A DNA stretch of 47,998 nucleotides from a virus (IMGVR_UViG_3300048839_000320:1-47998), one strand, 5' to 3'; positions 1 to 47,998 are shown, counted from the stretch's first letter. Translations and numbers: made by a program. The notes: generated by a model not told the origin, from the letters alone.

Positions 1-121
1 ATGCTCTAATGGCAACCGGCAACAGTCTCGACGCGTTTCGCGCAGCCCACGATCCGACTCACAAGATCCTCGACCCGCTGACGATATTCGAGAGACCGTT
101 GCCGAAGGACGCCAAGCGCTT
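1..121. repeat. Terminal repeat, left copy
   Basis: These bases are identical to 47717-47837. They cover the last codons of the gene that sits upstream in the right copy and the first ~37 codons of the metallophosphoesterase gene. Beyond base 121 the two copies stay collinear without indels to the window end (282 bases) but differ at many positions. This suggests a circularly permuted genome joined here, with two alleles of the gene in the sample, or a true tandem duplication. Confidence 0.85.
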
Positions 122-1472
122 CATCGTCACCGCAGCACAGAATGCAACGCCAGTGCATGACAAGTGGTGGGCGACACTGCGCATCATGGCTGCGGCGCTC
201 GAGGCGGAAATCCTGGTCATCCCGCTGCGCTACAAGAACCCCACGAGCCAGTGGAGCGGGAGTCAGCAGAACGCGGAGCATTGGGACGCAGCGGTGCGCC
301 CGTACCTCTGGAACGTCCGCAAGGCGCTCAATAAAAATCTGATGGTGTTGGGCGACATCAAGATCCAGCCGACCGCGAGTGATCCGCTGATGGGCGCCGA
401 CGCGCTATCGCACGCAGCGTCAGGGATCATCGGGCACACGAAGCTCCAGATGCGGTGCATCCCGACCCCATCGCACCGCATGGCGAAGATCCTCACGACG
501 ACCGGCGCCTGCACCGTCGCCAACTACACCGACTCGCGCGCCGGCCGGCTCGGAGAGTTCCACCACTCGCTGTCCGCGGTGCTGGTCGAGCTCGACGGCA
601 GCCGGTTCTTCCTGCGTCACGTCCACTACGACGCGAAGGGGAATGGTTGCACCGATCTGGAGACGCGGTACACTCCGGTGGGGTACGGCAAAGCACCGCC
701 GCCCACAGCCCTCGTGATGGGGGATACCCATGTCGACTTCATCGACCCTGCAGTGGAACGTGCAACCTTCGGAAAGGGCGGGATGGTCGATCGACTACGC
801 CCCCGGCATCTGGTGTGGCACGACTTGCTCGACTCCTACAGCTGCAACCCGCACCACAAAAACAACCCGTTCAACGCCATCGCGAAGCGCGCGATCGGAG
901 CGGACGCGGTCAGGGCGGAAGTCAACCGGGCGATCGAGTTCGTAAAGGCGCGCACCGGCAAAGCTATATCGGTCATCGTCGGCAGCAACCACAACGATTT
1001 CCTGCGCCGCTGGATCGTGTCGCACGACTGGCGCCTCGATCCGACCAATGCAGAGTTCTACCTCGAGACAGCGCTCGCCATGGTCCGGGGCACGAAGATC
1101 GGCCCGAAGGGAACGGAGTATCCGGACCCGTTCACGCATTGGGCGGAGCGCGCCAGCTTGAACCATGTCCGCGTGCTTAAGGACGACGAGAGCCTGATGC
1201 TGGCCGGCGTCGAAGTCGGGATGCACGGCGACAAGGGGCCAAACGGCGTCCGTGGCAGCATCAAGAATCTCCGCCGGATCGGCGTCAAGTCGATCATCGG
1301 CCACTCGCATACGCCTGGCATCGACGAGGGCGCGTATCAGGTCGGCACGTCTACAAGACTGCGGCTCGAGTATAATCACGGCGCGAGCTCGTGGCTCAAC
1401 GCGCATTGTGTTCTACATGAGGACGGCAAGCGTCAGATCGTCGTCATAGTCGACGGGAAGTGGAGACTGTAA
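9..1472 (+). CDS. Calcineurin-like metallophosphoesterase, phage T5 A1-like
   Basis: A 487-residue protein with the signature blocks of binuclear-metal phosphoesterases in order: GDTHVDF (about residue 238), a GNHD-like GSNHND (about 325), HGD in GMHGDKG (about 407) and GHSH (about 432). Such enzymes cleave phosphodiesters or phosphomonoesters. The architecture, an N-terminal AQNATPV and IPLRYKNP region before the metal blocks, resembles phage proteins annotated as A1-like; T5 A1 is linked to host DNA breakdown, but that role here is inference. A ribosome site, AGAGGA, is visible only before the right-hand copy (47711-47716). The next gene starts directly after the stop. The N-terminal LDAFRAAHD is shared with the small protein at 47432. 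Confidence 0.75.
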   Translation: MATGNSLDAFRAAHDPTHKILDPLTIFERPLPKDAKRFIVTAAQNATPVHDKWWATLRIMAAALEAEILVIPLRYKNPTSQWSGSQQNAEHWDAAVRPYLWNVRKALNKNLMVLGDIKIQPTASDPLMGADALSHAASGIIGHTKLQMRCIPTPSHRMAKILTTTGACTVANYTDSRAGRLGEFHHSLSAVLVELDGSRFFLRHVHYDAKGNGCTDLETRYTPVGYGKAPPPTALVMGDTHVDFIDPAVERATFGKGGMVDRLRPRHLVWHDLLDSYSCNPHHKNNPFNAIAKRAIGADAVRAEVNRAIEFVKARTGKAISVIVGSNHNDFLRRWIVSHDWRLDPTNAEFYLETALAMVRGTKIGPKGTEYPDPFTHWAERASLNHVRVLKDDESLMLAGVEVGMHGDKGPNGVRGSIKNLRRIGVKSIIGHSHTPGIDEGAYQVGTSTRLRLEYNHGASSWLNAHCVLHEDGKRQIVVIVDGKWRL

Positions 1473-1961
1473 ATGCTGCTGCCGTACACCACGCTGACCT
1501 ACCACGGTCCCGGCGCGGGAGCGGCAGTCGAGCCTCCCAACCAGCCAACCGCAGAGGCTACGCTCAAAGGGCTGGCGCGGCTCGTGGCGGTCCACACGAC
1601 TGCGCCCACGGCGGTCGCCCGGATCAACGACGGGCGGCAGTTGCGCGCGGTCCACACGACTGCGCCGACTGCGTATGCTCGCCCGTCCGGCAAGGGGCGG
1701 ATTGCGGCGATCGGCAAGGTCAACGAACTGTCGCAGGATGACGTAACAGGCGCGGTGCTCGAATTTGAGATTGAGCCTGGCATCACCGTCAAGAAAGCAC
1801 TCCGCGCGCTGCTGTCAATCTCGCAAGGGTTGACCACCATAACCGACACCGGGGGCGGCTCTGCGACTGTGCGGTTCCGCGACTTCAACGACACGAAAGA
1901 CCGCTTGGTGTTCACAATGAGCGAAAGCGAACGGGTCGGGGTGTCGAGGGATCTTGATTGA
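1473..1961 (+). CDS. Hypothetical protein with internal HTTAPTA repeat
   Basis: A 162-residue protein whose ATG follows immediately on the upstream TAA, so it is probably translationally coupled. I do not recognise a family. Residues ~38-50 and ~58-70 carry a near-identical repeat, AVHTTAPTAVAR and AVHTTAPTAYAR, backed by a 20-base exact DNA repeat (1587-1606 and 1647-1666). The rest looks like a compact soluble domain with alternating strands and ends in SRDLD. There is no signal peptide or membrane segment. Its position between a phosphoesterase and a metalloprotease suggests the same transcript but not a function. Confidence 0.7.
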   Translation: MLLPYTTLTYHGPGAGAAVEPPNQPTAEATLKGLARLVAVHTTAPTAVARINDGRQLRAVHTTAPTAYARPSGKGRIAAIGKVNELSQDDVTGAVLEFEIEPGITVKKALRALLSISQGLTTITDTGGGSATVRFRDFNDTKDRLVFTMSESERVGVSRDLD

Positions 1962-2389
1962 TGATCGGGCGCGAGGATGCCATTCCTGACCCGCAAGCCG
2001 AGCGGGTCTACGACATGGAGAATTCGGTCGTCCGCGCATGGCGATCGCACGCGACGTCGATCCAGAAATTGAACCGCATGGCCCGTGAAATCTGCACGCG
2101 CTACGACGTGCCGATCGTGACGCTCGAGCTCATGAGCGCGAAGAACGGGATGCTCGGGCGCTACGACTACGACCATGACATCATAGAACTGTGCGAGCGC
2201 GAGGGGCGCCAGGCGTTCGTACTGGCGCACGAGATCGCGCATCATGTCACGCACAAGCTGCACCCGCGCGCCGCGGATCACGGGCCGACATGGGCGCGGC
2301 ACTACGTCAACATCGCGGCCTTTCTCGGCGTCATGCCGAAGAACGCCATGCTCGCGATGCTGCGCGAGCATGGCATCAGGGTTCGCTAG
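1961..2389 (+). CDS. Zincin-type metalloprotease (HExxH), SprT/M78-like
   Basis: A 142-residue protein with the zinc site HEIAHH at residues 90-95 and a third ligand candidate H107 in DHGPTW, the arrangement seen in small SprT- or M78-like metalloproteases. In phages these may cleave a repressor or host protein, but no substrate can be read here. The ATG overlaps the upstream stop (TGATG), with GAGGG about ten bases upstream; a TTG two codons... one codon earlier (1958) is possible but less likely. It is the last gene of the rightward block, and its 3' end overlaps the convergent leftward block by 14 bases. Confidence 0.75.
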   Translation: MIGREDAIPDPQAERVYDMENSVVRAWRSHATSIQKLNRMAREICTRYDVPIVTLELMSAKNGMLGRYDYDHDIIELCEREGRQAFVLAHEIAHHVTHKLHPRAADHGPTWARHYVNIAAFLGVMPKNAMLAMLREHGIRVR

Positions 2390-2702
2390 CGAAAATATCA
2401 ACGCCGGCGTCGTGCATTCGCTCGAGGTTCGCCAGAGCGCGCCAGGCTAGTTTGACTGCCGCGCGTACACCGTCTGGATCCCGGTGCCCGGGGTCGATCG
2501 CCATGTCGGTCAAGTGCCGCGCCAGCGCGTCGGGCTCGTCGCTCGACTTCTCTTTCGCCCAATGGAGCGGCTGCCCGGGGTTGTGCTGGTCGTTACCGAC
2601 CCGTGAGAGCTCCGCGACCGCGGCGAGCGCGTGCGGGAAGTAGCAGATGACTCCGCTGTAGATCGGCAGGCGCTTGCGCGCGTCGGGGTCAGTAGGGAGC
2701 AT
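2376..2702 (-). CDS. dATP/dGTP diphosphohydrolase-family protein (MazZ-like, DUF5664)
   Basis: A 108-residue protein with conserved blocks of the all-alpha NTP pyrophosphohydrolase family called dATP/dGTP diphosphohydrolase: YSGVICYFPHALAAVAE, GNDQHNPGQPLHW and a C-terminal AAVKLAWRALANLE helix. In Z-genome phages MazZ removes competing purine nucleotides alongside PurZ, but no PurZ is visible here, so pool sanitation or nucleotide balance is the safer guess. The chosen ATG has GGAGG four bases upstream and overlaps the previous gene by 14 bases. It is the last gene of the leftward block and overlaps the convergent protease gene. Confidence 0.7.
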   Translation of the reverse strand: MLPTDPDARKRLPIYSGVICYFPHALAAVAELSRVGNDQHNPGQPLHWAKEKSSDEPDALARHLTDMAIDPGHRDPDGVRAAVKLAWRALANLERMHDAGVDIFASEP

Positions 2703-2916
2703 GGAGCCTCCGGATTTTGTTGAAGAACCGGCGCAGCACGTAGCTACGCACGAGGGAAATAGCGGTGAAAATAAGCCCAACATTGAACGCTTGCCCCGCG
2801 GTGATATTGAAGCCAAAGAGCGGGAACACCAGCATATTCGCGCTCCAGTTGATCGCGAAGCCGATCACGATGTTGGCCCATGCCTCGAGCCATGAGCCGA
2901 GCCGGGTCTGACTCAC
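2689..2916 (-). CDS. Small membrane protein, DUF7220-like
   Basis: A 75-residue protein with two predicted membrane segments (roughly residues 12-35 and 42-62), an IGFAINW block, FPLFGFNI between the segments, and a basic end (SYVLRRFFNKIRR). The pattern resembles a phage membrane-protein family annotated as DUF7220. The GTG start forms a GTGA overlap with the stop of the preceding gene; an in-frame ATG at 2955 would give a longer overlap and is less likely. Function unknown. Its place beside replication genes argues against a lysis role. Confidence 0.65.
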   Translation of the reverse strand: MSQTRLGSWLEAWANIVIGFAINWSANMLVFPLFGFNITAGQAFNVGLIFTAISLVRSYVLRRFFNKIRRLHAPY

Positions 2917-3053
2917 GGGTTGCACCGTGGATCGTTTAGCAGCTTGTTCCAGCACGGGGGCGGATCGTCCGGGCCTGGGTATTGCGGTTGGCAGCGCTGG
3001 CCAAGCCAGAACAGCAGCACGAATATCGCGACCAGATAAGTGATCCGCCTCAT
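2913..3053 (-). CDS. Short single-span membrane or secreted protein
   Basis: A 46-residue product with a basic start (MRRI), one hydrophobic segment at about residues 5-18, then a short proline-rich and cysteine-containing tail (QPQYPGPDDPPPCW). The ATG overlaps the upstream stop (ATGA), which supports the start and the gene. The tail would probably face the periplasm. No family recognised. Confidence 0.55.
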   Translation of the reverse strand: MRRITYLVAIFVLLFWLGQRCQPQYPGPDDPPPCWNKLLNDPRCNP

Positions 3054-3319
3054 GGCTTCTCTCCCATCAGAGTGCGGAGATCGGTGCAGTCGGGGCAGGC
3101 AGTAACCAGCGTTCGCTCGATTCCCGTGCCGCGACACGTCTCGCACGTCACCTTCCCCGCCGCCGCTCGCAGTTCGTCCACGTAGGCGAGCAGGTCGCGG
3201 CGGTCTGCAACAGGCCATGCGACCAGTCTGTGCGCTATGTCCTTCGACATATTCGCCTGAGCCTCAAACACATCGTCGTAGTCACGGTCCCGCGCTCGTA
3301 TCGAGTCAAGGTCGATCAT
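3050..3319 (-). CDS. Small protein with CxxC...CxxC zinc-binding knuckle
   Basis: An 89-residue protein whose C-terminal half carries CETCRGTG and, eleven residues on, CPDC, a DnaJ-like zinc knuckle pattern that probably binds one zinc ion. The N-terminal part is helical and charged. Start and stop overlap both neighbours by four bases (ATGA), placing it firmly in the leftward operon. Binding of nucleic acid or protein is possible but not shown. Confidence 0.6.
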   Translation of the reverse strand: MIDLDSIRARDRDYDDVFEAQANMSKDIAHRLVAWPVADRRDLLAYVDELRAAAGKVTCETCRGTGIERTLVTACPDCTDLRTLMGEKP

Positions 3320-3798
3320 GGCTTTTCCTCCCGCGCAAGGGGGGCGTCGATCATGTCCATCAGTGTCTCCATACCCTGATCCTCGGCGTAGGAGTAGATC
3401 TCCCGCAGCAGCGCGTCCGCATCGTCCCGCTGCTCGCAAGCCTGCGTGTACAACTCAGTTACGTGTTCCAGCGCCGCCTCTGCGTTCTCCGCACGCGCCA
3501 CGATCAGGGCGCGCTCATCGCGTAGTCCCGCGACCATGTTGCTGATCTGCGTAATCATGCCAGCCGCGTCGGGCAGCGGCTTCCAGTTGTCCGGTGCGCC
3601 GAACTGGTCGGCCATTGCGACTACCAATACACGCGCCTCACGTTCTGCGTCGGCCAGCCGCGAGCGCAGGGATTCGATCTCGTCGGCCAGCGTCACTATG
3701 TCGTAGTCGCTGGCACTTGGCTGGATCAGCAACGGCAATTCACCGCGCAGTCTGTTTGCGTTTCTTAGTGCGTCAGCAAGCGTCCTGTCATTTGTCAT
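3316..3798 (-). CDS. Hypothetical coiled-coil protein
   Basis: A 160-residue acidic, alanine-rich protein, almost entirely helical, with heptad-like stretches such as DEIESLRSRLADAEREA and ARAENAEAALEHVTEL. It has no signal peptide or known motif. The ATG chosen (MTNDRT) overlaps the upstream gene by 11 bases and the stop overlaps the next gene by four. A structural or adaptor role is a guess. Confidence 0.6.
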   Translation of the reverse strand: MTNDRTLADALRNANRLRGELPLLIQPSASDYDIVTLADEIESLRSRLADAEREARVLVVAMADQFGAPDNWKPLPDAAGMITQISNMVAGLRDERALIVARAENAEAALEHVTELYTQACEQRDDADALLREIYSYAEDQGMETLMDMIDAPLAREEKP

Positions 3799-4060
3799 GG
3801 CTCTGCTCCATTGCTGCGTCACGCTTGGCCCGCTCATCGCGGTACATTTGCCGCGTTTCCTCGGCTAGCTCGTTCCAGTGCGGAGCATTAGTGAATCCTT
3901 GCGCCGCCGCCGTTCGGTCGTAAAGCGAACGGGCCTCCGCGTCCTTGCGCAGCGCCGCGTTCTCGGCGATAAGGCGCTCGATTTCTGCCTCGCGTTGTCG
4001 CCACTTCAATCTATCGGCTGCGGTCAGTACATGGCCTTGCGCGCAGCATGGCTCACTCAT
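3788..4060 (-). CDS. Hypothetical small charged helical protein
   Basis: A 90-residue protein that starts with a cysteine-containing segment (MSEPCCAQGH) followed by a long charged helix (REAEIERLIAENAALRKDAE) of coiled-coil type. It overlaps the helicase gene upstream by eight bases and the next gene by 11. No family recognised. Confidence 0.6.
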   Translation of the reverse strand: MSEPCCAQGHVLTAADRLKWRQREAEIERLIAENAALRKDAEARSLYDRTAAAQGFTNAPHWNELAEETRQMYRDERAKRDAAMEQSHDK

Positions 4061-5429
4061 GGCTTGCCCTCCGCATTGCTTCGAGCAGCAAGTCCTGGGT
4101 GGACCGCTTGCCCTTGTGGCGCTCAATGACGACGTCATCCAGCGTGTCGTCGGTGACGATCGACCAGACCCATACCGGCCGATTCAACCCGCTCTGCTTC
4201 TGGCGCACCGGGCCGATACGCTCGAGCATCTGTTGGCGGAGCTCGAGGTCCCAGCCATGGCCGAAGTACACGAGCATATTGCACACGTCCTGCAGCCCGT
4301 CGATCCCGTGGCCCATCGACTTCGGGTGCGCGACGCCCATGGTTGCCTTGCCGTTCATGAACGCCTCGAAGCCGGCCGGCTTGGATATGTCGACCGACCC
4401 CTTGAAGTGCTTGAGGATCCGCTCCCGGTCACTCACGAATTCATAGGCCACGAGTAGCGGGGCTCCCGCTGCCTCTTGCACGATGCTCTCGAGGGCTTCC
4501 AACTTCTCATCGTGAATGGAAACCCAGGCGGGATGCTCAGAGTAGGCGGCGCCGTTGGCGAACTGCAGGCACTTATTTGTGAGTGCGGCAGCATTGAACA
4601 CTTCGATTTCAGTGCCGCACGCCAGCTGCGTGAACATTTCGATTTCAAGCTCCCGGTACCCCGCGGCCGCCTTGGGCGGCATGGTGACGCGCACGGTGCG
4701 CTCGATTGGTTGCTCGAGGTCGAACCAGTCCTCGGGGCGGATCGACATGGTAATGTCGCTGATGGCCGCGTAGATTTCCTTCTGCGCGTGCGGCAGCGGC
4801 TTGACACCGTACCCGTCGTAGTCGGTCCGGAACCAGCGCTCCATGAACGCGTCGTATTTGCGCCCCAAGCGCTGTCCGAAGTCGAGGAACCAGAATTGCC
4901 CCCAAAGGTCCTTGAGCCCGTTTGGGGCGGGAGTGCCGGTCAGGTTGACCCAGCGCTCGGTTTCCCGGGCGCGCGTCGCCAGCGCCCTCGTGCGCTGCCC
5001 TCCCTGCCCTACGCGATACCCCTTGAGCCGGGTGCTCTCATCCGAGACGACAATCTTGAAGGGCCACGGGCGCCCCTCGAAGGTGGCCACGAGCCAAGGT
5101 AACTGTTCATAATTACAGGTGTATATATGCGCAGGTTTCCGGAGCGCGTTGCGCCGCTGCGTCGGGTTGCCGGCCACAACGCTGATTTCCAGGTGTTTCA
5201 GGTGGTCCCACTTCTGGATTTCCTTCGGCCAAGTGCCATGCGCGACGCGCTTCGGGCCGAGCACGAGGATCGGGTCGGACGTCCCCGTGGCGATCAGGAG
5301 CTCGGCCACGGTCAACGTACTGACCGTCTTGCCGAGGCCCATGCCGGCGAACAGCGCGCAGCGCTCTTGCTCGACCAGAAAGTCGATCGCGAGCTTCTGA
5401 TACTCGTGCGGTGTGAAGCTCCGACTCAT
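4053..5429 (-). CDS. SNF2-type superfamily 2 DNA helicase/translocase
   Basis: A 458-residue protein with SF2 helicase motifs: Q-motif-like HEYQKLAIDFL near the start, Walker A GMGLGKT (29-35), DExx box SDES (129-132), TGTPAPNG (about 164-171) and a motif VI variant QQMLERIGPVRQ. This matches the short single-protein SNF2-like helicases of many phages, which probably remodel DNA during replication or recombination. The canonical motif VI ends RxHRxGQ, so the GPVRQ form is a family variant. It starts four bases inside the preceding gene (ATGA) and belongs to the replication operon. Confidence 0.88.
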   Translation of the reverse strand: MSRSFTPHEYQKLAIDFLVEQERCALFAGMGLGKTVSTLTVAELLIATGTSDPILVLGPKRVAHGTWPKEIQKWDHLKHLEISVVAGNPTQRRNALRKPAHIYTCNYEQLPWLVATFEGRPWPFKIVVSDESTRLKGYRVGQGGQRTRALATRARETERWVNLTGTPAPNGLKDLWGQFWFLDFGQRLGRKYDAFMERWFRTDYDGYGVKPLPHAQKEIYAAISDITMSIRPEDWFDLEQPIERTVRVTMPPKAAAGYRELEIEMFTQLACGTEIEVFNAAALTNKCLQFANGAAYSEHPAWVSIHDEKLEALESIVQEAAGAPLLVAYEFVSDRERILKHFKGSVDISKPAGFEAFMNGKATMGVAHPKSMGHGIDGLQDVCNMLVYFGHGWDLELRQQMLERIGPVRQKQSGLNRPVWVWSIVTDDTLDDVVIERHKGKRSTQDLLLEAMRRASHE

Positions 5430-5617
5430 TTGTCCTCTATCACCGCTACGCGCTGAAACAGGTCGCTCGGGACGTCACGCTGAGTCCGGTAGCGCTCGGC
5501 TTCCTCCGGGGTCAGCCGGACGTGAGTGGCCACAATACCGGGCCATTCGACCACATCCTGTCGCCGCGGCTCGAAGGGCTCTTTGCTGCCCGCGTTGTGC
5601 TCAAAGTACGTCGTCAT
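5426..5617 (-). CDS. Hypothetical small protein
   Basis: A 63-residue acidic protein (MTTYFEHN...RVAVIEDK). No motif recognised. The start codon lies 17 bases inside the methyltransferase gene and the stop overlaps the helicase start (ATGA), so it is supported mainly by context. Confidence 0.55.
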   Translation of the reverse strand: MTTYFEHNAGSKEPFEPRRQDVVEWPGIVATHVRLTPEEAERYRTQRDVPSDLFQRVAVIEDK

Positions 5618-6200
5618 GGTATACCCCCCATTGGCGAGCCATCGCATCCGCGATGCCGCGGTAAGTGGTGGACCGATCGCGCTTGCGCGTCGGGCTCGGG
5701 CCCATCAGCCAGCACGCCGGATGGCGGCCCGTCTCGTCCGGCGTCGTCGGCTTCAACTTCGGCAGATTCTTGAGCCAGAGGCACGTCGCTTTGATTTCGC
5801 CCTTCCCGGGCTCGCCAAGGTGCCAGAACTGCCACGGCTGGATGATCTGGTCCGGCTTGCGAATCTCGCTCGAGATAATGCTCACCGGGTTTTCGACGCA
5901 GATGCGCGGGATCGGCGCCGCCATCAGGTCGCGCACGAACTGCAGCGCTGCCTGCTGGCGCCCATCCGCGCGCTTCTCGGGGAACCAGCGCGCCCCACTG
6001 ACTGCCAGATGATCGCAGGGCGGGTGCGCAATCATCAGGTCCCAATGCCCCGCGTACGCCACTTCAAGCGCGTCCGCCTCGAAGTGGTCGACACTGCCAT
6101 CGCGCGCTGGCAACAGGTCGCACGAGAATGCGGAATGGCCACGCGCGCGAAACATTTGCCTCACGGTGCCACTTTCTTCGCACGCAATCAGGACTCGCAT
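5601..6200 (-). CDS. Cytosine-type DNA methyltransferase, short phage form
   Basis: A 199-residue protein beginning [14 protein letters not shown], a cofactor-binding motif I, followed by SCDLLPA and the catalytic-loop type motif HPPCDHLAVSG (about residues 60-70), then CVENPVS, which resembles the ENV block of C5-cytosine methyltransferases. It lacks a separate target-recognition region, as do the roughly 200-residue phage proteins annotated as DNA cytosine methyltransferase. It would methylate phage DNA or serve an anti-restriction role; the target is unknown. The ATG overlaps the preceding small gene by 13 bases. Confidence 0.7.
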   Translation of the reverse strand: MRVLIACEESGTVRQMFRARGHSAFSCDLLPARDGSVDHFEADALEVAYAGHWDLMIAHPPCDHLAVSGARWFPEKRADGRQQAALQFVRDLMAAPIPRICVENPVSIISSEIRKPDQIIQPWQFWHLGEPGKGEIKATCLWLKNLPKLKPTTPDETGRHPACWLMGPSPTRKRDRSTTYRGIADAMARQWGVYHDDVL

Positions 6201-6343
6201 TTCGGCTCCAGCACCGGAGTCTGCGGGCACAGCCGCTCGTGCGCCTCGCGCATCCGCTTGGCTTGCTCGAGCTCGTCCGCGGTCCACGGGCGAAGGTGGA
6301 ATGGCGGCTTGTCCTTCTCGGGCATGAAGGGCGGGTTGGTCAC
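6188..6343 (-). CDS. Short hypothetical protein
   Basis: A 51-residue frame opening with GTG in a GTGA overlap with the upstream stop; an internal ATG at 6325 would give 45 residues. It reads [16 protein letters not shown] and continues into a charged helix ([15 protein letters not shown]). The NPPF string recalls amino-methyltransferase motif IV, but the protein is far too short for that fold, so this is probably coincidence. It fills an otherwise empty interval in a tightly packed operon. Confidence 0.5.
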
Positions 6344-6579
6344 AACCGACGCCTCGAGTCGGTATTTTGGAACCCTGTCAAAATGTCCAAGGCGTCCTCC
6401 ACGCGTTGCGGGATGAACTGTCCCCGAAGGTGCACCACCTCGTAATTTATCGACGCCAGCATGGCGGCTTCGCGCATTTCAGACGGCGTGAACTCTGCGC
6501 GTCGAATGAACGCTTCCATCATATCCACCAACGCCTTGTACGCCGGGTCGTTTTGGTACTTTTCGCGTGGGGTTCTCAT
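6340..6579 (-). CDS. Hypothetical small protein
   Basis: A 79-residue protein starting [14 protein letters not shown], helical, with [18 protein letters not shown] in the middle. It resembles small phage helper proteins that follow nucleases, but I do not recognise a named family. ATGA and GTGA overlaps with both neighbours support the boundaries. Confidence 0.6.
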
Positions 6580-6728
6580 CGCCGCTTCACCCGCGCGCCC
6601 TGGAAAAAGCCCTCGGGCTCTTTCCACTTGCGCTGCGGCTTGTCGTCCGCCTTGGGCTCGTCGTCACGCGGCCGGCGCGATCGGCGCCCGGGGGTTGGCT
6701 CGGGGATGGCGAGGGGGTCGATTTTCAT
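6576..6728 (-). CDS. Short basic proline-rich protein
   Basis: A 50-residue protein, [19 protein letters not shown], ending GARVKRR; very rich in Arg, Lys and Pro and probably disordered. Both ends overlap neighbours by four bases (ATGA). It might bind nucleic acid through charge alone. No homology recognised. Confidence 0.55.
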
Positions 6729-7087
6729 TTGAGGTTGCTCTCCAGGTATTTGTCGACGGCTTCGTAGGAATCCAAGACATACACGCGGAAGCCCATCGCG
6801 CGACGTCGTTCATGATCGCGTGCCTGCGCAGCGGTCGGCGCTTTTCCCGGCGCCTTGCACTCTACAAACTCGACCCACGCGGGAATGGCGTAGCCAACGT
6901 CAAACGTCGTTACCGGCCACGAGACAATCCGATCCGGCACGCTGGCGCGGTTCGGGCTCGAGAATTTCTCCGCGACGCCCCCGCGCTTGGCCACTTCCTT
7001 GACAAGGTATTCCTCGACGTCGGCCTCGCAGACCTTGCGCTCTTTGCGCTCCGCGAGTGGCGCGTCACCAATGAGTGCAGCTTTCAC
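6725..7087 (-). CDS. VRR-NUC domain nuclease
   Basis: A 120-residue stand-alone VRR-NUC protein (PD-(D/E)XK fold): the active-site series is PD at 51-52 in SVPDRI, E76-x-K78 in FVECKAPG and Q88 in TAAQARDHE, then GFRVYVLDS. Family members are structure-specific endonucleases that probably resolve or trim branched replication or recombination intermediates. The GTG start is chosen because it makes a GTGA overlap with the polymerase stop; no ATG lies near. Stand-alone phage forms are usually 90-130 residues, so it is full length. Confidence 0.85.
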   Translation of the reverse strand: MKAALIGDAPLAERKERKVCEADVEEYLVKEVAKRGGVAEKFSSPNRASVPDRIVSWPVTTFDVGYAIPAWVEFVECKAPGKAPTAAQARDHERRRAMGFRVYVLDSYEAVDKYLESNLK

Positions 7088-9147
7088 TTCCGGTACCTCT
7101 TTGATTCGTAGCCCTTCGCGGCGAGCGGCAGGCCCGGCGCCCATTCCGGCGTCGTGGCCAGCACGTTGCTCAGAGTCTCCGCGTTGAATGCCGGGCTGTC
7201 CGGCGTCTCGGTGTCGAGCTCGTCGTGGACCGTCAGCACGATCGGATAGCCGGCGCGCTCGGCGCCCACCATGCCGTACGCCATGACGTCCCGGGCGAGC
7301 CCCTGCGTAGCGTTCTCGATCAGTTTGCCGCTGTATGTCGGCTCGTGACGCCACGACTTCGTATAGACGTTCCAGGCGGCGTAGTGAATCTGCTGTTGGC
7401 TGCCCTCCAGCTTCGGATTCGGGTACAGCAGGAACCGCCCGGACGGCAGCCGCATCCGCAGCCACGCGCCCTTGCGGTCGAACTGGAGGCGCCCTGCATG
7501 GAACACGTTGCCCGGGTTCAGGATGGCGCTGCGCGCTGCGTTCTCGGCTTGGGCCCATAGCGACACCGTCTCGGGGTGCGCGTCGCGCCAGAGCCGTTTA
7601 AGTGCCTCACACGCCACGTAGACGTCCTCGGACAGCCCGTAGGTGCGGCTGTGCTTGTTCGCCCAGCGCCACGTCCCCTGCGCGTCGAGCAAGGTCGCCT
7701 TGGGGATGGTCGGCAGGGCGCGGCGCGCAAGTTCCTCGAGATCCATGCCATAGGCCGCGGCCATGGCCACGAACGCCCCGACTCCGCCCTCGTAGCCGAG
7801 CGCCAACTCCATGACCTTGCCGATCTGGCGCTCGAGGCTGTCGTCTCCGACGTCGAGCGGGTCGATGCCGAAAGCGCGCGCATAGGCCAGCTTATACAGG
7901 TCCGGGCCCGTGCCGGCGTCGAAGTCGCGGAATGCCTGGAGCTTCCATTCCTCGTCGCCAAGCCATGCGAGGCCGCGTCCCTCGATGTTGGCCAAGTCGC
8001 TGACCACCAGCTTTTTGCCGGGACCGGCGATCAGCGCCGAGCGGATCGCGCTGCTCATGGCTTCCATGATGTCGTCCAGCACGAGGGTTTCGGCGCCGGC
8101 CAGCACTGCCTCGATCGCCGCCTCGATCTGGTCGAACTTGAGGGAGGGGCGCTTGAGGTTCTGCGGCTGGAAATTCCGACCGGCCCAGCGCCCCGTGCGG
8201 AGCGCGCCGCAATACTGCAGCAGATAGTACAGGCGGCCGGCGACCTCGAGGTTCAACAGGCGCTTGTATTTGCTGGTGGACGACTTGCTGGCCGACTGGC
8301 GCAGCCGGAGCAATTCCTTCGCGTACTCCGGTAATTCGGGATCGTCCAGCCGGCGCTCGATCGTGTCCGCCTTGAGATCCGGCAGCGACACGCCATGCTC
8401 GACAAACAAGAACGCCAGCAGCTTGTCGCGCTGCGTCGCGCGCAGGACATTGTCCTCTGTCAATTCCTGCGTGCGCTTCGCGAGGCGTTTCTGCTCCGCG
8501 TCGGTCGCGCGCACGGCAGCCGCGGCGAACGGTACGTCCACGGCGATACCGCGTTGGTTGATGCGCTGGTCAAGATCCCACAGGTCGAGCTCGAAGTCGG
8601 AGTCGTTCCACTTCGGCACCTTGCGGTAGACCTCGCGCATGGCTTCGATGTCGTCGGCAGCGTATGCCAGAAAGCCCTTCCACTCGACGGGGTGCGTCTC
8701 GCGCGTGTTGCGCGTGCCATTCTTGTTCGGCTTGCAGAACAGATTGATGTACTCGCGGCCCTTTTTCTTCGACTTGGAATCGTCGAGCTTGAAGATCGTC
8801 GAGAGCCTTTCGAGCCCGCCCGGCAGCCCGTGGCGGAGGCACGCGGCCATGGTGCAATACCACTTGCCCTCGAGCCTTTTGGCGAGGGACGGCATGGACG
8901 CCTGGATGACGGTGCGATCGAACTGCGCGTTGTGCGCCACAACCCGATCGCATTGCTCTGCGGCAAGGGCCAAGCCGGCGGCTTGCGCATTGGCCGTCAC
9001 GCGATGATCGGTGACGTCCCATGTCTGCACGGGACCGTCGTCGATCGCGTAGGTCACGATCATGACTTCGACTTGCGTCGCGTACTTCGCGAGGCCGCGG
9101 TCGATCGGGACCGTGGAGAAAGTCTCGGTGTCGAGGTAGAGAATCAT
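7084..9147 (-). CDS. Family A DNA polymerase with 3'-5' exonuclease
   Basis: A 687-residue replicative polymerase. The exonuclease has D6-x-E8 (DTETF), an ExoII block AHNAQFD (71-77) and ExoIII YAADD (D166). The polymerase palm has motif A SDLANIEGR (D384), motif B RQIGKVMELALGY (R440, K444, Y452) and motif C VHDEL (641-644). Motif A differs from the usual DYSQIELR, a variant seen in this phage subfamily. It has no 5' nuclease domain. It follows the SSB gene after a hairpin-forming gap (9148-9226) and shows no strong ribosome site of its own. Confidence 0.93.
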   Translation of the reverse strand: MILYLDTETFSTVPIDRGLAKYATQVEVMIVTYAIDDGPVQTWDVTDHRVTANAQAAGLALAAEQCDRVVAHNAQFDRTVIQASMPSLAKRLEGKWYCTMAACLRHGLPGGLERLSTIFKLDDSKSKKKGREYINLFCKPNKNGTRNTRETHPVEWKGFLAYAADDIEAMREVYRKVPKWNDSDFELDLWDLDQRINQRGIAVDVPFAAAAVRATDAEQKRLAKRTQELTEDNVLRATQRDKLLAFLFVEHGVSLPDLKADTIERRLDDPELPEYAKELLRLRQSASKSSTSKYKRLLNLEVAGRLYYLLQYCGALRTGRWAGRNFQPQNLKRPSLKFDQIEAAIEAVLAGAETLVLDDIMEAMSSAIRSALIAGPGKKLVVSDLANIEGRGLAWLGDEEWKLQAFRDFDAGTGPDLYKLAYARAFGIDPLDVGDDSLERQIGKVMELALGYEGGVGAFVAMAAAYGMDLEELARRALPTIPKATLLDAQGTWRWANKHSRTYGLSEDVYVACEALKRLWRDAHPETVSLWAQAENAARSAILNPGNVFHAGRLQFDRKGAWLRMRLPSGRFLLYPNPKLEGSQQQIHYAAWNVYTKSWRHEPTYSGKLIENATQGLARDVMAYGMVGAERAGYPIVLTVHDELDTETPDSPAFNAETLSNVLATTPEWAPGLPLAAKGYESKRYRK

Positions 9148-9156
9148 GGTGAGAGT

Positions 9157-9220
9157 CCCGGCTCGCGCGTCGTTTAAGCGGCGGAGCGATGCTTGCGGCA
9201 GATCGTGCGCGCGAGCCGGG
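9157..9220 (-). promoter_or_regulatory. 13-bp perfect inverted repeat between SSB and polymerase genes
   Basis: Positions 9157-9169 (CCCGGCTCGCGCG) and 9208-9220 are exact reverse complements separated by 38 bases. In the leftward transcript this makes a very stable GC stem ending ten bases before the polymerase ATG. There is no following run of U, so a simple terminator is unlikely. It may attenuate transcription, block RNA decay, or limit ribosome access to the polymerase start, whose only purine-rich sequence (GGGA) lies in the stem's 3' arm. Confidence 0.65.
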
Positions 9221-9226
9221 GGTTCA

Positions 9227-9781
9227 TCAGGCAGTCGGATCCGTGTCGTCGCCCTGATTGCTCAGGTCAGCGAACTCGTCCTCGCTGGCCGGCGAGCCGG
9301 CAGCGAACGCGTCACCGTCGCGGAGGAACTGCACCCCGCGCAGCTGCGCGTTGATGCGCTTGCCGTGCTTCTGGTGATCCTGCGCCCACAACTCGATCGA
9401 CGCGTTGACATAGCACCCGCTGTAGGGCTTGCCGTCACCTTCCTGCAGCGGCACGCGGTTGCGGTCGAAGATCGACGGGCGGACGTCGCTGTTCGCGGAA
9501 ACGAACACGTTGCCCTCGAAACCGCTGTACTGCGATTTCGTCGCGCCGTCGTGCAGGCAGAGCCGGTCCTGGGCCTTGAGCCCCTTGAGGATGGCGGCCG
9601 CCTTGTCGCCCCACTTTTCCTTCGCGATCTGCGTGAACGCGAGCTCCAGCTTCGCGATCACCGGATTGCTGGTGTCGAGGATCAGGGAGGCGCCGTATTT
9701 GGCCTTACCGCCGTCCGTGGCCGCACGCGGCTGCCAGAGATTCGGGAATGCCAGGCGTGCATTTTCGATCATGATTTTCAT
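9227..9781 (-). CDS. Single-stranded DNA-binding protein, DUF2815 family
   Basis: A 184-residue protein with family blocks MIENARLAFPNLWQPRA at the N terminus, KYGASLILD, YSGCYVNASIELWAQD and NAQLRGVQFLRDGDAF. DUF2815 proteins are phage SSBs with an OB-like core. The C-terminal ~25 residues form an acidic tail (SEDEFADLSNQGDDTD) of the kind used by SSBs to recruit partners. DEFADL recurs at the end of the DUF2800 nuclease. It lies just upstream of the polymerase gene. Confidence 0.85.
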   Translation of the reverse strand: MKIMIENARLAFPNLWQPRAATDGGKAKYGASLILDTSNPVIAKLELAFTQIAKEKWGDKAAAILKGLKAQDRLCLHDGATKSQYSGFEGNVFVSANSDVRPSIFDRNRVPLQEGDGKPYSGCYVNASIELWAQDHQKHGKRINAQLRGVQFLRDGDAFAAGSPASEDEFADLSNQGDDTDPTA

Positions 9782-9782
9782 T

Positions 9783-9959
9783 TCACTTTCTCACTTTTGG
9801 GTTATGCGCCGCGAACTGGCGACGCGCAGTGTCGGCCTCACGCTTGAGGATCGACCAAACCTCGGGGCCGACGCGCGGCGCTTCACCGTAGACGCGCTGC
9901 ATGCCGGCGTTGAACAGAACGCGCTTGACGACAGCGCGCAGAACGGGGCTAGGCTTCAT
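9783..9959 (-). CDS. Short basic hypothetical protein
   Basis: A 58-residue basic protein, MKPSPVLRAVVKRVLFNAG, ending NPKVRK. Helical, no motif recognised. It is followed after one base by the SSB gene. The start is the ATG that gives an 11-base overlap with the preceding gene. Confidence 0.5.
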   Translation of the reverse strand: MKPSPVLRAVVKRVLFNAGMQRVYGEAPRVGPEVWSILKREADTARRQFAAHNPKVRK

Positions 9960-10167
9960 TCGGTACCTCCGGGAACTCGCTCGGCTTGGCCATGCGCCCT
10001 TTGCAGTGCGGCGCGTGCGCGTTGCCATCTTCATCGACCAGAATCCAGCGTCGATCGCGCGCCTCGAAATAAAGGCCGCGCTCGCCGCAGTATTTGCAGC
10101 GCTGTTCCTCCGGGTCATCGCGATCGTCCGGATCGCCGTAGGGATCGAAGTAATCTTCGATGCTCAC
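9949..10167 (-). CDS. Small acidic protein with zinc-ribbon-like cysteines
   Basis: A 72-residue protein with an acidic start (VSIEDYFDPYGDPDDRDD), then CKYCGERGLYFE and, about 30 residues on, HAPHC, which could form a zinc ribbon. The GTG start makes a GTGA overlap with the upstream stop and is preferred for that reason. Function unknown. Confidence 0.55.
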   Translation of the reverse strand: MSIEDYFDPYGDPDDRDDPEEQRCKYCGERGLYFEARDRRWILVDEDGNAHAPHCKGRMAKPSEFPEVPNEA

Positions 10168-10271
10168 TGGCGCTTCTCCGGCTTCGGCGGGTCCCCGGTG
10201 AAGTCCCAATGTCGTTTCCAGAAGCAAATGAATGCGACAGAGATAGCAACCCACCAGAAGAACCAGATCAT
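10164..10271 (-). CDS. Very short single-span membrane protein
   Basis: A 35-residue peptide: one aromatic-rich membrane segment (MIWFFWWVAISVAFICFW) followed by a charged tail ending PKPEKRQ. The ATG overlaps the nuclease stop (ATGA) and its own stop overlaps the next GTG, so it fits the operon's junction pattern. Function unknown. Confidence 0.55.
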   Translation of the reverse strand: MIWFFWWVAISVAFICFWKRHWDFTGDPPKPEKRQ

Positions 10272-11506
10272 GACTGCTCTCCCAAGTCCGCGAACTCGTC
10301 CGCGTCCGCGCTCGCCACGTAAGGCGGCCGCGGGTCTGAGCCGAATGCGACGTGCGGCTTGCCCGGGGCTTGCTGCACGAGCGGCACGATGATGTCCTTC
10401 TGCTTTTTCAGCAGCTTGTCGGCGTCCGCTGGCGAGATCAGTTTGCGCGGCTTGTAGAGCTTGTCCGCGGCGACGAACCCGGCGAGCAACGCCTCCGCTT
10501 CCTTCTCGTCCTTCCAGGAACGGTTGCCGCGCTTGCCCTCGACCACCTTCATCGGCTTGTCGTCCGGGCCGACGATTGTAATGCCCGCCATTACTTGCCG
10601 CTCGACCTCGGAGCGCACGCCCCGACACCATCCCTCGATCAGGCCGAGCACGCCGTACAGGGCGCCGAGATTCATCTGCTTGGGCGGCGCGGGGTCGCCC
10701 ATGACCAGCAGCGCCTCGGGTGCGTCCAGTGCCTTGAAGTCGTCGTAGACCAGCGCAGAGACATGAGCGCGCAGCTTGGGGCACGTCGCCTTAGCCGGGC
10801 AGAACATACAGCCCTCGTCGCTCGGAACCAGCAGCGCGTCGGGCACTTCCCCGCCGGCCTCGACCAGCGCGCAGCCCTCGAGCGCCGCGGCTGCGGCCAG
10901 CTTCATCGCATCTGTGTGCTTCCACACGCGGCCGATCGGACACGTCCACGCGTCAATGTGCTGCAGCCGTGGCTGCACGACGACCATTTCCATTTCTTCG
11001 ACGTCGTCCATGACGATGCCGTATGTCTCGAGAACCGCGGCGGAGTAGGTGAGAAGCTGCGGGTTTTCCTCAACGTACACCTGTACGCCCATGCCGTATT
11101 TCAGGTCGATGACCGTGGCGCGCTTGCCGTCGCTCGAAATGATGATCGCGTCAGCCGTGCCGAATTGACCCGGCACGCCTACCGACTGCGAGAACTCGAC
11201 GCGCTGCTCGATCATCAGCGTGCCGTCCCCGACTCGGTTCATGACCTCGTCGAGATAGACTTGGACGTGCTCAGCCATGTCCTCGTCGACGACAAAGACG
11301 TTGTGGCCAACTTGGATTTCCTCGCCAATGTAGAAGCTGGCCGGCTTGTTGTAGGTGAGCGCTCGCTGCGCAACCTCGTGCGCAGCCGTCCCCTCGTCCG
11401 CGTAGAAGTTGGTCGTGCGCTCGGCGTCGCGCGTCAGCGCGATCGACCCGGGGCACGTCATCCAACGCTTCGCGGACGACGGGGAGAACCTTGCGTGATC
11501 GGCCAT
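10268..11506 (-). CDS. RecB-like PD-(D/E)XK nuclease, DUF2800 family
   Basis: A 412-residue protein with the DUF2800 signature: an N-terminal FSPSSAKRWMTCPGS, an EGTAAHEVAQ helix with a candidate catalytic His, GTADAI and DLKYG (D-x-K catalytic core), and a cysteine group CMFCPAKATCP that with the N-terminal Cys could hold an iron-sulfur cluster as in AddB/Cas4-type nucleases. It probably processes DNA ends in phage recombination with the DUF2815 SSB. The C terminus, ADEFADLGEQS, matches the SSB tail. One base separates it from the gene upstream. Confidence 0.85.
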   Translation of the reverse strand: MADHARFSPSSAKRWMTCPGSIALTRDAERTTNFYADEGTAAHEVAQRALTYNKPASFYIGEEIQVGHNVFVVDEDMAEHVQVYLDEVMNRVGDGTLMIEQRVEFSQSVGVPGQFGTADAIIISSDGKRATVIDLKYGMGVQVYVEENPQLLTYSAAVLETYGIVMDDVEEMEMVVVQPRLQHIDAWTCPIGRVWKHTDAMKLAAAAALEGCALVEAGGEVPDALLVPSDEGCMFCPAKATCPKLRAHVSALVYDDFKALDAPEALLVMGDPAPPKQMNLGALYGVLGLIEGWCRGVRSEVERQVMAGITIVGPDDKPMKVVEGKRGNRSWKDEKEAEALLAGFVAADKLYKPRKLISPADADKLLKKQKDIIVPLVQQAPGKPHVAFGSDPRPPYVASADADEFADLGEQS

Positions 11507-11507
11507 G

Positions 11508-11972
11508 TTAGGCGGCCGCTTCCGTGGCGAGCTTCGCCTGGGCGTCAGCGACGACAGACGGGTACGTGCTGGGGTCCAGCGCCGACAGGTTCGGGCCGCC
11601 GTGCTTCATGCAGATTTCGCTGCACGCTGCAACGCCGTGCTTCTGCACGACGGCGATCAAGAGCTTCTGCACGTCTTTCTTTTCGATCGCTCCGCTCGAG
11701 GGCGCAGCGGCCGGCACAGCCGCCTCGGCCTTCGGCTGTGCCGGCGCCACTTCCGACGGCTCCGCTGACACGGTAGCGTCGACAACAGGGGCTTCGATCG
11801 GCTCGGCGCTCTTTGCGGGGCGGCCGCGCTTCGGCTTGTCGGCCGCCACTTCGGGCTGCGGCGCGGGAGCCATCGGCTTCGTCGCGTCGTCGGTCTGCGA
11901 GTAGAAAAAGTTGCGGATCGCGCGGTGCAGTTCTTCCGGCGAATCGGCGTTGATGGTCAGGGTTACGTTCAT
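11508..11972 (-). CDS. Hypothetical protein with AT-hook-like motif
   Basis: A 154-residue protein in three parts: a short folded N terminus (MNVTLTINADSPEELHRAI), a Pro/Ala-rich linker with the AT-hook-like KRGRPAK (about 49-55), and a C-terminal helical domain (EKKDVQKLLIAVVQKHG...). The C-terminal part resembles domains found next to DUF2800/DUF2815 genes in other phages. AGGAGG stands a few bases before the ATG and a promoter-like sequence lies about 40 bases upstream, so it may head a transcript. DNA binding is likely but unproven. Confidence 0.7.
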   Translation of the reverse strand: MNVTLTINADSPEELHRAIRNFFYSQTDDATKPMAPAPQPEVAADKPKRGRPAKSAEPIEAPVVDATVSAEPSEVAPAQPKAEAAVPAAAPSSGAIEKKDVQKLLIAVVQKHGVAACSEICMKHGGPNLSALDPSTYPSVVADAQAKLATEAAA

Positions 11973-12012
11973 TTGCTTGCCCTCCTAAAGGCTTGCGCGT
12001 TTTGTGTTGCGC

Positions 12013-12042
12013 TATGTATCACGTTGCGGATCGGGGTGTCAA
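12013..12042 (-). promoter_or_regulatory. Sigma70-like promoter for the SSB/polymerase gene group
   Basis: On the minus strand TTGACA (12042-12037) is followed after 18 bases by TACATA (12018-12013), preceded by TGA to give an extended -10. The -35 box overlaps the stop codon of the primase-helicase gene. A start near 12006 would leave a leader of about 34 bases before the AT-hook protein gene, which has its own strong ribosome site. This would allow the replication genes to be expressed separately from the upstream early genes. Confidence 0.5.
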
Positions 12043-14177
12043 CTTGTCGGGTCGAATGTCCACGCCTTGATGACGCGGCCGGTTGTGTCGCGCACCGACT
12101 TGCGCGCATACCCAAGCGAATGCAGCACGCGACCAACGCGCAACTCGTGCGCTCGCGTCGACTGCCTGGAATCGAGGCCGACCGCGTTTGTCATGACGTC
12201 GACCATGCGATAGTGCGGCGCGGGATTCTCGTCTATCCACGCTGCAATCTGTTCCATCCATGTATCCATTGCGCTTGCTGCCTCCCGTGCGGGTTTCGCG
12301 AGAACGTCGAGCCCTCGCCATGCAATGCCGTGCTCGCGCCAGTAGTGCAGCGCTTCGGCCCAAAGCTGGTCGCGGTCGCGCGTGATCCGCGCAATATCAG
12401 CGACGTCGGTATGTATCGGCAACCATCTGCGGTGCTCCGTATCGTTCGGCAGGAATTCCTCGTCATTGGTCGTGCCAATAATGAGGAACCGCCGCGGGTA
12501 GTTGGTGGCGAACTCTTGATACTTCGGAATCCATTTCTCGTGTCGGCGCGTAACGAACGCCTTGACGCGATCCACGTCGGCCGCCTTGAGTCCGCGGAGC
12601 TCCGCGAGCTCGGCAATCAGCACGCCACGCGTCTTGCGCGCGATCGCGTCGTCGGGCTCGTCCAGCCGGAGCTCGACGTATTCCTGATCGCTCGGAACCA
12701 TGGCCTGCACGGTGGACGACTTGCCGAGCCCTTGCTTGCTGACCATGACCGGCACCATGTCGGCTTGACAGCCCGGCGCCATGACGCGGCCGGCGAGCGC
12801 GGTCCACGTATACAGGCTGACGTGGCGCTCGTAAGCGGTGTCCAGCGTGCCGAGATAGTCCGGAAAAAAGCGCTCTATGCGCGGCTTGCCGTCCCATTCC
12901 AAAGCCTCGAGCCACAGCTGCGCGGTATCAAATTTGTTACGGGTCGCCACGGTGAGAACCGCTTGCCGGATCATTTCATGCCCGATCGGCTCGCAATTCC
13001 CGGCAGTCTCGAGCCAGATGCGAAGTTCGGTGTAGTCGGTATCGGTGAACGGCTCCCATTCGCCCCGGTGGCGCGACTTCATGATTGCCTCGCGGAACGT
13101 GTCGAGCGCGAGCTCGACGCCGGCAACCTCGGGCACCCCCAGCACGGCAGTGACGTTGGAAATGCGCGCCTCGATGGTCCCCTGCTTGCCCCGGGTCAGC
13201 TTGCGGAGGTTCCGCAGGGCTTCTTCCCGGGCCTGCCCGGTCAGCATGGGGGCGGAGGGGTCTGAGGCTGCCAGAGAGCCCGCAGGCGCGGCGCTGGCCG
13301 CGGGGGTCAGATCGGGCAGGGCTGGAAACTCTCCCGCGGCTGCCGGCCCCTGCTTGCGCAGGGAGCCCATCGTGCGGGGGTTGTCATGGTCGACCCGGAA
13401 CGAGCGCCAATGCTGTTCCAAGTCCCCGACACCCTGGTATTTCTGCCCGGCGCTCGACCATTCGTTCCAGAGTGCGAGGCCGCCGGCCTTGCCGCCAGTC
13501 TCGTAATGCAGCGCCATGCCTATAGCGATCCACTCGTCGTAGGTGCAGTCCGGCGACCAGTCCTTGAGCAATTCGCGCAGCCGGGGGAAGGTGTTGGCGT
13601 CCACCTTCGGCCCCTCGCCCGGCTTCGCCTTGGCCGGCTTAATGAGCCCCTGCCAGAGGTTGAGCAGATGACCGGGCAGGGGCGGCAGCATGGACCAATG
13701 CCCCGCAGGGCTGCCGTACGCCCATGCGTAGGGGCGCCCGGTGTCGGGGTGTACGCTCGGCGGCAGCACGTCCTGCACCGTCGTCCCTGTCACGCTGGCG
13801 CAGCGGAGCTCCAGCCCCGGGGGAAGCTTGAACGACGGCAGCGGCTTGGCCAGCGAGTAGAGCAGCTTGGCGCGACCGGGGCGCGACTCGATCCGGACCG
13901 CGTCCGGCGCGTTGAGCAGCGCGACCAAGTCGATCGAGCGCTCGGCGAGCCATGCCGTGCATTTGGCCAAGTCGTCTATGTCGATGGCGCACGTCCTGGA
14001 GTACGCGTGCGCGAGGCCGACGTTACCATCGAGCCATTCGGCAATCTCCGGATCTGAAACGCACATTTCGCGGAGGTTCCAGCGGGAAGTCACCGGCCCC
14101 TTTCTCCCCGCAGGGATTGGAACCAGCAGCCAGCCGGCGCGGACATACTCCGCGAGGATTGGTCGCCCTTCAGTCAT
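12039..14177 (-). CDS. Primase-polymerase / VapE-type helicase fusion
   Basis: A 712-residue protein. The N-terminal bifunctional primase-polymerase domain shows LLVPIPAGRKGPV (17-29) and the catalytic CAIDIDD (63-69, D66 and D68). A PriCT-like helical region follows (about 205-265), then a Pro/Ala linker. The C-terminal virulence-associated E family ATPase has Walker A KQGLGKSS (481-488), Walker B VLIAELAEL (about 517) and a sensor-like LIIGTTNDEEFL. Such fusions act as phage primase and replicative helicase. The chosen ATG (MTEGRP) overlaps the upstream stop by four bases. Confidence 0.88.
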   Translation of the reverse strand: MTEGRPILAEYVRAGWLLVPIPAGRKGPVTSRWNLREMCVSDPEIAEWLDGNVGLAHAYSRTCAIDIDDLAKCTAWLAERSIDLVALLNAPDAVRIESRPGRAKLLYSLAKPLPSFKLPPGLELRCASVTGTTVQDVLPPSVHPDTGRPYAWAYGSPAGHWSMLPPLPGHLLNLWQGLIKPAKAKPGEGPKVDANTFPRLRELLKDWSPDCTYDEWIAIGMALHYETGGKAGGLALWNEWSSAGQKYQGVGDLEQHWRSFRVDHDNPRTMGSLRKQGPAAAGEFPALPDLTPAASAAPAGSLAASDPSAPMLTGQAREEALRNLRKLTRGKQGTIEARISNVTAVLGVPEVAGVELALDTFREAIMKSRHRGEWEPFTDTDYTELRIWLETAGNCEPIGHEMIRQAVLTVATRNKFDTAQLWLEALEWDGKPRIERFFPDYLGTLDTAYERHVSLYTWTALAGRVMAPGCQADMVPVMVSKQGLGKSSTVQAMVPSDQEYVELRLDEPDDAIARKTRGVLIAELAELRGLKAADVDRVKAFVTRRHEKWIPKYQEFATNYPRRFLIIGTTNDEEFLPNDTEHRRWLPIHTDVADIARITRDRDQLWAEALHYWREHGIAWRGLDVLAKPAREAASAMDTWMEQIAAWIDENPAPHYRMVDVMTNAVGLDSRQSTRAHELRVGRVLHSLGYARKSVRDTTGRVIKAWTFDPTS

Positions 14178-14380
14178 TTTTTGGTGCGGTTGGCCATGCC
14201 GGGAGCGGCAGCGTAACCCTTCCACGGGTCCGGGGGCAAGCGCGCTTGCCGAATGTGCGCATGGAACTCGAAGCGCGTTCCATAGCACGCGAGCGCGAGC
14301 GCCTGTCGCCAGCGCAGCCGGCGCTCCATGCTTGGCTCAGCGAGCTTCGCGCGCAGGGGGATATGTAACATGGCGCTCAT
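14174..14380 (-). CDS. Hypothetical small basic protein
   Basis: A 68-residue protein, MSAMLHIPLRAKLAEPSM, with a basic helix (ERRLRWRQALALACYG) and the tail GMANRTKK. I recall similar small proteins upstream of primase-helicase genes in other phages but no named family. ATGA overlaps on both sides support it. Confidence 0.55.
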   Translation of the reverse strand: MSAMLHIPLRAKLAEPSMERRLRWRQALALACYGTRFEFHAHIRQARLPPDPWKGYAAAPGMANRTKK

Positions 14381-14544
14381 GCCGTCACCACTGCGAGCAA
14401 CAGCATCAGCACGGCGCCGATCGTTATGGCTATGTCGGTGCCGCTGATGTCGAGCCCCGGCCCCGTGTCGAGCATGGCGAGAACGAAGCCGAGCGCAGTC
14501 AGGAACGCGAGCGCCAGCAGAATGCCGCCTGCTACTGCGATCAC
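14377..14544 (-). CDS. Small membrane protein with two spans
   Basis: A 55-residue protein with hydrophobic segments at residues 1-23 and 37-54 separated by MLDTGPGLDISGTD. The GTG start makes a GTGA overlap with the preceding short gene and the stop overlaps the next ATG. It has a holin-like hairpin shape, but it sits in the early block, so membrane-directed host takeover or superinfection exclusion are other options. No family recognised. Confidence 0.5.
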   Translation of the reverse strand: MIAVAGGILLALAFLTALGFVLAMLDTGPGLDISGTDIAITIGAVLMLLLAVVTA

Positions 14545-14636
14545 TGCAGCGCACCCGCGAGTGTGAGAAGCACGGCGCCAAAGAGTGCCAGCACGATCAG
14601 CACGGCAAGGAAAGGCGGGGAGATTTTAGACAGCAT
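14541..14636 (-). CDS. Very short single-span membrane peptide
   Basis: A 31-residue peptide, MLSKISPPFL, followed by a hydrophobic stretch to the end. It overlaps the upstream gene by 11 bases and the next gene through GTGA. Supported by context and composition only. Confidence 0.45.
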   Translation of the reverse strand: MLSKISPPFLAVLIVLALFGAVLLTLAGALQ

Positions 14637-14841
14637 TTTTGTCCTCCATTGGACAGCGAAAGGTGACAGCGGCGCCGATCATACCGGGCTCGCCGCTGGT
14701 TGTGGATACGGTAACGCCCATGCCACAGATGCACTCGCTCGACGCGCGGAACGGTCCGCACGGTTTCCAGGGCTCGAGGTTGTGGCCGAGCTCTGCAGCG
14801 TAGCCGCGCGCGACGCGCTCCGCGTGTCGAGTGGCGCTCAC
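14626..14841 (-). CDS. Hypothetical small protein
   Basis: A 71-residue protein starting at a GTG that overlaps the preceding TAG by one base (TAGTG); GAGG lies about ten bases upstream. It contains AELGHNLEPWKPCGPFRAS and a C-terminal strand-rich region ending MEDKNAV, with three cysteines. A TTG nine bases earlier is an alternative start. No family recognised. Confidence 0.5.
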   Translation of the reverse strand: MSATRHAERVARGYAAELGHNLEPWKPCGPFRASSECICGMGVTVSTTSGEPGMIGAAVTFRCPMEDKNAV

Positions 14842-15050
14842 TAGCGCCAAGCCTCGTTAAAGTAGCGCTCCGTCGTCCACTCGTAGAAGAAACCCGCCCG
14901 GCGCTGCGCGGCCGATCGCGCGTCATTGCGTGACGTGCAGATGCGCGTAGCTTCGTCGCGCGTCAGTGCCATGCAGTACCGGCGCGGCTTGCTCATGCTG
15001 TGCGAGCCGCTGCCGCTGTAGCGGGTAAATACCTGGAATCGTTCGCTCAC
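14841..15050 (-). CDS. Hypothetical small basic protein
   Basis: A 69-residue protein, MSERFQVFTRYSGSGSHS, basic throughout, with the aromatic end FFYEWTTERYFNEAWR. It overlaps the upstream stop by four bases (ATGA). Function unknown. Confidence 0.55.
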   Translation of the reverse strand: MSERFQVFTRYSGSGSHSMSKPRRYCMALTRDEATRICTSRNDARSAAQRRAGFFYEWTTERYFNEAWR

Positions 15051-15445
15051 TGTGCGCCCTCCGCGTAGCCGAGCGCGCGCTTCACCGCGTCGCGCGGGAA
15101 TTTGTACTTGCCGCCGCGGCCGCCGAGCCTTTCCGCGGAGAATGGGAACTTCGGCCGGTTGAGGTTCAACCCGATAAGCCGGTAGCGCTCGCCGTTGCTC
15201 GTGAACTCGCGCCCGTAGTCCTCCGGCTTAACGCCTAGCAGGACCGCGTAGCGCTCGAATTCAGACCGGCCGGGATCGGCGCCGGCCGCGATCATTTCAA
15301 CCTTGTATGTGAAGCGCTCGCGGTCGTAGGTTCCGCGCTTTTTGTCGATCGCGAGCCCGTAAGGCGCGAGCGCTTGCGCCAGCACTGCGTCTAGTTCTGC
15401 CATGAGATTCTGCACGGTCGCGCGGTCAAACTCTTTGATCTGCAT
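15047..15445 (-). CDS. Hypothetical protein
   Basis: A 132-residue soluble protein with an N-terminal helix (ATVQNLMAELDAVLAQAL), a charged middle (DKKRGTYDRERFTYKVE) and a basic C terminus (RGGKYKFPRDAVKRALG). The pattern resembles phage proteins of unknown function found in early regions. GGAGG stands seven bases before the ATG, so translation probably starts independently here. Confidence 0.6.
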   Translation of the reverse strand: MQIKEFDRATVQNLMAELDAVLAQALAPYGLAIDKKRGTYDRERFTYKVEMIAAGADPGRSEFERYAVLLGVKPEDYGREFTSNGERYRLIGLNLNRPKFPFSAERLGGRGGKYKFPRDAVKRALGYAEGAQ

Positions 15446-15460
15446 TTGTGTCCTCCAGGA

Positions 15461-15634
15461 TTACCAACGGGGCGCCGGCTGCGTGCAGCCGGGCGCGTGA
15501 GGGGAAGCCGCGCGGCTGCCGGCGCGGTGCGGGAATGGCCAACCGTCGCACCAGCAGAGCGCCGCTTTATGGCGCGCGAGCCGGCGCAGCTGCGCAGCGC
15601 GCGACAATTTGCGGTAGTAGGGGCTGCGCCTCAT
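15461..15634 (-). CDS. Short basic hypothetical protein
   Basis: A 57-residue very basic protein, MRRSPYYRKLSRAAQLRRL, with CWCDGWPFPH in the middle and a low-complexity end. The ATG overlaps the stop of the upstream gene (ATGA). The C-terminal part could be non-conserved. Confidence 0.4.
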   Translation of the reverse strand: MRRSPYYRKLSRAAQLRRLARHKAALCWCDGWPFPHRAGSRAASPHAPGCTQPAPRW

Positions 15635-16008
15635 TTCGGGCGCCCTCCGTTCGCTTGAAGTTTCCGCATTGCACGATAGGCGGTCCCGCGCTGCGCGTAG
15701 CGCTTCGGCGCGCACCATGCGGACGGGTATGCTTGCCACTGCAGCAACCGGCCCCCATAGGCTTCCACGGTGCGCTTGTCATCCGATACGCGTTTGATGA
15801 TGTAAGGGCCGCCACTGCCGGGGTTGTAACCTAGCTCGTACGTCCACGGCGCGCGGAGCATATCGTGCGCAGCGCGCAGCGCTTCGGCCGCTTCCATGTA
15901 CCAGGAAACGTAGTCCGGCGGATAATTGTCTCGCGCGAATTGCTGCCGCTTTTCAAGAGCCGCAGCGCATTGCGCGAGCGCGCCTAGCGTATTCTCGCGA
16001 GCGCTCAC
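15631..16008 (-). CDS. Hypothetical protein
   Basis: A 125-residue protein with a helical first half (LAQCAAALEKRQQFARDNYPPDYVSWY is the region around residues 11-37) and a second half with GSGGPYIIKRVSDDK, suggesting a small beta domain. Overlaps ATGA-type at both ends. Family not recognised. Confidence 0.55.
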   Translation of the reverse strand: MSARENTLGALAQCAAALEKRQQFARDNYPPDYVSWYMEAAEALRAAHDMLRAPWTYELGYNPGSGGPYIIKRVSDDKRTVEAYGGRLLQWQAYPSAWCAPKRYAQRGTAYRAMRKLQANGGRPK

Positions 16009-16313
16009 AGCTGCACCCCAGCGGCGCGCAGCGCTGCGCGTACATTGTCACGCTGGCGGTTAACCGTCAGGTTAATGCAGTGATCCGGCGGATATTCCCG
16101 CGCGAATCCCTCCGCCTTAAGGTCCAGGTATTCCACCACGTCGCGCAGCGCTTCAAGCAAGGCGGGAGCCGCGGCCATTAGGCGCGCATTCGGTTCAGTT
16201 TCCGCGTATCGCTCCCCGAGACTAGCCAACTCCGCGAGCAATTCATTTTGCGGGCCGCGTATCTCATGGACTAAAGGCCCGACGCTCCATGGTCCCGGGG
16301 TATGCGCGCTCAC
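16005..16313 (-). CDS. Conserved phage protein with HTPGPW motif
   Basis: A 102-residue protein of a widespread phage type: HTPGPWSVG close to the start, then NARLMAAAPALLEALRDVV, a hallmark helix seen in many phage early proteins of unknown role. The GTG start makes a GTGA overlap with the small gene upstream and places HTPGPW at residue 3, its usual position; the ATG at 16340 would add nine residues. Function unknown. Confidence 0.65.
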   Translation of the reverse strand: MSAHTPGPWSVGPLVHEIRGPQNELLAELASLGERYAETEPNARLMAAAPALLEALRDVVEYLDLKAEGFAREYPPDHCINLTVNRQRDNVRAALRAAGVQL

Positions 16314-16432
16314 GACTGCACCCGGTAAAAATACGCCCATGCGCGGCCGCGCGTCACTCTGACGCAGCGCGGGTTGGCGAATCCTCCGGCCGCGTAGAAA
16401 TCGCGCCGGCTAATTTTCTCATATCCAATCAT
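16310..16432 (-). CDS. Short conserved-type phage protein
   Basis: A 40-residue protein, MIGYEKISRRDFYAAGGF, then NPRCV and an aromatic end (WAYFYRVQS). It overlaps neighbours by ATGA upstream and GTGA downstream. The ISRRDFYAxGGF pattern recurs, as I recall, in small phage proteins beside HTPGPW genes. Function unknown. Confidence 0.5.
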   Translation of the reverse strand: MIGYEKISRRDFYAAGGFANPRCVRVTRGRAWAYFYRVQS

Positions 16433-17364
16433 GACTGCACCCCCTCATAGCCAAGCGCGACTGCCATGCGCGCCAGTTCCAGGTATTCGATCGTATGGCA
16501 GCCGGCGGAGATATTCCCCTCCGCGTCTACGCGGTCCAGCGTAAACTCGCCAATGCGCGGCCGGTCCGCACCTAGCGGCGCCCATCCGGCGCCGGTTTCC
16601 TTGCAGTGCCGGACCGCATCCCATACAAGGCGCGCAGCGCTCACGGGAATCCAGGCGCCGCGGCTCGTTTCGATCCGGTCGCCGCTAAGGCGCAGCATCG
16701 TATTACCGGACCATGAGGAATGCACTGGGAGCCGCGGAGACTCGCCGCGGCGCCATTCTTCGCGCGCCGCTTCATACTCTGCAGCGCGTCGCGCCAGTTC
16801 CGCTGCGTCGCGTTTCTGTTGCGCCTTAGTCCGGGCCGCTTTGCGCGCCGCTTCGCGCTTCGCTGCGTTGCGGATCGCTTCCAGGCGTTCGGGACTGAAT
16901 GCCGGGATAGACACGCGCCAGCGCAGCCCGAAAAAGGCGGAATACGCGTTTGCCTCGTGCGCGAAATCCGAGGCGCGCTGCATTTCCCATTGGGCGCCGT
17001 GCGCAGTCCGGGCGCGCGCCGCTTTCAGTTCCGCGGCGCCAATCTCGCGCGCGTAGTATTCGCGCGTAGCCTTGCCGCCTCGCCGTGCATCATCAATGTC
17101 CGGGACGTGGAACACTGGCACGCCTAGACCATGCAGCGCGCTCGCAGTGTAGCCAACATGGCGCGATGTGCTGATGCTGTAGCGGCGCGTATTGAATAGC
17201 ACCGCGCGCGCTTTGTTGCGGGTTACAAATTCCGCGATTTTGAAGTGGCGCCCATAGCTAAATATCGCGGCGCCCTCAAAGAACATATTGGACCCGCGGC
17301 CCTCCGGCTGCGATTGCTGCGCCCATACGTGCGCAAGTTGGCGGTTATCGAATCGGGTTTTCAT
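16429..17364 (-). CDS. Conserved phage protein of unknown function
   Basis: A 311-residue protein with an N-terminal block typical of a common phage family: LAHVWAQQSQPEGRGSN, then MFFEGAAIFSYGRHFKIAEF and SISTSRHVGYTASAL. The middle is an Arg/Ala-rich coiled coil (about 155-205) and the C terminus holds HTIEYLELARMA. It is probably cytoplasmic. The GRG..FFEG..IYSYG..F pattern is conserved in phages of many hosts, often near other unknown early genes, but I know of no established activity. Confidence 0.65.
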   Translation of the reverse strand: MKTRFDNRQLAHVWAQQSQPEGRGSNMFFEGAAIFSYGRHFKIAEFVTRNKARAVLFNTRRYSISTSRHVGYTASALHGLGVPVFHVPDIDDARRGGKATREYYAREIGAAELKAARARTAHGAQWEMQRASDFAHEANAYSAFFGLRWRVSIPAFSPERLEAIRNAAKREAARKAARTKAQQKRDAAELARRAAEYEAAREEWRRGESPRLPVHSSWSGNTMLRLSGDRIETSRGAWIPVSAARLVWDAVRHCKETGAGWAPLGADRPRIGEFTLDRVDAEGNISAGCHTIEYLELARMAVALGYEGVQS

Positions 17365-18005
17365 TAGAAGCGGCCCTCCAGGACTGCATAAGGGTTGTCG
17401 GCAAGGGTGCGAATCCGCTTCACAGCGGCCCGGACCGTGTCGCGCTGCGCCTGCAGCTGCGCGCGAATCGCGCTGCAGATTGCCGGCGCCGAGATATTGC
17501 GCCAGCTGGCAAATGCGCGGAGCTCCGCGGCAAGCGCTGAATGTGCCTTGCGAGCCGCGGCGATTTCTTCGCGCGATTCTTCGGCGCGCCGTTCCGCAGC
17601 GTCGCGCGTTTGATACTCGCGTTCCGCTTCGGCGTACAGTTCCGCCATGCGATCGGCCGCGCGCGCCGCTTCGACTTTCTCGGCGCCTATATCGTGGAAG
17701 TCCACGATAAACGCGTCATCATTGTACGGATCCGCGATCGCTGGCACGTATCGCGGCGCGCGATCGGCGCCCGGCAATTGCAGGACGTAGCCCGTAGCGG
17801 TTTCCCCATCCCCCCACGGGTCCAGGAACCAGCCGGTACGATCCATCCGGCGCCCCTCGGATTCGAGCACGTCGTGCGCGGCGCCGACAATCCGCAGTCC
17901 TTTGGACGCGTTTTCGACTATGCGCCAACGATCGCGCGGCGCCCATTCCGGCGCCCATTCAGGGTTATAGGTAATCGTCGGCGGTTTCGGTTTGCGGGTT
18001 TTCAT
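17364..18005 (-). CDS. Hypothetical protein with C-terminal coiled coil
   Basis: A 213-residue protein. Residues 20-100 look folded (DRWRIVENASKGLRIVG, GWFLDPWGDGETATGYV), followed by a long charged helix (KVEAARAADRMAELYAEAERE) and a second helix ending NPYAVLEGRF. Its start overlaps the upstream stop by one base. Like the next gene it opens with MKTR, which may reflect a shared translation signal. No function recognised. Confidence 0.6.
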   Translation of the reverse strand: MKTRKPKPPTITYNPEWAPEWAPRDRWRIVENASKGLRIVGAAHDVLESEGRRMDRTGWFLDPWGDGETATGYVLQLPGADRAPRYVPAIADPYNDDAFIVDFHDIGAEKVEAARAADRMAELYAEAEREYQTRDAAERRAEESREEIAAARKAHSALAAELRAFASWRNISAPAICSAIRAQLQAQRDTVRAAVKRIRTLADNPYAVLEGRF

Positions 18006-18361
18006 TAGATCCCCTCCGGTAGTGGCAGGTCGCGCGACGTGTAGCAGTCCGCTATCGAACTATCCGCACCGTCACTGGCGCGCGCGCAGTGCAGTGCTGC
18101 AGCCTCACGCGTGCGCATTTCGGCATTGTGGCCAGCGATCGCGGCCGCGGCGCCGATTGCCAGTAGTGCCAGCAATGGCAGGATCGCGAACCCGCCGGAG
18201 CGCTTGGCACGTCGCAGTGTTTCGCGCGCTGCAGCGCTGCGCGCGATCGCGGCCGCGCGTCGCGCGTCGCGGTCGCGGCTCTCCGCGCGCAATTCCGATT
18301 CGAGCGCTTGCAGCTGCGCGAGCCGCGCCAAGCGCTCCGCGCGTGTATTGAGGTTAGACAT
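18005..18361 (-). CDS. Single-span membrane protein with N-terminal coiled coil
   Basis: A 118-residue protein: a charged Arg/Ala-rich coiled coil (residues 5-60), one transmembrane segment (about 65-82, GGFAILPLLALLAIGAAAA) and a short tail with two cysteines. The orientation is probably N-in. It overlaps both neighbours. Function unknown. Confidence 0.55.
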   Translation of the reverse strand: MSNLNTRAERLARLAQLQALESELRAESRDRDARRAAAIARSAAARETLRRAKRSGGFAILPLLALLAIGAAAAIAGHNAEMRTREAAALHCARASDGADSSIADCYTSRDLPLPEGI

Positions 18362-18524
18362 TGATGATGCCCCGCGGATATGTGACGGGATCGCCGCGCA
18401 TGGCCCGCGGCAAGGCGCGCCAGAGCCCAGGCGCCTGGCGCTTGAGGTTCCGCGCCAGTTCGCGCGCCAGTGTTTCGCGACGTGCCGCAGCGCGCGGCGA
18501 CTCATTGCTTGCCGTTCGTTTCAT
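18354..18524 (-). CDS. Short basic protein
   Basis: A 56-residue Arg-rich protein, MKRTASNESPRAAARRE, ending YPRGIINV. It could bind nucleic acid; no family recognised. It overlaps the next gene by eight bases. Confidence 0.5.
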   Translation of the reverse strand: MKRTASNESPRAAARRETLARELARNLKRQAPGLWRALPRAMRGDPVTYPRGIINV

Positions 18525-18525
18525 G

Positions 18526-18867
18526 TTATGCACCCTGATTGTAGATAGACAAATCGGCGCGCGGTCCCGCCAGCATGGGGAACGCGTCGCGGCTCGCATC
18601 CATTACGCGAAATTCCACGGCGCCGTCTGAATCGCTGGTGAAGTATCCGCGCACGTAGCGGCCACGGTAGCGCGTGCACGCTGGCACGCTAAAGAAAGTG
18701 TCGGCCGGCGCCGTCGCGTAGCACGTAAGGCGTAGCGCAGTGCCAGCGATCGGGCAATTCTGCACCTTAGCGTATGGCCCGATAATGTCGAACGGTCCGC
18801 CGGGCCTGTAGCCAATGGCGCCGTTTGAAAACTCGAATCGCTCACGCGCTGCAAATCGCTGTGTCAT
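18526..18867 (-). CDS. Hypothetical protein
   Basis: A 113-residue protein, beta-rich, with FSNGAIGYRPGGPFDIIGPYAK near the start region (residues 13-34) and CTRYRGRYVRGYFTSDSD later. It has three cysteines and no membrane segment. Family not recognised. Confidence 0.55.
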   Translation of the reverse strand: MTQRFAARERFEFSNGAIGYRPGGPFDIIGPYAKVQNCPIAGTALRLTCYATAPADTFFSVPACTRYRGRYVRGYFTSDSDGAVEFRVMDASRDAFPMLAGPRADLSIYNQGA

Positions 18868-18872
18868 GGTAT

Positions 18873-19172
18873 CTACTCCTGATTGATTGAAACGATGGGG
18901 AGCGCTTCGAATTCCGCGGCGGTCATCCCGCCGGAATATTCAAGGCGCCCGAAGGTTCCGCGGATGGTCCGCACATCGGCGTAGAGATTCCGCGCGTTGG
19001 TCCAAATCCGGCGCCCGGTATTCATGCCGTGATACTTGTGCGCAGCGTCGCGGCCGGTCACACGGCACAGGATGCGCCATTCCTGGAACGGCGCCGCGGT
19101 GCGCGCGCGGCCGATGGGTTTAACGCGCGGCGAGAATGCGAATCCGTGTCCGTAATCCCAAAACGAGCGCAT
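18873..19172 (-). CDS. Hypothetical protein
   Basis: A 99-residue protein, MRSFWDYGHGFAFSPRVK, with a basic middle (GRRIWTNARNLYADVRTIRG) and the end ALPIVSINQE. Unrecognised. The ATG giving MRSFW is preferred because it leaves only four bases to the preceding stop. Confidence 0.55.
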   Translation of the reverse strand: MRSFWDYGHGFAFSPRVKPIGRARTAAPFQEWRILCRVTGRDAAHKYHGMNTGRRIWTNARNLYADVRTIRGTFGRLEYSGGMTAAEFEALPIVSINQE

Positions 19173-19176
19173 GGCG

Positions 19177-19500
19177 TTAGCCCTCATCGCCGTACAGATC
19201 GCGCACTTCCCGCAGCAATTCTCGGAGGTTCGTGCCGTAGTGCCAATCGGTGCAATCCATATACCCATCGGCCGAATAGCGCGCCGCATAGTGGCGCCGG
19301 CCGTGCGATTGGAAAGTGGACGCGTCAGCGGTACCCGTGCAGCAATGCGGGCACGCCAGCGTGCCGTCCTGCAGCGCGTCACGGTCCGAATTGTTATCCG
19401 GCGTGGCCCATTCGTGCACGTAGATAGTCGCGCCGCAGCGCGCGCAGTCTGCCGAATACAAGGCGCCTTTCGGCGTGTGATACAGATTCATGAATGACAT
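19177..19500 (-). CDS. Hypothetical protein with zinc-ribbon cysteines
   Basis: A 107-residue protein with CARCGATIYVHEW (residues ~18-30) and CPHC about 30 residues later, a CxxC-CxxC zinc-ribbon layout. The C terminus is helical and acidic (LRELLREVRDLYGDEG). An ATG five codons upstream is a possible alternative start. It may act as a small DNA- or RNA-polymerase-binding factor, but that is a guess from the fold. Confidence 0.6.
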   Translation of the reverse strand: MSFMNLYHTPKGALYSADCARCGATIYVHEWATPDNNSDRDALQDGTLACPHCCTGTADASTFQSHGRRHYAARYSADGYMDCTDWHYGTNLRELLREVRDLYGDEG

Positions 19501-19525
19501 TGCGATAGACTCCAATTGTTAGGGA

Positions 19526-19741
19526 TTACATTCGGCCGGATTCGCGCATGGCAGCGCGCGCAATGCGCATTGCCGCGGCGACGCAGCGCTCCGCGCTTGG
19601 GTAGCGCTGCGGCCGCGGCTCGCCATCCACAAGGACGCGATAACCGTGGACCTTGTCCCACTCGGCCGCGATCGTGGACGCAGCGCGGCAAGTCATGGCG
19701 TACGCTGGCAGCTGCAGCGAAAGGATTAGGACACTGCTCAC
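19526..19741 (-). CDS. Small protein with possible signal peptide
   Basis: A 71-residue protein whose start, MSSVLILSLQLPAYAMTC, resembles a weak signal peptide with cleavage after AYA, followed by a helical basic region. It overlaps the upstream gene by four bases. Both cytoplasmic and exported forms are possible. Confidence 0.5.
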   Translation of the reverse strand: MSSVLILSLQLPAYAMTCRAASTIAAEWDKVHGYRVLVDGEPRPQRYPSAERCVAAAMRIARAAMRESGRM

Positions 19742-19950
19742 GAGCGCTGCGCCTTTTCGAGTTTGCGGACCGCGGCCGCTTTCAGCGCGTACACGTCGGC
19801 AGTGTCGGCATAACCGAGAATCGCCGCGGCCGCATCAATCGCCGCAGCTGGCGTGCAATTGCCTTGCGGATACTGGTGGCGAACGATCGCCATATGATGC
19901 TGCGCGACGTTCACCAGAACGGAAACCGTGTGAAGTGACTTGGGAATCAT
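19738..19950 (-). CDS. First gene of the leftward early block, hypothetical
   Basis: A 70-residue helical protein, MIPKSLHTVSVLVNVAQH, ending AAAVRKLEKAQRS. A strong ribosome site, GGAGG, lies eight bases before the ATG, as expected for the first and highly expressed early gene. It borders the repeat-rich intergenic region. No family recognised. Confidence 0.6.
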   Translation of the reverse strand: MIPKSLHTVSVLVNVAQHHMAIVRHQYPQGNCTPAAAIDAAAAILGYADTADVYALKAAAVRKLEKAQRS

Positions 19951-20055
19951 TGTCGAACCTCCAAAGAGCCGCGGAAATCGCGGCCGCGCTGAATACAATG
20001 CAGTAACCGTGCCAATCGTAACCTGTTGATTTTATTAGCGACCGGCGCCGCAGCT

Positions 20056-20119
20056 GTGACACTTTTCGTCAGTAACCGACAATTTTCTGTCAGAAAGTGA
20101 CAAAAAGCGTCAGTAACCG
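20056..20119. repeat. Two 23-base direct repeats GTGACA-N5-CGTCAGTAACCG
   Basis: The copies at 20056-20078 and 20097-20119 share GTGACA, a five-base variable spacer and an exact CGTCAGTAACCG. Their starts are 41 bases apart, close to four helical turns, so bound proteins would lie on the same face. Confidence 0.8.
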
Positions 20120-20173
20120 TAACCGAACGTGTATCCCGTTTTGCAAATTACGGTTACGTTTTGTAAGTGCTTG

Positions 20174-20343
20174 AAGCGCTTAGGGTTTTAATTATCTGTA
20201 ACCTGTAACCTTTAATAACTAGTCTAGTTAGTACAGAGAGAATAGGGGTACTAGTAGGGAGTGCATAGTAGTATAGTAGTAGGGGTAGAGGGGTAGCAAA
20301 GTCCGGTTACACGGGTTACATGGTTACAGACCCCTAAGCGCTT
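20174..20343. repeat. 12-base inverted repeat flanking AT-rich core
   Basis: AAGCGCTTAGGG at 20174-20185 is repeated exactly in reverse complement at 20332-20343. Each arm contains the palindrome AAGCGCTT. The 146 bases between them hold the AT-rich TAGTA-type core and five of the GTAACC/GGTTAC elements. Confidence 0.75.
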
Positions 20344-20511
20344 GATTCCATTAGCTTTTTGCTGTAACCGTCATGTAACCCTACGTGAAAACACGGTTAC
20401 AAGCTAATTGCGCGGCATTTATCGCAAAGAACGGTTACAGCGCAGCGCATTGCGCGGCCGGCGGCCAGTCTGGTAGATTCGCGCTGCGCGCTTGGCGCAT
20501 TGGGGGACGCT

Positions 20512-21051
20512 ATGGCACACGATGAATCGCTAGACCTAGATAGCCTACGGCGCGAAGCGCTGCGCGCTATGGCGCGCATCCTGCGAGCCACTGACGCGAA
20601 GCCCGATACGCTACTCCGCGCAGCGGAGGCAATCATGCGTGCCGAGCCTATCGCTGCGACGCAAGGCGCGCGACGCTCAGCGCTCTCGGACCAGGATTTG
20701 CTGTCGATCGCACAGGGGGTACACCCCCCGAAAATGGGACCCACGGTACCCAGCGCTGATTCGGTACCATCTGACGCGCCTACGGTCGATCCGCCGGGTC
20801 TAGTCGTTCCACGTGAAACCCCCTCGAGCGATGCGGTCAAGGCGGCTTTCTTGTCGGCGGCAGCGGAAACGGCAGCCGAGAGGCCAAAGGGGACCCAAAG
20901 AGGACCCGTTTCTACGGGCACCCCGGGGGGCCCCACTTCCATTTCGCAAATTGCGAAAAGGGGACCCAAAACGGACCCGCCAATTGCGGCACCCGCCCCC
21001 CAAGTTGCAAGTCAAATTAAAATTGACGATACTCCGATGCCGTGGGAGTAG
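20512..21051 (+). CDS. Putative small terminase subunit
   Basis: A 179-residue protein, first of the rightward block and immediately upstream of the large terminase, the usual place of TerS. The N-terminal third is helical (LDSLRREALRAMARILRAT, RAAEAIMRAE), and the rest is proline-rich and disordered, ending in IDDTPMPWE. No clear helix-turn-helix is visible, so the call rests on position. GGGGGA lies four bases before the ATG. The gene carries GGACCC repeats, a 17-base palindrome and a parS-like site, any of which could be a packaging or partition signal. Confidence 0.5.
   Translation: MAHDESLDLDSLRREALRAMARILRATDAKPDTLLRAAEAIMRAEPIAATQGARRSALSDQDLLSIAQGVHPPKMGPTVPSADSVPSDAPTVDPPGLVVPRETPSSDAVKAAFLSAAAETAAERPKGTQRGPVSTGTPGGPTSISQIAKRGPKTDPPIAAPAPQVASQIKIDDTPMPWE
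20736..20978. repeat. GGACCC repeats and 17-base palindrome inside putative terS
   Basis: GGACCC occurs at 20737, 20891, 20902, 20962 and 20973; the last four form two pairs with equal 11-base spacing and similar flanks (AAAGGGGACCCAAA). Between the pairs lies a perfect dyad, TTTCGCAA-A-TTGCGAAA (20942-20958). Phage pac sites often lie within terS, so this is a candidate; it may also just reflect repetitive coding of RGP/GPT peptides. Confidence 0.45.
20806..20819. other. parS-like 14-mer
   Basis: GTTCCACGTGAAAC differs at one position from the bacterial chromosome parS core GTTTCACGTGAAAC. It lies in the coding sequence of the putative small terminase. ParB binding is an inference; a chance match is possible. 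Confidence 0.3.
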
Positions 21052-21146
21052 CGGATAACGAGCAGCCCGTGACGGCGCCGGGATAATGTTAGGAAGCTGC
21101 TACCCGGGGCGCCTCCGCTACTCTCACGTTACACGAGGGGTTCCTG

Positions 21147-22796
21147 TTGGCTGACGCCGCCCAAACCGTCAACCGCCGCGCGGCGGCGCTCGAGCTACTG
21201 CGCCGGCAGCGTTCGCGCGCCTCGTTGGTGGAGTACGCCCGTTCGATCGACATCCCCGGGGCGCCGGCCAACCAGGATCCAGACACCGAGCACTTCAAGT
21301 CGGTGGAAACGAGCCTCGCGCTCCACCATCGCGTGATCCTGGAGAATATCGAGCGGACGATGGCGACCCCGCGTGGCCGGCTGATGATCTTCGCCCCGCC
21401 GGGCTCCGCGAAATCGTCCTACGCGTCAGTCGTCTCGCCAGCGTGGGCCCTCTCGAGGACGCCCGGGTACCGCATCATCATCGCGTCCTACGCGACGAAG
21501 ATCGCCGCCAAGCAGTCGCGCAAGGCTCGAGCGCTGTGCCGCAGCGACGCGCACATTTCGATCTGGCCGGATCGCCCGATCCTCGCCAACGACCAGAAAG
21601 CCGTTGACCAGTGGGCGCTCTCGAACGGCTCGGAGTTCATGGCAGCGGGCTTGCTGGCCGGCATCACCGGCAACCGCGCCAACGGGATCCTGATCGACGA
21701 CCCTGTCGCCAACCGCGAGGAAGCGGACTCGCAGACCGTGCAGGACAAGATCGAAGCGGAGTTCATCGACTCCGCCTCGACGCGCCTCCTGCCGAACGGC
21801 TGGGTCATCCTGATCCAAACCCGCTGGAACGAGAACGACCTGGCCGGGCGCATCCTGCCCGAGGACTACGCCGGACAGTCCGGCCGCGTGCTCTGCCGCG
21901 ACGGCCAGTGGTGGACCGTCATCAACATCCCGGCCAAGGCGGAGCACCCCGACGACCCGCTCGGCCGCGCGATCGGCGAGTACCTGTGGACCGAATGGTT
22001 CTCGGTGGAGCATTGGGCGCAGTGGGAGAACAACCCGCGCGCCGTGCGCACGTGGGCCTCGCTGTTCCAGCAGCGCCCGACCGCGGGCGAGGGCATCGAG
22101 TTCAAGCGCGAGTGGTTCAAGTGGTACGACCCCGACGTCGAGCCCGGCAAGCCCGGCGGGTTGCCGCGCTCGCTGACCATCTACGGCGCGTCGGACTACG
22201 CGACGAAGGAAGATAAGGGCGACTACACTGAACACGGGGTCTGCGGGATCGGCGAGTCGAAGCTCAAGATGGCGATCGAGGACAAGCTCGTGTCGTCGGC
22301 GCCGTTCTATTTCATCGACTGGTGGTACGGGCAGAAAACGACCGACGTCACGATCGACGCGAAGGTCTCGCTCGTGCATCGCCATCATCCCCGCAAGTGG
22401 TGGCACGAGGGCGGCCCGATCGACCAGGCGATCTCGCCGGCCGTCGCCCGCGCCATGCGTGAGCACCAGCCCCCGGTCTACGTCGCCATGGAAGGACTGA
22501 CGTCGATCAAGAACAAGGCGATCAAGCTCGCGTCGTTCCAGGCGCGCGCCGCGGCCGGTCTGGTATATTTCCCGCTGCGCCGCCCGTGGGCCCAGCGCGT
22601 CGTCGACCAGTTGTGCGCGTTCCCGGCCGGCAAGTACGACGACGCCGCGGACGTCTGCGGCTTGATTGGCCGCGGAGTCGATGCCATGATGGCACCCCAC
22701 GAGCCTACGCCGGTTGTCAGGAAGCAACTCCTGCCGTTCACGGCGGCCTGGCTGGAGGCGACCGAGCAGGAACCCATGCAGCCGAGGTATAGCTAG
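21147..22796 (+). CDS. terL: Terminase large subunit
   Basis: A 549-residue packaging motor. The ATPase has Walker A APPGSAKSS (83-91), an adenine-side IASYATKIA block, Walker B ILIDDP (181-186) and a coupling region with QTRWNENDLAGR. The RNase H-like nuclease has GASDYAT (D350), a following acidic D359 and the C-terminal YDDAADVCGL. These are diagnostic for TerL, which translocates and cuts phage DNA at the portal. Translation starts at a TTG six bases after GAGGGG; no in-frame ATG fits. The stop overlaps the portal start. Confidence 0.93.
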   Translation: MADAAQTVNRRAAALELLRRQRSRASLVEYARSIDIPGAPANQDPDTEHFKSVETSLALHHRVILENIERTMATPRGRLMIFAPPGSAKSSYASVVSPAWALSRTPGYRIIIASYATKIAAKQSRKARALCRSDAHISIWPDRPILANDQKAVDQWALSNGSEFMAAGLLAGITGNRANGILIDDPVANREEADSQTVQDKIEAEFIDSASTRLLPNGWVILIQTRWNENDLAGRILPEDYAGQSGRVLCRDGQWWTVINIPAKAEHPDDPLGRAIGEYLWTEWFSVEHWAQWENNPRAVRTWASLFQQRPTAGEGIEFKREWFKWYDPDVEPGKPGGLPRSLTIYGASDYATKEDKGDYTEHGVCGIGESKLKMAIEDKLVSSAPFYFIDWWYGQKTTDVTIDAKVSLVHRHHPRKWWHEGGPIDQAISPAVARAMREHQPPVYVAMEGLTSIKNKAIKLASFQARAAAGLVYFPLRRPWAQRVVDQLCAFPAGKYDDAADVCGLIGRGVDAMMAPHEPTPVVRKQLLPFTAAWLEATEQEPMQPRYS

Positions 22797-25051
22797 TGGA
22801 CCCCGAGACCAACCCGATGCTCAACGCCGTCGAGTCCGGCATCAATGCCGCCGACACCGAAGGGATGGATGAGGAAGCGAGGCGCCTCAAGGAAGCCGAG
22901 GAAAACGAAGTCAAGGCGCTGTGGGATGAATACGAGCAGGCGCGGAAGTTCGACCGCGACTCCCGCGCGCAGTACGCCGTCGATCGCCGCTACGCGGCCG
23001 GCACGGCGAACCTGAATTGGGCGGTGACGGCGAACCTGATCGGCGCCTTTATCGACATCCTCGTGTCGTTCCTGTATGCCCGCAACCCGGACGTCTCCGC
23101 CCGCAAGGCGAAGCGCGTCGACCCGATCGGCACCGGGCAGGAGGACGACTTCGGCAAGACGATGGAGCTCGTCATCTCGTCGCTGTGGAAAGCGCCGAGC
23201 GCCCGGCTCAAGACGAATGCCCGCGCTCAAGTGCGCTCGGTGCTGACGACCGGTATCGGCTGGCTCAAGGTGCTGATGGTCTCGAACGGCACCAACATCC
23301 CGCAGCTGCAGAACGAGCTCGGCGACATCCGCAAGAACCTTGCGCAGATCGAAGAACTCAAGGCCCGGCTCGCGCGCGACGCGGCCGCGGCGGCAGTCGG
23401 TGCGCCGGACCCGGCCGCGGAGTTTGGCGAGGACGCGACGCTGATGGCGCCCCCGGTGGCCCCGCCCGTCGAGGATCCGGAGAATCCGTACTGCGCGATG
23501 AGCATCGAGGAACGCGACGTCGAGGAAGGGCGCTTGCGCGACCTCGAGGCCAGCGTCTCGAACCGGCTCGAGGTTGCCATCCGCAAGGGATTGGCAGTCG
23601 ACGTCGTCGCTCCAGAGGACATGCAGGTTTCGCTCGACGTGCGCAGCGTGACCGACCATGCGATCGCGAACTGGAACGCCAACGCGATCTATCGGCCGAC
23701 AAAGAGTATCGGCGCGATGTTCCCTGCGCTGACCGAGGCCGACGTCAAGGCGGCCAAGCAATACTTCCAGCGCCGCACCAAGGATCTGCAGCCGCTGAGC
23801 GAGACGGTCAAGCTGACCGGCGTCGCCGACAGTGACGTGGACGCCGAGGCAGCGGAGCAATACACGGCCGGCGGCGGCAGCGGCAATGCCGATGAACAGG
23901 GAGGTTCGTTCGCGAAGATCGTCGAACTGTGGAACCGCGAGACCGGCCACGTCTACACGATGATCGAGGGCGTCAAGAAATGGGCCAAGGCGCCCTACCA
24001 GCCCGACTACGCCTCGACCCGGTTCTACCCGTACTTCCAGATCGCTTTTTACCCGGTAGATGGTGCGCGCCATCCGCAGTCGCTGACATGGCGGCTGATG
24101 AAGTTGCAGGATGAGTACGCTGCTACTCGCTCGAGCCTGCGTTTGACCCGCCAGCGGGCGGTACCGGGTGTCGTTTTCAACTCGACGGAGCTCGATGAGA
24201 CCGAGGCGAAGAAACTCTCGAGCAGCGTGCACCAGGAACTGATCGGCTTGAAGCCGGTCACGCACGACAAGCCGATGCGCGACCTGTTCTCCGAGAAACC
24301 CATCGCGATCGGCGACATGCGGCTGTTCGACACCGCGCCGATCCTCGCAGACATGGAGCGCATCAGTGGCGTACAAGAAGCCCTACAGCAGTCATCGACG
24401 GCGCCGAAAACTGCAACCGAGGCCGAGATTCAGCAAAGTGGTTTCGCTTCACGGACGACGGCGGATCGTGACGTCCTCGAAACAATGCTGACCGAGCTCG
24501 CGCACTACACGGGCGAACTCGCGCTGCAGGCGCTCGACATGAAGGACGCCGAGCGGATCGCGGGCGCCAAGGCTTTCTGGCCGCACGGCATGTCGATCGA
24601 CGACTTGCTGACGATGGTCGAGGTTACGATCGAAGCTGGCACCACGGGCAAGCCGAAGTCGAGCGGCGACCGCGACGCATGGGGCGTCGTCATGCCGCTT
24701 ATCAAGGACTCCATGCTGCAGATTCGCGAAGCGCTGATGATCGGCGATCAGGGCATGGCCGACGCGCTCATCGCCTTGCTGCAGGAAACCCTCACGCGAA
24801 TGGGCGACGACAGCGACGTCACGCGGTTCATTCCGCAGCCCCCGCAGAAACCGCCCGCCATGCCGGGCGCCCCGGGCGCGGTCGACCCCGTTACCGGCGC
24901 TCCTATGGCCGGCGGTCCGGTTGATCCCGTGACGGGCGCCCCGGGCGGCATCCCGCCGGCCGGGCCCAAGGCGGATTTCGCCGGGCAGCCGGTGAACCCC
25001 GAAATGCAGGCACCGGAGCTCGCGCCGCCCGATTTGACGATGATTCAGTAA
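22796..25051 (+). CDS. Portal protein
   Basis: A 751-residue protein directly after TerL, of the size of podovirus-type (T7/P22/epsilon15-like) portals. It begins with an acidic helical region, then WAVTANLIGAFIDILVSFLYARNPDV, written here as the segment at residues 73-98, a stem-like coiled coil (NELGDIRKNLAQIEELKARL) and a long C-terminal helix. Residues ~680-750 are Pro/Gly-rich with a tandem VDPVTGAP repeat and are probably flexible. The GTG start overlaps the TerL stop (TAGTG). It forms the dodecameric DNA gate of the capsid. Confidence 0.88.
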   Translation: MDPETNPMLNAVESGINAADTEGMDEEARRLKEAEENEVKALWDEYEQARKFDRDSRAQYAVDRRYAAGTANLNWAVTANLIGAFIDILVSFLYARNPDVSARKAKRVDPIGTGQEDDFGKTMELVISSLWKAPSARLKTNARAQVRSVLTTGIGWLKVLMVSNGTNIPQLQNELGDIRKNLAQIEELKARLARDAAAAAVGAPDPAAEFGEDATLMAPPVAPPVEDPENPYCAMSIEERDVEEGRLRDLEASVSNRLEVAIRKGLAVDVVAPEDMQVSLDVRSVTDHAIANWNANAIYRPTKSIGAMFPALTEADVKAAKQYFQRRTKDLQPLSETVKLTGVADSDVDAEAAEQYTAGGGSGNADEQGGSFAKIVELWNRETGHVYTMIEGVKKWAKAPYQPDYASTRFYPYFQIAFYPVDGARHPQSLTWRLMKLQDEYAATRSSLRLTRQRAVPGVVFNSTELDETEAKKLSSSVHQELIGLKPVTHDKPMRDLFSEKPIAIGDMRLFDTAPILADMERISGVQEALQQSSTAPKTATEAEIQQSGFASRTTADRDVLETMLTELAHYTGELALQALDMKDAERIAGAKAFWPHGMSIDDLLTMVEVTIEAGTTGKPKSSGDRDAWGVVMPLIKDSMLQIREALMIGDQGMADALIALLQETLTRMGDDSDVTRFIPQPPQKPPAMPGAPGAVDPVTGAPMAGGPVDPVTGAPGGIPPAGPKADFAGQPVNPEMQAPELAPPDLTMIQ

Positions 25052-25064
25052 CAGGAGAGGACAC

Positions 25065-25292
25065 ATGACGACTGTAAACTCGACCAGCGACGATCGCACT
25101 GTCAACAACGTGATGCGCCATGCGTACCGCGTTCTCAGCGATGCGGAAAAGACGCAGATGCAAGCGATCAAGGACAAGGGGCTCGAGCTCCATGACCTGA
25201 TCGAAAGTATGGGTGCGAGCCGCGAGCTTTCGCTGGCCAAGACAAAAACCGAAGAAGCCGTCATGTGGGCGATCAAGCATCTGACGCGCTGA
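25065..25292 (+). CDS. Acb2-like anti-CBASS cyclic-nucleotide sponge
   Basis: A 75-residue helical hairpin protein of the Acb2/Tad1-domain type. It has the family blocks RHAYRVLSDAEKTQMQAIK (18-36) and SRELSLAKTKTEEAVMWAI (51-69). Acb2 proteins form hexamers that sequester cyclic di- and trinucleotides, and so blunt CBASS (and some related) immune signalling. Y21 and K36 have the 15-residue spacing of Y11 and K26, the ligand residues I recall for PaMx33 Acb2. AGGAGAGG precedes the ATG. Its place between portal and scaffold gives late-gene timing unless another promoter exists. Confidence 0.8.
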   Translation: MTTVNSTSDDRTVNNVMRHAYRVLSDAEKTQMQAIKDKGLELHDLIESMGASRELSLAKTKTEEAVMWAIKHLTR

Positions 25293-25304
25293 CAGGAGAG
25301 GAAC

Positions 25305-26438
25305 ATGCCCCCCGACGAGACAAGCCTATTGGCCGCCGTTGACGCTGGTATCGCCGAGGCGAGCGCGGCTCCGGCCCCAACTCCGGAGCCGACCAATGAA
25401 TCGACTGGAGACGACAGCCCAGCGCCTGATGCTGGATCTGCGCCGGATGGAAACCCGGTGGCTGGTGGAGAGGCAGCTGCTGCCGATGGACCAGCTGCGG
25501 ATGATGGCGAAGGTGCTGCAGCTGATGGCGATTCTGACGCTGCAAAGGCTGCTGCCGATGCAGCCAAGCCGGTCGAGCCGCCGAAAGCCGAAGGCGATCC
25601 TGCGGCGCAGCCCAAAGCCCTGGACCCGCTGAACGACCCGCTCCCGAACGCGCTCAAGCGCGAGACGAAGGAACGGATCACGACGCTGGTCGGCATGGTC
25701 AAGGAAAAGGACCAGGCGCTGCAGCGCGTCGAGACCGAGCATCGCGAGATCATGGGCGCGATTCTCGAGACGAAAGCGAACCCGGAGCAGTACGGGCAGG
25801 CGCTCGAATACCTGCGCCTCGTGAACAGCCCGAATCGCCATGACCAGGAGCAGGCGCTCGCGTTCATGCAGCAGGAGATCGCCGTCATGGCGCGTCGCCT
25901 CGGCAAGCCGGTGCCCGGCGTCAACATGCTCGAGGGGCACAACGACCTGATCGAAGAAGTCTCGACGGGGCGCCTGTCGCCGGAGCGCGCGCAGGAAATC
26001 GCAGCGGCGCGCGCCGCCGCGCAAGAGGCGCAGCGCCTCGGCCAGCGCCAGCAGCAAAACGAGCAAGTCACGCAGCAGAACCTCCGCGCCGTGAATCAAG
26101 GCAAGGCAGATTTGACCGCGCTTGGCAAGCAGTTGCAGGCAGCGGATCCGACCGGATATGAGGCGAAGCGCAAGATTCTGGTGAACACTTTGAAACCGGT
26201 GTTCGCTACGATTCCTCCTAACCAGTGGGCGGCGACTTTCAAGCGCGCCTACGATGCGTTACCCGCCCCCGCCCGACCGGTTCCGCCTCCATACCCTGCA
26301 ATCAACCCAGGCGCGAAACTTCCGGGCGGGGGCGGGAACACCCCGCTCCGCGCGTCGAACCCGGCGGGCAGTGCCGCCCCGGCGCCCAAGAGCGCAGCAG
26401 AAGCATTGGAGATGGGGCTCGCTGCGGCAGGGAGATGA
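25305..26438 (+). CDS. Capsid scaffold protein
   Basis: A 377-residue protein with a disordered acidic Ala/Pro-rich first third, a long helical middle (ERITTLVGMVKEKDQALQRV, EQALAFMQQEIAVMARR) and a Pro/Gly-rich region before a short C-terminal helix (SAAEALEMGLAAAGR). Composition, length and location between portal and capsid fit an internal scaffolding protein that guides capsid assembly, normally binding the coat through its C-terminal helix. AGGAGAGG precedes the ATG. It is separated from the capsid gene by about 3 kb of inserted genes, which is unusual. Confidence 0.75.
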   Translation: MPPDETSLLAAVDAGIAEASAAPAPTPEPTNESTGDDSPAPDAGSAPDGNPVAGGEAAAADGPAADDGEGAAADGDSDAAKAAADAAKPVEPPKAEGDPAAQPKALDPLNDPLPNALKRETKERITTLVGMVKEKDQALQRVETEHREIMGAILETKANPEQYGQALEYLRLVNSPNRHDQEQALAFMQQEIAVMARRLGKPVPGVNMLEGHNDLIEEVSTGRLSPERAQEIAAARAAAQEAQRLGQRQQQNEQVTQQNLRAVNQGKADLTALGKQLQAADPTGYEAKRKILVNTLKPVFATIPPNQWAATFKRAYDALPAPARPVPPPYPAINPGAKLPGGGGNTPLRASNPAGSAAPAPKSAAEALEMGLAAAGR

Positions 26439-26614
26439 CAACGGAGGAAAAGCCGCGTACCAAGCGGCCGGGACGCTACCGTAAAAAGAGCGAGAAGCGT
26501 GCCCTGTTGGCGGAGCACGCCATCTGGCTCGAGCAAGGGCAGCGCTTCGAGGCAGATTTCAGCAACGCGCCGATCGCGAAGTGGTACGCGGCGCGCTATG
26601 GGGGCCGGAGATGA
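26435..26614 (+). CDS. Small basic protein
   Basis: A 59-residue protein with a strongly basic start (KPRTKRPGRYRKKSEKR) and an amphipathic helix (HAIWLEQGQRFEADF). ATG and TGA overlap both neighbours by four bases, tying it to the following cassette. It may bind DNA, RNA or the scaffold. No family recognised. Confidence 0.55.
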   Translation: MTTEEKPRTKRPGRYRKKSEKRALLAEHAIWLEQGQRFEADFSNAPIAKWYAARYGGRR

Positions 26615-27540
26615 AGCAATACACGATACTCGACGAGCGGGGTAACTGGTTCGCCCCATCCATGGAGGCTGCCCGGCGCCGCGGCTACGAAGTCGAGCGC
26701 ATCAAACGAGGCCGCGAAGCCAAACTCCGCGGCCTCGGTTTCATTCGGCCCCATGCCATTCCGACAATCCTGCAGCAGAACCATCTCGACTACCTCGAGA
26801 TGGCCGAGCACCTGACGATGGTGCAGGACTTCGCGCAAGTCGAGAATTACGACGACAAGAGCGCGCAGTTCTGGCGCTGTGGCAAGTGGATGCCGAAAAC
26901 GTGGCGCTTCGATAACCGCGATGCCGCCATGTACTTCCTCGAGACGCGTGCTCCGGACATCCTCGTGTCGAAAGCCGACGTCGGCGCGAGCTCGAAGAAC
27001 GTCCGCATCCTGCGCAACCGCGGCGACCAAAAGGCGCACGTCCGCGATCTATTCAGCAAGGGCATCATCGTCGATCACTGCGCCGGGGGCCACGGCAGTC
27101 GCGGCGCGACCTCGCGCCAGCGCGGTTACGTGCTGTTCCAGGACTACATCCCGCACGACTGCACGTGGCGCGTGAATATCGTCGGCCGCGGTCGGGCGAT
27201 GTTCAAGCGCTACAACGGAGCGGCCGGCACCGCTGAGACAGGCAATGTCGAGCCCGTCGTGGATTACGACAGCGCGCTCGTGCAGGCGATCCTCGCGTTC
27301 GCTGACACAATCTTTGTTTCGATCGCAACAAAGTGGTGCGCCCTCGACATCCTGCACGACCAGCGCGATGGCAGCCTCTACTTGCTTGAAACAAGCCTCG
27401 GCTGGCCTTGGCCCTCGCCCGGAACGTGCGACGACGCCCCGTTCGTCGGTCCGCTCGAGCACCCGTACCGTTGGCGCGATATGTGGGAACTGATGCTCGA
27501 CGAATACGAGGCCGGGGTATGGGCAAAATCTTCTGGCTGA
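26611..27540 (+). CDS. ATP-grasp fold ligase-like protein
   Basis: A 309-residue protein with the series expected of ATP-grasp enzymes: K121 and the flexible glycine loop VGASSKNVRIL (124-134), the linker strand YVLFQDYIPHD (173-183), CTWRVNIVG (184-192) with a basic residue in the binding site, then metal-site residues D246 (WCALDIL) and E260 (LYLLETS). These enzymes join a carboxylate to an amine or thiol by an acyl-phosphate. The N-terminal ~100 residues are a different domain. It heads a cassette with glycosyltransferase-like genes, so it may modify a peptide, glycan or virion protein; the substrate is unknown. The ATG overlaps the upstream stop. Confidence 0.72.
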   Translation: MKQYTILDERGNWFAPSMEAARRRGYEVERIKRGREAKLRGLGFIRPHAIPTILQQNHLDYLEMAEHLTMVQDFAQVENYDDKSAQFWRCGKWMPKTWRFDNRDAAMYFLETRAPDILVSKADVGASSKNVRILRNRGDQKAHVRDLFSKGIIVDHCAGGHGSRGATSRQRGYVLFQDYIPHDCTWRVNIVGRGRAMFKRYNGAAGTAETGNVEPVVDYDSALVQAILAFADTIFVSIATKWCALDILHDQRDGSLYLLETSLGWPWPSPGTCDDAPFVGPLEHPYRWRDMWELMLDEYEAGVWAKSSG

Positions 27541-27791
27541 TATGGGCGTGGGCACGCCCGATCCGCATCTCGTGGAACATGCTGTGCTGCGCCATCCTGT
27601 TCGCGCCATGGGGCGTGTTGCCTCGCGAGACGATTTCCGGCTGGACCGGGCGCAACGCACACGTCCGCTGGGTGCGGCGCCTCGAGCAATTCATCGACTG
27701 GCTGCATCCGCACGAGCCGAATCACTGCTTTGAAACCGCGGTTGTCGAAGCGCTCGCGCGTCGCGCGCTGTACCCGGAGCTATACAAGTGA
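27519..27791 (+). CDS. Small hydrophobic protein of the modification cassette
   Basis: A 90-residue protein with an aromatic hydrophobic N-terminal half (MGKIFWLIWAWARPIR, MLCCAILFAPWGVLP) that could be one or two membrane-associated segments, then a basic helix and a HPHEPNHCFE block. It overlaps the ATP-grasp gene by 22 bases and the glycosyltransferase by four. It could anchor the cassette's enzymes to the membrane. No family recognised. Confidence 0.55.
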   Translation: MGKIFWLIWAWARPIRISWNMLCCAILFAPWGVLPRETISGWTGRNAHVRWVRRLEQFIDWLHPHEPNHCFETAVVEALARRALYPELYK

Positions 27792-28690
27792 TTTCGGTAA
27801 TCACGTTCAAGTACCGGCGCCCGGACTACCGGACCACGTACACGTCGGAGCACGTCAACGCGCTGGCCGCGATGACGGCGCGCTACTACAACCATCCGCA
27901 CCGCTTTTTCTGCGTCACCGACGACCCGGAAGGGCTCGCGGATGGCATCGAGTACGTGCCGCTGTGGCCGGATCACTTCAACCTCGTGAACCCGTCGCAC
28001 CCGACGTCGCGACCGAACTGCTACCCGCGGCTCAAGCTGTTCTCGCGCGAAATGGCTGCGATCTTCGGGCCGCGCTACGTGTCGCTCGACCTCGACATGG
28101 TCATGGTGGACGACGTCGCTCCGCTCTGGCAGCGGCCGGAGGGGTTCGTCATTTACGACGCGCGCGGCGACGACCACTACAACGGCTCGATGTTTCTGCA
28201 GACTGCCGGGTTCCACCAGGAAGTGTGGGACGACTTCGACCCGGTCGAGTCTCCGAAGCTCACGACGGCAGCGCGGATGCGCGGCTCGGATCAGGCATGG
28301 ATACGGTACAAGCTGGCGCCGAACGCTGCCGTTTGGGACTACAACCATGGCGTGTACGCGTACCTGAATCTCGTGCCGCCGTATCGCCATCGTCGACTCG
28401 CGCGGCTCAACGTCGTCGTCCCGCGCAACGGTCAGCCGAAGCCGGCGGGTCCGATTGCCTCTCCGGTGACGCCACTCCGCGATGGTTCGCTACCCGAGAA
28501 CGCTCGAGTCGTCGTATTCGCAGGAGAATTCAAGCCATGGGAGCCGCGCACGCAGGGGATGTCGCCGTGGATCAAAGATCACTACCCGCTTCGGTTGTTG
28601 ACCTCTATCTCAGACACGCCGACCGTCCTGCCATCATTATCGGCGGAGGCCCCAGCGCGCCGTCTCAAATATCGTCGCTCCCGCGGCTAG
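27788..28690 (+). CDS. Glycosyltransferase (GT-A type)
   Basis: A 300-residue protein with a GT-A layout: an N-terminal VITFKYRRPDY strand, FFCVTDDPEGL, PRLKLFSREM, the metal/nucleotide-sugar motif SLDLDMVMVDD (D101-x-D103) and DHYNGSMFL, then an acceptor-side GSDQAWI. These are typical of glycosyltransferases found in phage and capsule loci. The GTG start forms a GTGA overlap with the preceding gene. The last ~50 codons overlap the next gene in another frame, and residues after about 270 look unconserved. It probably transfers a sugar to a virion component or host glycan. Confidence 0.75.
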   Translation: MISVITFKYRRPDYRTTYTSEHVNALAAMTARYYNHPHRFFCVTDDPEGLADGIEYVPLWPDHFNLVNPSHPTSRPNCYPRLKLFSREMAAIFGPRYVSLDLDMVMVDDVAPLWQRPEGFVIYDARGDDHYNGSMFLQTAGFHQEVWDDFDPVESPKLTTAARMRGSDQAWIRYKLAPNAAVWDYNHGVYAYLNLVPPYRHRRLARLNVVVPRNGQPKPAGPIASPVTPLRDGSLPENARVVVFAGEFKPWEPRTQGMSPWIKDHYPLRLLTSISDTPTVLPSLSAEAPARRLKYRRSRG

Positions 28691-29367
28691 TCGTCACGCG
28701 CGCCGTCATCATTTCCGCGAACGGGCACGCGCCGAAGCTGGGGCTGCAGCCCGACTACATTTTCTGCAAGGATCACACGCACACCGAGACGCGCGAGAGC
28801 ATGGAGGCGTTGCTGCGGCCGCTCGGTGCGCCGATCGTCTCGAGACAGCATTGGGCCGACTACCGCGCGCCGCAGTGGCCGATTCAGGGCAACAGCGGGC
28901 AGATGGCGCTGGGGCTGGGCGTGTTGCTCGGCTGCGCGCCTGTCATCGCTGTGGGCTTCGACTGCTACCAGAACGGGACCTACTTCCACGACCCGGACGC
29001 GAAGAACGTCAGCCGGGGGCGGCTCGAGTCGCACTGGCAGCTGAAATACAAGCGCCTGGCAGAGAAACTTGCCGCCTCGAGCATCCGGTTCGTCGACCGC
29101 GCTTTCATCCGCGCGTTCCCGAAATACGACCCGGCGGAGACCTTTCCCGTTGCCCATATCCCTCCCGCGCTGCAGCAGTACCGGGACATGAAGGTCTACA
29201 CGGCACGGGCGCTGCGCGACTTCGGGCTGCGCTTCGACGCTCGAGCGACGGTCCCCGCCGGCAAGGTGTTTGCCATCAGCGCATTTGAAGCCGGGCACCA
29301 TCTGCGCGAAGGGGAGATCGAGATAGTTGACAGCGACCCGGGCACTGTGATTTCATCCAGTCCGTAA
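28537..29367 (+). CDS. Maf/DUF115-like Rossmann-fold protein
   Basis: A 276-residue protein with IIIGGGPSAPSQ (about 33-44), SANGHAPKLGLQPDYIFCKD, an NSGQMALGLGVLLGCAPVI block and GFDCYQNGTYFHDP. This matches the motility-accessory-factor/DUF115 group, related to 6-hydroxymethylpterin pyrophosphokinase MptE-like proteins, many of which transfer nonulosonic acids or similar sugars. The ATG has AGGAGA nine bases upstream and lies 154 bases inside the glycosyltransferase gene, so part of the Rossmann motif is encoded in the overlap. It closes the cassette and precedes the structured capsid leader. Confidence 0.72.
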   Translation: MGAAHAGDVAVDQRSLPASVVDLYLRHADRPAIIIGGGPSAPSQISSLPRLVVTRAVIISANGHAPKLGLQPDYIFCKDHTHTETRESMEALLRPLGAPIVSRQHWADYRAPQWPIQGNSGQMALGLGVLLGCAPVIAVGFDCYQNGTYFHDPDAKNVSRGRLESHWQLKYKRLAEKLAASSIRFVDRAFIRAFPKYDPAETFPVAHIPPALQQYRDMKVYTARALRDFGLRFDARATVPAGKVFAISAFEAGHHLREGEIEIVDSDPGTVISSSP

Positions 29368-29488
29368 GCAACTGCGCCGAGGGGAGTACCCCTACTCGCA
29401 AGAGTGACCGGGTTCGCATCCGGCAAAAGTTCCACGGGCTCGTTGCTCCCTGGCAAACGGTAACAACCCTTTTGCTTTGGAGACATCC
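29368..29488 (+). ncRNA. Structured leader of the capsid gene, possible pseudoknot
   Basis: The 121 bases between the Maf-like gene and the capsid ATG can fold into a closed multibranch element. P1 pairs AGCAAC (29367-29372) with GTTGCT (29442-29447). Inside are three hairpins: AGGGG/CCCCT (29380-29384, 29389-29393; loop AGTA), ACTC/GAGT (29394-29397, 29402-29405; GNRA loop GCAA) and CCGG/CCGG (29408-29411, 29420-29423). GCAAAAG (29423-29429), inside P1, can pair with CTTTTGC (29469-29475), outside it and one base before the ribosome site, forming a pseudoknot. Paired by eye only. Confidence 0.5.
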
Positions 29489-30541
29489 ATGCCTTTCAAT
29501 ACCGAACAGCTGGCCTATGCTGGCAAGCACGTTCTCGACTACTACCTCAAGAACGACCCGATCGACCAGATCAACACCGAGCGCCCGCTTCTCAAGAAGT
29601 TGCTGGCCGGCAAGACGCCTTACGGCGGCGGCCTCCAGTACGTCGTCGAGCAGCTGCGCTACGCGAACGACAGCAACTTCCAGTCCTTCTTCGGCGACAG
29701 CACGGTTTCCTACAACCGGAAGCGCACGCTCGAGCAGGCGAAGTTCAGCTACGGCGCGTTCCACGACGGTTTCGGCCTGAACGAGGACGAGCTCGTGCAG
29801 AACGGCATCACCCTGACCGACGACAAGAATGCCGTCGCGTCGGACGCCGAGAAGTTCCAGCTGACGAACCTCCTGACCGAGAACATGGAGACGCTGAAGC
29901 TCGGCTTCGAGGAAAACTTCGACCTGATGCTGCACCGCGACGGTTCGGCCTCGGCGACGGACATCCCGGGCCTCGACTCGCTGATTTCGCTCACCCCGAG
30001 CGCGTCGGCCACGATCGGTACCCTCAACCAGCAGACGTATGCCTGGTGGAGGAACTACGCCGACCTCAACATTTCCACGGCGACGTCGGGCAACCTGGTC
30101 GACCGCATGGAAATCGCGTGGCGCGAGTGCACCCGTCGCGGCGGCCAAAAGCCGGACTTCATCCTGGTCGGCTCGGACTTCCTCGACGCGTACCGTCAGG
30201 ACGCCAGCGACACCGTGAACCGTCGTTTGAACACGACCGGCCGCGGCAACACCGCAGTGGACGCGTCGGTCGACGGCGTGTACTTCAAGGGTGTGGAACT
30301 GGTGTGGGATCCGGTGTTCGACGACCTCGACACGGCGGACAGCCCGGCAACGGAGTGGGCGAAGCGCTGCTACTTCATCAATACGAAGCACATCAAGCTG
30401 CGCCCGATCAAGGGTCACTGGATGGTGTCGCGCAAGCCGCCTCGCGTCTACGACCGGTACGTCCACTATTGGGCGCTCACGTCGCGGGCCGCGCTGACGA
30501 CCAACAAGCGCAACGCGCACGCCGTTCTGTCGATCTACTGA
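29489..30541 (+). CDS. Major capsid protein
   Basis: A 350-residue protein of the HK97-fold coat group found in podovirus-type phages (similar in style to those of epsilon15/BPP-1-like phages). Blocks include INTERPLLKKLLAGKTPYGG, RTLEQAKFSYGAFHDGFGLN, NTTGRGNTAVDASVDGVYFK and the C-terminal LRPIKGHWMVSRKPPRVYD. It has no N-terminal prohead peptide, in keeping with a separate scaffold. The ATG is six bases after TTGGAG, which lies at the edge of the structured leader. A TTG at 29477 is in frame but is part of the ribosome site. Confidence 0.85.
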   Translation: MPFNTEQLAYAGKHVLDYYLKNDPIDQINTERPLLKKLLAGKTPYGGGLQYVVEQLRYANDSNFQSFFGDSTVSYNRKRTLEQAKFSYGAFHDGFGLNEDELVQNGITLTDDKNAVASDAEKFQLTNLLTENMETLKLGFEENFDLMLHRDGSASATDIPGLDSLISLTPSASATIGTLNQQTYAWWRNYADLNISTATSGNLVDRMEIAWRECTRRGGQKPDFILVGSDFLDAYRQDASDTVNRRLNTTGRGNTAVDASVDGVYFKGVELVWDPVFDDLDTADSPATEWAKRCYFINTKHIKLRPIKGHWMVSRKPPRVYDRYVHYWALTSRAALTTNKRNAHAVLSIY

Positions 30542-30547
30542 TCCGAG

Positions 30548-30573
30548 TGGGGCGGGGGTAACACCCCGCCCCA
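30548..30573 (+). promoter_or_regulatory. Strong hairpin just after the capsid gene
   Basis: TGGGGCGGGG (30548-30557) and CCCCGCCCCA (30564-30573) pair perfectly around a GTAACA loop, seven bases after the capsid stop. There is no adjacent U run, so it is more likely an RNA-stabilising 3' end or weak attenuator than a terminator. Confidence 0.65.
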
Positions 30574-30606
30574 ACCGGCCACGAACACCTTTTCGGAGAC
30601 AAGACA

Positions 30607-30873
30607 ATGCGAGTTCTCGAAGTCAACAACACGGCGATCGACCTCAACGCGCAGACCGCGCCGTTCCTGCCGAACTACACGGTCGTCGCGATCAACACGG
30701 CCGCCGAGCAGCGGGTCCTGCAGGGCTCGGTCGACGCGGCTTTCACGAGCCCCGTCACGCTGGCGACGCTGGCCGCGGCCGGCACCGCCGGCAGCGTGCA
30801 GTCGGTGACGCCGACATACCAGTACATCCGCACGAGCGCTGCGAGCGACCCGGTGTGGCTGCTGGGTAACTGA
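30607..30873 (+). CDS. Hypothetical head protein, possibly decoration protein
   Basis: An 88-residue protein of small hydrophobic and Thr/Ala residues, predicted beta-rich (VLEVNNTAIDLNAQTA, TSPVTLATLAAAGTAG). It is placed directly after the capsid gene, where decoration or stapling proteins usually lie. GGAG precedes the ATG. The assignment is by position and composition only. Confidence 0.55.
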   Translation: MRVLEVNNTAIDLNAQTAPFLPNYTVVAINTAAEQRVLQGSVDAAFTSPVTLATLAAAGTAGSVQSVTPTYQYIRTSAASDPVWLLGN

Positions 30874-30907
30874 TCTTTCCACGTCCGAACCCCAGGAGGG
30901 TTTTCTC

Positions 30908-31318
30908 ATGTTCAAGTACAGTCGCGTGACCCTTGACCGGTCGGAGACGACCAAGCTCACGCTCGACATGGCCCCGTGGGAGGTTGCCGTCATGGCAGCC
31001 GCCAACGGGAACTCGCATGTCGCCGTGATCGGCGAGACGCCTGTGAACCGCCAGCTGCCGGATCCGGCCGCTGAGTACGATCGCCTCGCGGCGAAATACA
31101 AGTTCGAGGGCGACGGCGGCCGGACCTACGTGTCGCTGGTCTACGGTGAGGGCGATCGGGGGATCGCGGAGCTCGCGAAGGAGATCGACAAGGCTCGTGC
31201 TGTCGCCCGGGCTGCGCCGATCAAGACGCCGGAGTACGATGCCGGCGACGACCCGCTCAAGGGGCTGTACGATGATGCTTCGGTGATCGACGGCGAAGCT
31301 GTCGAACTTACGGAGTAA
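30908..31318 (+). CDS. Hypothetical virion-region protein
   Basis: A 136-residue acidic protein with a basic-then-beta N-terminal half (MFKYSRVTLDRSETTKLTLDM) and a charged C terminus (AELAKEIDKARAVARAAP). It has a strong ribosome site (AGGAGGG) and is followed by a terminator-like hairpin. It may be a head-completion protein; no family recognised. Confidence 0.55.
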   Translation: MFKYSRVTLDRSETTKLTLDMAPWEVAVMAAANGNSHVAVIGETPVNRQLPDPAAEYDRLAAKYKFEGDGGRTYVSLVYGEGDRGIAELAKEIDKARAVARAAPIKTPEYDAGDDPLKGLYDDASVIDGEAVELTE

Positions 31319-31362
31319 CCAGTGGTCGGCTGCGTGTCCCCTCCTGCGCGCAGTCATGCCGG

Positions 31363-31395
31363 GGGCGAGCCCTGTGCGGGGCTCGCCCTCTTTTC
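31363..31395 (+). terminator. Rho-independent terminator after the head genes
   Basis: GGGCGAGCCC (31363-31372), a six-base loop and GGGCTCGCCC (31379-31388) form a perfect 10-bp stem, followed by TCTTTTC. It lies between the head genes and the tail-hub genes and would lower expression of the latter relative to capsid protein. Confidence 0.8.
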
Positions 31396-31414
31396 AGGAG
31401 GGAGGGGCTGAGCC

Positions 31415-32134
31415 ATGCCGAATTTCAACTGCAGCTGCGACGACGGGTTCTACGATAACGAGACCCTTGCCGAGCTCCGAATCTCATTGCTCGAGCGCCT
31501 TGGCTACGCGGCACAGGCCGCGAACCCGCCGCCCGGGATGTCGGCACTTCTCGACAACTTCCTCCGCCGCGGCCAGCAATTCCTGTACCGCCGGTATCGC
31601 GCGCTGCAGACAGAACGGATCTACCGTTGGACGATGACGGTGGGCGAGCGCTTCTACGGCGTGCGCGACAACATCGACGACTGCGTGAAAAAGCTCGACG
31701 CCTACAAGCTGTCCTGGGTGGGCGTCGAGGACTCGAATGGCGCGTGGCTGCCGCTCGGCAAGGGCATCCCGCCGGAGTTCTATACCAGCGTGGAATACAA
31801 CGGGCTGCCGGCGCGCTACGAAGTGCGGCAGTGCATCGAAGTATTCCCGGCGCCGGATGCCGCCTACACGCTGCGCATCAAGGGCCACTTCGGGCTCATG
31901 CGATTCACCGAGGACACCGACCCCTGCACGCTCGACAGCGAGCTCGTATTCCTGTGGGCGCTGGCTAACGCGAAGAATCACTACGGGCACCCTGACGCGG
32001 GCGACGTCGCCTCGCAGGCGCAGACCTATTTGCGCGAGCTCGTGGCTGCATCGCACGGCACAGCGCGGTACATCCCGGGCACTGAGCCTGCGCCGACGCA
32101 GACCCGTCCCGTGTTCACGGGGCTCGACCCCTGA
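31415..32134 (+). CDS. Tail tubular A-like head-tail adaptor
   Basis: A 239-residue protein resembling the podovirus adaptor (T7 gp11-like): a helical start (AELRISLLERLGYA), DNFLRRGQQFLYRRYRALQTERIYRW, a beta domain with ERFYGVRDNIDD and PARYEVRQCIEVFPAP, and a helical end. Such proteins form the ring between portal and nozzle. AGGAGGGAGG precedes the ATG, and the next gene starts on its stop (TGATG overlap). Confidence 0.7.
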   Translation: MPNFNCSCDDGFYDNETLAELRISLLERLGYAAQAANPPPGMSALLDNFLRRGQQFLYRRYRALQTERIYRWTMTVGERFYGVRDNIDDCVKKLDAYKLSWVGVEDSNGAWLPLGKGIPPEFYTSVEYNGLPARYEVRQCIEVFPAPDAAYTLRIKGHFGLMRFTEDTDPCTLDSELVFLWALANAKNHYGHPDAGDVASQAQTYLRELVAASHGTARYIPGTEPAPTQTRPVFTGLDP

Positions 32135-33021
32135 TGCGCGCCGCTCCGCTCACCACCATCAAGGGCGGCATCAACCGCTTGCGCACGAAGGGCGGCGCTC
32201 GAGCCGACAACCTCTACGATCTGGTCAACGGCTACGTGACCGAAGCCGGCACCGTCAAGGTGCGGCCCGGCACCGTCCGCATGGCGACGCTCGATCCGCT
32301 CACACGCGGAATTTGCACATTCGACGGCAGCCTCTACACGTTCTGCCACAAGCAGGTCGCCGTGCCGGACGGGTTTTTGCTCGCGGTCGTCGCGCACCCG
32401 GATCCGCCGGATTCGCCGTATTACGACGATCCGTTGCTCTACGCGGCCGACAATCCGCTCGCCGCGCTCGAGAAGATTCACTTTGCCGAGCCGTTCCTGG
32501 GTGGGCTCTACATAGTGGCAGAATTCGCGGACGAATCGACGTACCACTACTGGCTGCAGCCGGCGGGGTCGACGTGGGCGGCGGAGACCGCCTACGCGGC
32601 CGGCGCACTGGTCGAGCCGACCGTCCCGAACGGCTTTGTCTACCAGGCGACGCGCTACGGCGACCCGTACCCGGCATGGGAAGCGGACGCGCTGCGCACC
32701 GCTGGCGATGCGTACTACACCGAGCCGAGCCGCGTCGAGCCGACCGTGGCCAACGGGTTCTACTACGAGTGCATCGACACTGACGGGCCGAACCCGCGCT
32801 CTGGCACGGTCGAGCCGACTTGGCCGACAGAGGAAGGACTCACGGTCATCGAACGCGTCGATACGACGATCGAGGATGAAACGACGATCGACGGCAGCGC
32901 GCCGCCCACAACTTCGGCCCCTCTTTCCCCTACCGATGGTGGCGGGTCTACGGACGATCGCTACAATAGCGGTGGCGTCACCGGGCCCAACGCCGGCACG
33001 ATCGACTACAACGAGCCATGA
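32134..33021 (+). CDS. Tail hub protein, N-terminal part (split gene?)
   Basis: A 295-residue protein that begins like the hub/stabilisation proteins of this phage group: IKGGINRLRTKGGARADNLY, LVNGYVTEAGTVKVRPGT. It then carries repeated VEPTVPNGF / VEPTVANGF / VEPTWPTEEG units (about residues 165-245) and a disordered end (APPTTSAPLSPTDGGGS). The next gene, overlapping by four bases, continues with the same type of EPxWPT units and the propeller domain. The two look like halves of one ancestral protein. Confidence 0.65.
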   Translation: MRAAPLTTIKGGINRLRTKGGARADNLYDLVNGYVTEAGTVKVRPGTVRMATLDPLTRGICTFDGSLYTFCHKQVAVPDGFLLAVVAHPDPPDSPYYDDPLLYAADNPLAALEKIHFAEPFLGGLYIVAEFADESTYHYWLQPAGSTWAAETAYAAGALVEPTVPNGFVYQATRYGDPYPAWEADALRTAGDAYYTEPSRVEPTVANGFYYECIDTDGPNPRSGTVEPTWPTEEGLTVIERVDTTIEDETTIDGSAPPTTSAPLSPTDGGGSTDDRYNSGGVTGPNAGTIDYNEP

Positions 33022-34844
33022 CCAATCCAGTTTGGCAACCGCTGACCGCTTACTCGCCCGGTGCGCAAGTCACCCGGGCTACCGTTCCTGTCGCGACCGC
33101 GCAGACCATCCCGAACCAGAATTTCGACGACGGCGACGTCAACTGGACGAAGGGCGCCGCATGGTCGATCGGCACGAACGACGGCAAAGTGTTCAACGGG
33201 TCCTACTCCGCGCGCTTGCTTTACACCGGGGACGGCGCGGTCTACTCGAGGCTCTACAGTGACACCCCCTCTCCGGTGCTACCGGGGCAGATCATAACGG
33301 TGACGTGCCGCGTGCTGCATGGTCGCGCCGAACAAGGTCGCGCGGCCGCGCAAGTGCAGCTGGAATGGCTCGACGCGGCGCTTGCGTCAATCCGAATCGA
33401 CGACGGCAACGCGATCACCGGAGGCGGGAACGAGGAAAACAAGGACTGGAAAACCTCGACCGTCTCGGGCACGGCTCCGCCGACCGCCGCTTTCGTTCGC
33501 GTCGGTGTGACCGGCTACAACAGCACGCAGAAAAAACTGCACGTCGACGCGTTCCAGTGGAACCACGTCTATCGTGCCAACTACACGTCTTTCATCTACA
33601 CCGCTGTGCAGAGCGGGGTCGGCACGAGCGCTGCGACTGAGCCGGTGTGGCCGACTACGGCGGACGGGACAGTCGTCGACGGCACGGTGACGTGGCAGGC
33701 GGTTTACGGATCGTCAGTGACGTGGGAAGCCGTCCCGCAGCTTAAATCCGGCCTGACCGAACCGACTTGGCCGACAGAAGTAGGCGGGTCTGTGCTCGAC
33801 GGGTCGATCGTCTGGATCGCCGCCTCGCGCCGCGTGAAGGATACGCGCTGCCCCAACTCGAAGATCGTCGCCATCGCGGCCTCCAAGGTGTTCGCCGCCG
33901 ACGAGGACATCATTTCGTACTCCGCGACGGTCGACCCGCTCGACTGGTCGACAGCGGACGACGCGGGGTATCTGCCCTTCGGGCTGCAAACGCATGGCGC
34001 GAACCCGGTGCTGGCCATGGGGCTGTACCGCGGCAACCTCGTGGCGTTCAACTCCGCCGGCTTCCAAATGTGGCAAGTCGATCAGGACCCGCAGAACATG
34101 GCGCTGCTGGACGCGGCCCCGATCGGCAGCACCGAGCCGCGCGCCGTCAAGCCGTTGCAGAACGACCTCGTGTTCCTCAACGCTGTCGGCGTGCGCAACA
34201 TCGCGATCGCCGGGGCGAGCACGAATCTACAGGCTGGATCGACCGGAGAGCCGATCGACGCGCTGGTGCAGCCGAAGATCCGCGCCGCGCTCTACCAGCC
34301 GCACTCCGCGTTCTTCCCGGCTTACGGTCAGTTTTGGGTGTTCTTCGGGGACGAGGCTTTCGTCCTGACGCTGAATGAGGGCAAGACCGGCAAGTGGAGC
34401 CGGTACGTGTTCCCCGAAGCGATCACCGACACGACGCTGTTGGACAACGACCTCATCCTGAGAACGGAGACGCACAAGATATGGCGCGTGACCGACCTCG
34501 TGCTGCACGACGACGACGTTTCCGGATACGGTACGGAATTCGAGGGGACGGTTCACTGGCCGCATCTGGACTTCGGCACGCTCGGCGTCACCAAGCAATT
34601 CGTCGGCTTCGACCTCGTGGCCGACGCGCCGGAAGGCGTCACCGTGAGCATAGGCTACGACCAGCGCGACATCACCGCGCGCACGGCTGAGTACACGATG
34701 GATCCGGACACGCTCCCGGGCCAGCTTGTGCCGATCCCGGTGTCCGCGCCATCGTTCGATATGCGCCTCATCTTCGCGGGCGGTCAGGCATGGGAGTGGT
34801 TCGCCTCGGTGCTCTACGTGACCGACCGGAGGCCCGGGACGTGA
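33018..34844 (+). CDS. Tail hub / nozzle protein, C-terminal part
   Basis: A 608-residue protein. Residues 30-190 resemble a carbohydrate-binding jelly roll (NQNFDDGDVNWTKG, SYSARLLYTG). Then come EPVWPTTADGTVVDG and EPTWPTEVGGSVLDG units, and a large domain from about residue 270 with VKDTRCPNSKIVAIAASKVF, GLYRGNLVAFNSAGFQMWQV and FPAYGQFWVFFGD, typical of P22 gp10/T7 gp12-like tail hub proteins. It would form the nozzle under the adaptor. ATGA overlap with the previous gene and GTGA with the next. Confidence 0.7.
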   Translation: MTNPVWQPLTAYSPGAQVTRATVPVATAQTIPNQNFDDGDVNWTKGAAWSIGTNDGKVFNGSYSARLLYTGDGAVYSRLYSDTPSPVLPGQIITVTCRVLHGRAEQGRAAAQVQLEWLDAALASIRIDDGNAITGGGNEENKDWKTSTVSGTAPPTAAFVRVGVTGYNSTQKKLHVDAFQWNHVYRANYTSFIYTAVQSGVGTSAATEPVWPTTADGTVVDGTVTWQAVYGSSVTWEAVPQLKSGLTEPTWPTEVGGSVLDGSIVWIAASRRVKDTRCPNSKIVAIAASKVFAADEDIISYSATVDPLDWSTADDAGYLPFGLQTHGANPVLAMGLYRGNLVAFNSAGFQMWQVDQDPQNMALLDAAPIGSTEPRAVKPLQNDLVFLNAVGVRNIAIAGASTNLQAGSTGEPIDALVQPKIRAALYQPHSAFFPAYGQFWVFFGDEAFVLTLNEGKTGKWSRYVFPEAITDTTLLDNDLILRTETHKIWRVTDLVLHDDDVSGYGTEFEGTVHWPHLDFGTLGVTKQFVGFDLVADAPEGVTVSIGYDQRDITARTAEYTMDPDTLPGQLVPIPVSAPSFDMRLIFAGGQAWEWFASVLYVTDRRPGT

Positions 34845-35329
34845 CGGTCAAGATTTACCGCAACCCGCAGCTGGTCGAGTTCATCATGGTCGCGCACCGG
34901 ATGCCGGACGACGAGCGCGAGCAATTCGAGGCGTTCTCCGGCGAGAAGTACGACCCGGATCGCGCCGCGGCCGCGTTCTATCTGCGCGGCGGCCCGTCCT
35001 GGGTAATCATCGCGGACGGGGAGCCGATCGTCGTAGCCGGATTTGACATGATCCGCGACGGGGTTTGGCAGGACTGGATGTTCTCGACGCCGGTCGCATG
35101 GGAGCGCTACTGGCGCCCCGTGACCAGATTATCGAGGCGCGTCATGGACTTCATGTTGCAGGAGGCGGCGCATAGGCTACAATGCGTCTCACTGGCAAGT
35201 CGGGTCAACGCGCACCGTTGGTACCGACCGCTTGGGTTGAAGCTGGAGGGGACGCTCGAGGGCTACGGCGTCAACGGCGAAAACGCTCTCATGTTCTCCA
35301 GATCGAGGGTCCCCGATGGGCGCCAGTAA
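34841..35329 (+). CDS. GNAT-like acetyltransferase, internal virion protein A type
   Basis: A 162-residue protein with an acetyltransferase-like layout: SWVIIADGEPIVVAGFDM (strands), RRVMDFMLQEAAHRLQCV (helix after a degenerate acetyl-CoA loop) and VNAHRWYRPLGLKLEGTLEGYG (C-terminal strand-helix). It resembles phage proteins related to T7 internal virion protein A (DUF2833-like). The GTG start forms a GTGA overlap with the hub gene. It is followed by candidate ejection proteins. Enzyme activity is uncertain because the acetyl-CoA motif is weak. Confidence 0.62.
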   Translation: MTVKIYRNPQLVEFIMVAHRMPDDEREQFEAFSGEKYDPDRAAAAFYLRGGPSWVIIADGEPIVVAGFDMIRDGVWQDWMFSTPVAWERYWRPVTRLSRRVMDFMLQEAAHRLQCVSLASRVNAHRWYRPLGLKLEGTLEGYGVNGENALMFSRSRVPDGRQ

Positions 35330-35924
35330 TTACGCAAAACGAGCAGAGAAACGGGCGACGCGCGCGGAAGCGGAGCGTCAGGCAGCAATGACCGAGGCGA
35401 CCGGCCGCGTCAATGCTGTGTTCGACTCCCCGGAACGGCAGGCTCAGCAAAACGACTTCCTGCAGGCTCTCCGCGATCAGTACATGACGCAGGCGAACCG
35501 CCAGAAAGCCATCGCGGATCGCAACCTGAAATTCTCCATGGCCCGGGGCGGGTTAACCGGCGGCAGCGCCGCGGTCGACGCGAACAAGACGCTGGGCGAG
35601 GAATACACCGAAGGCGTCCTCAACGCCGAGAACCGTTCGCAGAGCGCTCTTGGCGATTTGAAGTCGCAGGACGAAGCCTCGCGCATGGGTATCCTGCAGA
35701 TGGTCCGCAGCGGTCTCGACGCGACGACGGCGGCGCAGCGCGCCGGCTCCGCGATGCAGGCCAACGCGCAGACCACGAGCGGCCGCGCTCTCGCGGATGG
35801 GCTCGGTGAAATGTTTGGCACGACGTCAGCCCTTTACAAGCAGCAGGCGGAAGCCGCCGAGCGCCGCCGCGGCGAAAAAGCCATGATGAACAGTATCTAC
35901 GGCAAGAGCGCATTCGGAGCATAG
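35316..35924 (+). CDS. Putative internal virion / DNA-ejection protein
   Basis: A 202-residue, Ala/Gln-rich, almost fully helical protein with a basic start (NYAKRAEKRATRAEAER), MARGGLTGGSAAVDANK in the middle and SLYKQ-like ALYKQQAEAAERRRG near the end. The composition and place after the tail hub fit ejection proteins that enter the host cell with the DNA. Overlaps the upstream gene by 14 bases. Confidence 0.6.
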   Translation: MGASNYAKRAEKRATRAEAERQAAMTEATGRVNAVFDSPERQAQQNDFLQALRDQYMTQANRQKAIADRNLKFSMARGGLTGGSAAVDANKTLGEEYTEGVLNAENRSQSALGDLKSQDEASRMGILQMVRSGLDATTAAQRAGSAMQANAQTTSGRALADGLGEMFGTTSALYKQQAEAAERRRGEKAMMNSIYGKSAFGA

Positions 35925-35926
35925 CC

Positions 35927-36625
35927 ATGGGACTCGAAGCAACCACCATCGCATACATTGGCTCCGCCCTCGCGGCTGCCGGTGCCGGCGCGCAAGCCTA
36001 CAACACAAAGAAAACCGCCGACGATCAGGGGCGCGTCGCGGTGCAGGGCATCAAGGCGCAGCAGGCGAAGCAGCGCGAGATTGACGCGCGCCTGTCGGAT
36101 GAAGTCAGCAACCTGGAGGGCTCGAGCCCGGAGGACGAGCGCCAGCAGTCCATGGATCAGTTCATGCAGCAGCTTCGCGCCTCCCGCGACGAGGCGCAGG
36201 GCACGCCCACGGTCGGCTCGCAGCGCTACGGGCAAGACACCGCTGCGTCTCAGGCTGGCGTCCAGAACTACGGGCAGAAGGTGGCGTCGATCCTCTCGCG
36301 GCTGCAGGCCGCGGGCGAGCAGCGCCGCAATGAAGGTTTCTCGCTCAACCGGGCGGGCTCGGACGTGGCGGGCACGGCGCGCGAGGCACAGGGCAGCGAC
36401 TTCCTGAGTCGGCTCCGCATGGCGAACACGCAGCGCAACCCTTGGGTCGACGCGGCAGGCCAAGTGGCCAAAGGCGCCGGCTCTGGCATGGTGACGTACG
36501 CCGGCAACATGGACCCCATGGCCGGGCTCAGCGAGATCGACGTGACGGCGCAGCCCGTGTCGGCCGGGCTGACTCCGCGGCGCACCTACAACTTTACCGA
36601 TCGGACGCGGCCCTTCGGCGGCTGA
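35927..36625 (+). CDS. Putative internal virion / DNA-ejection protein
   Basis: A 232-residue protein with a hydrophobic small-residue N terminus (IAYIGSALAAAGAGAQAY) able to insert into membrane, followed by a Gln-rich helical body and a Gly/Pro-rich end (VTAQPVSAGLTPRRTYNF). Ejection proteins of podoviruses often have this arrangement. It starts two bases after the previous stop. Confidence 0.6.
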   Translation: MGLEATTIAYIGSALAAAGAGAQAYNTKKTADDQGRVAVQGIKAQQAKQREIDARLSDEVSNLEGSSPEDERQQSMDQFMQQLRASRDEAQGTPTVGSQRYGQDTAASQAGVQNYGQKVASILSRLQAAGEQRRNEGFSLNRAGSDVAGTAREAQGSDFLSRLRMANTQRNPWVDAAGQVAKGAGSGMVTYAGNMDPMAGLSEIDVTAQPVSAGLTPRRTYNFTDRTRPFGG

Positions 36626-36635
36626 CGGAGCGACA

Positions 36636-38078
36636 ATGGCAACTTCCGGCTGGGAGACTTTCGGCAGCGTGCTCGGCGGCGGGATTGACCGCGTCGGAGC
36701 ATTCGAGCAGGGCAGGCTGCGCACGGCGCAGACTGAGAGCGCCCTCGGCATGGCCCGTAAGCGCCAGCTGGAGAACGTCTCGCTCGAGGCGAAGAACCGC
36801 GCGCAGGAACAGTTCCGCGAATCGCTGGCCAAGTCGGGGATGCTGCCGCCGGAGCAAGTCGACCTCGCCGCCAACACGGTGCTTGGCGAGCTCGGCTCGG
36901 ACTTCAACTCGACCATGTCCGGTCTCGAGACCGGGCAGGAAATGAACTTCCGCGACACGTTGGCCGATCCCGCCGCGGGCCCGGGGATGCGCTTCCTTGC
37001 CGGCCAAGGCGTGCAGGGCAAGGTGCTCAGCCCGTACGAGATCGAGGGCAACATGGTCAGCGACTTGCGTCGCCCGGGCCAGGCGCCGGTCGCGAACGAC
37101 TTGGGCGAAGCCATGATCGACACGCAGCAGGCGACGGCGGAGCTCCGCCGGACGCAGGCTGGCGACCCGGACTACACGACGGTCTCCGGGTCGGGCGGCG
37201 CAGGCGGGCTTGGCAAAGAGCCGCCGAAGTACAAGGTCAATCCGAACTTCGACCCGACGCGCTCGCCGGGCGCTGACAACCCGGAAGTGGTCCCGGTGGT
37301 GGGCGGCTCGGCCGACCCGAACGTCGGTCCGGCCATGGGCGTGCGCGAGCGCGCAGTGGTCGGTCGAATCTTCAACGCGGCCCGCAACACGGCGGCCGAC
37401 TTGGGGAACATCGTCGACATGCCGTCCGGGGCATCGCTCGGCCGCCTCGGCATTGGCTTGGGTGCTACTCCGGGCTCGACAGTCATGGACGCAGTCGCCG
37501 GCAGCATGAAGCTCTCGCTTTCCCCGCAGGAAGTGCGGCGCTACAACCAGAGTATCGGCAACTTGAGCGTCCAGATCCGCACCCTCGAGCAGATGGGTAT
37601 GCAGGGCACACAGGGCATGGCCGAGCAATTCGACACGTTGCAGTTCCGCCCGGAAGATACCGTCGCGGACAAAATGTACAAACTGGCGATCATCCGGCAG
37701 TCGCTTGAGAACGCGGTCGGAACGATCTTGTCGCTCAACCAGAATATGCCTGACGAAGCGAAGGCATGGGCGCAGGAGACGATCACGAACGCTCAGCGCT
37801 CAGTGCCGTACACTCCGCGCGACGTCATCGCGCTCGAGGCCGCGCAAGCGCAGAACCCGAACGTCACGCTTCGCCAACTGATCCAGGAGAAGCGCGGCGC
37901 GGCTCCGGAACCCGCCGGCCCGGAGCGCACGCTCGGCGGTCAGGAAGTGCTGCCGCCGAACCCGAAGGGGCAGGAGCTCCCGCTGGTGAATGACAAGGGC
38001 TGGCAATTGTTGGAAGATGCGCAGGGGAATCTGGCGTACGTCAGTCCAGACGGCCGGGAAATAGAGGAAGTGAAGTAA
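36636..38078 (+). CDS. Putative internal virion protein
   Basis: A 480-residue protein, third in a row of helical, Ala/Gln/Gly-rich virion-type proteins. It has MATSGWETFGSVLGGGIDRV at the start, a glycine-rich linker (about 185-200), helical segments (EVRRYNQSIGNLSVQIRTLEQ) and a C-terminal GWQLLEDAQGNLAYVSPDG unit that looks like a small folded module. No enzyme motif is visible. The next ATG overlaps its TAA. Confidence 0.58.
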   Translation: MATSGWETFGSVLGGGIDRVGAFEQGRLRTAQTESALGMARKRQLENVSLEAKNRAQEQFRESLAKSGMLPPEQVDLAANTVLGELGSDFNSTMSGLETGQEMNFRDTLADPAAGPGMRFLAGQGVQGKVLSPYEIEGNMVSDLRRPGQAPVANDLGEAMIDTQQATAELRRTQAGDPDYTTVSGSGGAGGLGKEPPKYKVNPNFDPTRSPGADNPEVVPVVGGSADPNVGPAMGVRERAVVGRIFNAARNTAADLGNIVDMPSGASLGRLGIGLGATPGSTVMDAVAGSMKLSLSPQEVRRYNQSIGNLSVQIRTLEQMGMQGTQGMAEQFDTLQFRPEDTVADKMYKLAIIRQSLENAVGTILSLNQNMPDEAKAWAQETITNAQRSVPYTPRDVIALEAAQAQNPNVTLRQLIQEKRGAAPEPAGPERTLGGQEVLPPNPKGQELPLVNDKGWQLLEDAQGNLAYVSPDGREIEEVK

Positions 38079-41000
38079 TGGCTTTCGACCTCGCATCCGC
38101 GCGCCCTGTTGAGAAGCAGGGCTTCGACATTGGTACGGCGAAGCCGTCCTCCATGCTGCGCGAGGAACGCGCCGTCGCGGACAAGGCGCAGGCGGATACC
38201 GAAGCGGCGAACGCGAAGATCGCCGCCGGCCACAACGCGCGTCCGTTCGATCTGCGCGAGGGGGTCCGCTCCGCGGGCGCCGCAATGACCAACGTGGCGA
38301 AAGGCGTGCTCGACATCCCGCGCATGGCGGAGACCCTTATCACGGCGCCGGCCAGCATCATCACCGGGCGCCCTGTGCGCGGCCCGATCCAAACCGTGCA
38401 GGAAGGGTTGCTCAGCCCGCCGGAGCTCGCGCCCCGGGACCAGAATGAGGAATACGTCGCGAAGCTCGGCCAGTTTGGCGGCGGCGCGGCGAGCGGCGTC
38501 AGCCTCGCGAAAAACCTCGCGGACAACGCTGTGGGGCCCGTAACGCGCAAGGTGGGCGAAACCCTCGCGGATATGCCGGGCCGGCAGTTGCTCGGCTCTC
38601 AGACCGCGGCAACCGCCGTGCAGGATATGCAGAACAAGGGCTATGGGCCCGTGGCGCAGACCTTGGCTGGTATTGTAGCCGGCGCTGCCCCGACGCTCGG
38701 AGCGGCCGGCACTGCCGGCAATCTCAGCCGCGCCGTGGGCGAGGCGCCGTTCCCGCCGGGCGCCCCGAAGTACGGCCCTGCGGTGGAGAAAGCGCGCCGC
38801 CTCGGCTATCCGCTGCTGCCGAGCCAAGTGCGCGGCCGCGCGCAAGCGCACGCGCCGGCTGGCCAATTCAGCACCGGATACTCGACGCCGGGATATTTCG
38901 GAGAGGCATTCGGCGGGCCAGACTTGGGGCCCATGGCGATCATCGACAGCCAGAAGCGCACCAATTCGTTCGCCGCGAAGGAACTTGGCATCAGCGAGAT
39001 CACCCCGCAGGGGCTCGCGCTGGCGAAGAACCCGCACAATGCGGTGTTCAACGAAGTCGCGCGCTCGGTGCGCAACATCAATCCGGACGATGATCTGACC
39101 GCCGCGCTGACGGCGCTTGGCGAAGCGCGCCGGACGAACCCGTTGCTCAAGAATTCAAACGACGTCGAGCTCCTGCGCGAGCGCCTGTTAGCCGCCGGCC
39201 CCGTGCCGACGCAGAAGGTGCTCGACGCCATCCGCGAGTACCGCCGCGATGCCAGCACGCTCTACAAGCGGATTGGCGATCCGGAGGCGGAACAGCAGGC
39301 GGCCGCGTACCGGCAGGCGGCCGACGCGCTCGAGGCGGCGATCGAACGCCAGGCCGGCGTGCTCGACCCGTCGCTGGTTCCGCGCTTGAAGGACGCGCGC
39401 ACGGCGTTGGCGAAGATCCACAACGTCGAGGATGCGATGGATGGGCAGAACGTAGATGCCCTCCGCCTCGCGCGGATCGGAGACAAGTTCCCGTTGAGTG
39501 GGTATCTCGCGGACATCGCTGAGATCGCTAGGGAATTCCCCACCACCATGAAGTCAGCGACCGGCGTATCGCTGCCGATCCCCAGCGAAGTCGGCGTCAT
39601 CAACTCGATCAACCTTGCAGCCCGTCGTCACTTCGGCCACAGCCAAGGGCCGCGGATCCTGCAGGAGGGGTTTCAGAACAAGTTTGGCGCACCTGACCCG
39701 ACCTACGACCCGCGCCCGGCGCCGACGCCCGTCGAGGGCTCGCCGTTCGCGGAGTACACCCCGCCGGCCGGCGACGCGCCGGGCGGCGCCGACGTCATGC
39801 CGCCGGCCCCGGGCGGCGGGCCCGGCCTGACGGCGACCAGCTTGGCGGACGACTTCGACCAGCTGCCGCCGGCCGAAGCATTCCCGGGCGACCTCACCGC
39901 GGAGACTCCGCCCATGGGCGGCTCGGACATCCCGCAGGGCACGACCGGGTCGCGCGACGAGTTCGCGGCGTATCCGCCCCGCGTGGCGCCGGCCGGCGGC
40001 GACCTCTCCGCCGACCTCGTGCCGGAAGGGCAGATGGGCGAGCTCGACTTCGCCCCGGACCCGGACATGGCGAGCGCTTCGATCGTCCGCGGAGGCGGCG
40101 AACCCGGCACGGTCCAGGACACACTCGACCTCGTCGAGGATTTGCTGGGGATCGACCTCAGAGGCCGCCCGCTGGACCCGGAGACGGGCGCAGGGATGTC
40201 GGGCCCGGGGGTGCGCGAGCCGTACACCCGCCCGGCCCCGGACCTCGGAGACGACCTCACAGTCGATTTCGGGGCCCCTCCGACCAACCCGTTGCTCGAT
40301 GCGCCCGTGCCGGTGCGCGAGGGCGACTTCGAGCCGGGCGTCGGCCCGTTCCAGCGGCCGCCGCGCGGCGGCGACGATATTGTGGACGCGGACGTCACCG
40401 ATACGACGGTGCGCCGCGGCCAGCGCCGGCTGCCGCCCCCGGGCGACGAGGATCTTGGCGCCGCGATGGTCGAGCCGGAGGGTCCGCCCCCGCGCGGCCC
40501 GTTGCCCCCGGAAACCAGCGCGCGTCAAGCCTTGGCGAAAGACGAAGCCGACGAATGGATCGACTTCTTCCAGCGCGGCGGCGAGGGCCCCAGCCCGGCG
40601 GACTACGACAATATGACGCCGGATCAGATAGCGGCGCTGTCCGGAAAAGAAAAGCAACCTTTCCCCGACCTCGGAGACGACCTCGAGCTCTCCGTCGAGG
40701 AAGCCCCGGCGCGCGAACTGCCGACCGACTTCAACGCGATCGAGGAAACGCTGTCCGAGGGCGCGGTCCGATTCGGTGACGAGAAGCGCAGGATCATCGT
40801 CAAACCGTTTGGCGATCGCATCCGAATTCAGCAGGTAGACGTTGTGCCTGGAGAGAGGGGCAAGGGGCTCAACGTGCAAAACATCAAGGACGCGCTCGAA
40901 TACGCGCAGAGTCAAGGTATGCCTCTCGACCACGATCAATCGCTCACGCAATCCGCATGGGACTCGTGGAAATCTGCAGTCGACAAGGGCATCTTCGAGG

Positions 41001-41113
41001 GGGACTTCGACGCGGCAGCAATCGAAGCCGCGATGGAGGCTGGCGGAGGCGTAGCGCGGAACCCCTCCGGAGAGCCATTGATTAGGAACGTCCGGCTCGG
41101 CCCGGCGGGGTAA
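38078..41113 (+). CDS. Large virion protein with C-terminal acetyltransferase-like domain
   Basis: At 1011 residues the largest product. The N-terminal ~450 residues are helical, with GRPVRGPIQTVQEGLLSPPE and a hydrophobic AQTLAGIVAGAAPTLGAAG segment. Residues ~490-870 are very rich in Pro, Asp and Gly and probably disordered. The C-terminal ~130 residues look like a GNAT-type module: IRIQQVDVVPGERGKGLNVQ, ALEYAQSQGMPLDHDQSLT, AWDSWKSAVDKG, as found at the ends of phage polyvalent proteins. It is probably ejected with the DNA. The start overlaps the upstream stop (TAATG). Confidence 0.6.
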   Translation: MAFDLASARPVEKQGFDIGTAKPSSMLREERAVADKAQADTEAANAKIAAGHNARPFDLREGVRSAGAAMTNVAKGVLDIPRMAETLITAPASIITGRPVRGPIQTVQEGLLSPPELAPRDQNEEYVAKLGQFGGGAASGVSLAKNLADNAVGPVTRKVGETLADMPGRQLLGSQTAATAVQDMQNKGYGPVAQTLAGIVAGAAPTLGAAGTAGNLSRAVGEAPFPPGAPKYGPAVEKARRLGYPLLPSQVRGRAQAHAPAGQFSTGYSTPGYFGEAFGGPDLGPMAIIDSQKRTNSFAAKELGISEITPQGLALAKNPHNAVFNEVARSVRNINPDDDLTAALTALGEARRTNPLLKNSNDVELLRERLLAAGPVPTQKVLDAIREYRRDASTLYKRIGDPEAEQQAAAYRQAADALEAAIERQAGVLDPSLVPRLKDARTALAKIHNVEDAMDGQNVDALRLARIGDKFPLSGYLADIAEIAREFPTTMKSATGVSLPIPSEVGVINSINLAARRHFGHSQGPRILQEGFQNKFGAPDPTYDPRPAPTPVEGSPFAEYTPPAGDAPGGADVMPPAPGGGPGLTATSLADDFDQLPPAEAFPGDLTAETPPMGGSDIPQGTTGSRDEFAAYPPRVAPAGGDLSADLVPEGQMGELDFAPDPDMASASIVRGGGEPGTVQDTLDLVEDLLGIDLRGRPLDPETGAGMSGPGVREPYTRPAPDLGDDLTVDFGAPPTNPLLDAPVPVREGDFEPGVGPFQRPPRGGDDIVDADVTDTTVRRGQRRLPPPGDEDLGAAMVEPEGPPPRGPLPPETSARQALAKDEADEWIDFFQRGGEGPSPADYDNMTPDQIAALSGKEKQPFPDLGDDLELSVEEAPARELPTDFNAIEETLSEGAVRFGDEKRRIIVKPFGDRIRIQQVDVVPGERGKGLNVQNIKDALEYAQSQGMPLDHDQSLTQSAWDSWKSAVDKGIFEGDFDAAAIEAAMEAGGGVARNPSGEPLIRNVRLGPAG

Positions 41114-41116
41114 GCC

Positions 41117-42802
41117 GTGGCGAAGAAAACAGTCAACCGCACAAAGTACCAGCTTGAGGACAACGTCAAGCGGGTGCTGTTCCTGAATCGCGGGCAGGAG
41201 AACACCGACCCGTTCGCTATTCCGTACGCGACCCGGGCGGAGGCCGACGCCGGCATCGCGCTTGACAAGGTCATGAACCCGGACGTGACGGCGTACGCGT
41301 ACGACCGGCTCCGCCATCCCGCTCAACACTCCGCCGGCAAGGGCACGAGTGTGGCGACGTTGCAGCCGGTCTCCGGCGTCGTGCCGGTCGACTGCCGGCG
41401 CTCCAACGTGTTCGCGCTGACGTTCACCGAGAACCTGTTGCTTGGCAACCCGATCAACGGCTTCTCTGGTCAGGTCATCAACTTCATCTTCCAGCAGGAC
41501 GAAGTCGGTAGCCGGACGGTCACGTTTGGCGACGCGTACGCGTTTGTTGGCGGGTTCACCCCGCAGCTGAGCACGGCGGCCGGCGCCGTCGATCTGATGT
41601 CGTGCCAGTATTACCCGTCACTCAACCTGTGGCTGTGCTCCTGGCTGCCGGACTACACCGGCACCGGGACAGGCGCGTTGACCCTGCCGGAGGGGCCAGA
41701 GGGTCCGGCCGGACCAGCAGGCGCTACAGGTGCTACCGGCGCAACAGGCGCTACGGGTGCTACCGGCGCAACAGGCGCTACGGGCCCGGCTGGCCCGACC
41801 GGGGCCACGGGCGCTACGGGCCCGGCCGGCGCGGACGGCGTCGTGCAAAGTGTCGTCGCCGGCACCAACGTGACCGTCGACAGCACCGACCCGGCGAACC
41901 CGATCGTGAGCGCGACGGGCGGCGGTGGATCGTCCACTTTCGACGGACTGATCGACGTGGACGTGTACGCGGCGGTCGACGGGGACGTGCCGATTTACGA
42001 CAGCGCGACCGGGACGTGGGTCGCCGGGCCGCAGACAGGCGGCGGTGGCGGTAGCGGCGGATCTGGTGGCGTTGGCGTGACTCACGTTGACGCACCTCCG
42101 GCCACGCCTGAGGCCGAGGACGACGAGTTTGAGGGGACGACGCTCGACACGGCCAAGTGGGCCTATGGTGCTGACTGGAGCGCCGGGTCAGTGGCGGCCG
42201 AGGAACAGGTCGATGGCGCGTACGTCATCAAGCTGAACGCAGCAGGCACGGCGAACGAGAAGGCGTACGCGCAGGTGCAGGCTGGCTCGACGTACAAGTA
42301 TCGAGCGAAGGTGAGAATCTTCACGGCAGGAAGTGATGGTGATGCGCTAGACAACCCAGCCAACTACGCTCGCATAGAGATTTTCGTAGCCACTGACTCA
42401 GACAACAAGCGCGTCTCATCTGTCTGCGAATGGAACGGCGGCAGCTGGTACTTCGGCGCGCGCCGCACCACGGGGGCAACGTACAACTCAGGGGCCAATT
42501 ATGTGGCCTCACTGATTCCGACTACGACACCTCCGTTGGGGCTCTACCTTGAGATAGAGGATGACGGCACGAATATCTATTTTCGCGCCTCGATTTCCGG
42601 GCACAAAGGGACGTTTGCCACGTTCCGCTCAGAGTCACGCACGACACACCTCGGTGGCACCGCTGATCGCGTTGGGTTTGCGGTCTGCGGCGCTGGATCA
42701 GGGCAGCCCGTCATTGGTGTAGTCGAGTGGTTCCGCAAGATCGGTAGCACGTACGCGCCCGGGGCATTTATAGCGAACGGCACGTCAGGTGGCACGTCGT
42801 GA
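41117..42802 (+). CDS. Tail fibre with collagen-like shaft
   Basis: A 561-residue protein starting at GTG three bases after the previous gene. Residues 1-190 form an attachment-type head ([20 protein letters not shown]...). A collagen-like GXX repeat follows (about 196-240: [16 protein letters not shown]...), then a Gly-rich spacer ([11 protein letters not shown]) and a C-terminal concanavalin/LamG-like sugar-binding domain ([19 protein letters not shown] to [16 protein letters not shown]). This is the layout of a trimeric receptor-binding fibre. The 27-base DNA repeats in the shaft could vary in number. Confidence 0.8.
41729..41784 (+). repeat. 27-base tandem repeat in the collagen-like shaft
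   Basis: A 29-base unit at 41729-41757 is repeated exactly at 41756-41784 with a 27-base period, three GXX triplets. Slippage would keep the frame and change shaft length. Confidence 0.85.
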
Positions 42803-42858
42803 GCAACGGGTCGTACGGACTCACGGGCATTGTGGACTGGTTCAGGAGGGTCGCTTAA
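42799..42858 (+). pseudogene. 19-codon remnant resembling the fibre C terminus
   Basis: From a GTG overlapping the fibre stop (GTGA) an open frame reads [19 protein letters not shown] and ends on the TAA that overlaps the next ATG. GIVDWFRRV matches GVVEWFRKI of the fibre's own C-terminal region about 25 codons earlier. It looks like the tail of a second or former fibre C terminus left by recombination; it may still be translated as a coupler. Confidence 0.45.
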
Positions 42859-44879
42859 TGTGGCCGACGTTTTTCTTGCCGTTCGTGATGTCCGGCCCGG
42901 GCGGGCTGACACCCGGCACTCCGTTCGACGTTGGCTGCGGCCAGACCAACACGCTGACGCCTGAATCACACTTGCCCGGCCTGCAGGTAGGTGACCTGAT
43001 GGTGTGGCAGTTCAACATTCACCCGGGCGCATACAGCAGCTTGAGCCACAATCCGATCACCATTCCGGCCGGATGGAAGCCGTACGCAACGCCGAAGTAT
43101 CAATCGAACCAAGAGGCATGGTACGACTACGCGATCCTCTATCGGTTCGCCACGGCGGACGACCTCGATCCTGCCACGAGCTACGTGGCGGAGGCTGAGC
43201 TGACCAATGGCTACATGTGCAGCTACGTCACCGTGCATCGCGGAGCGAACACTCAGTGCCCGCTCGCTGGCATGGTCGCGGCGGACGCAAGCACCTCGTC
43301 AAACAGCCTCGGCCACATGCTGTACGCGTTCCCGGTTGGCAGCAAGCAGCGAGTCGAGCACGTCCTGTTCTCGTATCGCACACGCATCGAATTTGCGAAG
43401 TGGTCTGGGGAGCCGGTCGTCTCCATTCCGGTCGGGCCTCTCGACGAGTTGGAGCACGCATACGATTCCACCGTGACATGGACTGGCGCGGCATACCACT
43501 CTGCGCACTTCGGGTGGCTGGTCACGTCCGCATACGACGACGAGAACTGGATCATCCGCGAGAACGCGGATCAATCTCTGGAAGATCCGAATTGGACTAA
43601 CCTCGGCTGCGGCGTCGTTTCGCGTGGCGGCACCGACAACCTGTTCGCAAAGTTCAGCGCATCGAGCTTCGGCTCAGGTCGCCACTACTTTGAGTTCCCG
43701 GTGTCGCTGGTTGCCGGGCAGAAGTACACGTTCTCTTTCGCGACGCAGCGAAGCGACTGGAACTACGCCGCCTCCAACCAGAGTGTAGCGATCAGCTACG
43801 TCGACCCATCAGCGGTTGAGCGCGGACGAGTGGTTACGAACGGCTACGCTGGGGCGCTTATCGACCCAAGCACGGATCATGGGACGTTCTGGCACGCGTC
43901 CTCAGTCACGCATCCAACGTCAGGCGTGCCTAGCGTTGCGGGCGGGCAGCCGGTGCTGCATTTCGAGGCGCAAGAGACTGGCACGCACTACGTCAGGATC
44001 AGCGCCGTCGAGGGCTCCACTGGAGACTTAGAATTTACCGGTGCTGCGAATGAGAACTGGCTGGTAACAGCCGTGCAATTCCGCGCCGGGTATCGCTGGC
44101 CGGTGCGCGTGAACACCTACGAGAGCGCGATCTTTGCCGGTGATGCCGCGAGCGGCGACATGAAGAGTGCTCCGGGCTATGGGTGGGTCAACTCCGGCTT
44201 CTTGCTGACCGGCGGGAGAGTCTACAAAGCGGTCGCCGTGAACTACGCCGGGAACACCATCCCGGCATTCGTGACGCCTTGGGGGCAGAGCGCAGTCCTG
44301 TTACCGTACGGCACGGAGATCGACGCTCCAGCCGGAGGTGACCGCGCAGAGAATGGGCAGTGGCTGACCAACAGCTCCGTTGCTCACTTGGCTCCATCGC
44401 AACCTGCCTATCCGGTATGGGATTCGACGCGCCGCAAGTACTACGCCGAGTTCACGGCAATCGACGCCGGAGACGATTACCGAATCTACGTGATGCCAAT
44501 GGGCGTCGCCGGTGGGCAACTCGCTTCCTGCGATTTCATACCGGAAGATAATACCTTCCGTGCCCCCGGAGCCGGTTCCACAAGCTCCCTGTCAGGCAAC
44601 GGCACGGTCACTGCCGGGCAGAAAATCGGCCTGCTGATCGACTTCACGACAGCCGGCACGGTGACGATCAAGTTCTACAAGGACGGCACAGAGATCGCGT
44701 CTGGATCGGTCTCAACGTCGGACACTACATCGTGGAAGGATGACGAGCCGTGGACGTTCGCGCTCATCTGCAGCGGGCTCGCGCATCCGCGCACCCCGCA
44801 GCTGTTCTCTGTCAACCTGACTGGCAGTTTCTCGTACCTACCATCGGGGGCGGTAGCGTGGGGCGACCCGACTGCATGA
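42858..44879 (+). CDS. Putative receptor-binding / tail spike protein
   Basis: A 673-residue protein, beta-rich and with aromatic residues, lying after the fibre gene. Domains by eye: an N-terminal jelly-roll-like domain (residues 10-230, e.g. DYAILYRFATADDL, HMLYAFPVGSKQRVEHVLF), a middle carbohydrate-binding-like domain (GRHYFEFPVSLVAGQKYTF) and a C-terminal SPRY/concanavalin-like domain (VTAGQKIGLLIDFTTAGTVT, IKFYKDGTEIASG). No hydrolase motif is evident. AGGAGGG lies seven bases before the ATG. It probably binds host surface glycans. Confidence 0.65.
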   Translation: MWPTFFLPFVMSGPGGLTPGTPFDVGCGQTNTLTPESHLPGLQVGDLMVWQFNIHPGAYSSLSHNPITIPAGWKPYATPKYQSNQEAWYDYAILYRFATADDLDPATSYVAEAELTNGYMCSYVTVHRGANTQCPLAGMVAADASTSSNSLGHMLYAFPVGSKQRVEHVLFSYRTRIEFAKWSGEPVVSIPVGPLDELEHAYDSTVTWTGAAYHSAHFGWLVTSAYDDENWIIRENADQSLEDPNWTNLGCGVVSRGGTDNLFAKFSASSFGSGRHYFEFPVSLVAGQKYTFSFATQRSDWNYAASNQSVAISYVDPSAVERGRVVTNGYAGALIDPSTDHGTFWHASSVTHPTSGVPSVAGGQPVLHFEAQETGTHYVRISAVEGSTGDLEFTGAANENWLVTAVQFRAGYRWPVRVNTYESAIFAGDAASGDMKSAPGYGWVNSGFLLTGGRVYKAVAVNYAGNTIPAFVTPWGQSAVLLPYGTEIDAPAGGDRAENGQWLTNSSVAHLAPSQPAYPVWDSTRRKYYAEFTAIDAGDDYRIYVMPMGVAGGQLASCDFIPEDNTFRAPGAGSTSSLSGNGTVTAGQKIGLLIDFTTAGTVTIKFYKDGTEIASGSVSTSDTTSWKDDEPWTFALICSGLAHPRTPQLFSVNLTGSFSYLPSGAVAWGDPTA

Positions 44880-45034
44880 ATCCCTCCTGCTTTGCATAAT
44901 CCGGAGGGTATGCAACGGCGCCGCCCGCAGCGGAAGTGGCGGAGATGGCGGGCACGGGCGCGTGATCGTGACAACAATGTTCTAACAGGATACACTTATC
45001 GGGAGCGCCCATAACCCCGCTCGGGAGACCGCCC
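44880..45034 (+). promoter_or_regulatory. Intergenic region with hairpins before the lysis genes
   Basis: TTGCATA (44892-44898) pairs with TATGCAA (44909-44915), and GGAGGG (44903-44908) in its loop pairs with the upstream CCCTCC (44882-44887), so a small pseudoknot is possible. An Arg-rich 34-codon open frame (ATG 44910 to TAA 45014, starting MQRRRPQRKW) begins two bases after GGAGGG, a spacing too short for efficient use. The promoter listed separately lies inside this frame. Confidence 0.4.
44968..44996 (+). promoter_or_regulatory. Sigma70-like promoter for the lysis region
   Basis: GTGACA (44968-44973; five of six -35 bases) and TACACT (44991-44996; four of six -10 bases) are separated by exactly 17 bases. 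Transcription would start near 45003, about 30 bases before the ATG at 45035. This would let the Ig-like protein and lysis genes be expressed independently of the long late transcript. Confidence 0.5.
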
Positions 45035-45823
45035 ATGCGCCCGATTATTGCGTCGATCCTGGCCCTCTTGCTCGCAGTGCCATTCGCAGCGCATGCAGCC
45101 CCCACCGTCACGCTGTCAGGCAATCCGACCTCGGGGATCAGCCCCATGGCCGTCACGCTGACATGGGTCTCGACAGAGTCCTCGGCGTGCACCGCGAGCG
45201 GCGGATGGTCCGGTGTCAAGGCCACGAGCGGTACGGAAGTGATCGCCGACCTTCGCGCGGACACACAGTTCACGCTGGTGTGCTCCGCCTCGACGGGCTC
45301 CGCCGTCGCCAGTTGGACCATCCCGACGACCAACACAGATGGATCAGCTATCCCGGCGACCGGCCGAGGCAGCCTGGCGGGCTTCGAGATTTACCAAGCT
45401 GCGACAGCCGCCGGCCTAGATACCGCGACACCGGTCAACATCCCGAACAAGAGCGCGACGTCCCACACCGTCACCAGCCTGCCGGTCGGCCCGCGGTTCT
45501 ACGCGGTCAAGGCGTACAACACCGAGGGGGTGCGCAGCGACCTTTCCAACGTGGCGACCAACACCATCGTCCTGCCATCCGCAACGGCGACTGCGTCGGT
45601 CACTGTGAACGTCAAGCCGGAGGCGCCGATCGTCACGGTCGCGCAGACCGCCCGGCTGCTGATTAACGGAAAGCCGAGCCTCACGGCTGGCAAGGTCAAG
45701 CTCGGCGTCGCTTGTGGCGCTGTGGTGGATGGTGAGTGGGCGCAAGTCGATCGCGGCAGCGTGAAGCTCAATTTCTTCGGCAAGGTGTTCCGCAACGCCT
45801 CGGTAGTCGCAAAGTGCGCCTAA
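45035..45823 (+). CDS. Secreted protein with Ig-like and fibronectin III-like domains
   Basis: A 262-residue protein with a clear signal peptide (MRPIIASILALLLAVPFAAHA, cleavage after AHA, residue 21). Residues 24-95 form an Ig-like domain with PTSGISPMAVTLTW and CTASGGWSG; residues 105-185 resemble FN3 (GFEIYQAATAAGL, SLPVGPRFYAVKAYNTEG). The C-terminal ~60 residues hold two or three cysteines and end VVAKCA. Such domains in phages often bind carbohydrate or surfaces. The export signal is unusual for a virion part and suggests a periplasmic or outer-surface role during infection. Confidence 0.65.
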   Translation: MRPIIASILALLLAVPFAAHAAPTVTLSGNPTSGISPMAVTLTWVSTESSACTASGGWSGVKATSGTEVIADLRADTQFTLVCSASTGSAVASWTIPTTNTDGSAIPATGRGSLAGFEIYQAATAAGLDTATPVNIPNKSATSHTVTSLPVGPRFYAVKAYNTEGVRSDLSNVATNTIVLPSATATASVTVNVKPEAPIVTVAQTARLLINGKPSLTAGKVKLGVACGAVVDGEWAQVDRGSVKLNFFGKVFRNASVVAKCA

Positions 45824-45842
45824 CAAAGGACGGATCTGTGAA

Positions 45843-46202
45843 ATGTCGACGCTCGAATTCGCTCCAATTGAGTATTTCCTCAAAGCGATTCTGTTGGTAG
45901 GTGCAGTCATCATGGCAGTCGGTTACGGCATACGCAGGGTCTATCGGGTAGCGCGCAACGTCGACACGCTCGTTACGCTTGCTGGGGACAGCAAAGCAGA
46001 CCGCGCCGCACTGGAAAAAGCACTCGCCGAGAAGGACGAAAAATTCAATGTGCTCGCCGCCAAAGTCGACACGATTCTGCGCGAAGTTCTGCCGAACGGC
46101 GGCTCGTCCATGAAGGACGTTGTCAACCAGACCAACTCGCGGGTCCACGACATTCATGCACGCGTCGCCGTGCTCGAACAATGGAAACAGGACGTCGCGT
46201 GA
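45843..46202 (+). CDS. Membrane-anchored coiled-coil protein, possible spanin or holin partner
   Basis: A 119-residue protein with one membrane segment (about residues 12-32, FLKAILLVGAVIMAVGYGI), a basic patch (RRVYRVAR) and a long coiled coil (ALEKALAEKDEKFNVLAAK; RVHDIHARVAVLEQW). N-terminal anchor plus coiled coil is the layout of an inner-membrane spanin subunit, and an outer-membrane lipoprotein gene lies three genes on. A DUF2746-like unknown is the alternative. It overlaps the lysozyme gene by four bases. Confidence 0.55.
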   Translation: MSTLEFAPIEYFLKAILLVGAVIMAVGYGIRRVYRVARNVDTLVTLAGDSKADRAALEKALAEKDEKFNVLAAKVDTILREVLPNGGSSMKDVVNQTNSRVHDIHARVAVLEQWKQDVA

Positions 46203-46639
46203 AGCGGATAGCGGCCCCCGGGCTCACGATCATCAAGGTGTTCGAGGCTCTGCGGCTGCGCGCATATCTCTGCCCCGCCGGCATCCCGACGATCGGCTGG
46301 GGACACACGCGCGGCGTCAAGATGGGCGACACGTGCACTTATCTCGAGGCGGAGCAATTCCTCCGCGAGGACTGCCGGGATGCGGAGCGCGCGGTGAACG
46401 CGCGTGTGAAAGTCCCGCTGACGCAGAACCAGTTCGACGCGCTGGTGTCGTTCGTATTCAACGTCGGTGGCGGAGCGTTCGCTTCCTCCACGATGCTGCG
46501 AAAGTTGAATGCCGGTGACTATGCCGGTGCTGCCGAGCAGTTCCCCCGGTGGAACAAATCTGGCGGCAAGGTGCTTCGCGGGCTTACACTGCGCCGCGAA
46601 CGAGAGCGATCCCTATTCTTGAAACCAATGGAGAACTGA
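46199..46639 (+). CDS. Endolysin, lysozyme (glycoside hydrolase 24 family)
   Basis: A 146-residue muramidase with the family block FEALRLRAYLCPAG...TIGWGHT. Catalytic positions follow the E-8aa-D/C-5aa-T pattern: E16, C25 and T31, with Cys in place of the usual Asp, a known natural variant. NQFDALVSFVFNVGGGAF and RWNKSGGKVLRGLTLRRERE are also diagnostic. It degrades peptidoglycan at lysis. There is no export signal, so it relies on a holin. The GTG start gives a GTGA overlap; an ATG six codons upstream is the alternative. Confidence 0.9.
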   Translation: MKRIAAPGLTIIKVFEALRLRAYLCPAGIPTIGWGHTRGVKMGDTCTYLEAEQFLREDCRDAERAVNARVKVPLTQNQFDALVSFVFNVGGGAFASSTMLRKLNAGDYAGAAEQFPRWNKSGGKVLRGLTLRRERERSLFLKPMEN

Positions 46640-46640
46640 A

Positions 46641-46865
46641 ATGTACGCCGTACTCAAGGGCTACCGGACCGTCATCTTCAACGTCATCATGGCGGGCCTC
46701 CTGGTCCTGCGCGGAATCTTCCCCGACGCGGAACTGCCGGACGAGACCGCCATCAACACGATGCTCGACGGGCTGCTTGGCTCGGTCGAAGTCATCACGA
46801 TCATCGGCAACCTGATCCTGCGGGCGTTCACGACGACCCCGATCGGCCAGAAGGTTCCGGAGTAA
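46641..46865 (+). CDS. Holin-like membrane protein
   Basis: A 74-residue protein directly after the lysozyme gene with two hydrophobic segments (about residues 10-26, VIFNVIMAGLLVLRGIF, and 45-62, LGSVEVITIIGNLILRAF) and a charged end (TTTPIGQKVPE). KGYRTVIFN at the start and ILRAFTTTPIG at the end recur in phage proteins annotated as holin-like or hypothetical membrane proteins. It probably forms the membrane lesion that releases the endolysin. Confidence 0.62.
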   Translation: MYAVLKGYRTVIFNVIMAGLLVLRGIFPDAELPDETAINTMLDGLLGSVEVITIIGNLILRAFTTTPIGQKVPE

Positions 46866-46869
46866 CCCA

Positions 46870-47211
46870 ATGCGCAACTTCAAATACTCAGCACTCGCTG
46901 CGCTCGCGATCTTCGCGCTCGCGGCATGCTCGACCTTCGGGGTACCGACCCCGAAAACCTTCGAGGAACGCACCGCCGCGGCATACGCCAGCGTGGCCGC
47001 AGTGCGCGACTCGGCGGCGACCCTGCTGATCGCCGGGAAGATCACGGTGGAGGACGCGGAGAACGTGCAGGCCCAGGCCGACACGACCCGCGCCGGCATC
47101 GACATCGCCCGGCAGATCCGACTGACCGACCCCGTCAAGGCCGAGGATCGCCTCGGTGCGGTCATCGTCGGGTTGCAGGCCCTCGAGGCATACCTACGGA
47201 GCAGACAGTAA
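46870..47211 (+). CDS. Lipoprotein, possible outer-membrane spanin
   Basis: A 113-residue protein with a lipoprotein signal: basic start, hydrophobic core and lipobox LAAC with C20 as the first mature residue. The mature part is helical (AAAYASVAAVRDSAATLLIAG; EDRLGAVIVGLQALEAYLRS). Unlike typical Rz1 it is long and not proline-rich, so an outer-membrane spanin role is possible but another envelope function is equally likely. AGTAACCC precedes the ATG. The next ATG overlaps its TAA. Confidence 0.6.
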   Translation: MRNFKYSALAALAIFALAACSTFGVPTPKTFEERTAAAYASVAAVRDSAATLLIAGKITVEDAENVQAQADTTRAGIDIARQIRLTDPVKAEDRLGAVIVGLQALEAYLRSRQ

Positions 47212-47402
47212 TGGACGCACTCACCGCACTGAGCCTCGTGCTGGCCAACCTCATCAAGCTGAGCGAGTTCGCCGCTCTGTTGACCGAGGCGCACGCGCAG
47301 GGGCGCACTCTGACCGACGAAGAAGTGGACTACGCGGCCGGACTGGATGATGCCGCAAGAGCGCGGCTCGAGGCCGCAATCAAGGCAGCGAAGGGGGCTT
47401 AG
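47211..47402 (+). CDS. Small hypothetical protein of the lysis region
   Basis: A 63-residue protein with a hydrophobic N-terminal half (MDALTALSLVLANLIKLSEF) and an acidic helical end (TLTDEEVDYAAGLDDAARAR). Proteins of this type, as I recall, occur beside phage lysis genes, without known function. A terminator-like hairpin overlaps its stop codon. Confidence 0.6.
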   Translation: MDALTALSLVLANLIKLSEFAALLTEAHAQGRTLTDEEVDYAAGLDDAARARLEAAIKAAKGA

Positions 47403-47418
47403 GCCCCCCTTCCTCTTT
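47391..47418 (+). terminator. Terminator-like hairpin at the end of the lysis genes
   Basis: AAGGGGGC (47391-47398) pairs with GCCCCCCTT (47403-47411) around a TTAG loop with one bulge, followed by CCTCTTTC. The loop contains the stop codon of the gene. The tract is short on U, so termination may be partial and let the downstream genes be read. Confidence 0.6.
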
Positions 47419-47431
47419 CAGGAGGTAAGTT

Positions 47432-47725
47432 ATGTCAACAGCCAAACCGAAGGGCAAGGGGCTCGACGCGTTCCGCGCTCAGCACGACAAAACTTTCATC
47501 ATCCCGACGCGGATTAAAGCCGGCCTTGCCGAGCTCGGGGACAGCTGGGAATACGAAGTCGACTTCTGCCGCCGTTGCGGTGTATCGCTTTCCGACTTCG
47601 CGAACTTCCGCGACGCGTTCATTGATTTCTCCGTAGCGACCCCGCGCACAGCCGGCCGCAGCCACGGCAAGCGCGTATGGACCGGATCCAAGGCGTTCGC
47701 TGCGAAGCTCAGAGGAATGCTCTAA
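47432..47725 (+). CDS. Hypothetical protein with LDAFRAQHD motif, possible DNA-binding
   Basis: A 97-residue basic protein. Residues 10-19 (GLDAFRAQHD) match the start of the phosphoesterase gene that follows (SLDAFRAAHD). The middle, YEVDFCRRCGVSLSDFANFRD, resembles a small helix-turn-helix, and the end is basic (GRSHGKRVWTGSKAFAAKLR). AGGAGG lies a few bases before the ATG. Its stop overlaps the next ATG (CTAATGG), so the two genes are coupled. It may recruit or regulate the phosphoesterase; that is inference. Confidence 0.62.
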   Translation: MSTAKPKGKGLDAFRAQHDKTFIIPTRIKAGLAELGDSWEYEVDFCRRCGVSLSDFANFRDAFIDFSVATPRTAGRSHGKRVWTGSKAFAAKLRGML

Positions 47726-47837
47726 TGGCAACCGGCAACAGTCTCGACGCGTTTCGCGCAGCCCACGATCCGACTCACAAGATCCTCGACCCGCTGACGA
47801 TATTCGAGAGACCGTTGCCGAAGGACGCCAAGCGCTT
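47717..47837. repeat. Terminal repeat, right copy
   Basis: Identical to bases 1-121. From 47838 to the window end the sequence remains collinear with 122-282 but diverges, mostly at codon third positions with a few amino-acid changes, for example FLFVAAQNATPVEKDWW against FIVTAAQNATPVHDKWW. Confidence 0.85.
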
Positions 47838-47998
47838 TCTTTTTGTGGCCGCGCAGAACGCAACGCCCGTCGAGAAGGACTGGTGGGCGACGCTGCGAGT
47901 CATGGCTGCAGCGCTCGAGGCGGAGATCCTGGTGATCCCGCTGCGCTACAAGAACCCGACGAGCCAGTGGACGGGCAGCCAGCAGAACGCGGAGCATT
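47725..47998 (+). CDS. Metallophosphoesterase gene, second copy or allele, truncated by the window end
   Basis: The first 91 codons of a gene homologous to that at 9-1472. Codons 1-37 are identical at the DNA level and the rest is about 85% identical by eye at the protein level with no indels. It is cut by the window end, so the metal-binding blocks are not seen. AGAGGA at 47711-47716 is the ribosome site. Either this is the same locus in a circular genome represented by another strain's allele, or a genuine paralogue in tandem. Confidence 0.8.
   Translation, partial: MATGNSLDAFRAAHDPTHKILDPLTIFERPLPKDAKRFLFVAAQNATPVEKDWWATLRVMAAALEAEILVIPLRYKNPTSQWTGSQQNAEH

Follow-up and report, generated by a model that had tools for sequence, protein, structure and literature searches.

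A conserved ATP-grasp, glycosyltransferase, and DUF115 gene set between the head genes of an uncultured virus, with a tentative role in surface modification

The window analyzed here is a 47,998-base record of an uncultured virus. Its left arm, on the minus strand, carries replication genes (DNA polymerase, helicase, and primase), and its right arm, on the plus strand, carries the virion genes in the order terL, portal-position gene, Acb2/Tad1 gene, scaffold-position gene, a five-gene cassette, and major capsid gene. The features of this region are as follows.

21147-22796, plus strand: terL (phrog_38, E 8e-77)
22796-25051, plus strand: portal-position gene, named by its place, the family matches being unconvincing
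25065-25292, plus strand: Acb2/Tad1 hairpin protein of 75 aa (Pfam, E 3.3e-19)
25305-26438, plus strand: scaffold-position gene of 377 aa, named by its place between portal and capsid; left border
26435-29367, plus strand: cassette of five same-strand open frames, each overlapping the next
26435-26614, plus strand: basic protein of 59 aa, present only in contigs 100% identical to the window
26611-27540, plus strand: predicted ATP-grasp ligase of 309 aa with a RimK/LysX-like fold (AF2 model, Foldseek, invariant residues)
27519-27791, plus strand: small protein of 90 aa with one hydrophobic stretch (phrog_3342, conserved PRETxSGxxGR...HC)
27788-28690, plus strand: GT8-like GT-A glycosyltransferase (GT) of 300 aa with a GTG start (phrog_1962, E 1.1e-8)
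28537-29367, plus strand: MptE-like/DUF115 protein of 276 aa, GT42/Maf-related (Pfam MptE-like)
29489-30541, plus strand: major capsid gene (phrog_9953, E 2.3e-36); right border

The original prediction had placed five overlapping genes between the scaffold and capsid genes, and all five frames were recovered there on the plus strand, along with each of the motifs it quoted: VGASSKNVRIL and LETS (within LLETS) in the ATP-grasp protein, DLDMVMVDD in the GT, and IIIGGGPS and NSGQMALG in the MptE-like protein. The overlaps are typical of translational coupling. The ATP-grasp gene starts at 26611, a 4-nt overlap with the preceding stop. For the small protein the most likely start is the ATG at 27519, since position 27537 offers no ATG, GTG, or TTG codon, and for the MptE-like gene it is the ATG at 28537 behind AGGAGAA, which gives a 154-nt overlap with the GT gene. 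The promoter and terminator scan gave no signal beyond chance expectation, a DNA-level search of named phages with the window returned no matches, and the scaffold-position gene had no family match at E ≤ 0.001 in Pfam and phrog searches.

Some further observations were made in the window. The Acb2/Tad1 protein between the portal and scaffold genes (25065-25292) is related to the anti-CBASS protein Acb2 and is also present in contigs L005 and L049. The start of the first gene (9-1472, a DNA transfer protein, phrog_1745) nearly matches that of the cut-off last gene (47725-47997), a likeness that reflects either a tandem paralogue or, in a circular or terminally redundant genome, the seam of the assembly. 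Finally, the capsid gene is preceded by an intergenic leader of about 120 nt (29368-29488) with 86% mean column identity among six clade sequences and apparent compensatory changes in the hairpins CTCGCAAGAG, CCCGCAAGGG, and CCCGTTCGGG, making it a candidate structured RNA leader. Its core pattern was present only in four relatives and two identical copies, an Rfam search with it returned no matches, and its single-sequence fold is unremarkable (z −1.34).

The claim that the scaffold and capsid genes are normally adjacent was examined in named relatives, which were located via the capsid protein (26-28% identity for two full-length matches). In Microcystis phage Mae-Yong1326-1 the order is terL, portal, a 381-aa gene, and capsid, with no gaps in gene order, which supports the claim. 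Mx8 has a similar order from terL to capsid plus one small additional gene, and in the circular record of RHph_N65 the scaffold-position gene comes last while the capsid gene starts at base 23. It follows that the scaffold/capsid junction of the window carries an insertion. L078, a relative that lacks the module, has a metalloprotease-like gene (HELAH, 4435-4965) at this position and a small phrog_3342-like gene after it, and the junction therefore resembles an insertion hot spot.

The ATP-grasp fold is well supported by prediction. The AF2 model (pLDDT 86.2) matched 467 PDB chains at E ≤ 0.001 in Foldseek, the top ones being ATP-grasp ligases (ArgX 1.2e-11, RimK 2.6e-11, and LysX about 1e-11), in line with what had been proposed for this gene from its motifs. 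By sequence, the searches against Pfam and PDB gave sub-threshold matches only. Residues K121, G125-S128, R187, R200, D246, E260, and S262 are invariant in 28 family members, and the motifs are collinear with those of E. coli RimK (hhalign E 0.098, where the support comes from motif order alone). The features that mark membership in the RimK/LysX peptide-ligase assemblage were found, namely the conserved Lys, the Gly/Ser loop, the Arg in the first strand of the C-lobe, and the Asp and Glu metal ligands. In the same weak-scoring hhalign alignment, the invariant R187 falls on the Arg of RimK strand S5, which marks the peptide-bond-forming assemblage of ATP-grasps that make peptide-like links (Burroughs et al. 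2015, PMC4431377). Carboxylate-amine ligation is therefore the expected activity of the modeled protein. It differs from RimK, LysX, and ArgX in having just 12-16% identity to them, ExS in place of the ExN motif, a conserved WPWPS tail, and a phage-only gene context. No relatives were found among named phages by sequence, and BFVD contains further phage ATP-grasps of similar fold, including that of Atu_ph07. Membership in the R2K clade (CDC123 and phage R2K.2/R2K.3), which also includes phage ATP-grasps proposed to modify proteins, was rejected, as none of the 28 members had an R2K Pfam match at E ≤ 0.1; the word glycosyltransferase does not occur in the R2K paper (PMC4431377).

The identification of the fourth gene as a glycosyltransferase held up, and the enzyme can be described as GT8-like. 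The family profile matched glycogenin with an E-value of 4e-5 over the stretch of DxD, GSDQ, and FxGxxxPW; glycogenin and the GT8 galactosyltransferases share DxD, G(S/G)DQ, and FxGxxxPW with it. DLD, GSDQ, and FxG are invariant across 26 GT sequences, including D101, D103, and G166-Q169, and the GT of the window keeps F244, G246, P250, and W251. The His of HxxGxxKPW binds metal in glycogenin, and at the aligned position the GT has V. The Pfam GT8 cut-off was not reached: only 2 of the 26 members matched at E ≤ 0.1 (best 0.001), and the GT of the window was not among them. For these two reasons we call the protein GT8-like and do not file it as GT8.

The last gene had been called Maf/DUF115-like, and here too the profiles agree. 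The protein passes the Pfam gathering cut-off for MptE-like/DUF115 (PF01973; 36.1 bits against 34.6), matches phrog_4603, "alpha-2,3-sialyltransferase", with an E-value of 1e-8, and its family profile matches the GT42 enzyme CstII at E 0.0013. Over its N-terminal half the similarity is to Maf and archaeal HPPK, with a GPS-type motif shared with the flagellin transferase Maf 5mu5, and over its C-terminal half to CstII, around NSG...GFDCYQNG. Maf proteins are large and multi-domain with a central DUF115 (the 5mu5 chain has 666 aa), while the protein of the window is a single domain. Its AF2 model (pLDDT 83.6) lies nearest SteA and archaeal HPPK in Foldseek (E about 5e-4; HPPK 5.6e-4), a sialyltransferase follows at 0.045, and CstII is missing among the best 50 fold matches listed. 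Our reading is a DUF115 protein that stands between the branches of the pyrophosphokinases and of GT42, and a transferase role is favored by its phage context and by its fusion to the GT in one contig, described below.

In the small protein, PRETxSGxxGR comes after the single hydrophobic segment and an HC stands late in the sequence; 23 of 24 members match phrog_3342, and the protein is probably membrane-bound. It is not exclusive to the module, as six contigs carry it alone. The basic protein, counted as a cassette member in the original prediction, did not hold that place: it is confined to near-identical copies of the window virus and is probably outside the conserved set.

Co-conservation was assessed by pattern-plus-tblastn scans of 2.9 million viral contigs, which yielded 32 ATP-grasp contigs and 40 small-protein contigs; in the merged scans the ATP-grasp family was present in 42. 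Among contigs reaching far enough, a GT gene lay near the ATP-grasp gene in 38 of 38, the small-protein gene in 40 of 41, and the MptE-like gene in 32 of 33, the last count leaving out nine more contigs, short on one side, in which no MptE-like gene is seen. These are not independent events, as the window has three 100% identical copies among the contigs and there is kinship within groups, and the number of capsid backgrounds is a safer measure. Four such backgrounds were found, in which the set lies next to head or connector genes: the phrog_9953 type of the window itself; HK97-type phrog_617 siphoviruses with portal, Ad1, and Hc1; Gp13-like PF20036 (contig L010); and Phage_capsid_2 PF19821 (L044), in which the ATP-grasp and GT genes are present and the small protein went undetected. 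The siphovirus carriers have the order terL, protease, capsid, portal, collagen-like protein, Ad1, Hc1, the set, tail terminator, and tape measure. Their MptE-like proteins are shorter and just 13-19% identical to that of the window, so their function may not be strictly equivalent.

The arrangement of the genes varies among the carriers. In L010 a single frame (6038-7432) encodes the GT followed by the MptE-like protein. The order in L059 and L070 is permuted to GT, ATP-grasp, small protein, and MptE-like, which shows that the genes stay together even when their order changes. Some carriers have O-methyltransferase-like and GDPD-like genes inserted inside the set. The dN/dS values of the module genes (about 0.10-0.47, with 0.20-0.24 for scaffold, portal, and capsid) indicate purifying selection. 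Mantel co-divergence was discarded as a sign of functional coupling: the correlations within group 2 (r 0.38-0.77) were no stronger than those against tail and portal genes and thus reflect shared descent. In 84,980 bacterial and archaeal genomes no relatives were found, in one scan with narrow peptide patterns that distant relatives could escape. The gene set is real and widely conserved, and the conservation of gene content in other phages that the original prediction called for is borne out by the 42 contigs. Of the outcomes that would have refuted that prediction, neither a missing fold nor missing co-conservation came about.

The closest likeness among described viruses is an island of Tetraselmis viridis virus S20 (TVGG_00041-00049), situated between the head genes and Hc1, with a GT 36% identical to that of the window, two "alpha-2,3-sialyltransferase" (MptE-like) genes, and a methyltransferase gene. 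It differs in that the ATP-grasp and the phrog_3342 protein were undetected there. Phage virion glycosylation systems are also alike in having phage GT genes that lie near virion genes and are kept across phages. Mycobacteriophages Che8 and Rita have phage glycosyltransferases and glycans on the major capsid protein (Freeman 2023, as reported in PMC11256854). In Maravista, the GT genes are near the 3' end of the genome, and that article does not mention an ATP-grasp ligase. GT or "sialyltransferase" islands between head genes, as in TvV-S20, and capsid glycans, as on Che8, are already documented. A full-text search for the combination of ATP-grasp, glycosyltransferase, and DUF115 in phages found no paper, which is weak evidence as few subscription papers were covered.

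Tentatively, and at somewhat less than even confidence, we propose that the cassette is a conserved, horizontally spread phage surface-modification module that decorates a virion protein. The four core genes, encoding the ATP-grasp, the single-hydrophobic-segment protein, the GT8-like enzyme, and the MptE/DUF115-GT42-like enzyme, travel together beside the head genes of phages with unrelated capsids. Judging by its position, the cassette would be made late together with the head proteins. The GT8-like enzyme could transfer a first hexose from a UDP-sugar onto a virion protein, or extend a primer, and the DUF115/GT42-like enzyme would add a second, plausibly acidic, sugar. The ATP-grasp would then convert a carboxylate, of the acidic sugar or of a protein end, to an acyl phosphate and join it to an amine or amino acid. 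The virion surface so decorated would differ in adsorption, stability, or recognition. The steps would fit together chemically, since the carboxylate on GT42-type donors is one that an ATP-grasp could activate. In favor of the proposal are the co-occurrence in 42 contigs, the location in four capsid backgrounds, the GT::MptE fusion, the permuted orders in L059 and L070, the ATP-grasp fold and residues, and the extra modifying genes inside the set. The Che8 capsid glycans provide a precedent for virion decoration, and Maf acts in the cytoplasm on a polymerizing structural protein, flagellin being glycosylated before export (PMC4065374). As no nucleotide-sugar or nonulosonate synthesis gene was recognized among the window proteins scanned, the sugar donors must come from the host, a point that counts against the proposal. 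A bolder version, in which the particles carry an amidated or aminoacylated acidic glycan of a kind not known before, with the ATP-grasp modifying the carboxylate of the sugar set by the DUF115/GT42-like enzyme, and in which a self-contained viral glycopeptide-like coat moves between unrelated capsids, is in our judgement unlikely.

Several points speak against virion decoration. The capsid families differ among carriers with no shared acceptor evident, the hydrophobic segment of the small protein makes a site at a membrane more fitting than one on a capsid, by predicted fold the MptE-like model stands nearer to pyrophosphokinases than to GT42, and the GT lacks the H of glycogenin's HxxGxxKPW at the aligned position. 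With regard to acceptors, the window encodes a tail-fibre-like protein (41117-42802) with a collagen-like stretch rich in Gly-Ala-Thr (GAT) repeats, a possible O-glycan acceptor. Collagen-like repeats were found in 15 of the 31 records searched, and in the siphovirus carriers a collagen-like (Gly-X-Y) protein lies near the module between portal and head-tail adaptor (L047, 5658-6566). A collagen-like protein as the general acceptor was rejected, as it is missing from two carriers of 49.9 kb (G001) and 49.5 kb (G003).

The set might instead remodel a host envelope glycan late in infection, changing LPS or another surface glycan so as to mask receptors, block superinfection, or free released virions from debris, with the small protein docking the enzymes at the inner membrane. 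GT8 includes LPS hexosyltransferases, GT42 includes lipooligosaccharide sialyltransferases, among them chains matched by the MptE-like profile, and relatives in both families have known lipopolysaccharide roles. Together with the one hydrophobic segment of the small protein, these roles keep host-surface modification a strong rival, and the main one; a distant relative of the small protein in an apparent lysis gene cluster (L080) and the GDPD-like and methyltransferase genes that accompany the set point the same way. However, the cassette sits in the late head gene block, and, unlike typical seroconversion genes, it lacks relatives in both bacterial genomes and prophages at the sensitivity of the scan, which counts against a role in lysogenic conversion; we regard host-glycan remodeling as possible but rather unlikely. 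The top structural matches of the ATP-grasp, ArgX, LysX, and RimK, are carrier-protein and ribosomal-protein ligases, and phage R2K ATP-grasps have been proposed to tag host proteins (PMC4431377, PMC7824862). The ATP-grasp could accordingly add amino acids to a protein of the phage or the host, at the C-terminus or on a side chain, with the GTs separate or acting on the tag. The presence of the GT in all 38 evaluable contigs argues for a joint task, however, and the sequence similarity to RimK is weak, so that such tagging appears improbable.

A shared insertion site for independent morons with no joint function would fit the six contigs with the small protein but no other set member, the metalloprotease-like gene in the slot of L078, and the GT-like and MptE-like genes of TvV-S20 that occur without an ATP-grasp. 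The near-total co-occurrence over four capsid backgrounds, the GT::MptE fusion, and the permuted orders in L059 and L070 make this quite improbable. The nearest confident folds of the MptE-like protein and its Pfam name would also suit a diphosphokinase, with an activated pterin- or sugar-like small molecule as its product, in place of a glycosyltransferase. Against this stand the match of its C-terminal half to CstII, its fusion to the GT, and the annotation of its phage relatives as sialyltransferases, and we consider such an activity highly improbable.

Phage virion glycosylation is known from few systems. A carboxylate ligase that nearly always accompanies two sugar-transferase-like enzymes suggests a defined chemistry, one that mass spectrometry can test. 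If virion decoration by this gene set is true, phage biology would gain ligase-modified glycans and a marker for finding them in metagenomes, with consequences for how phages escape recognition or sticking.
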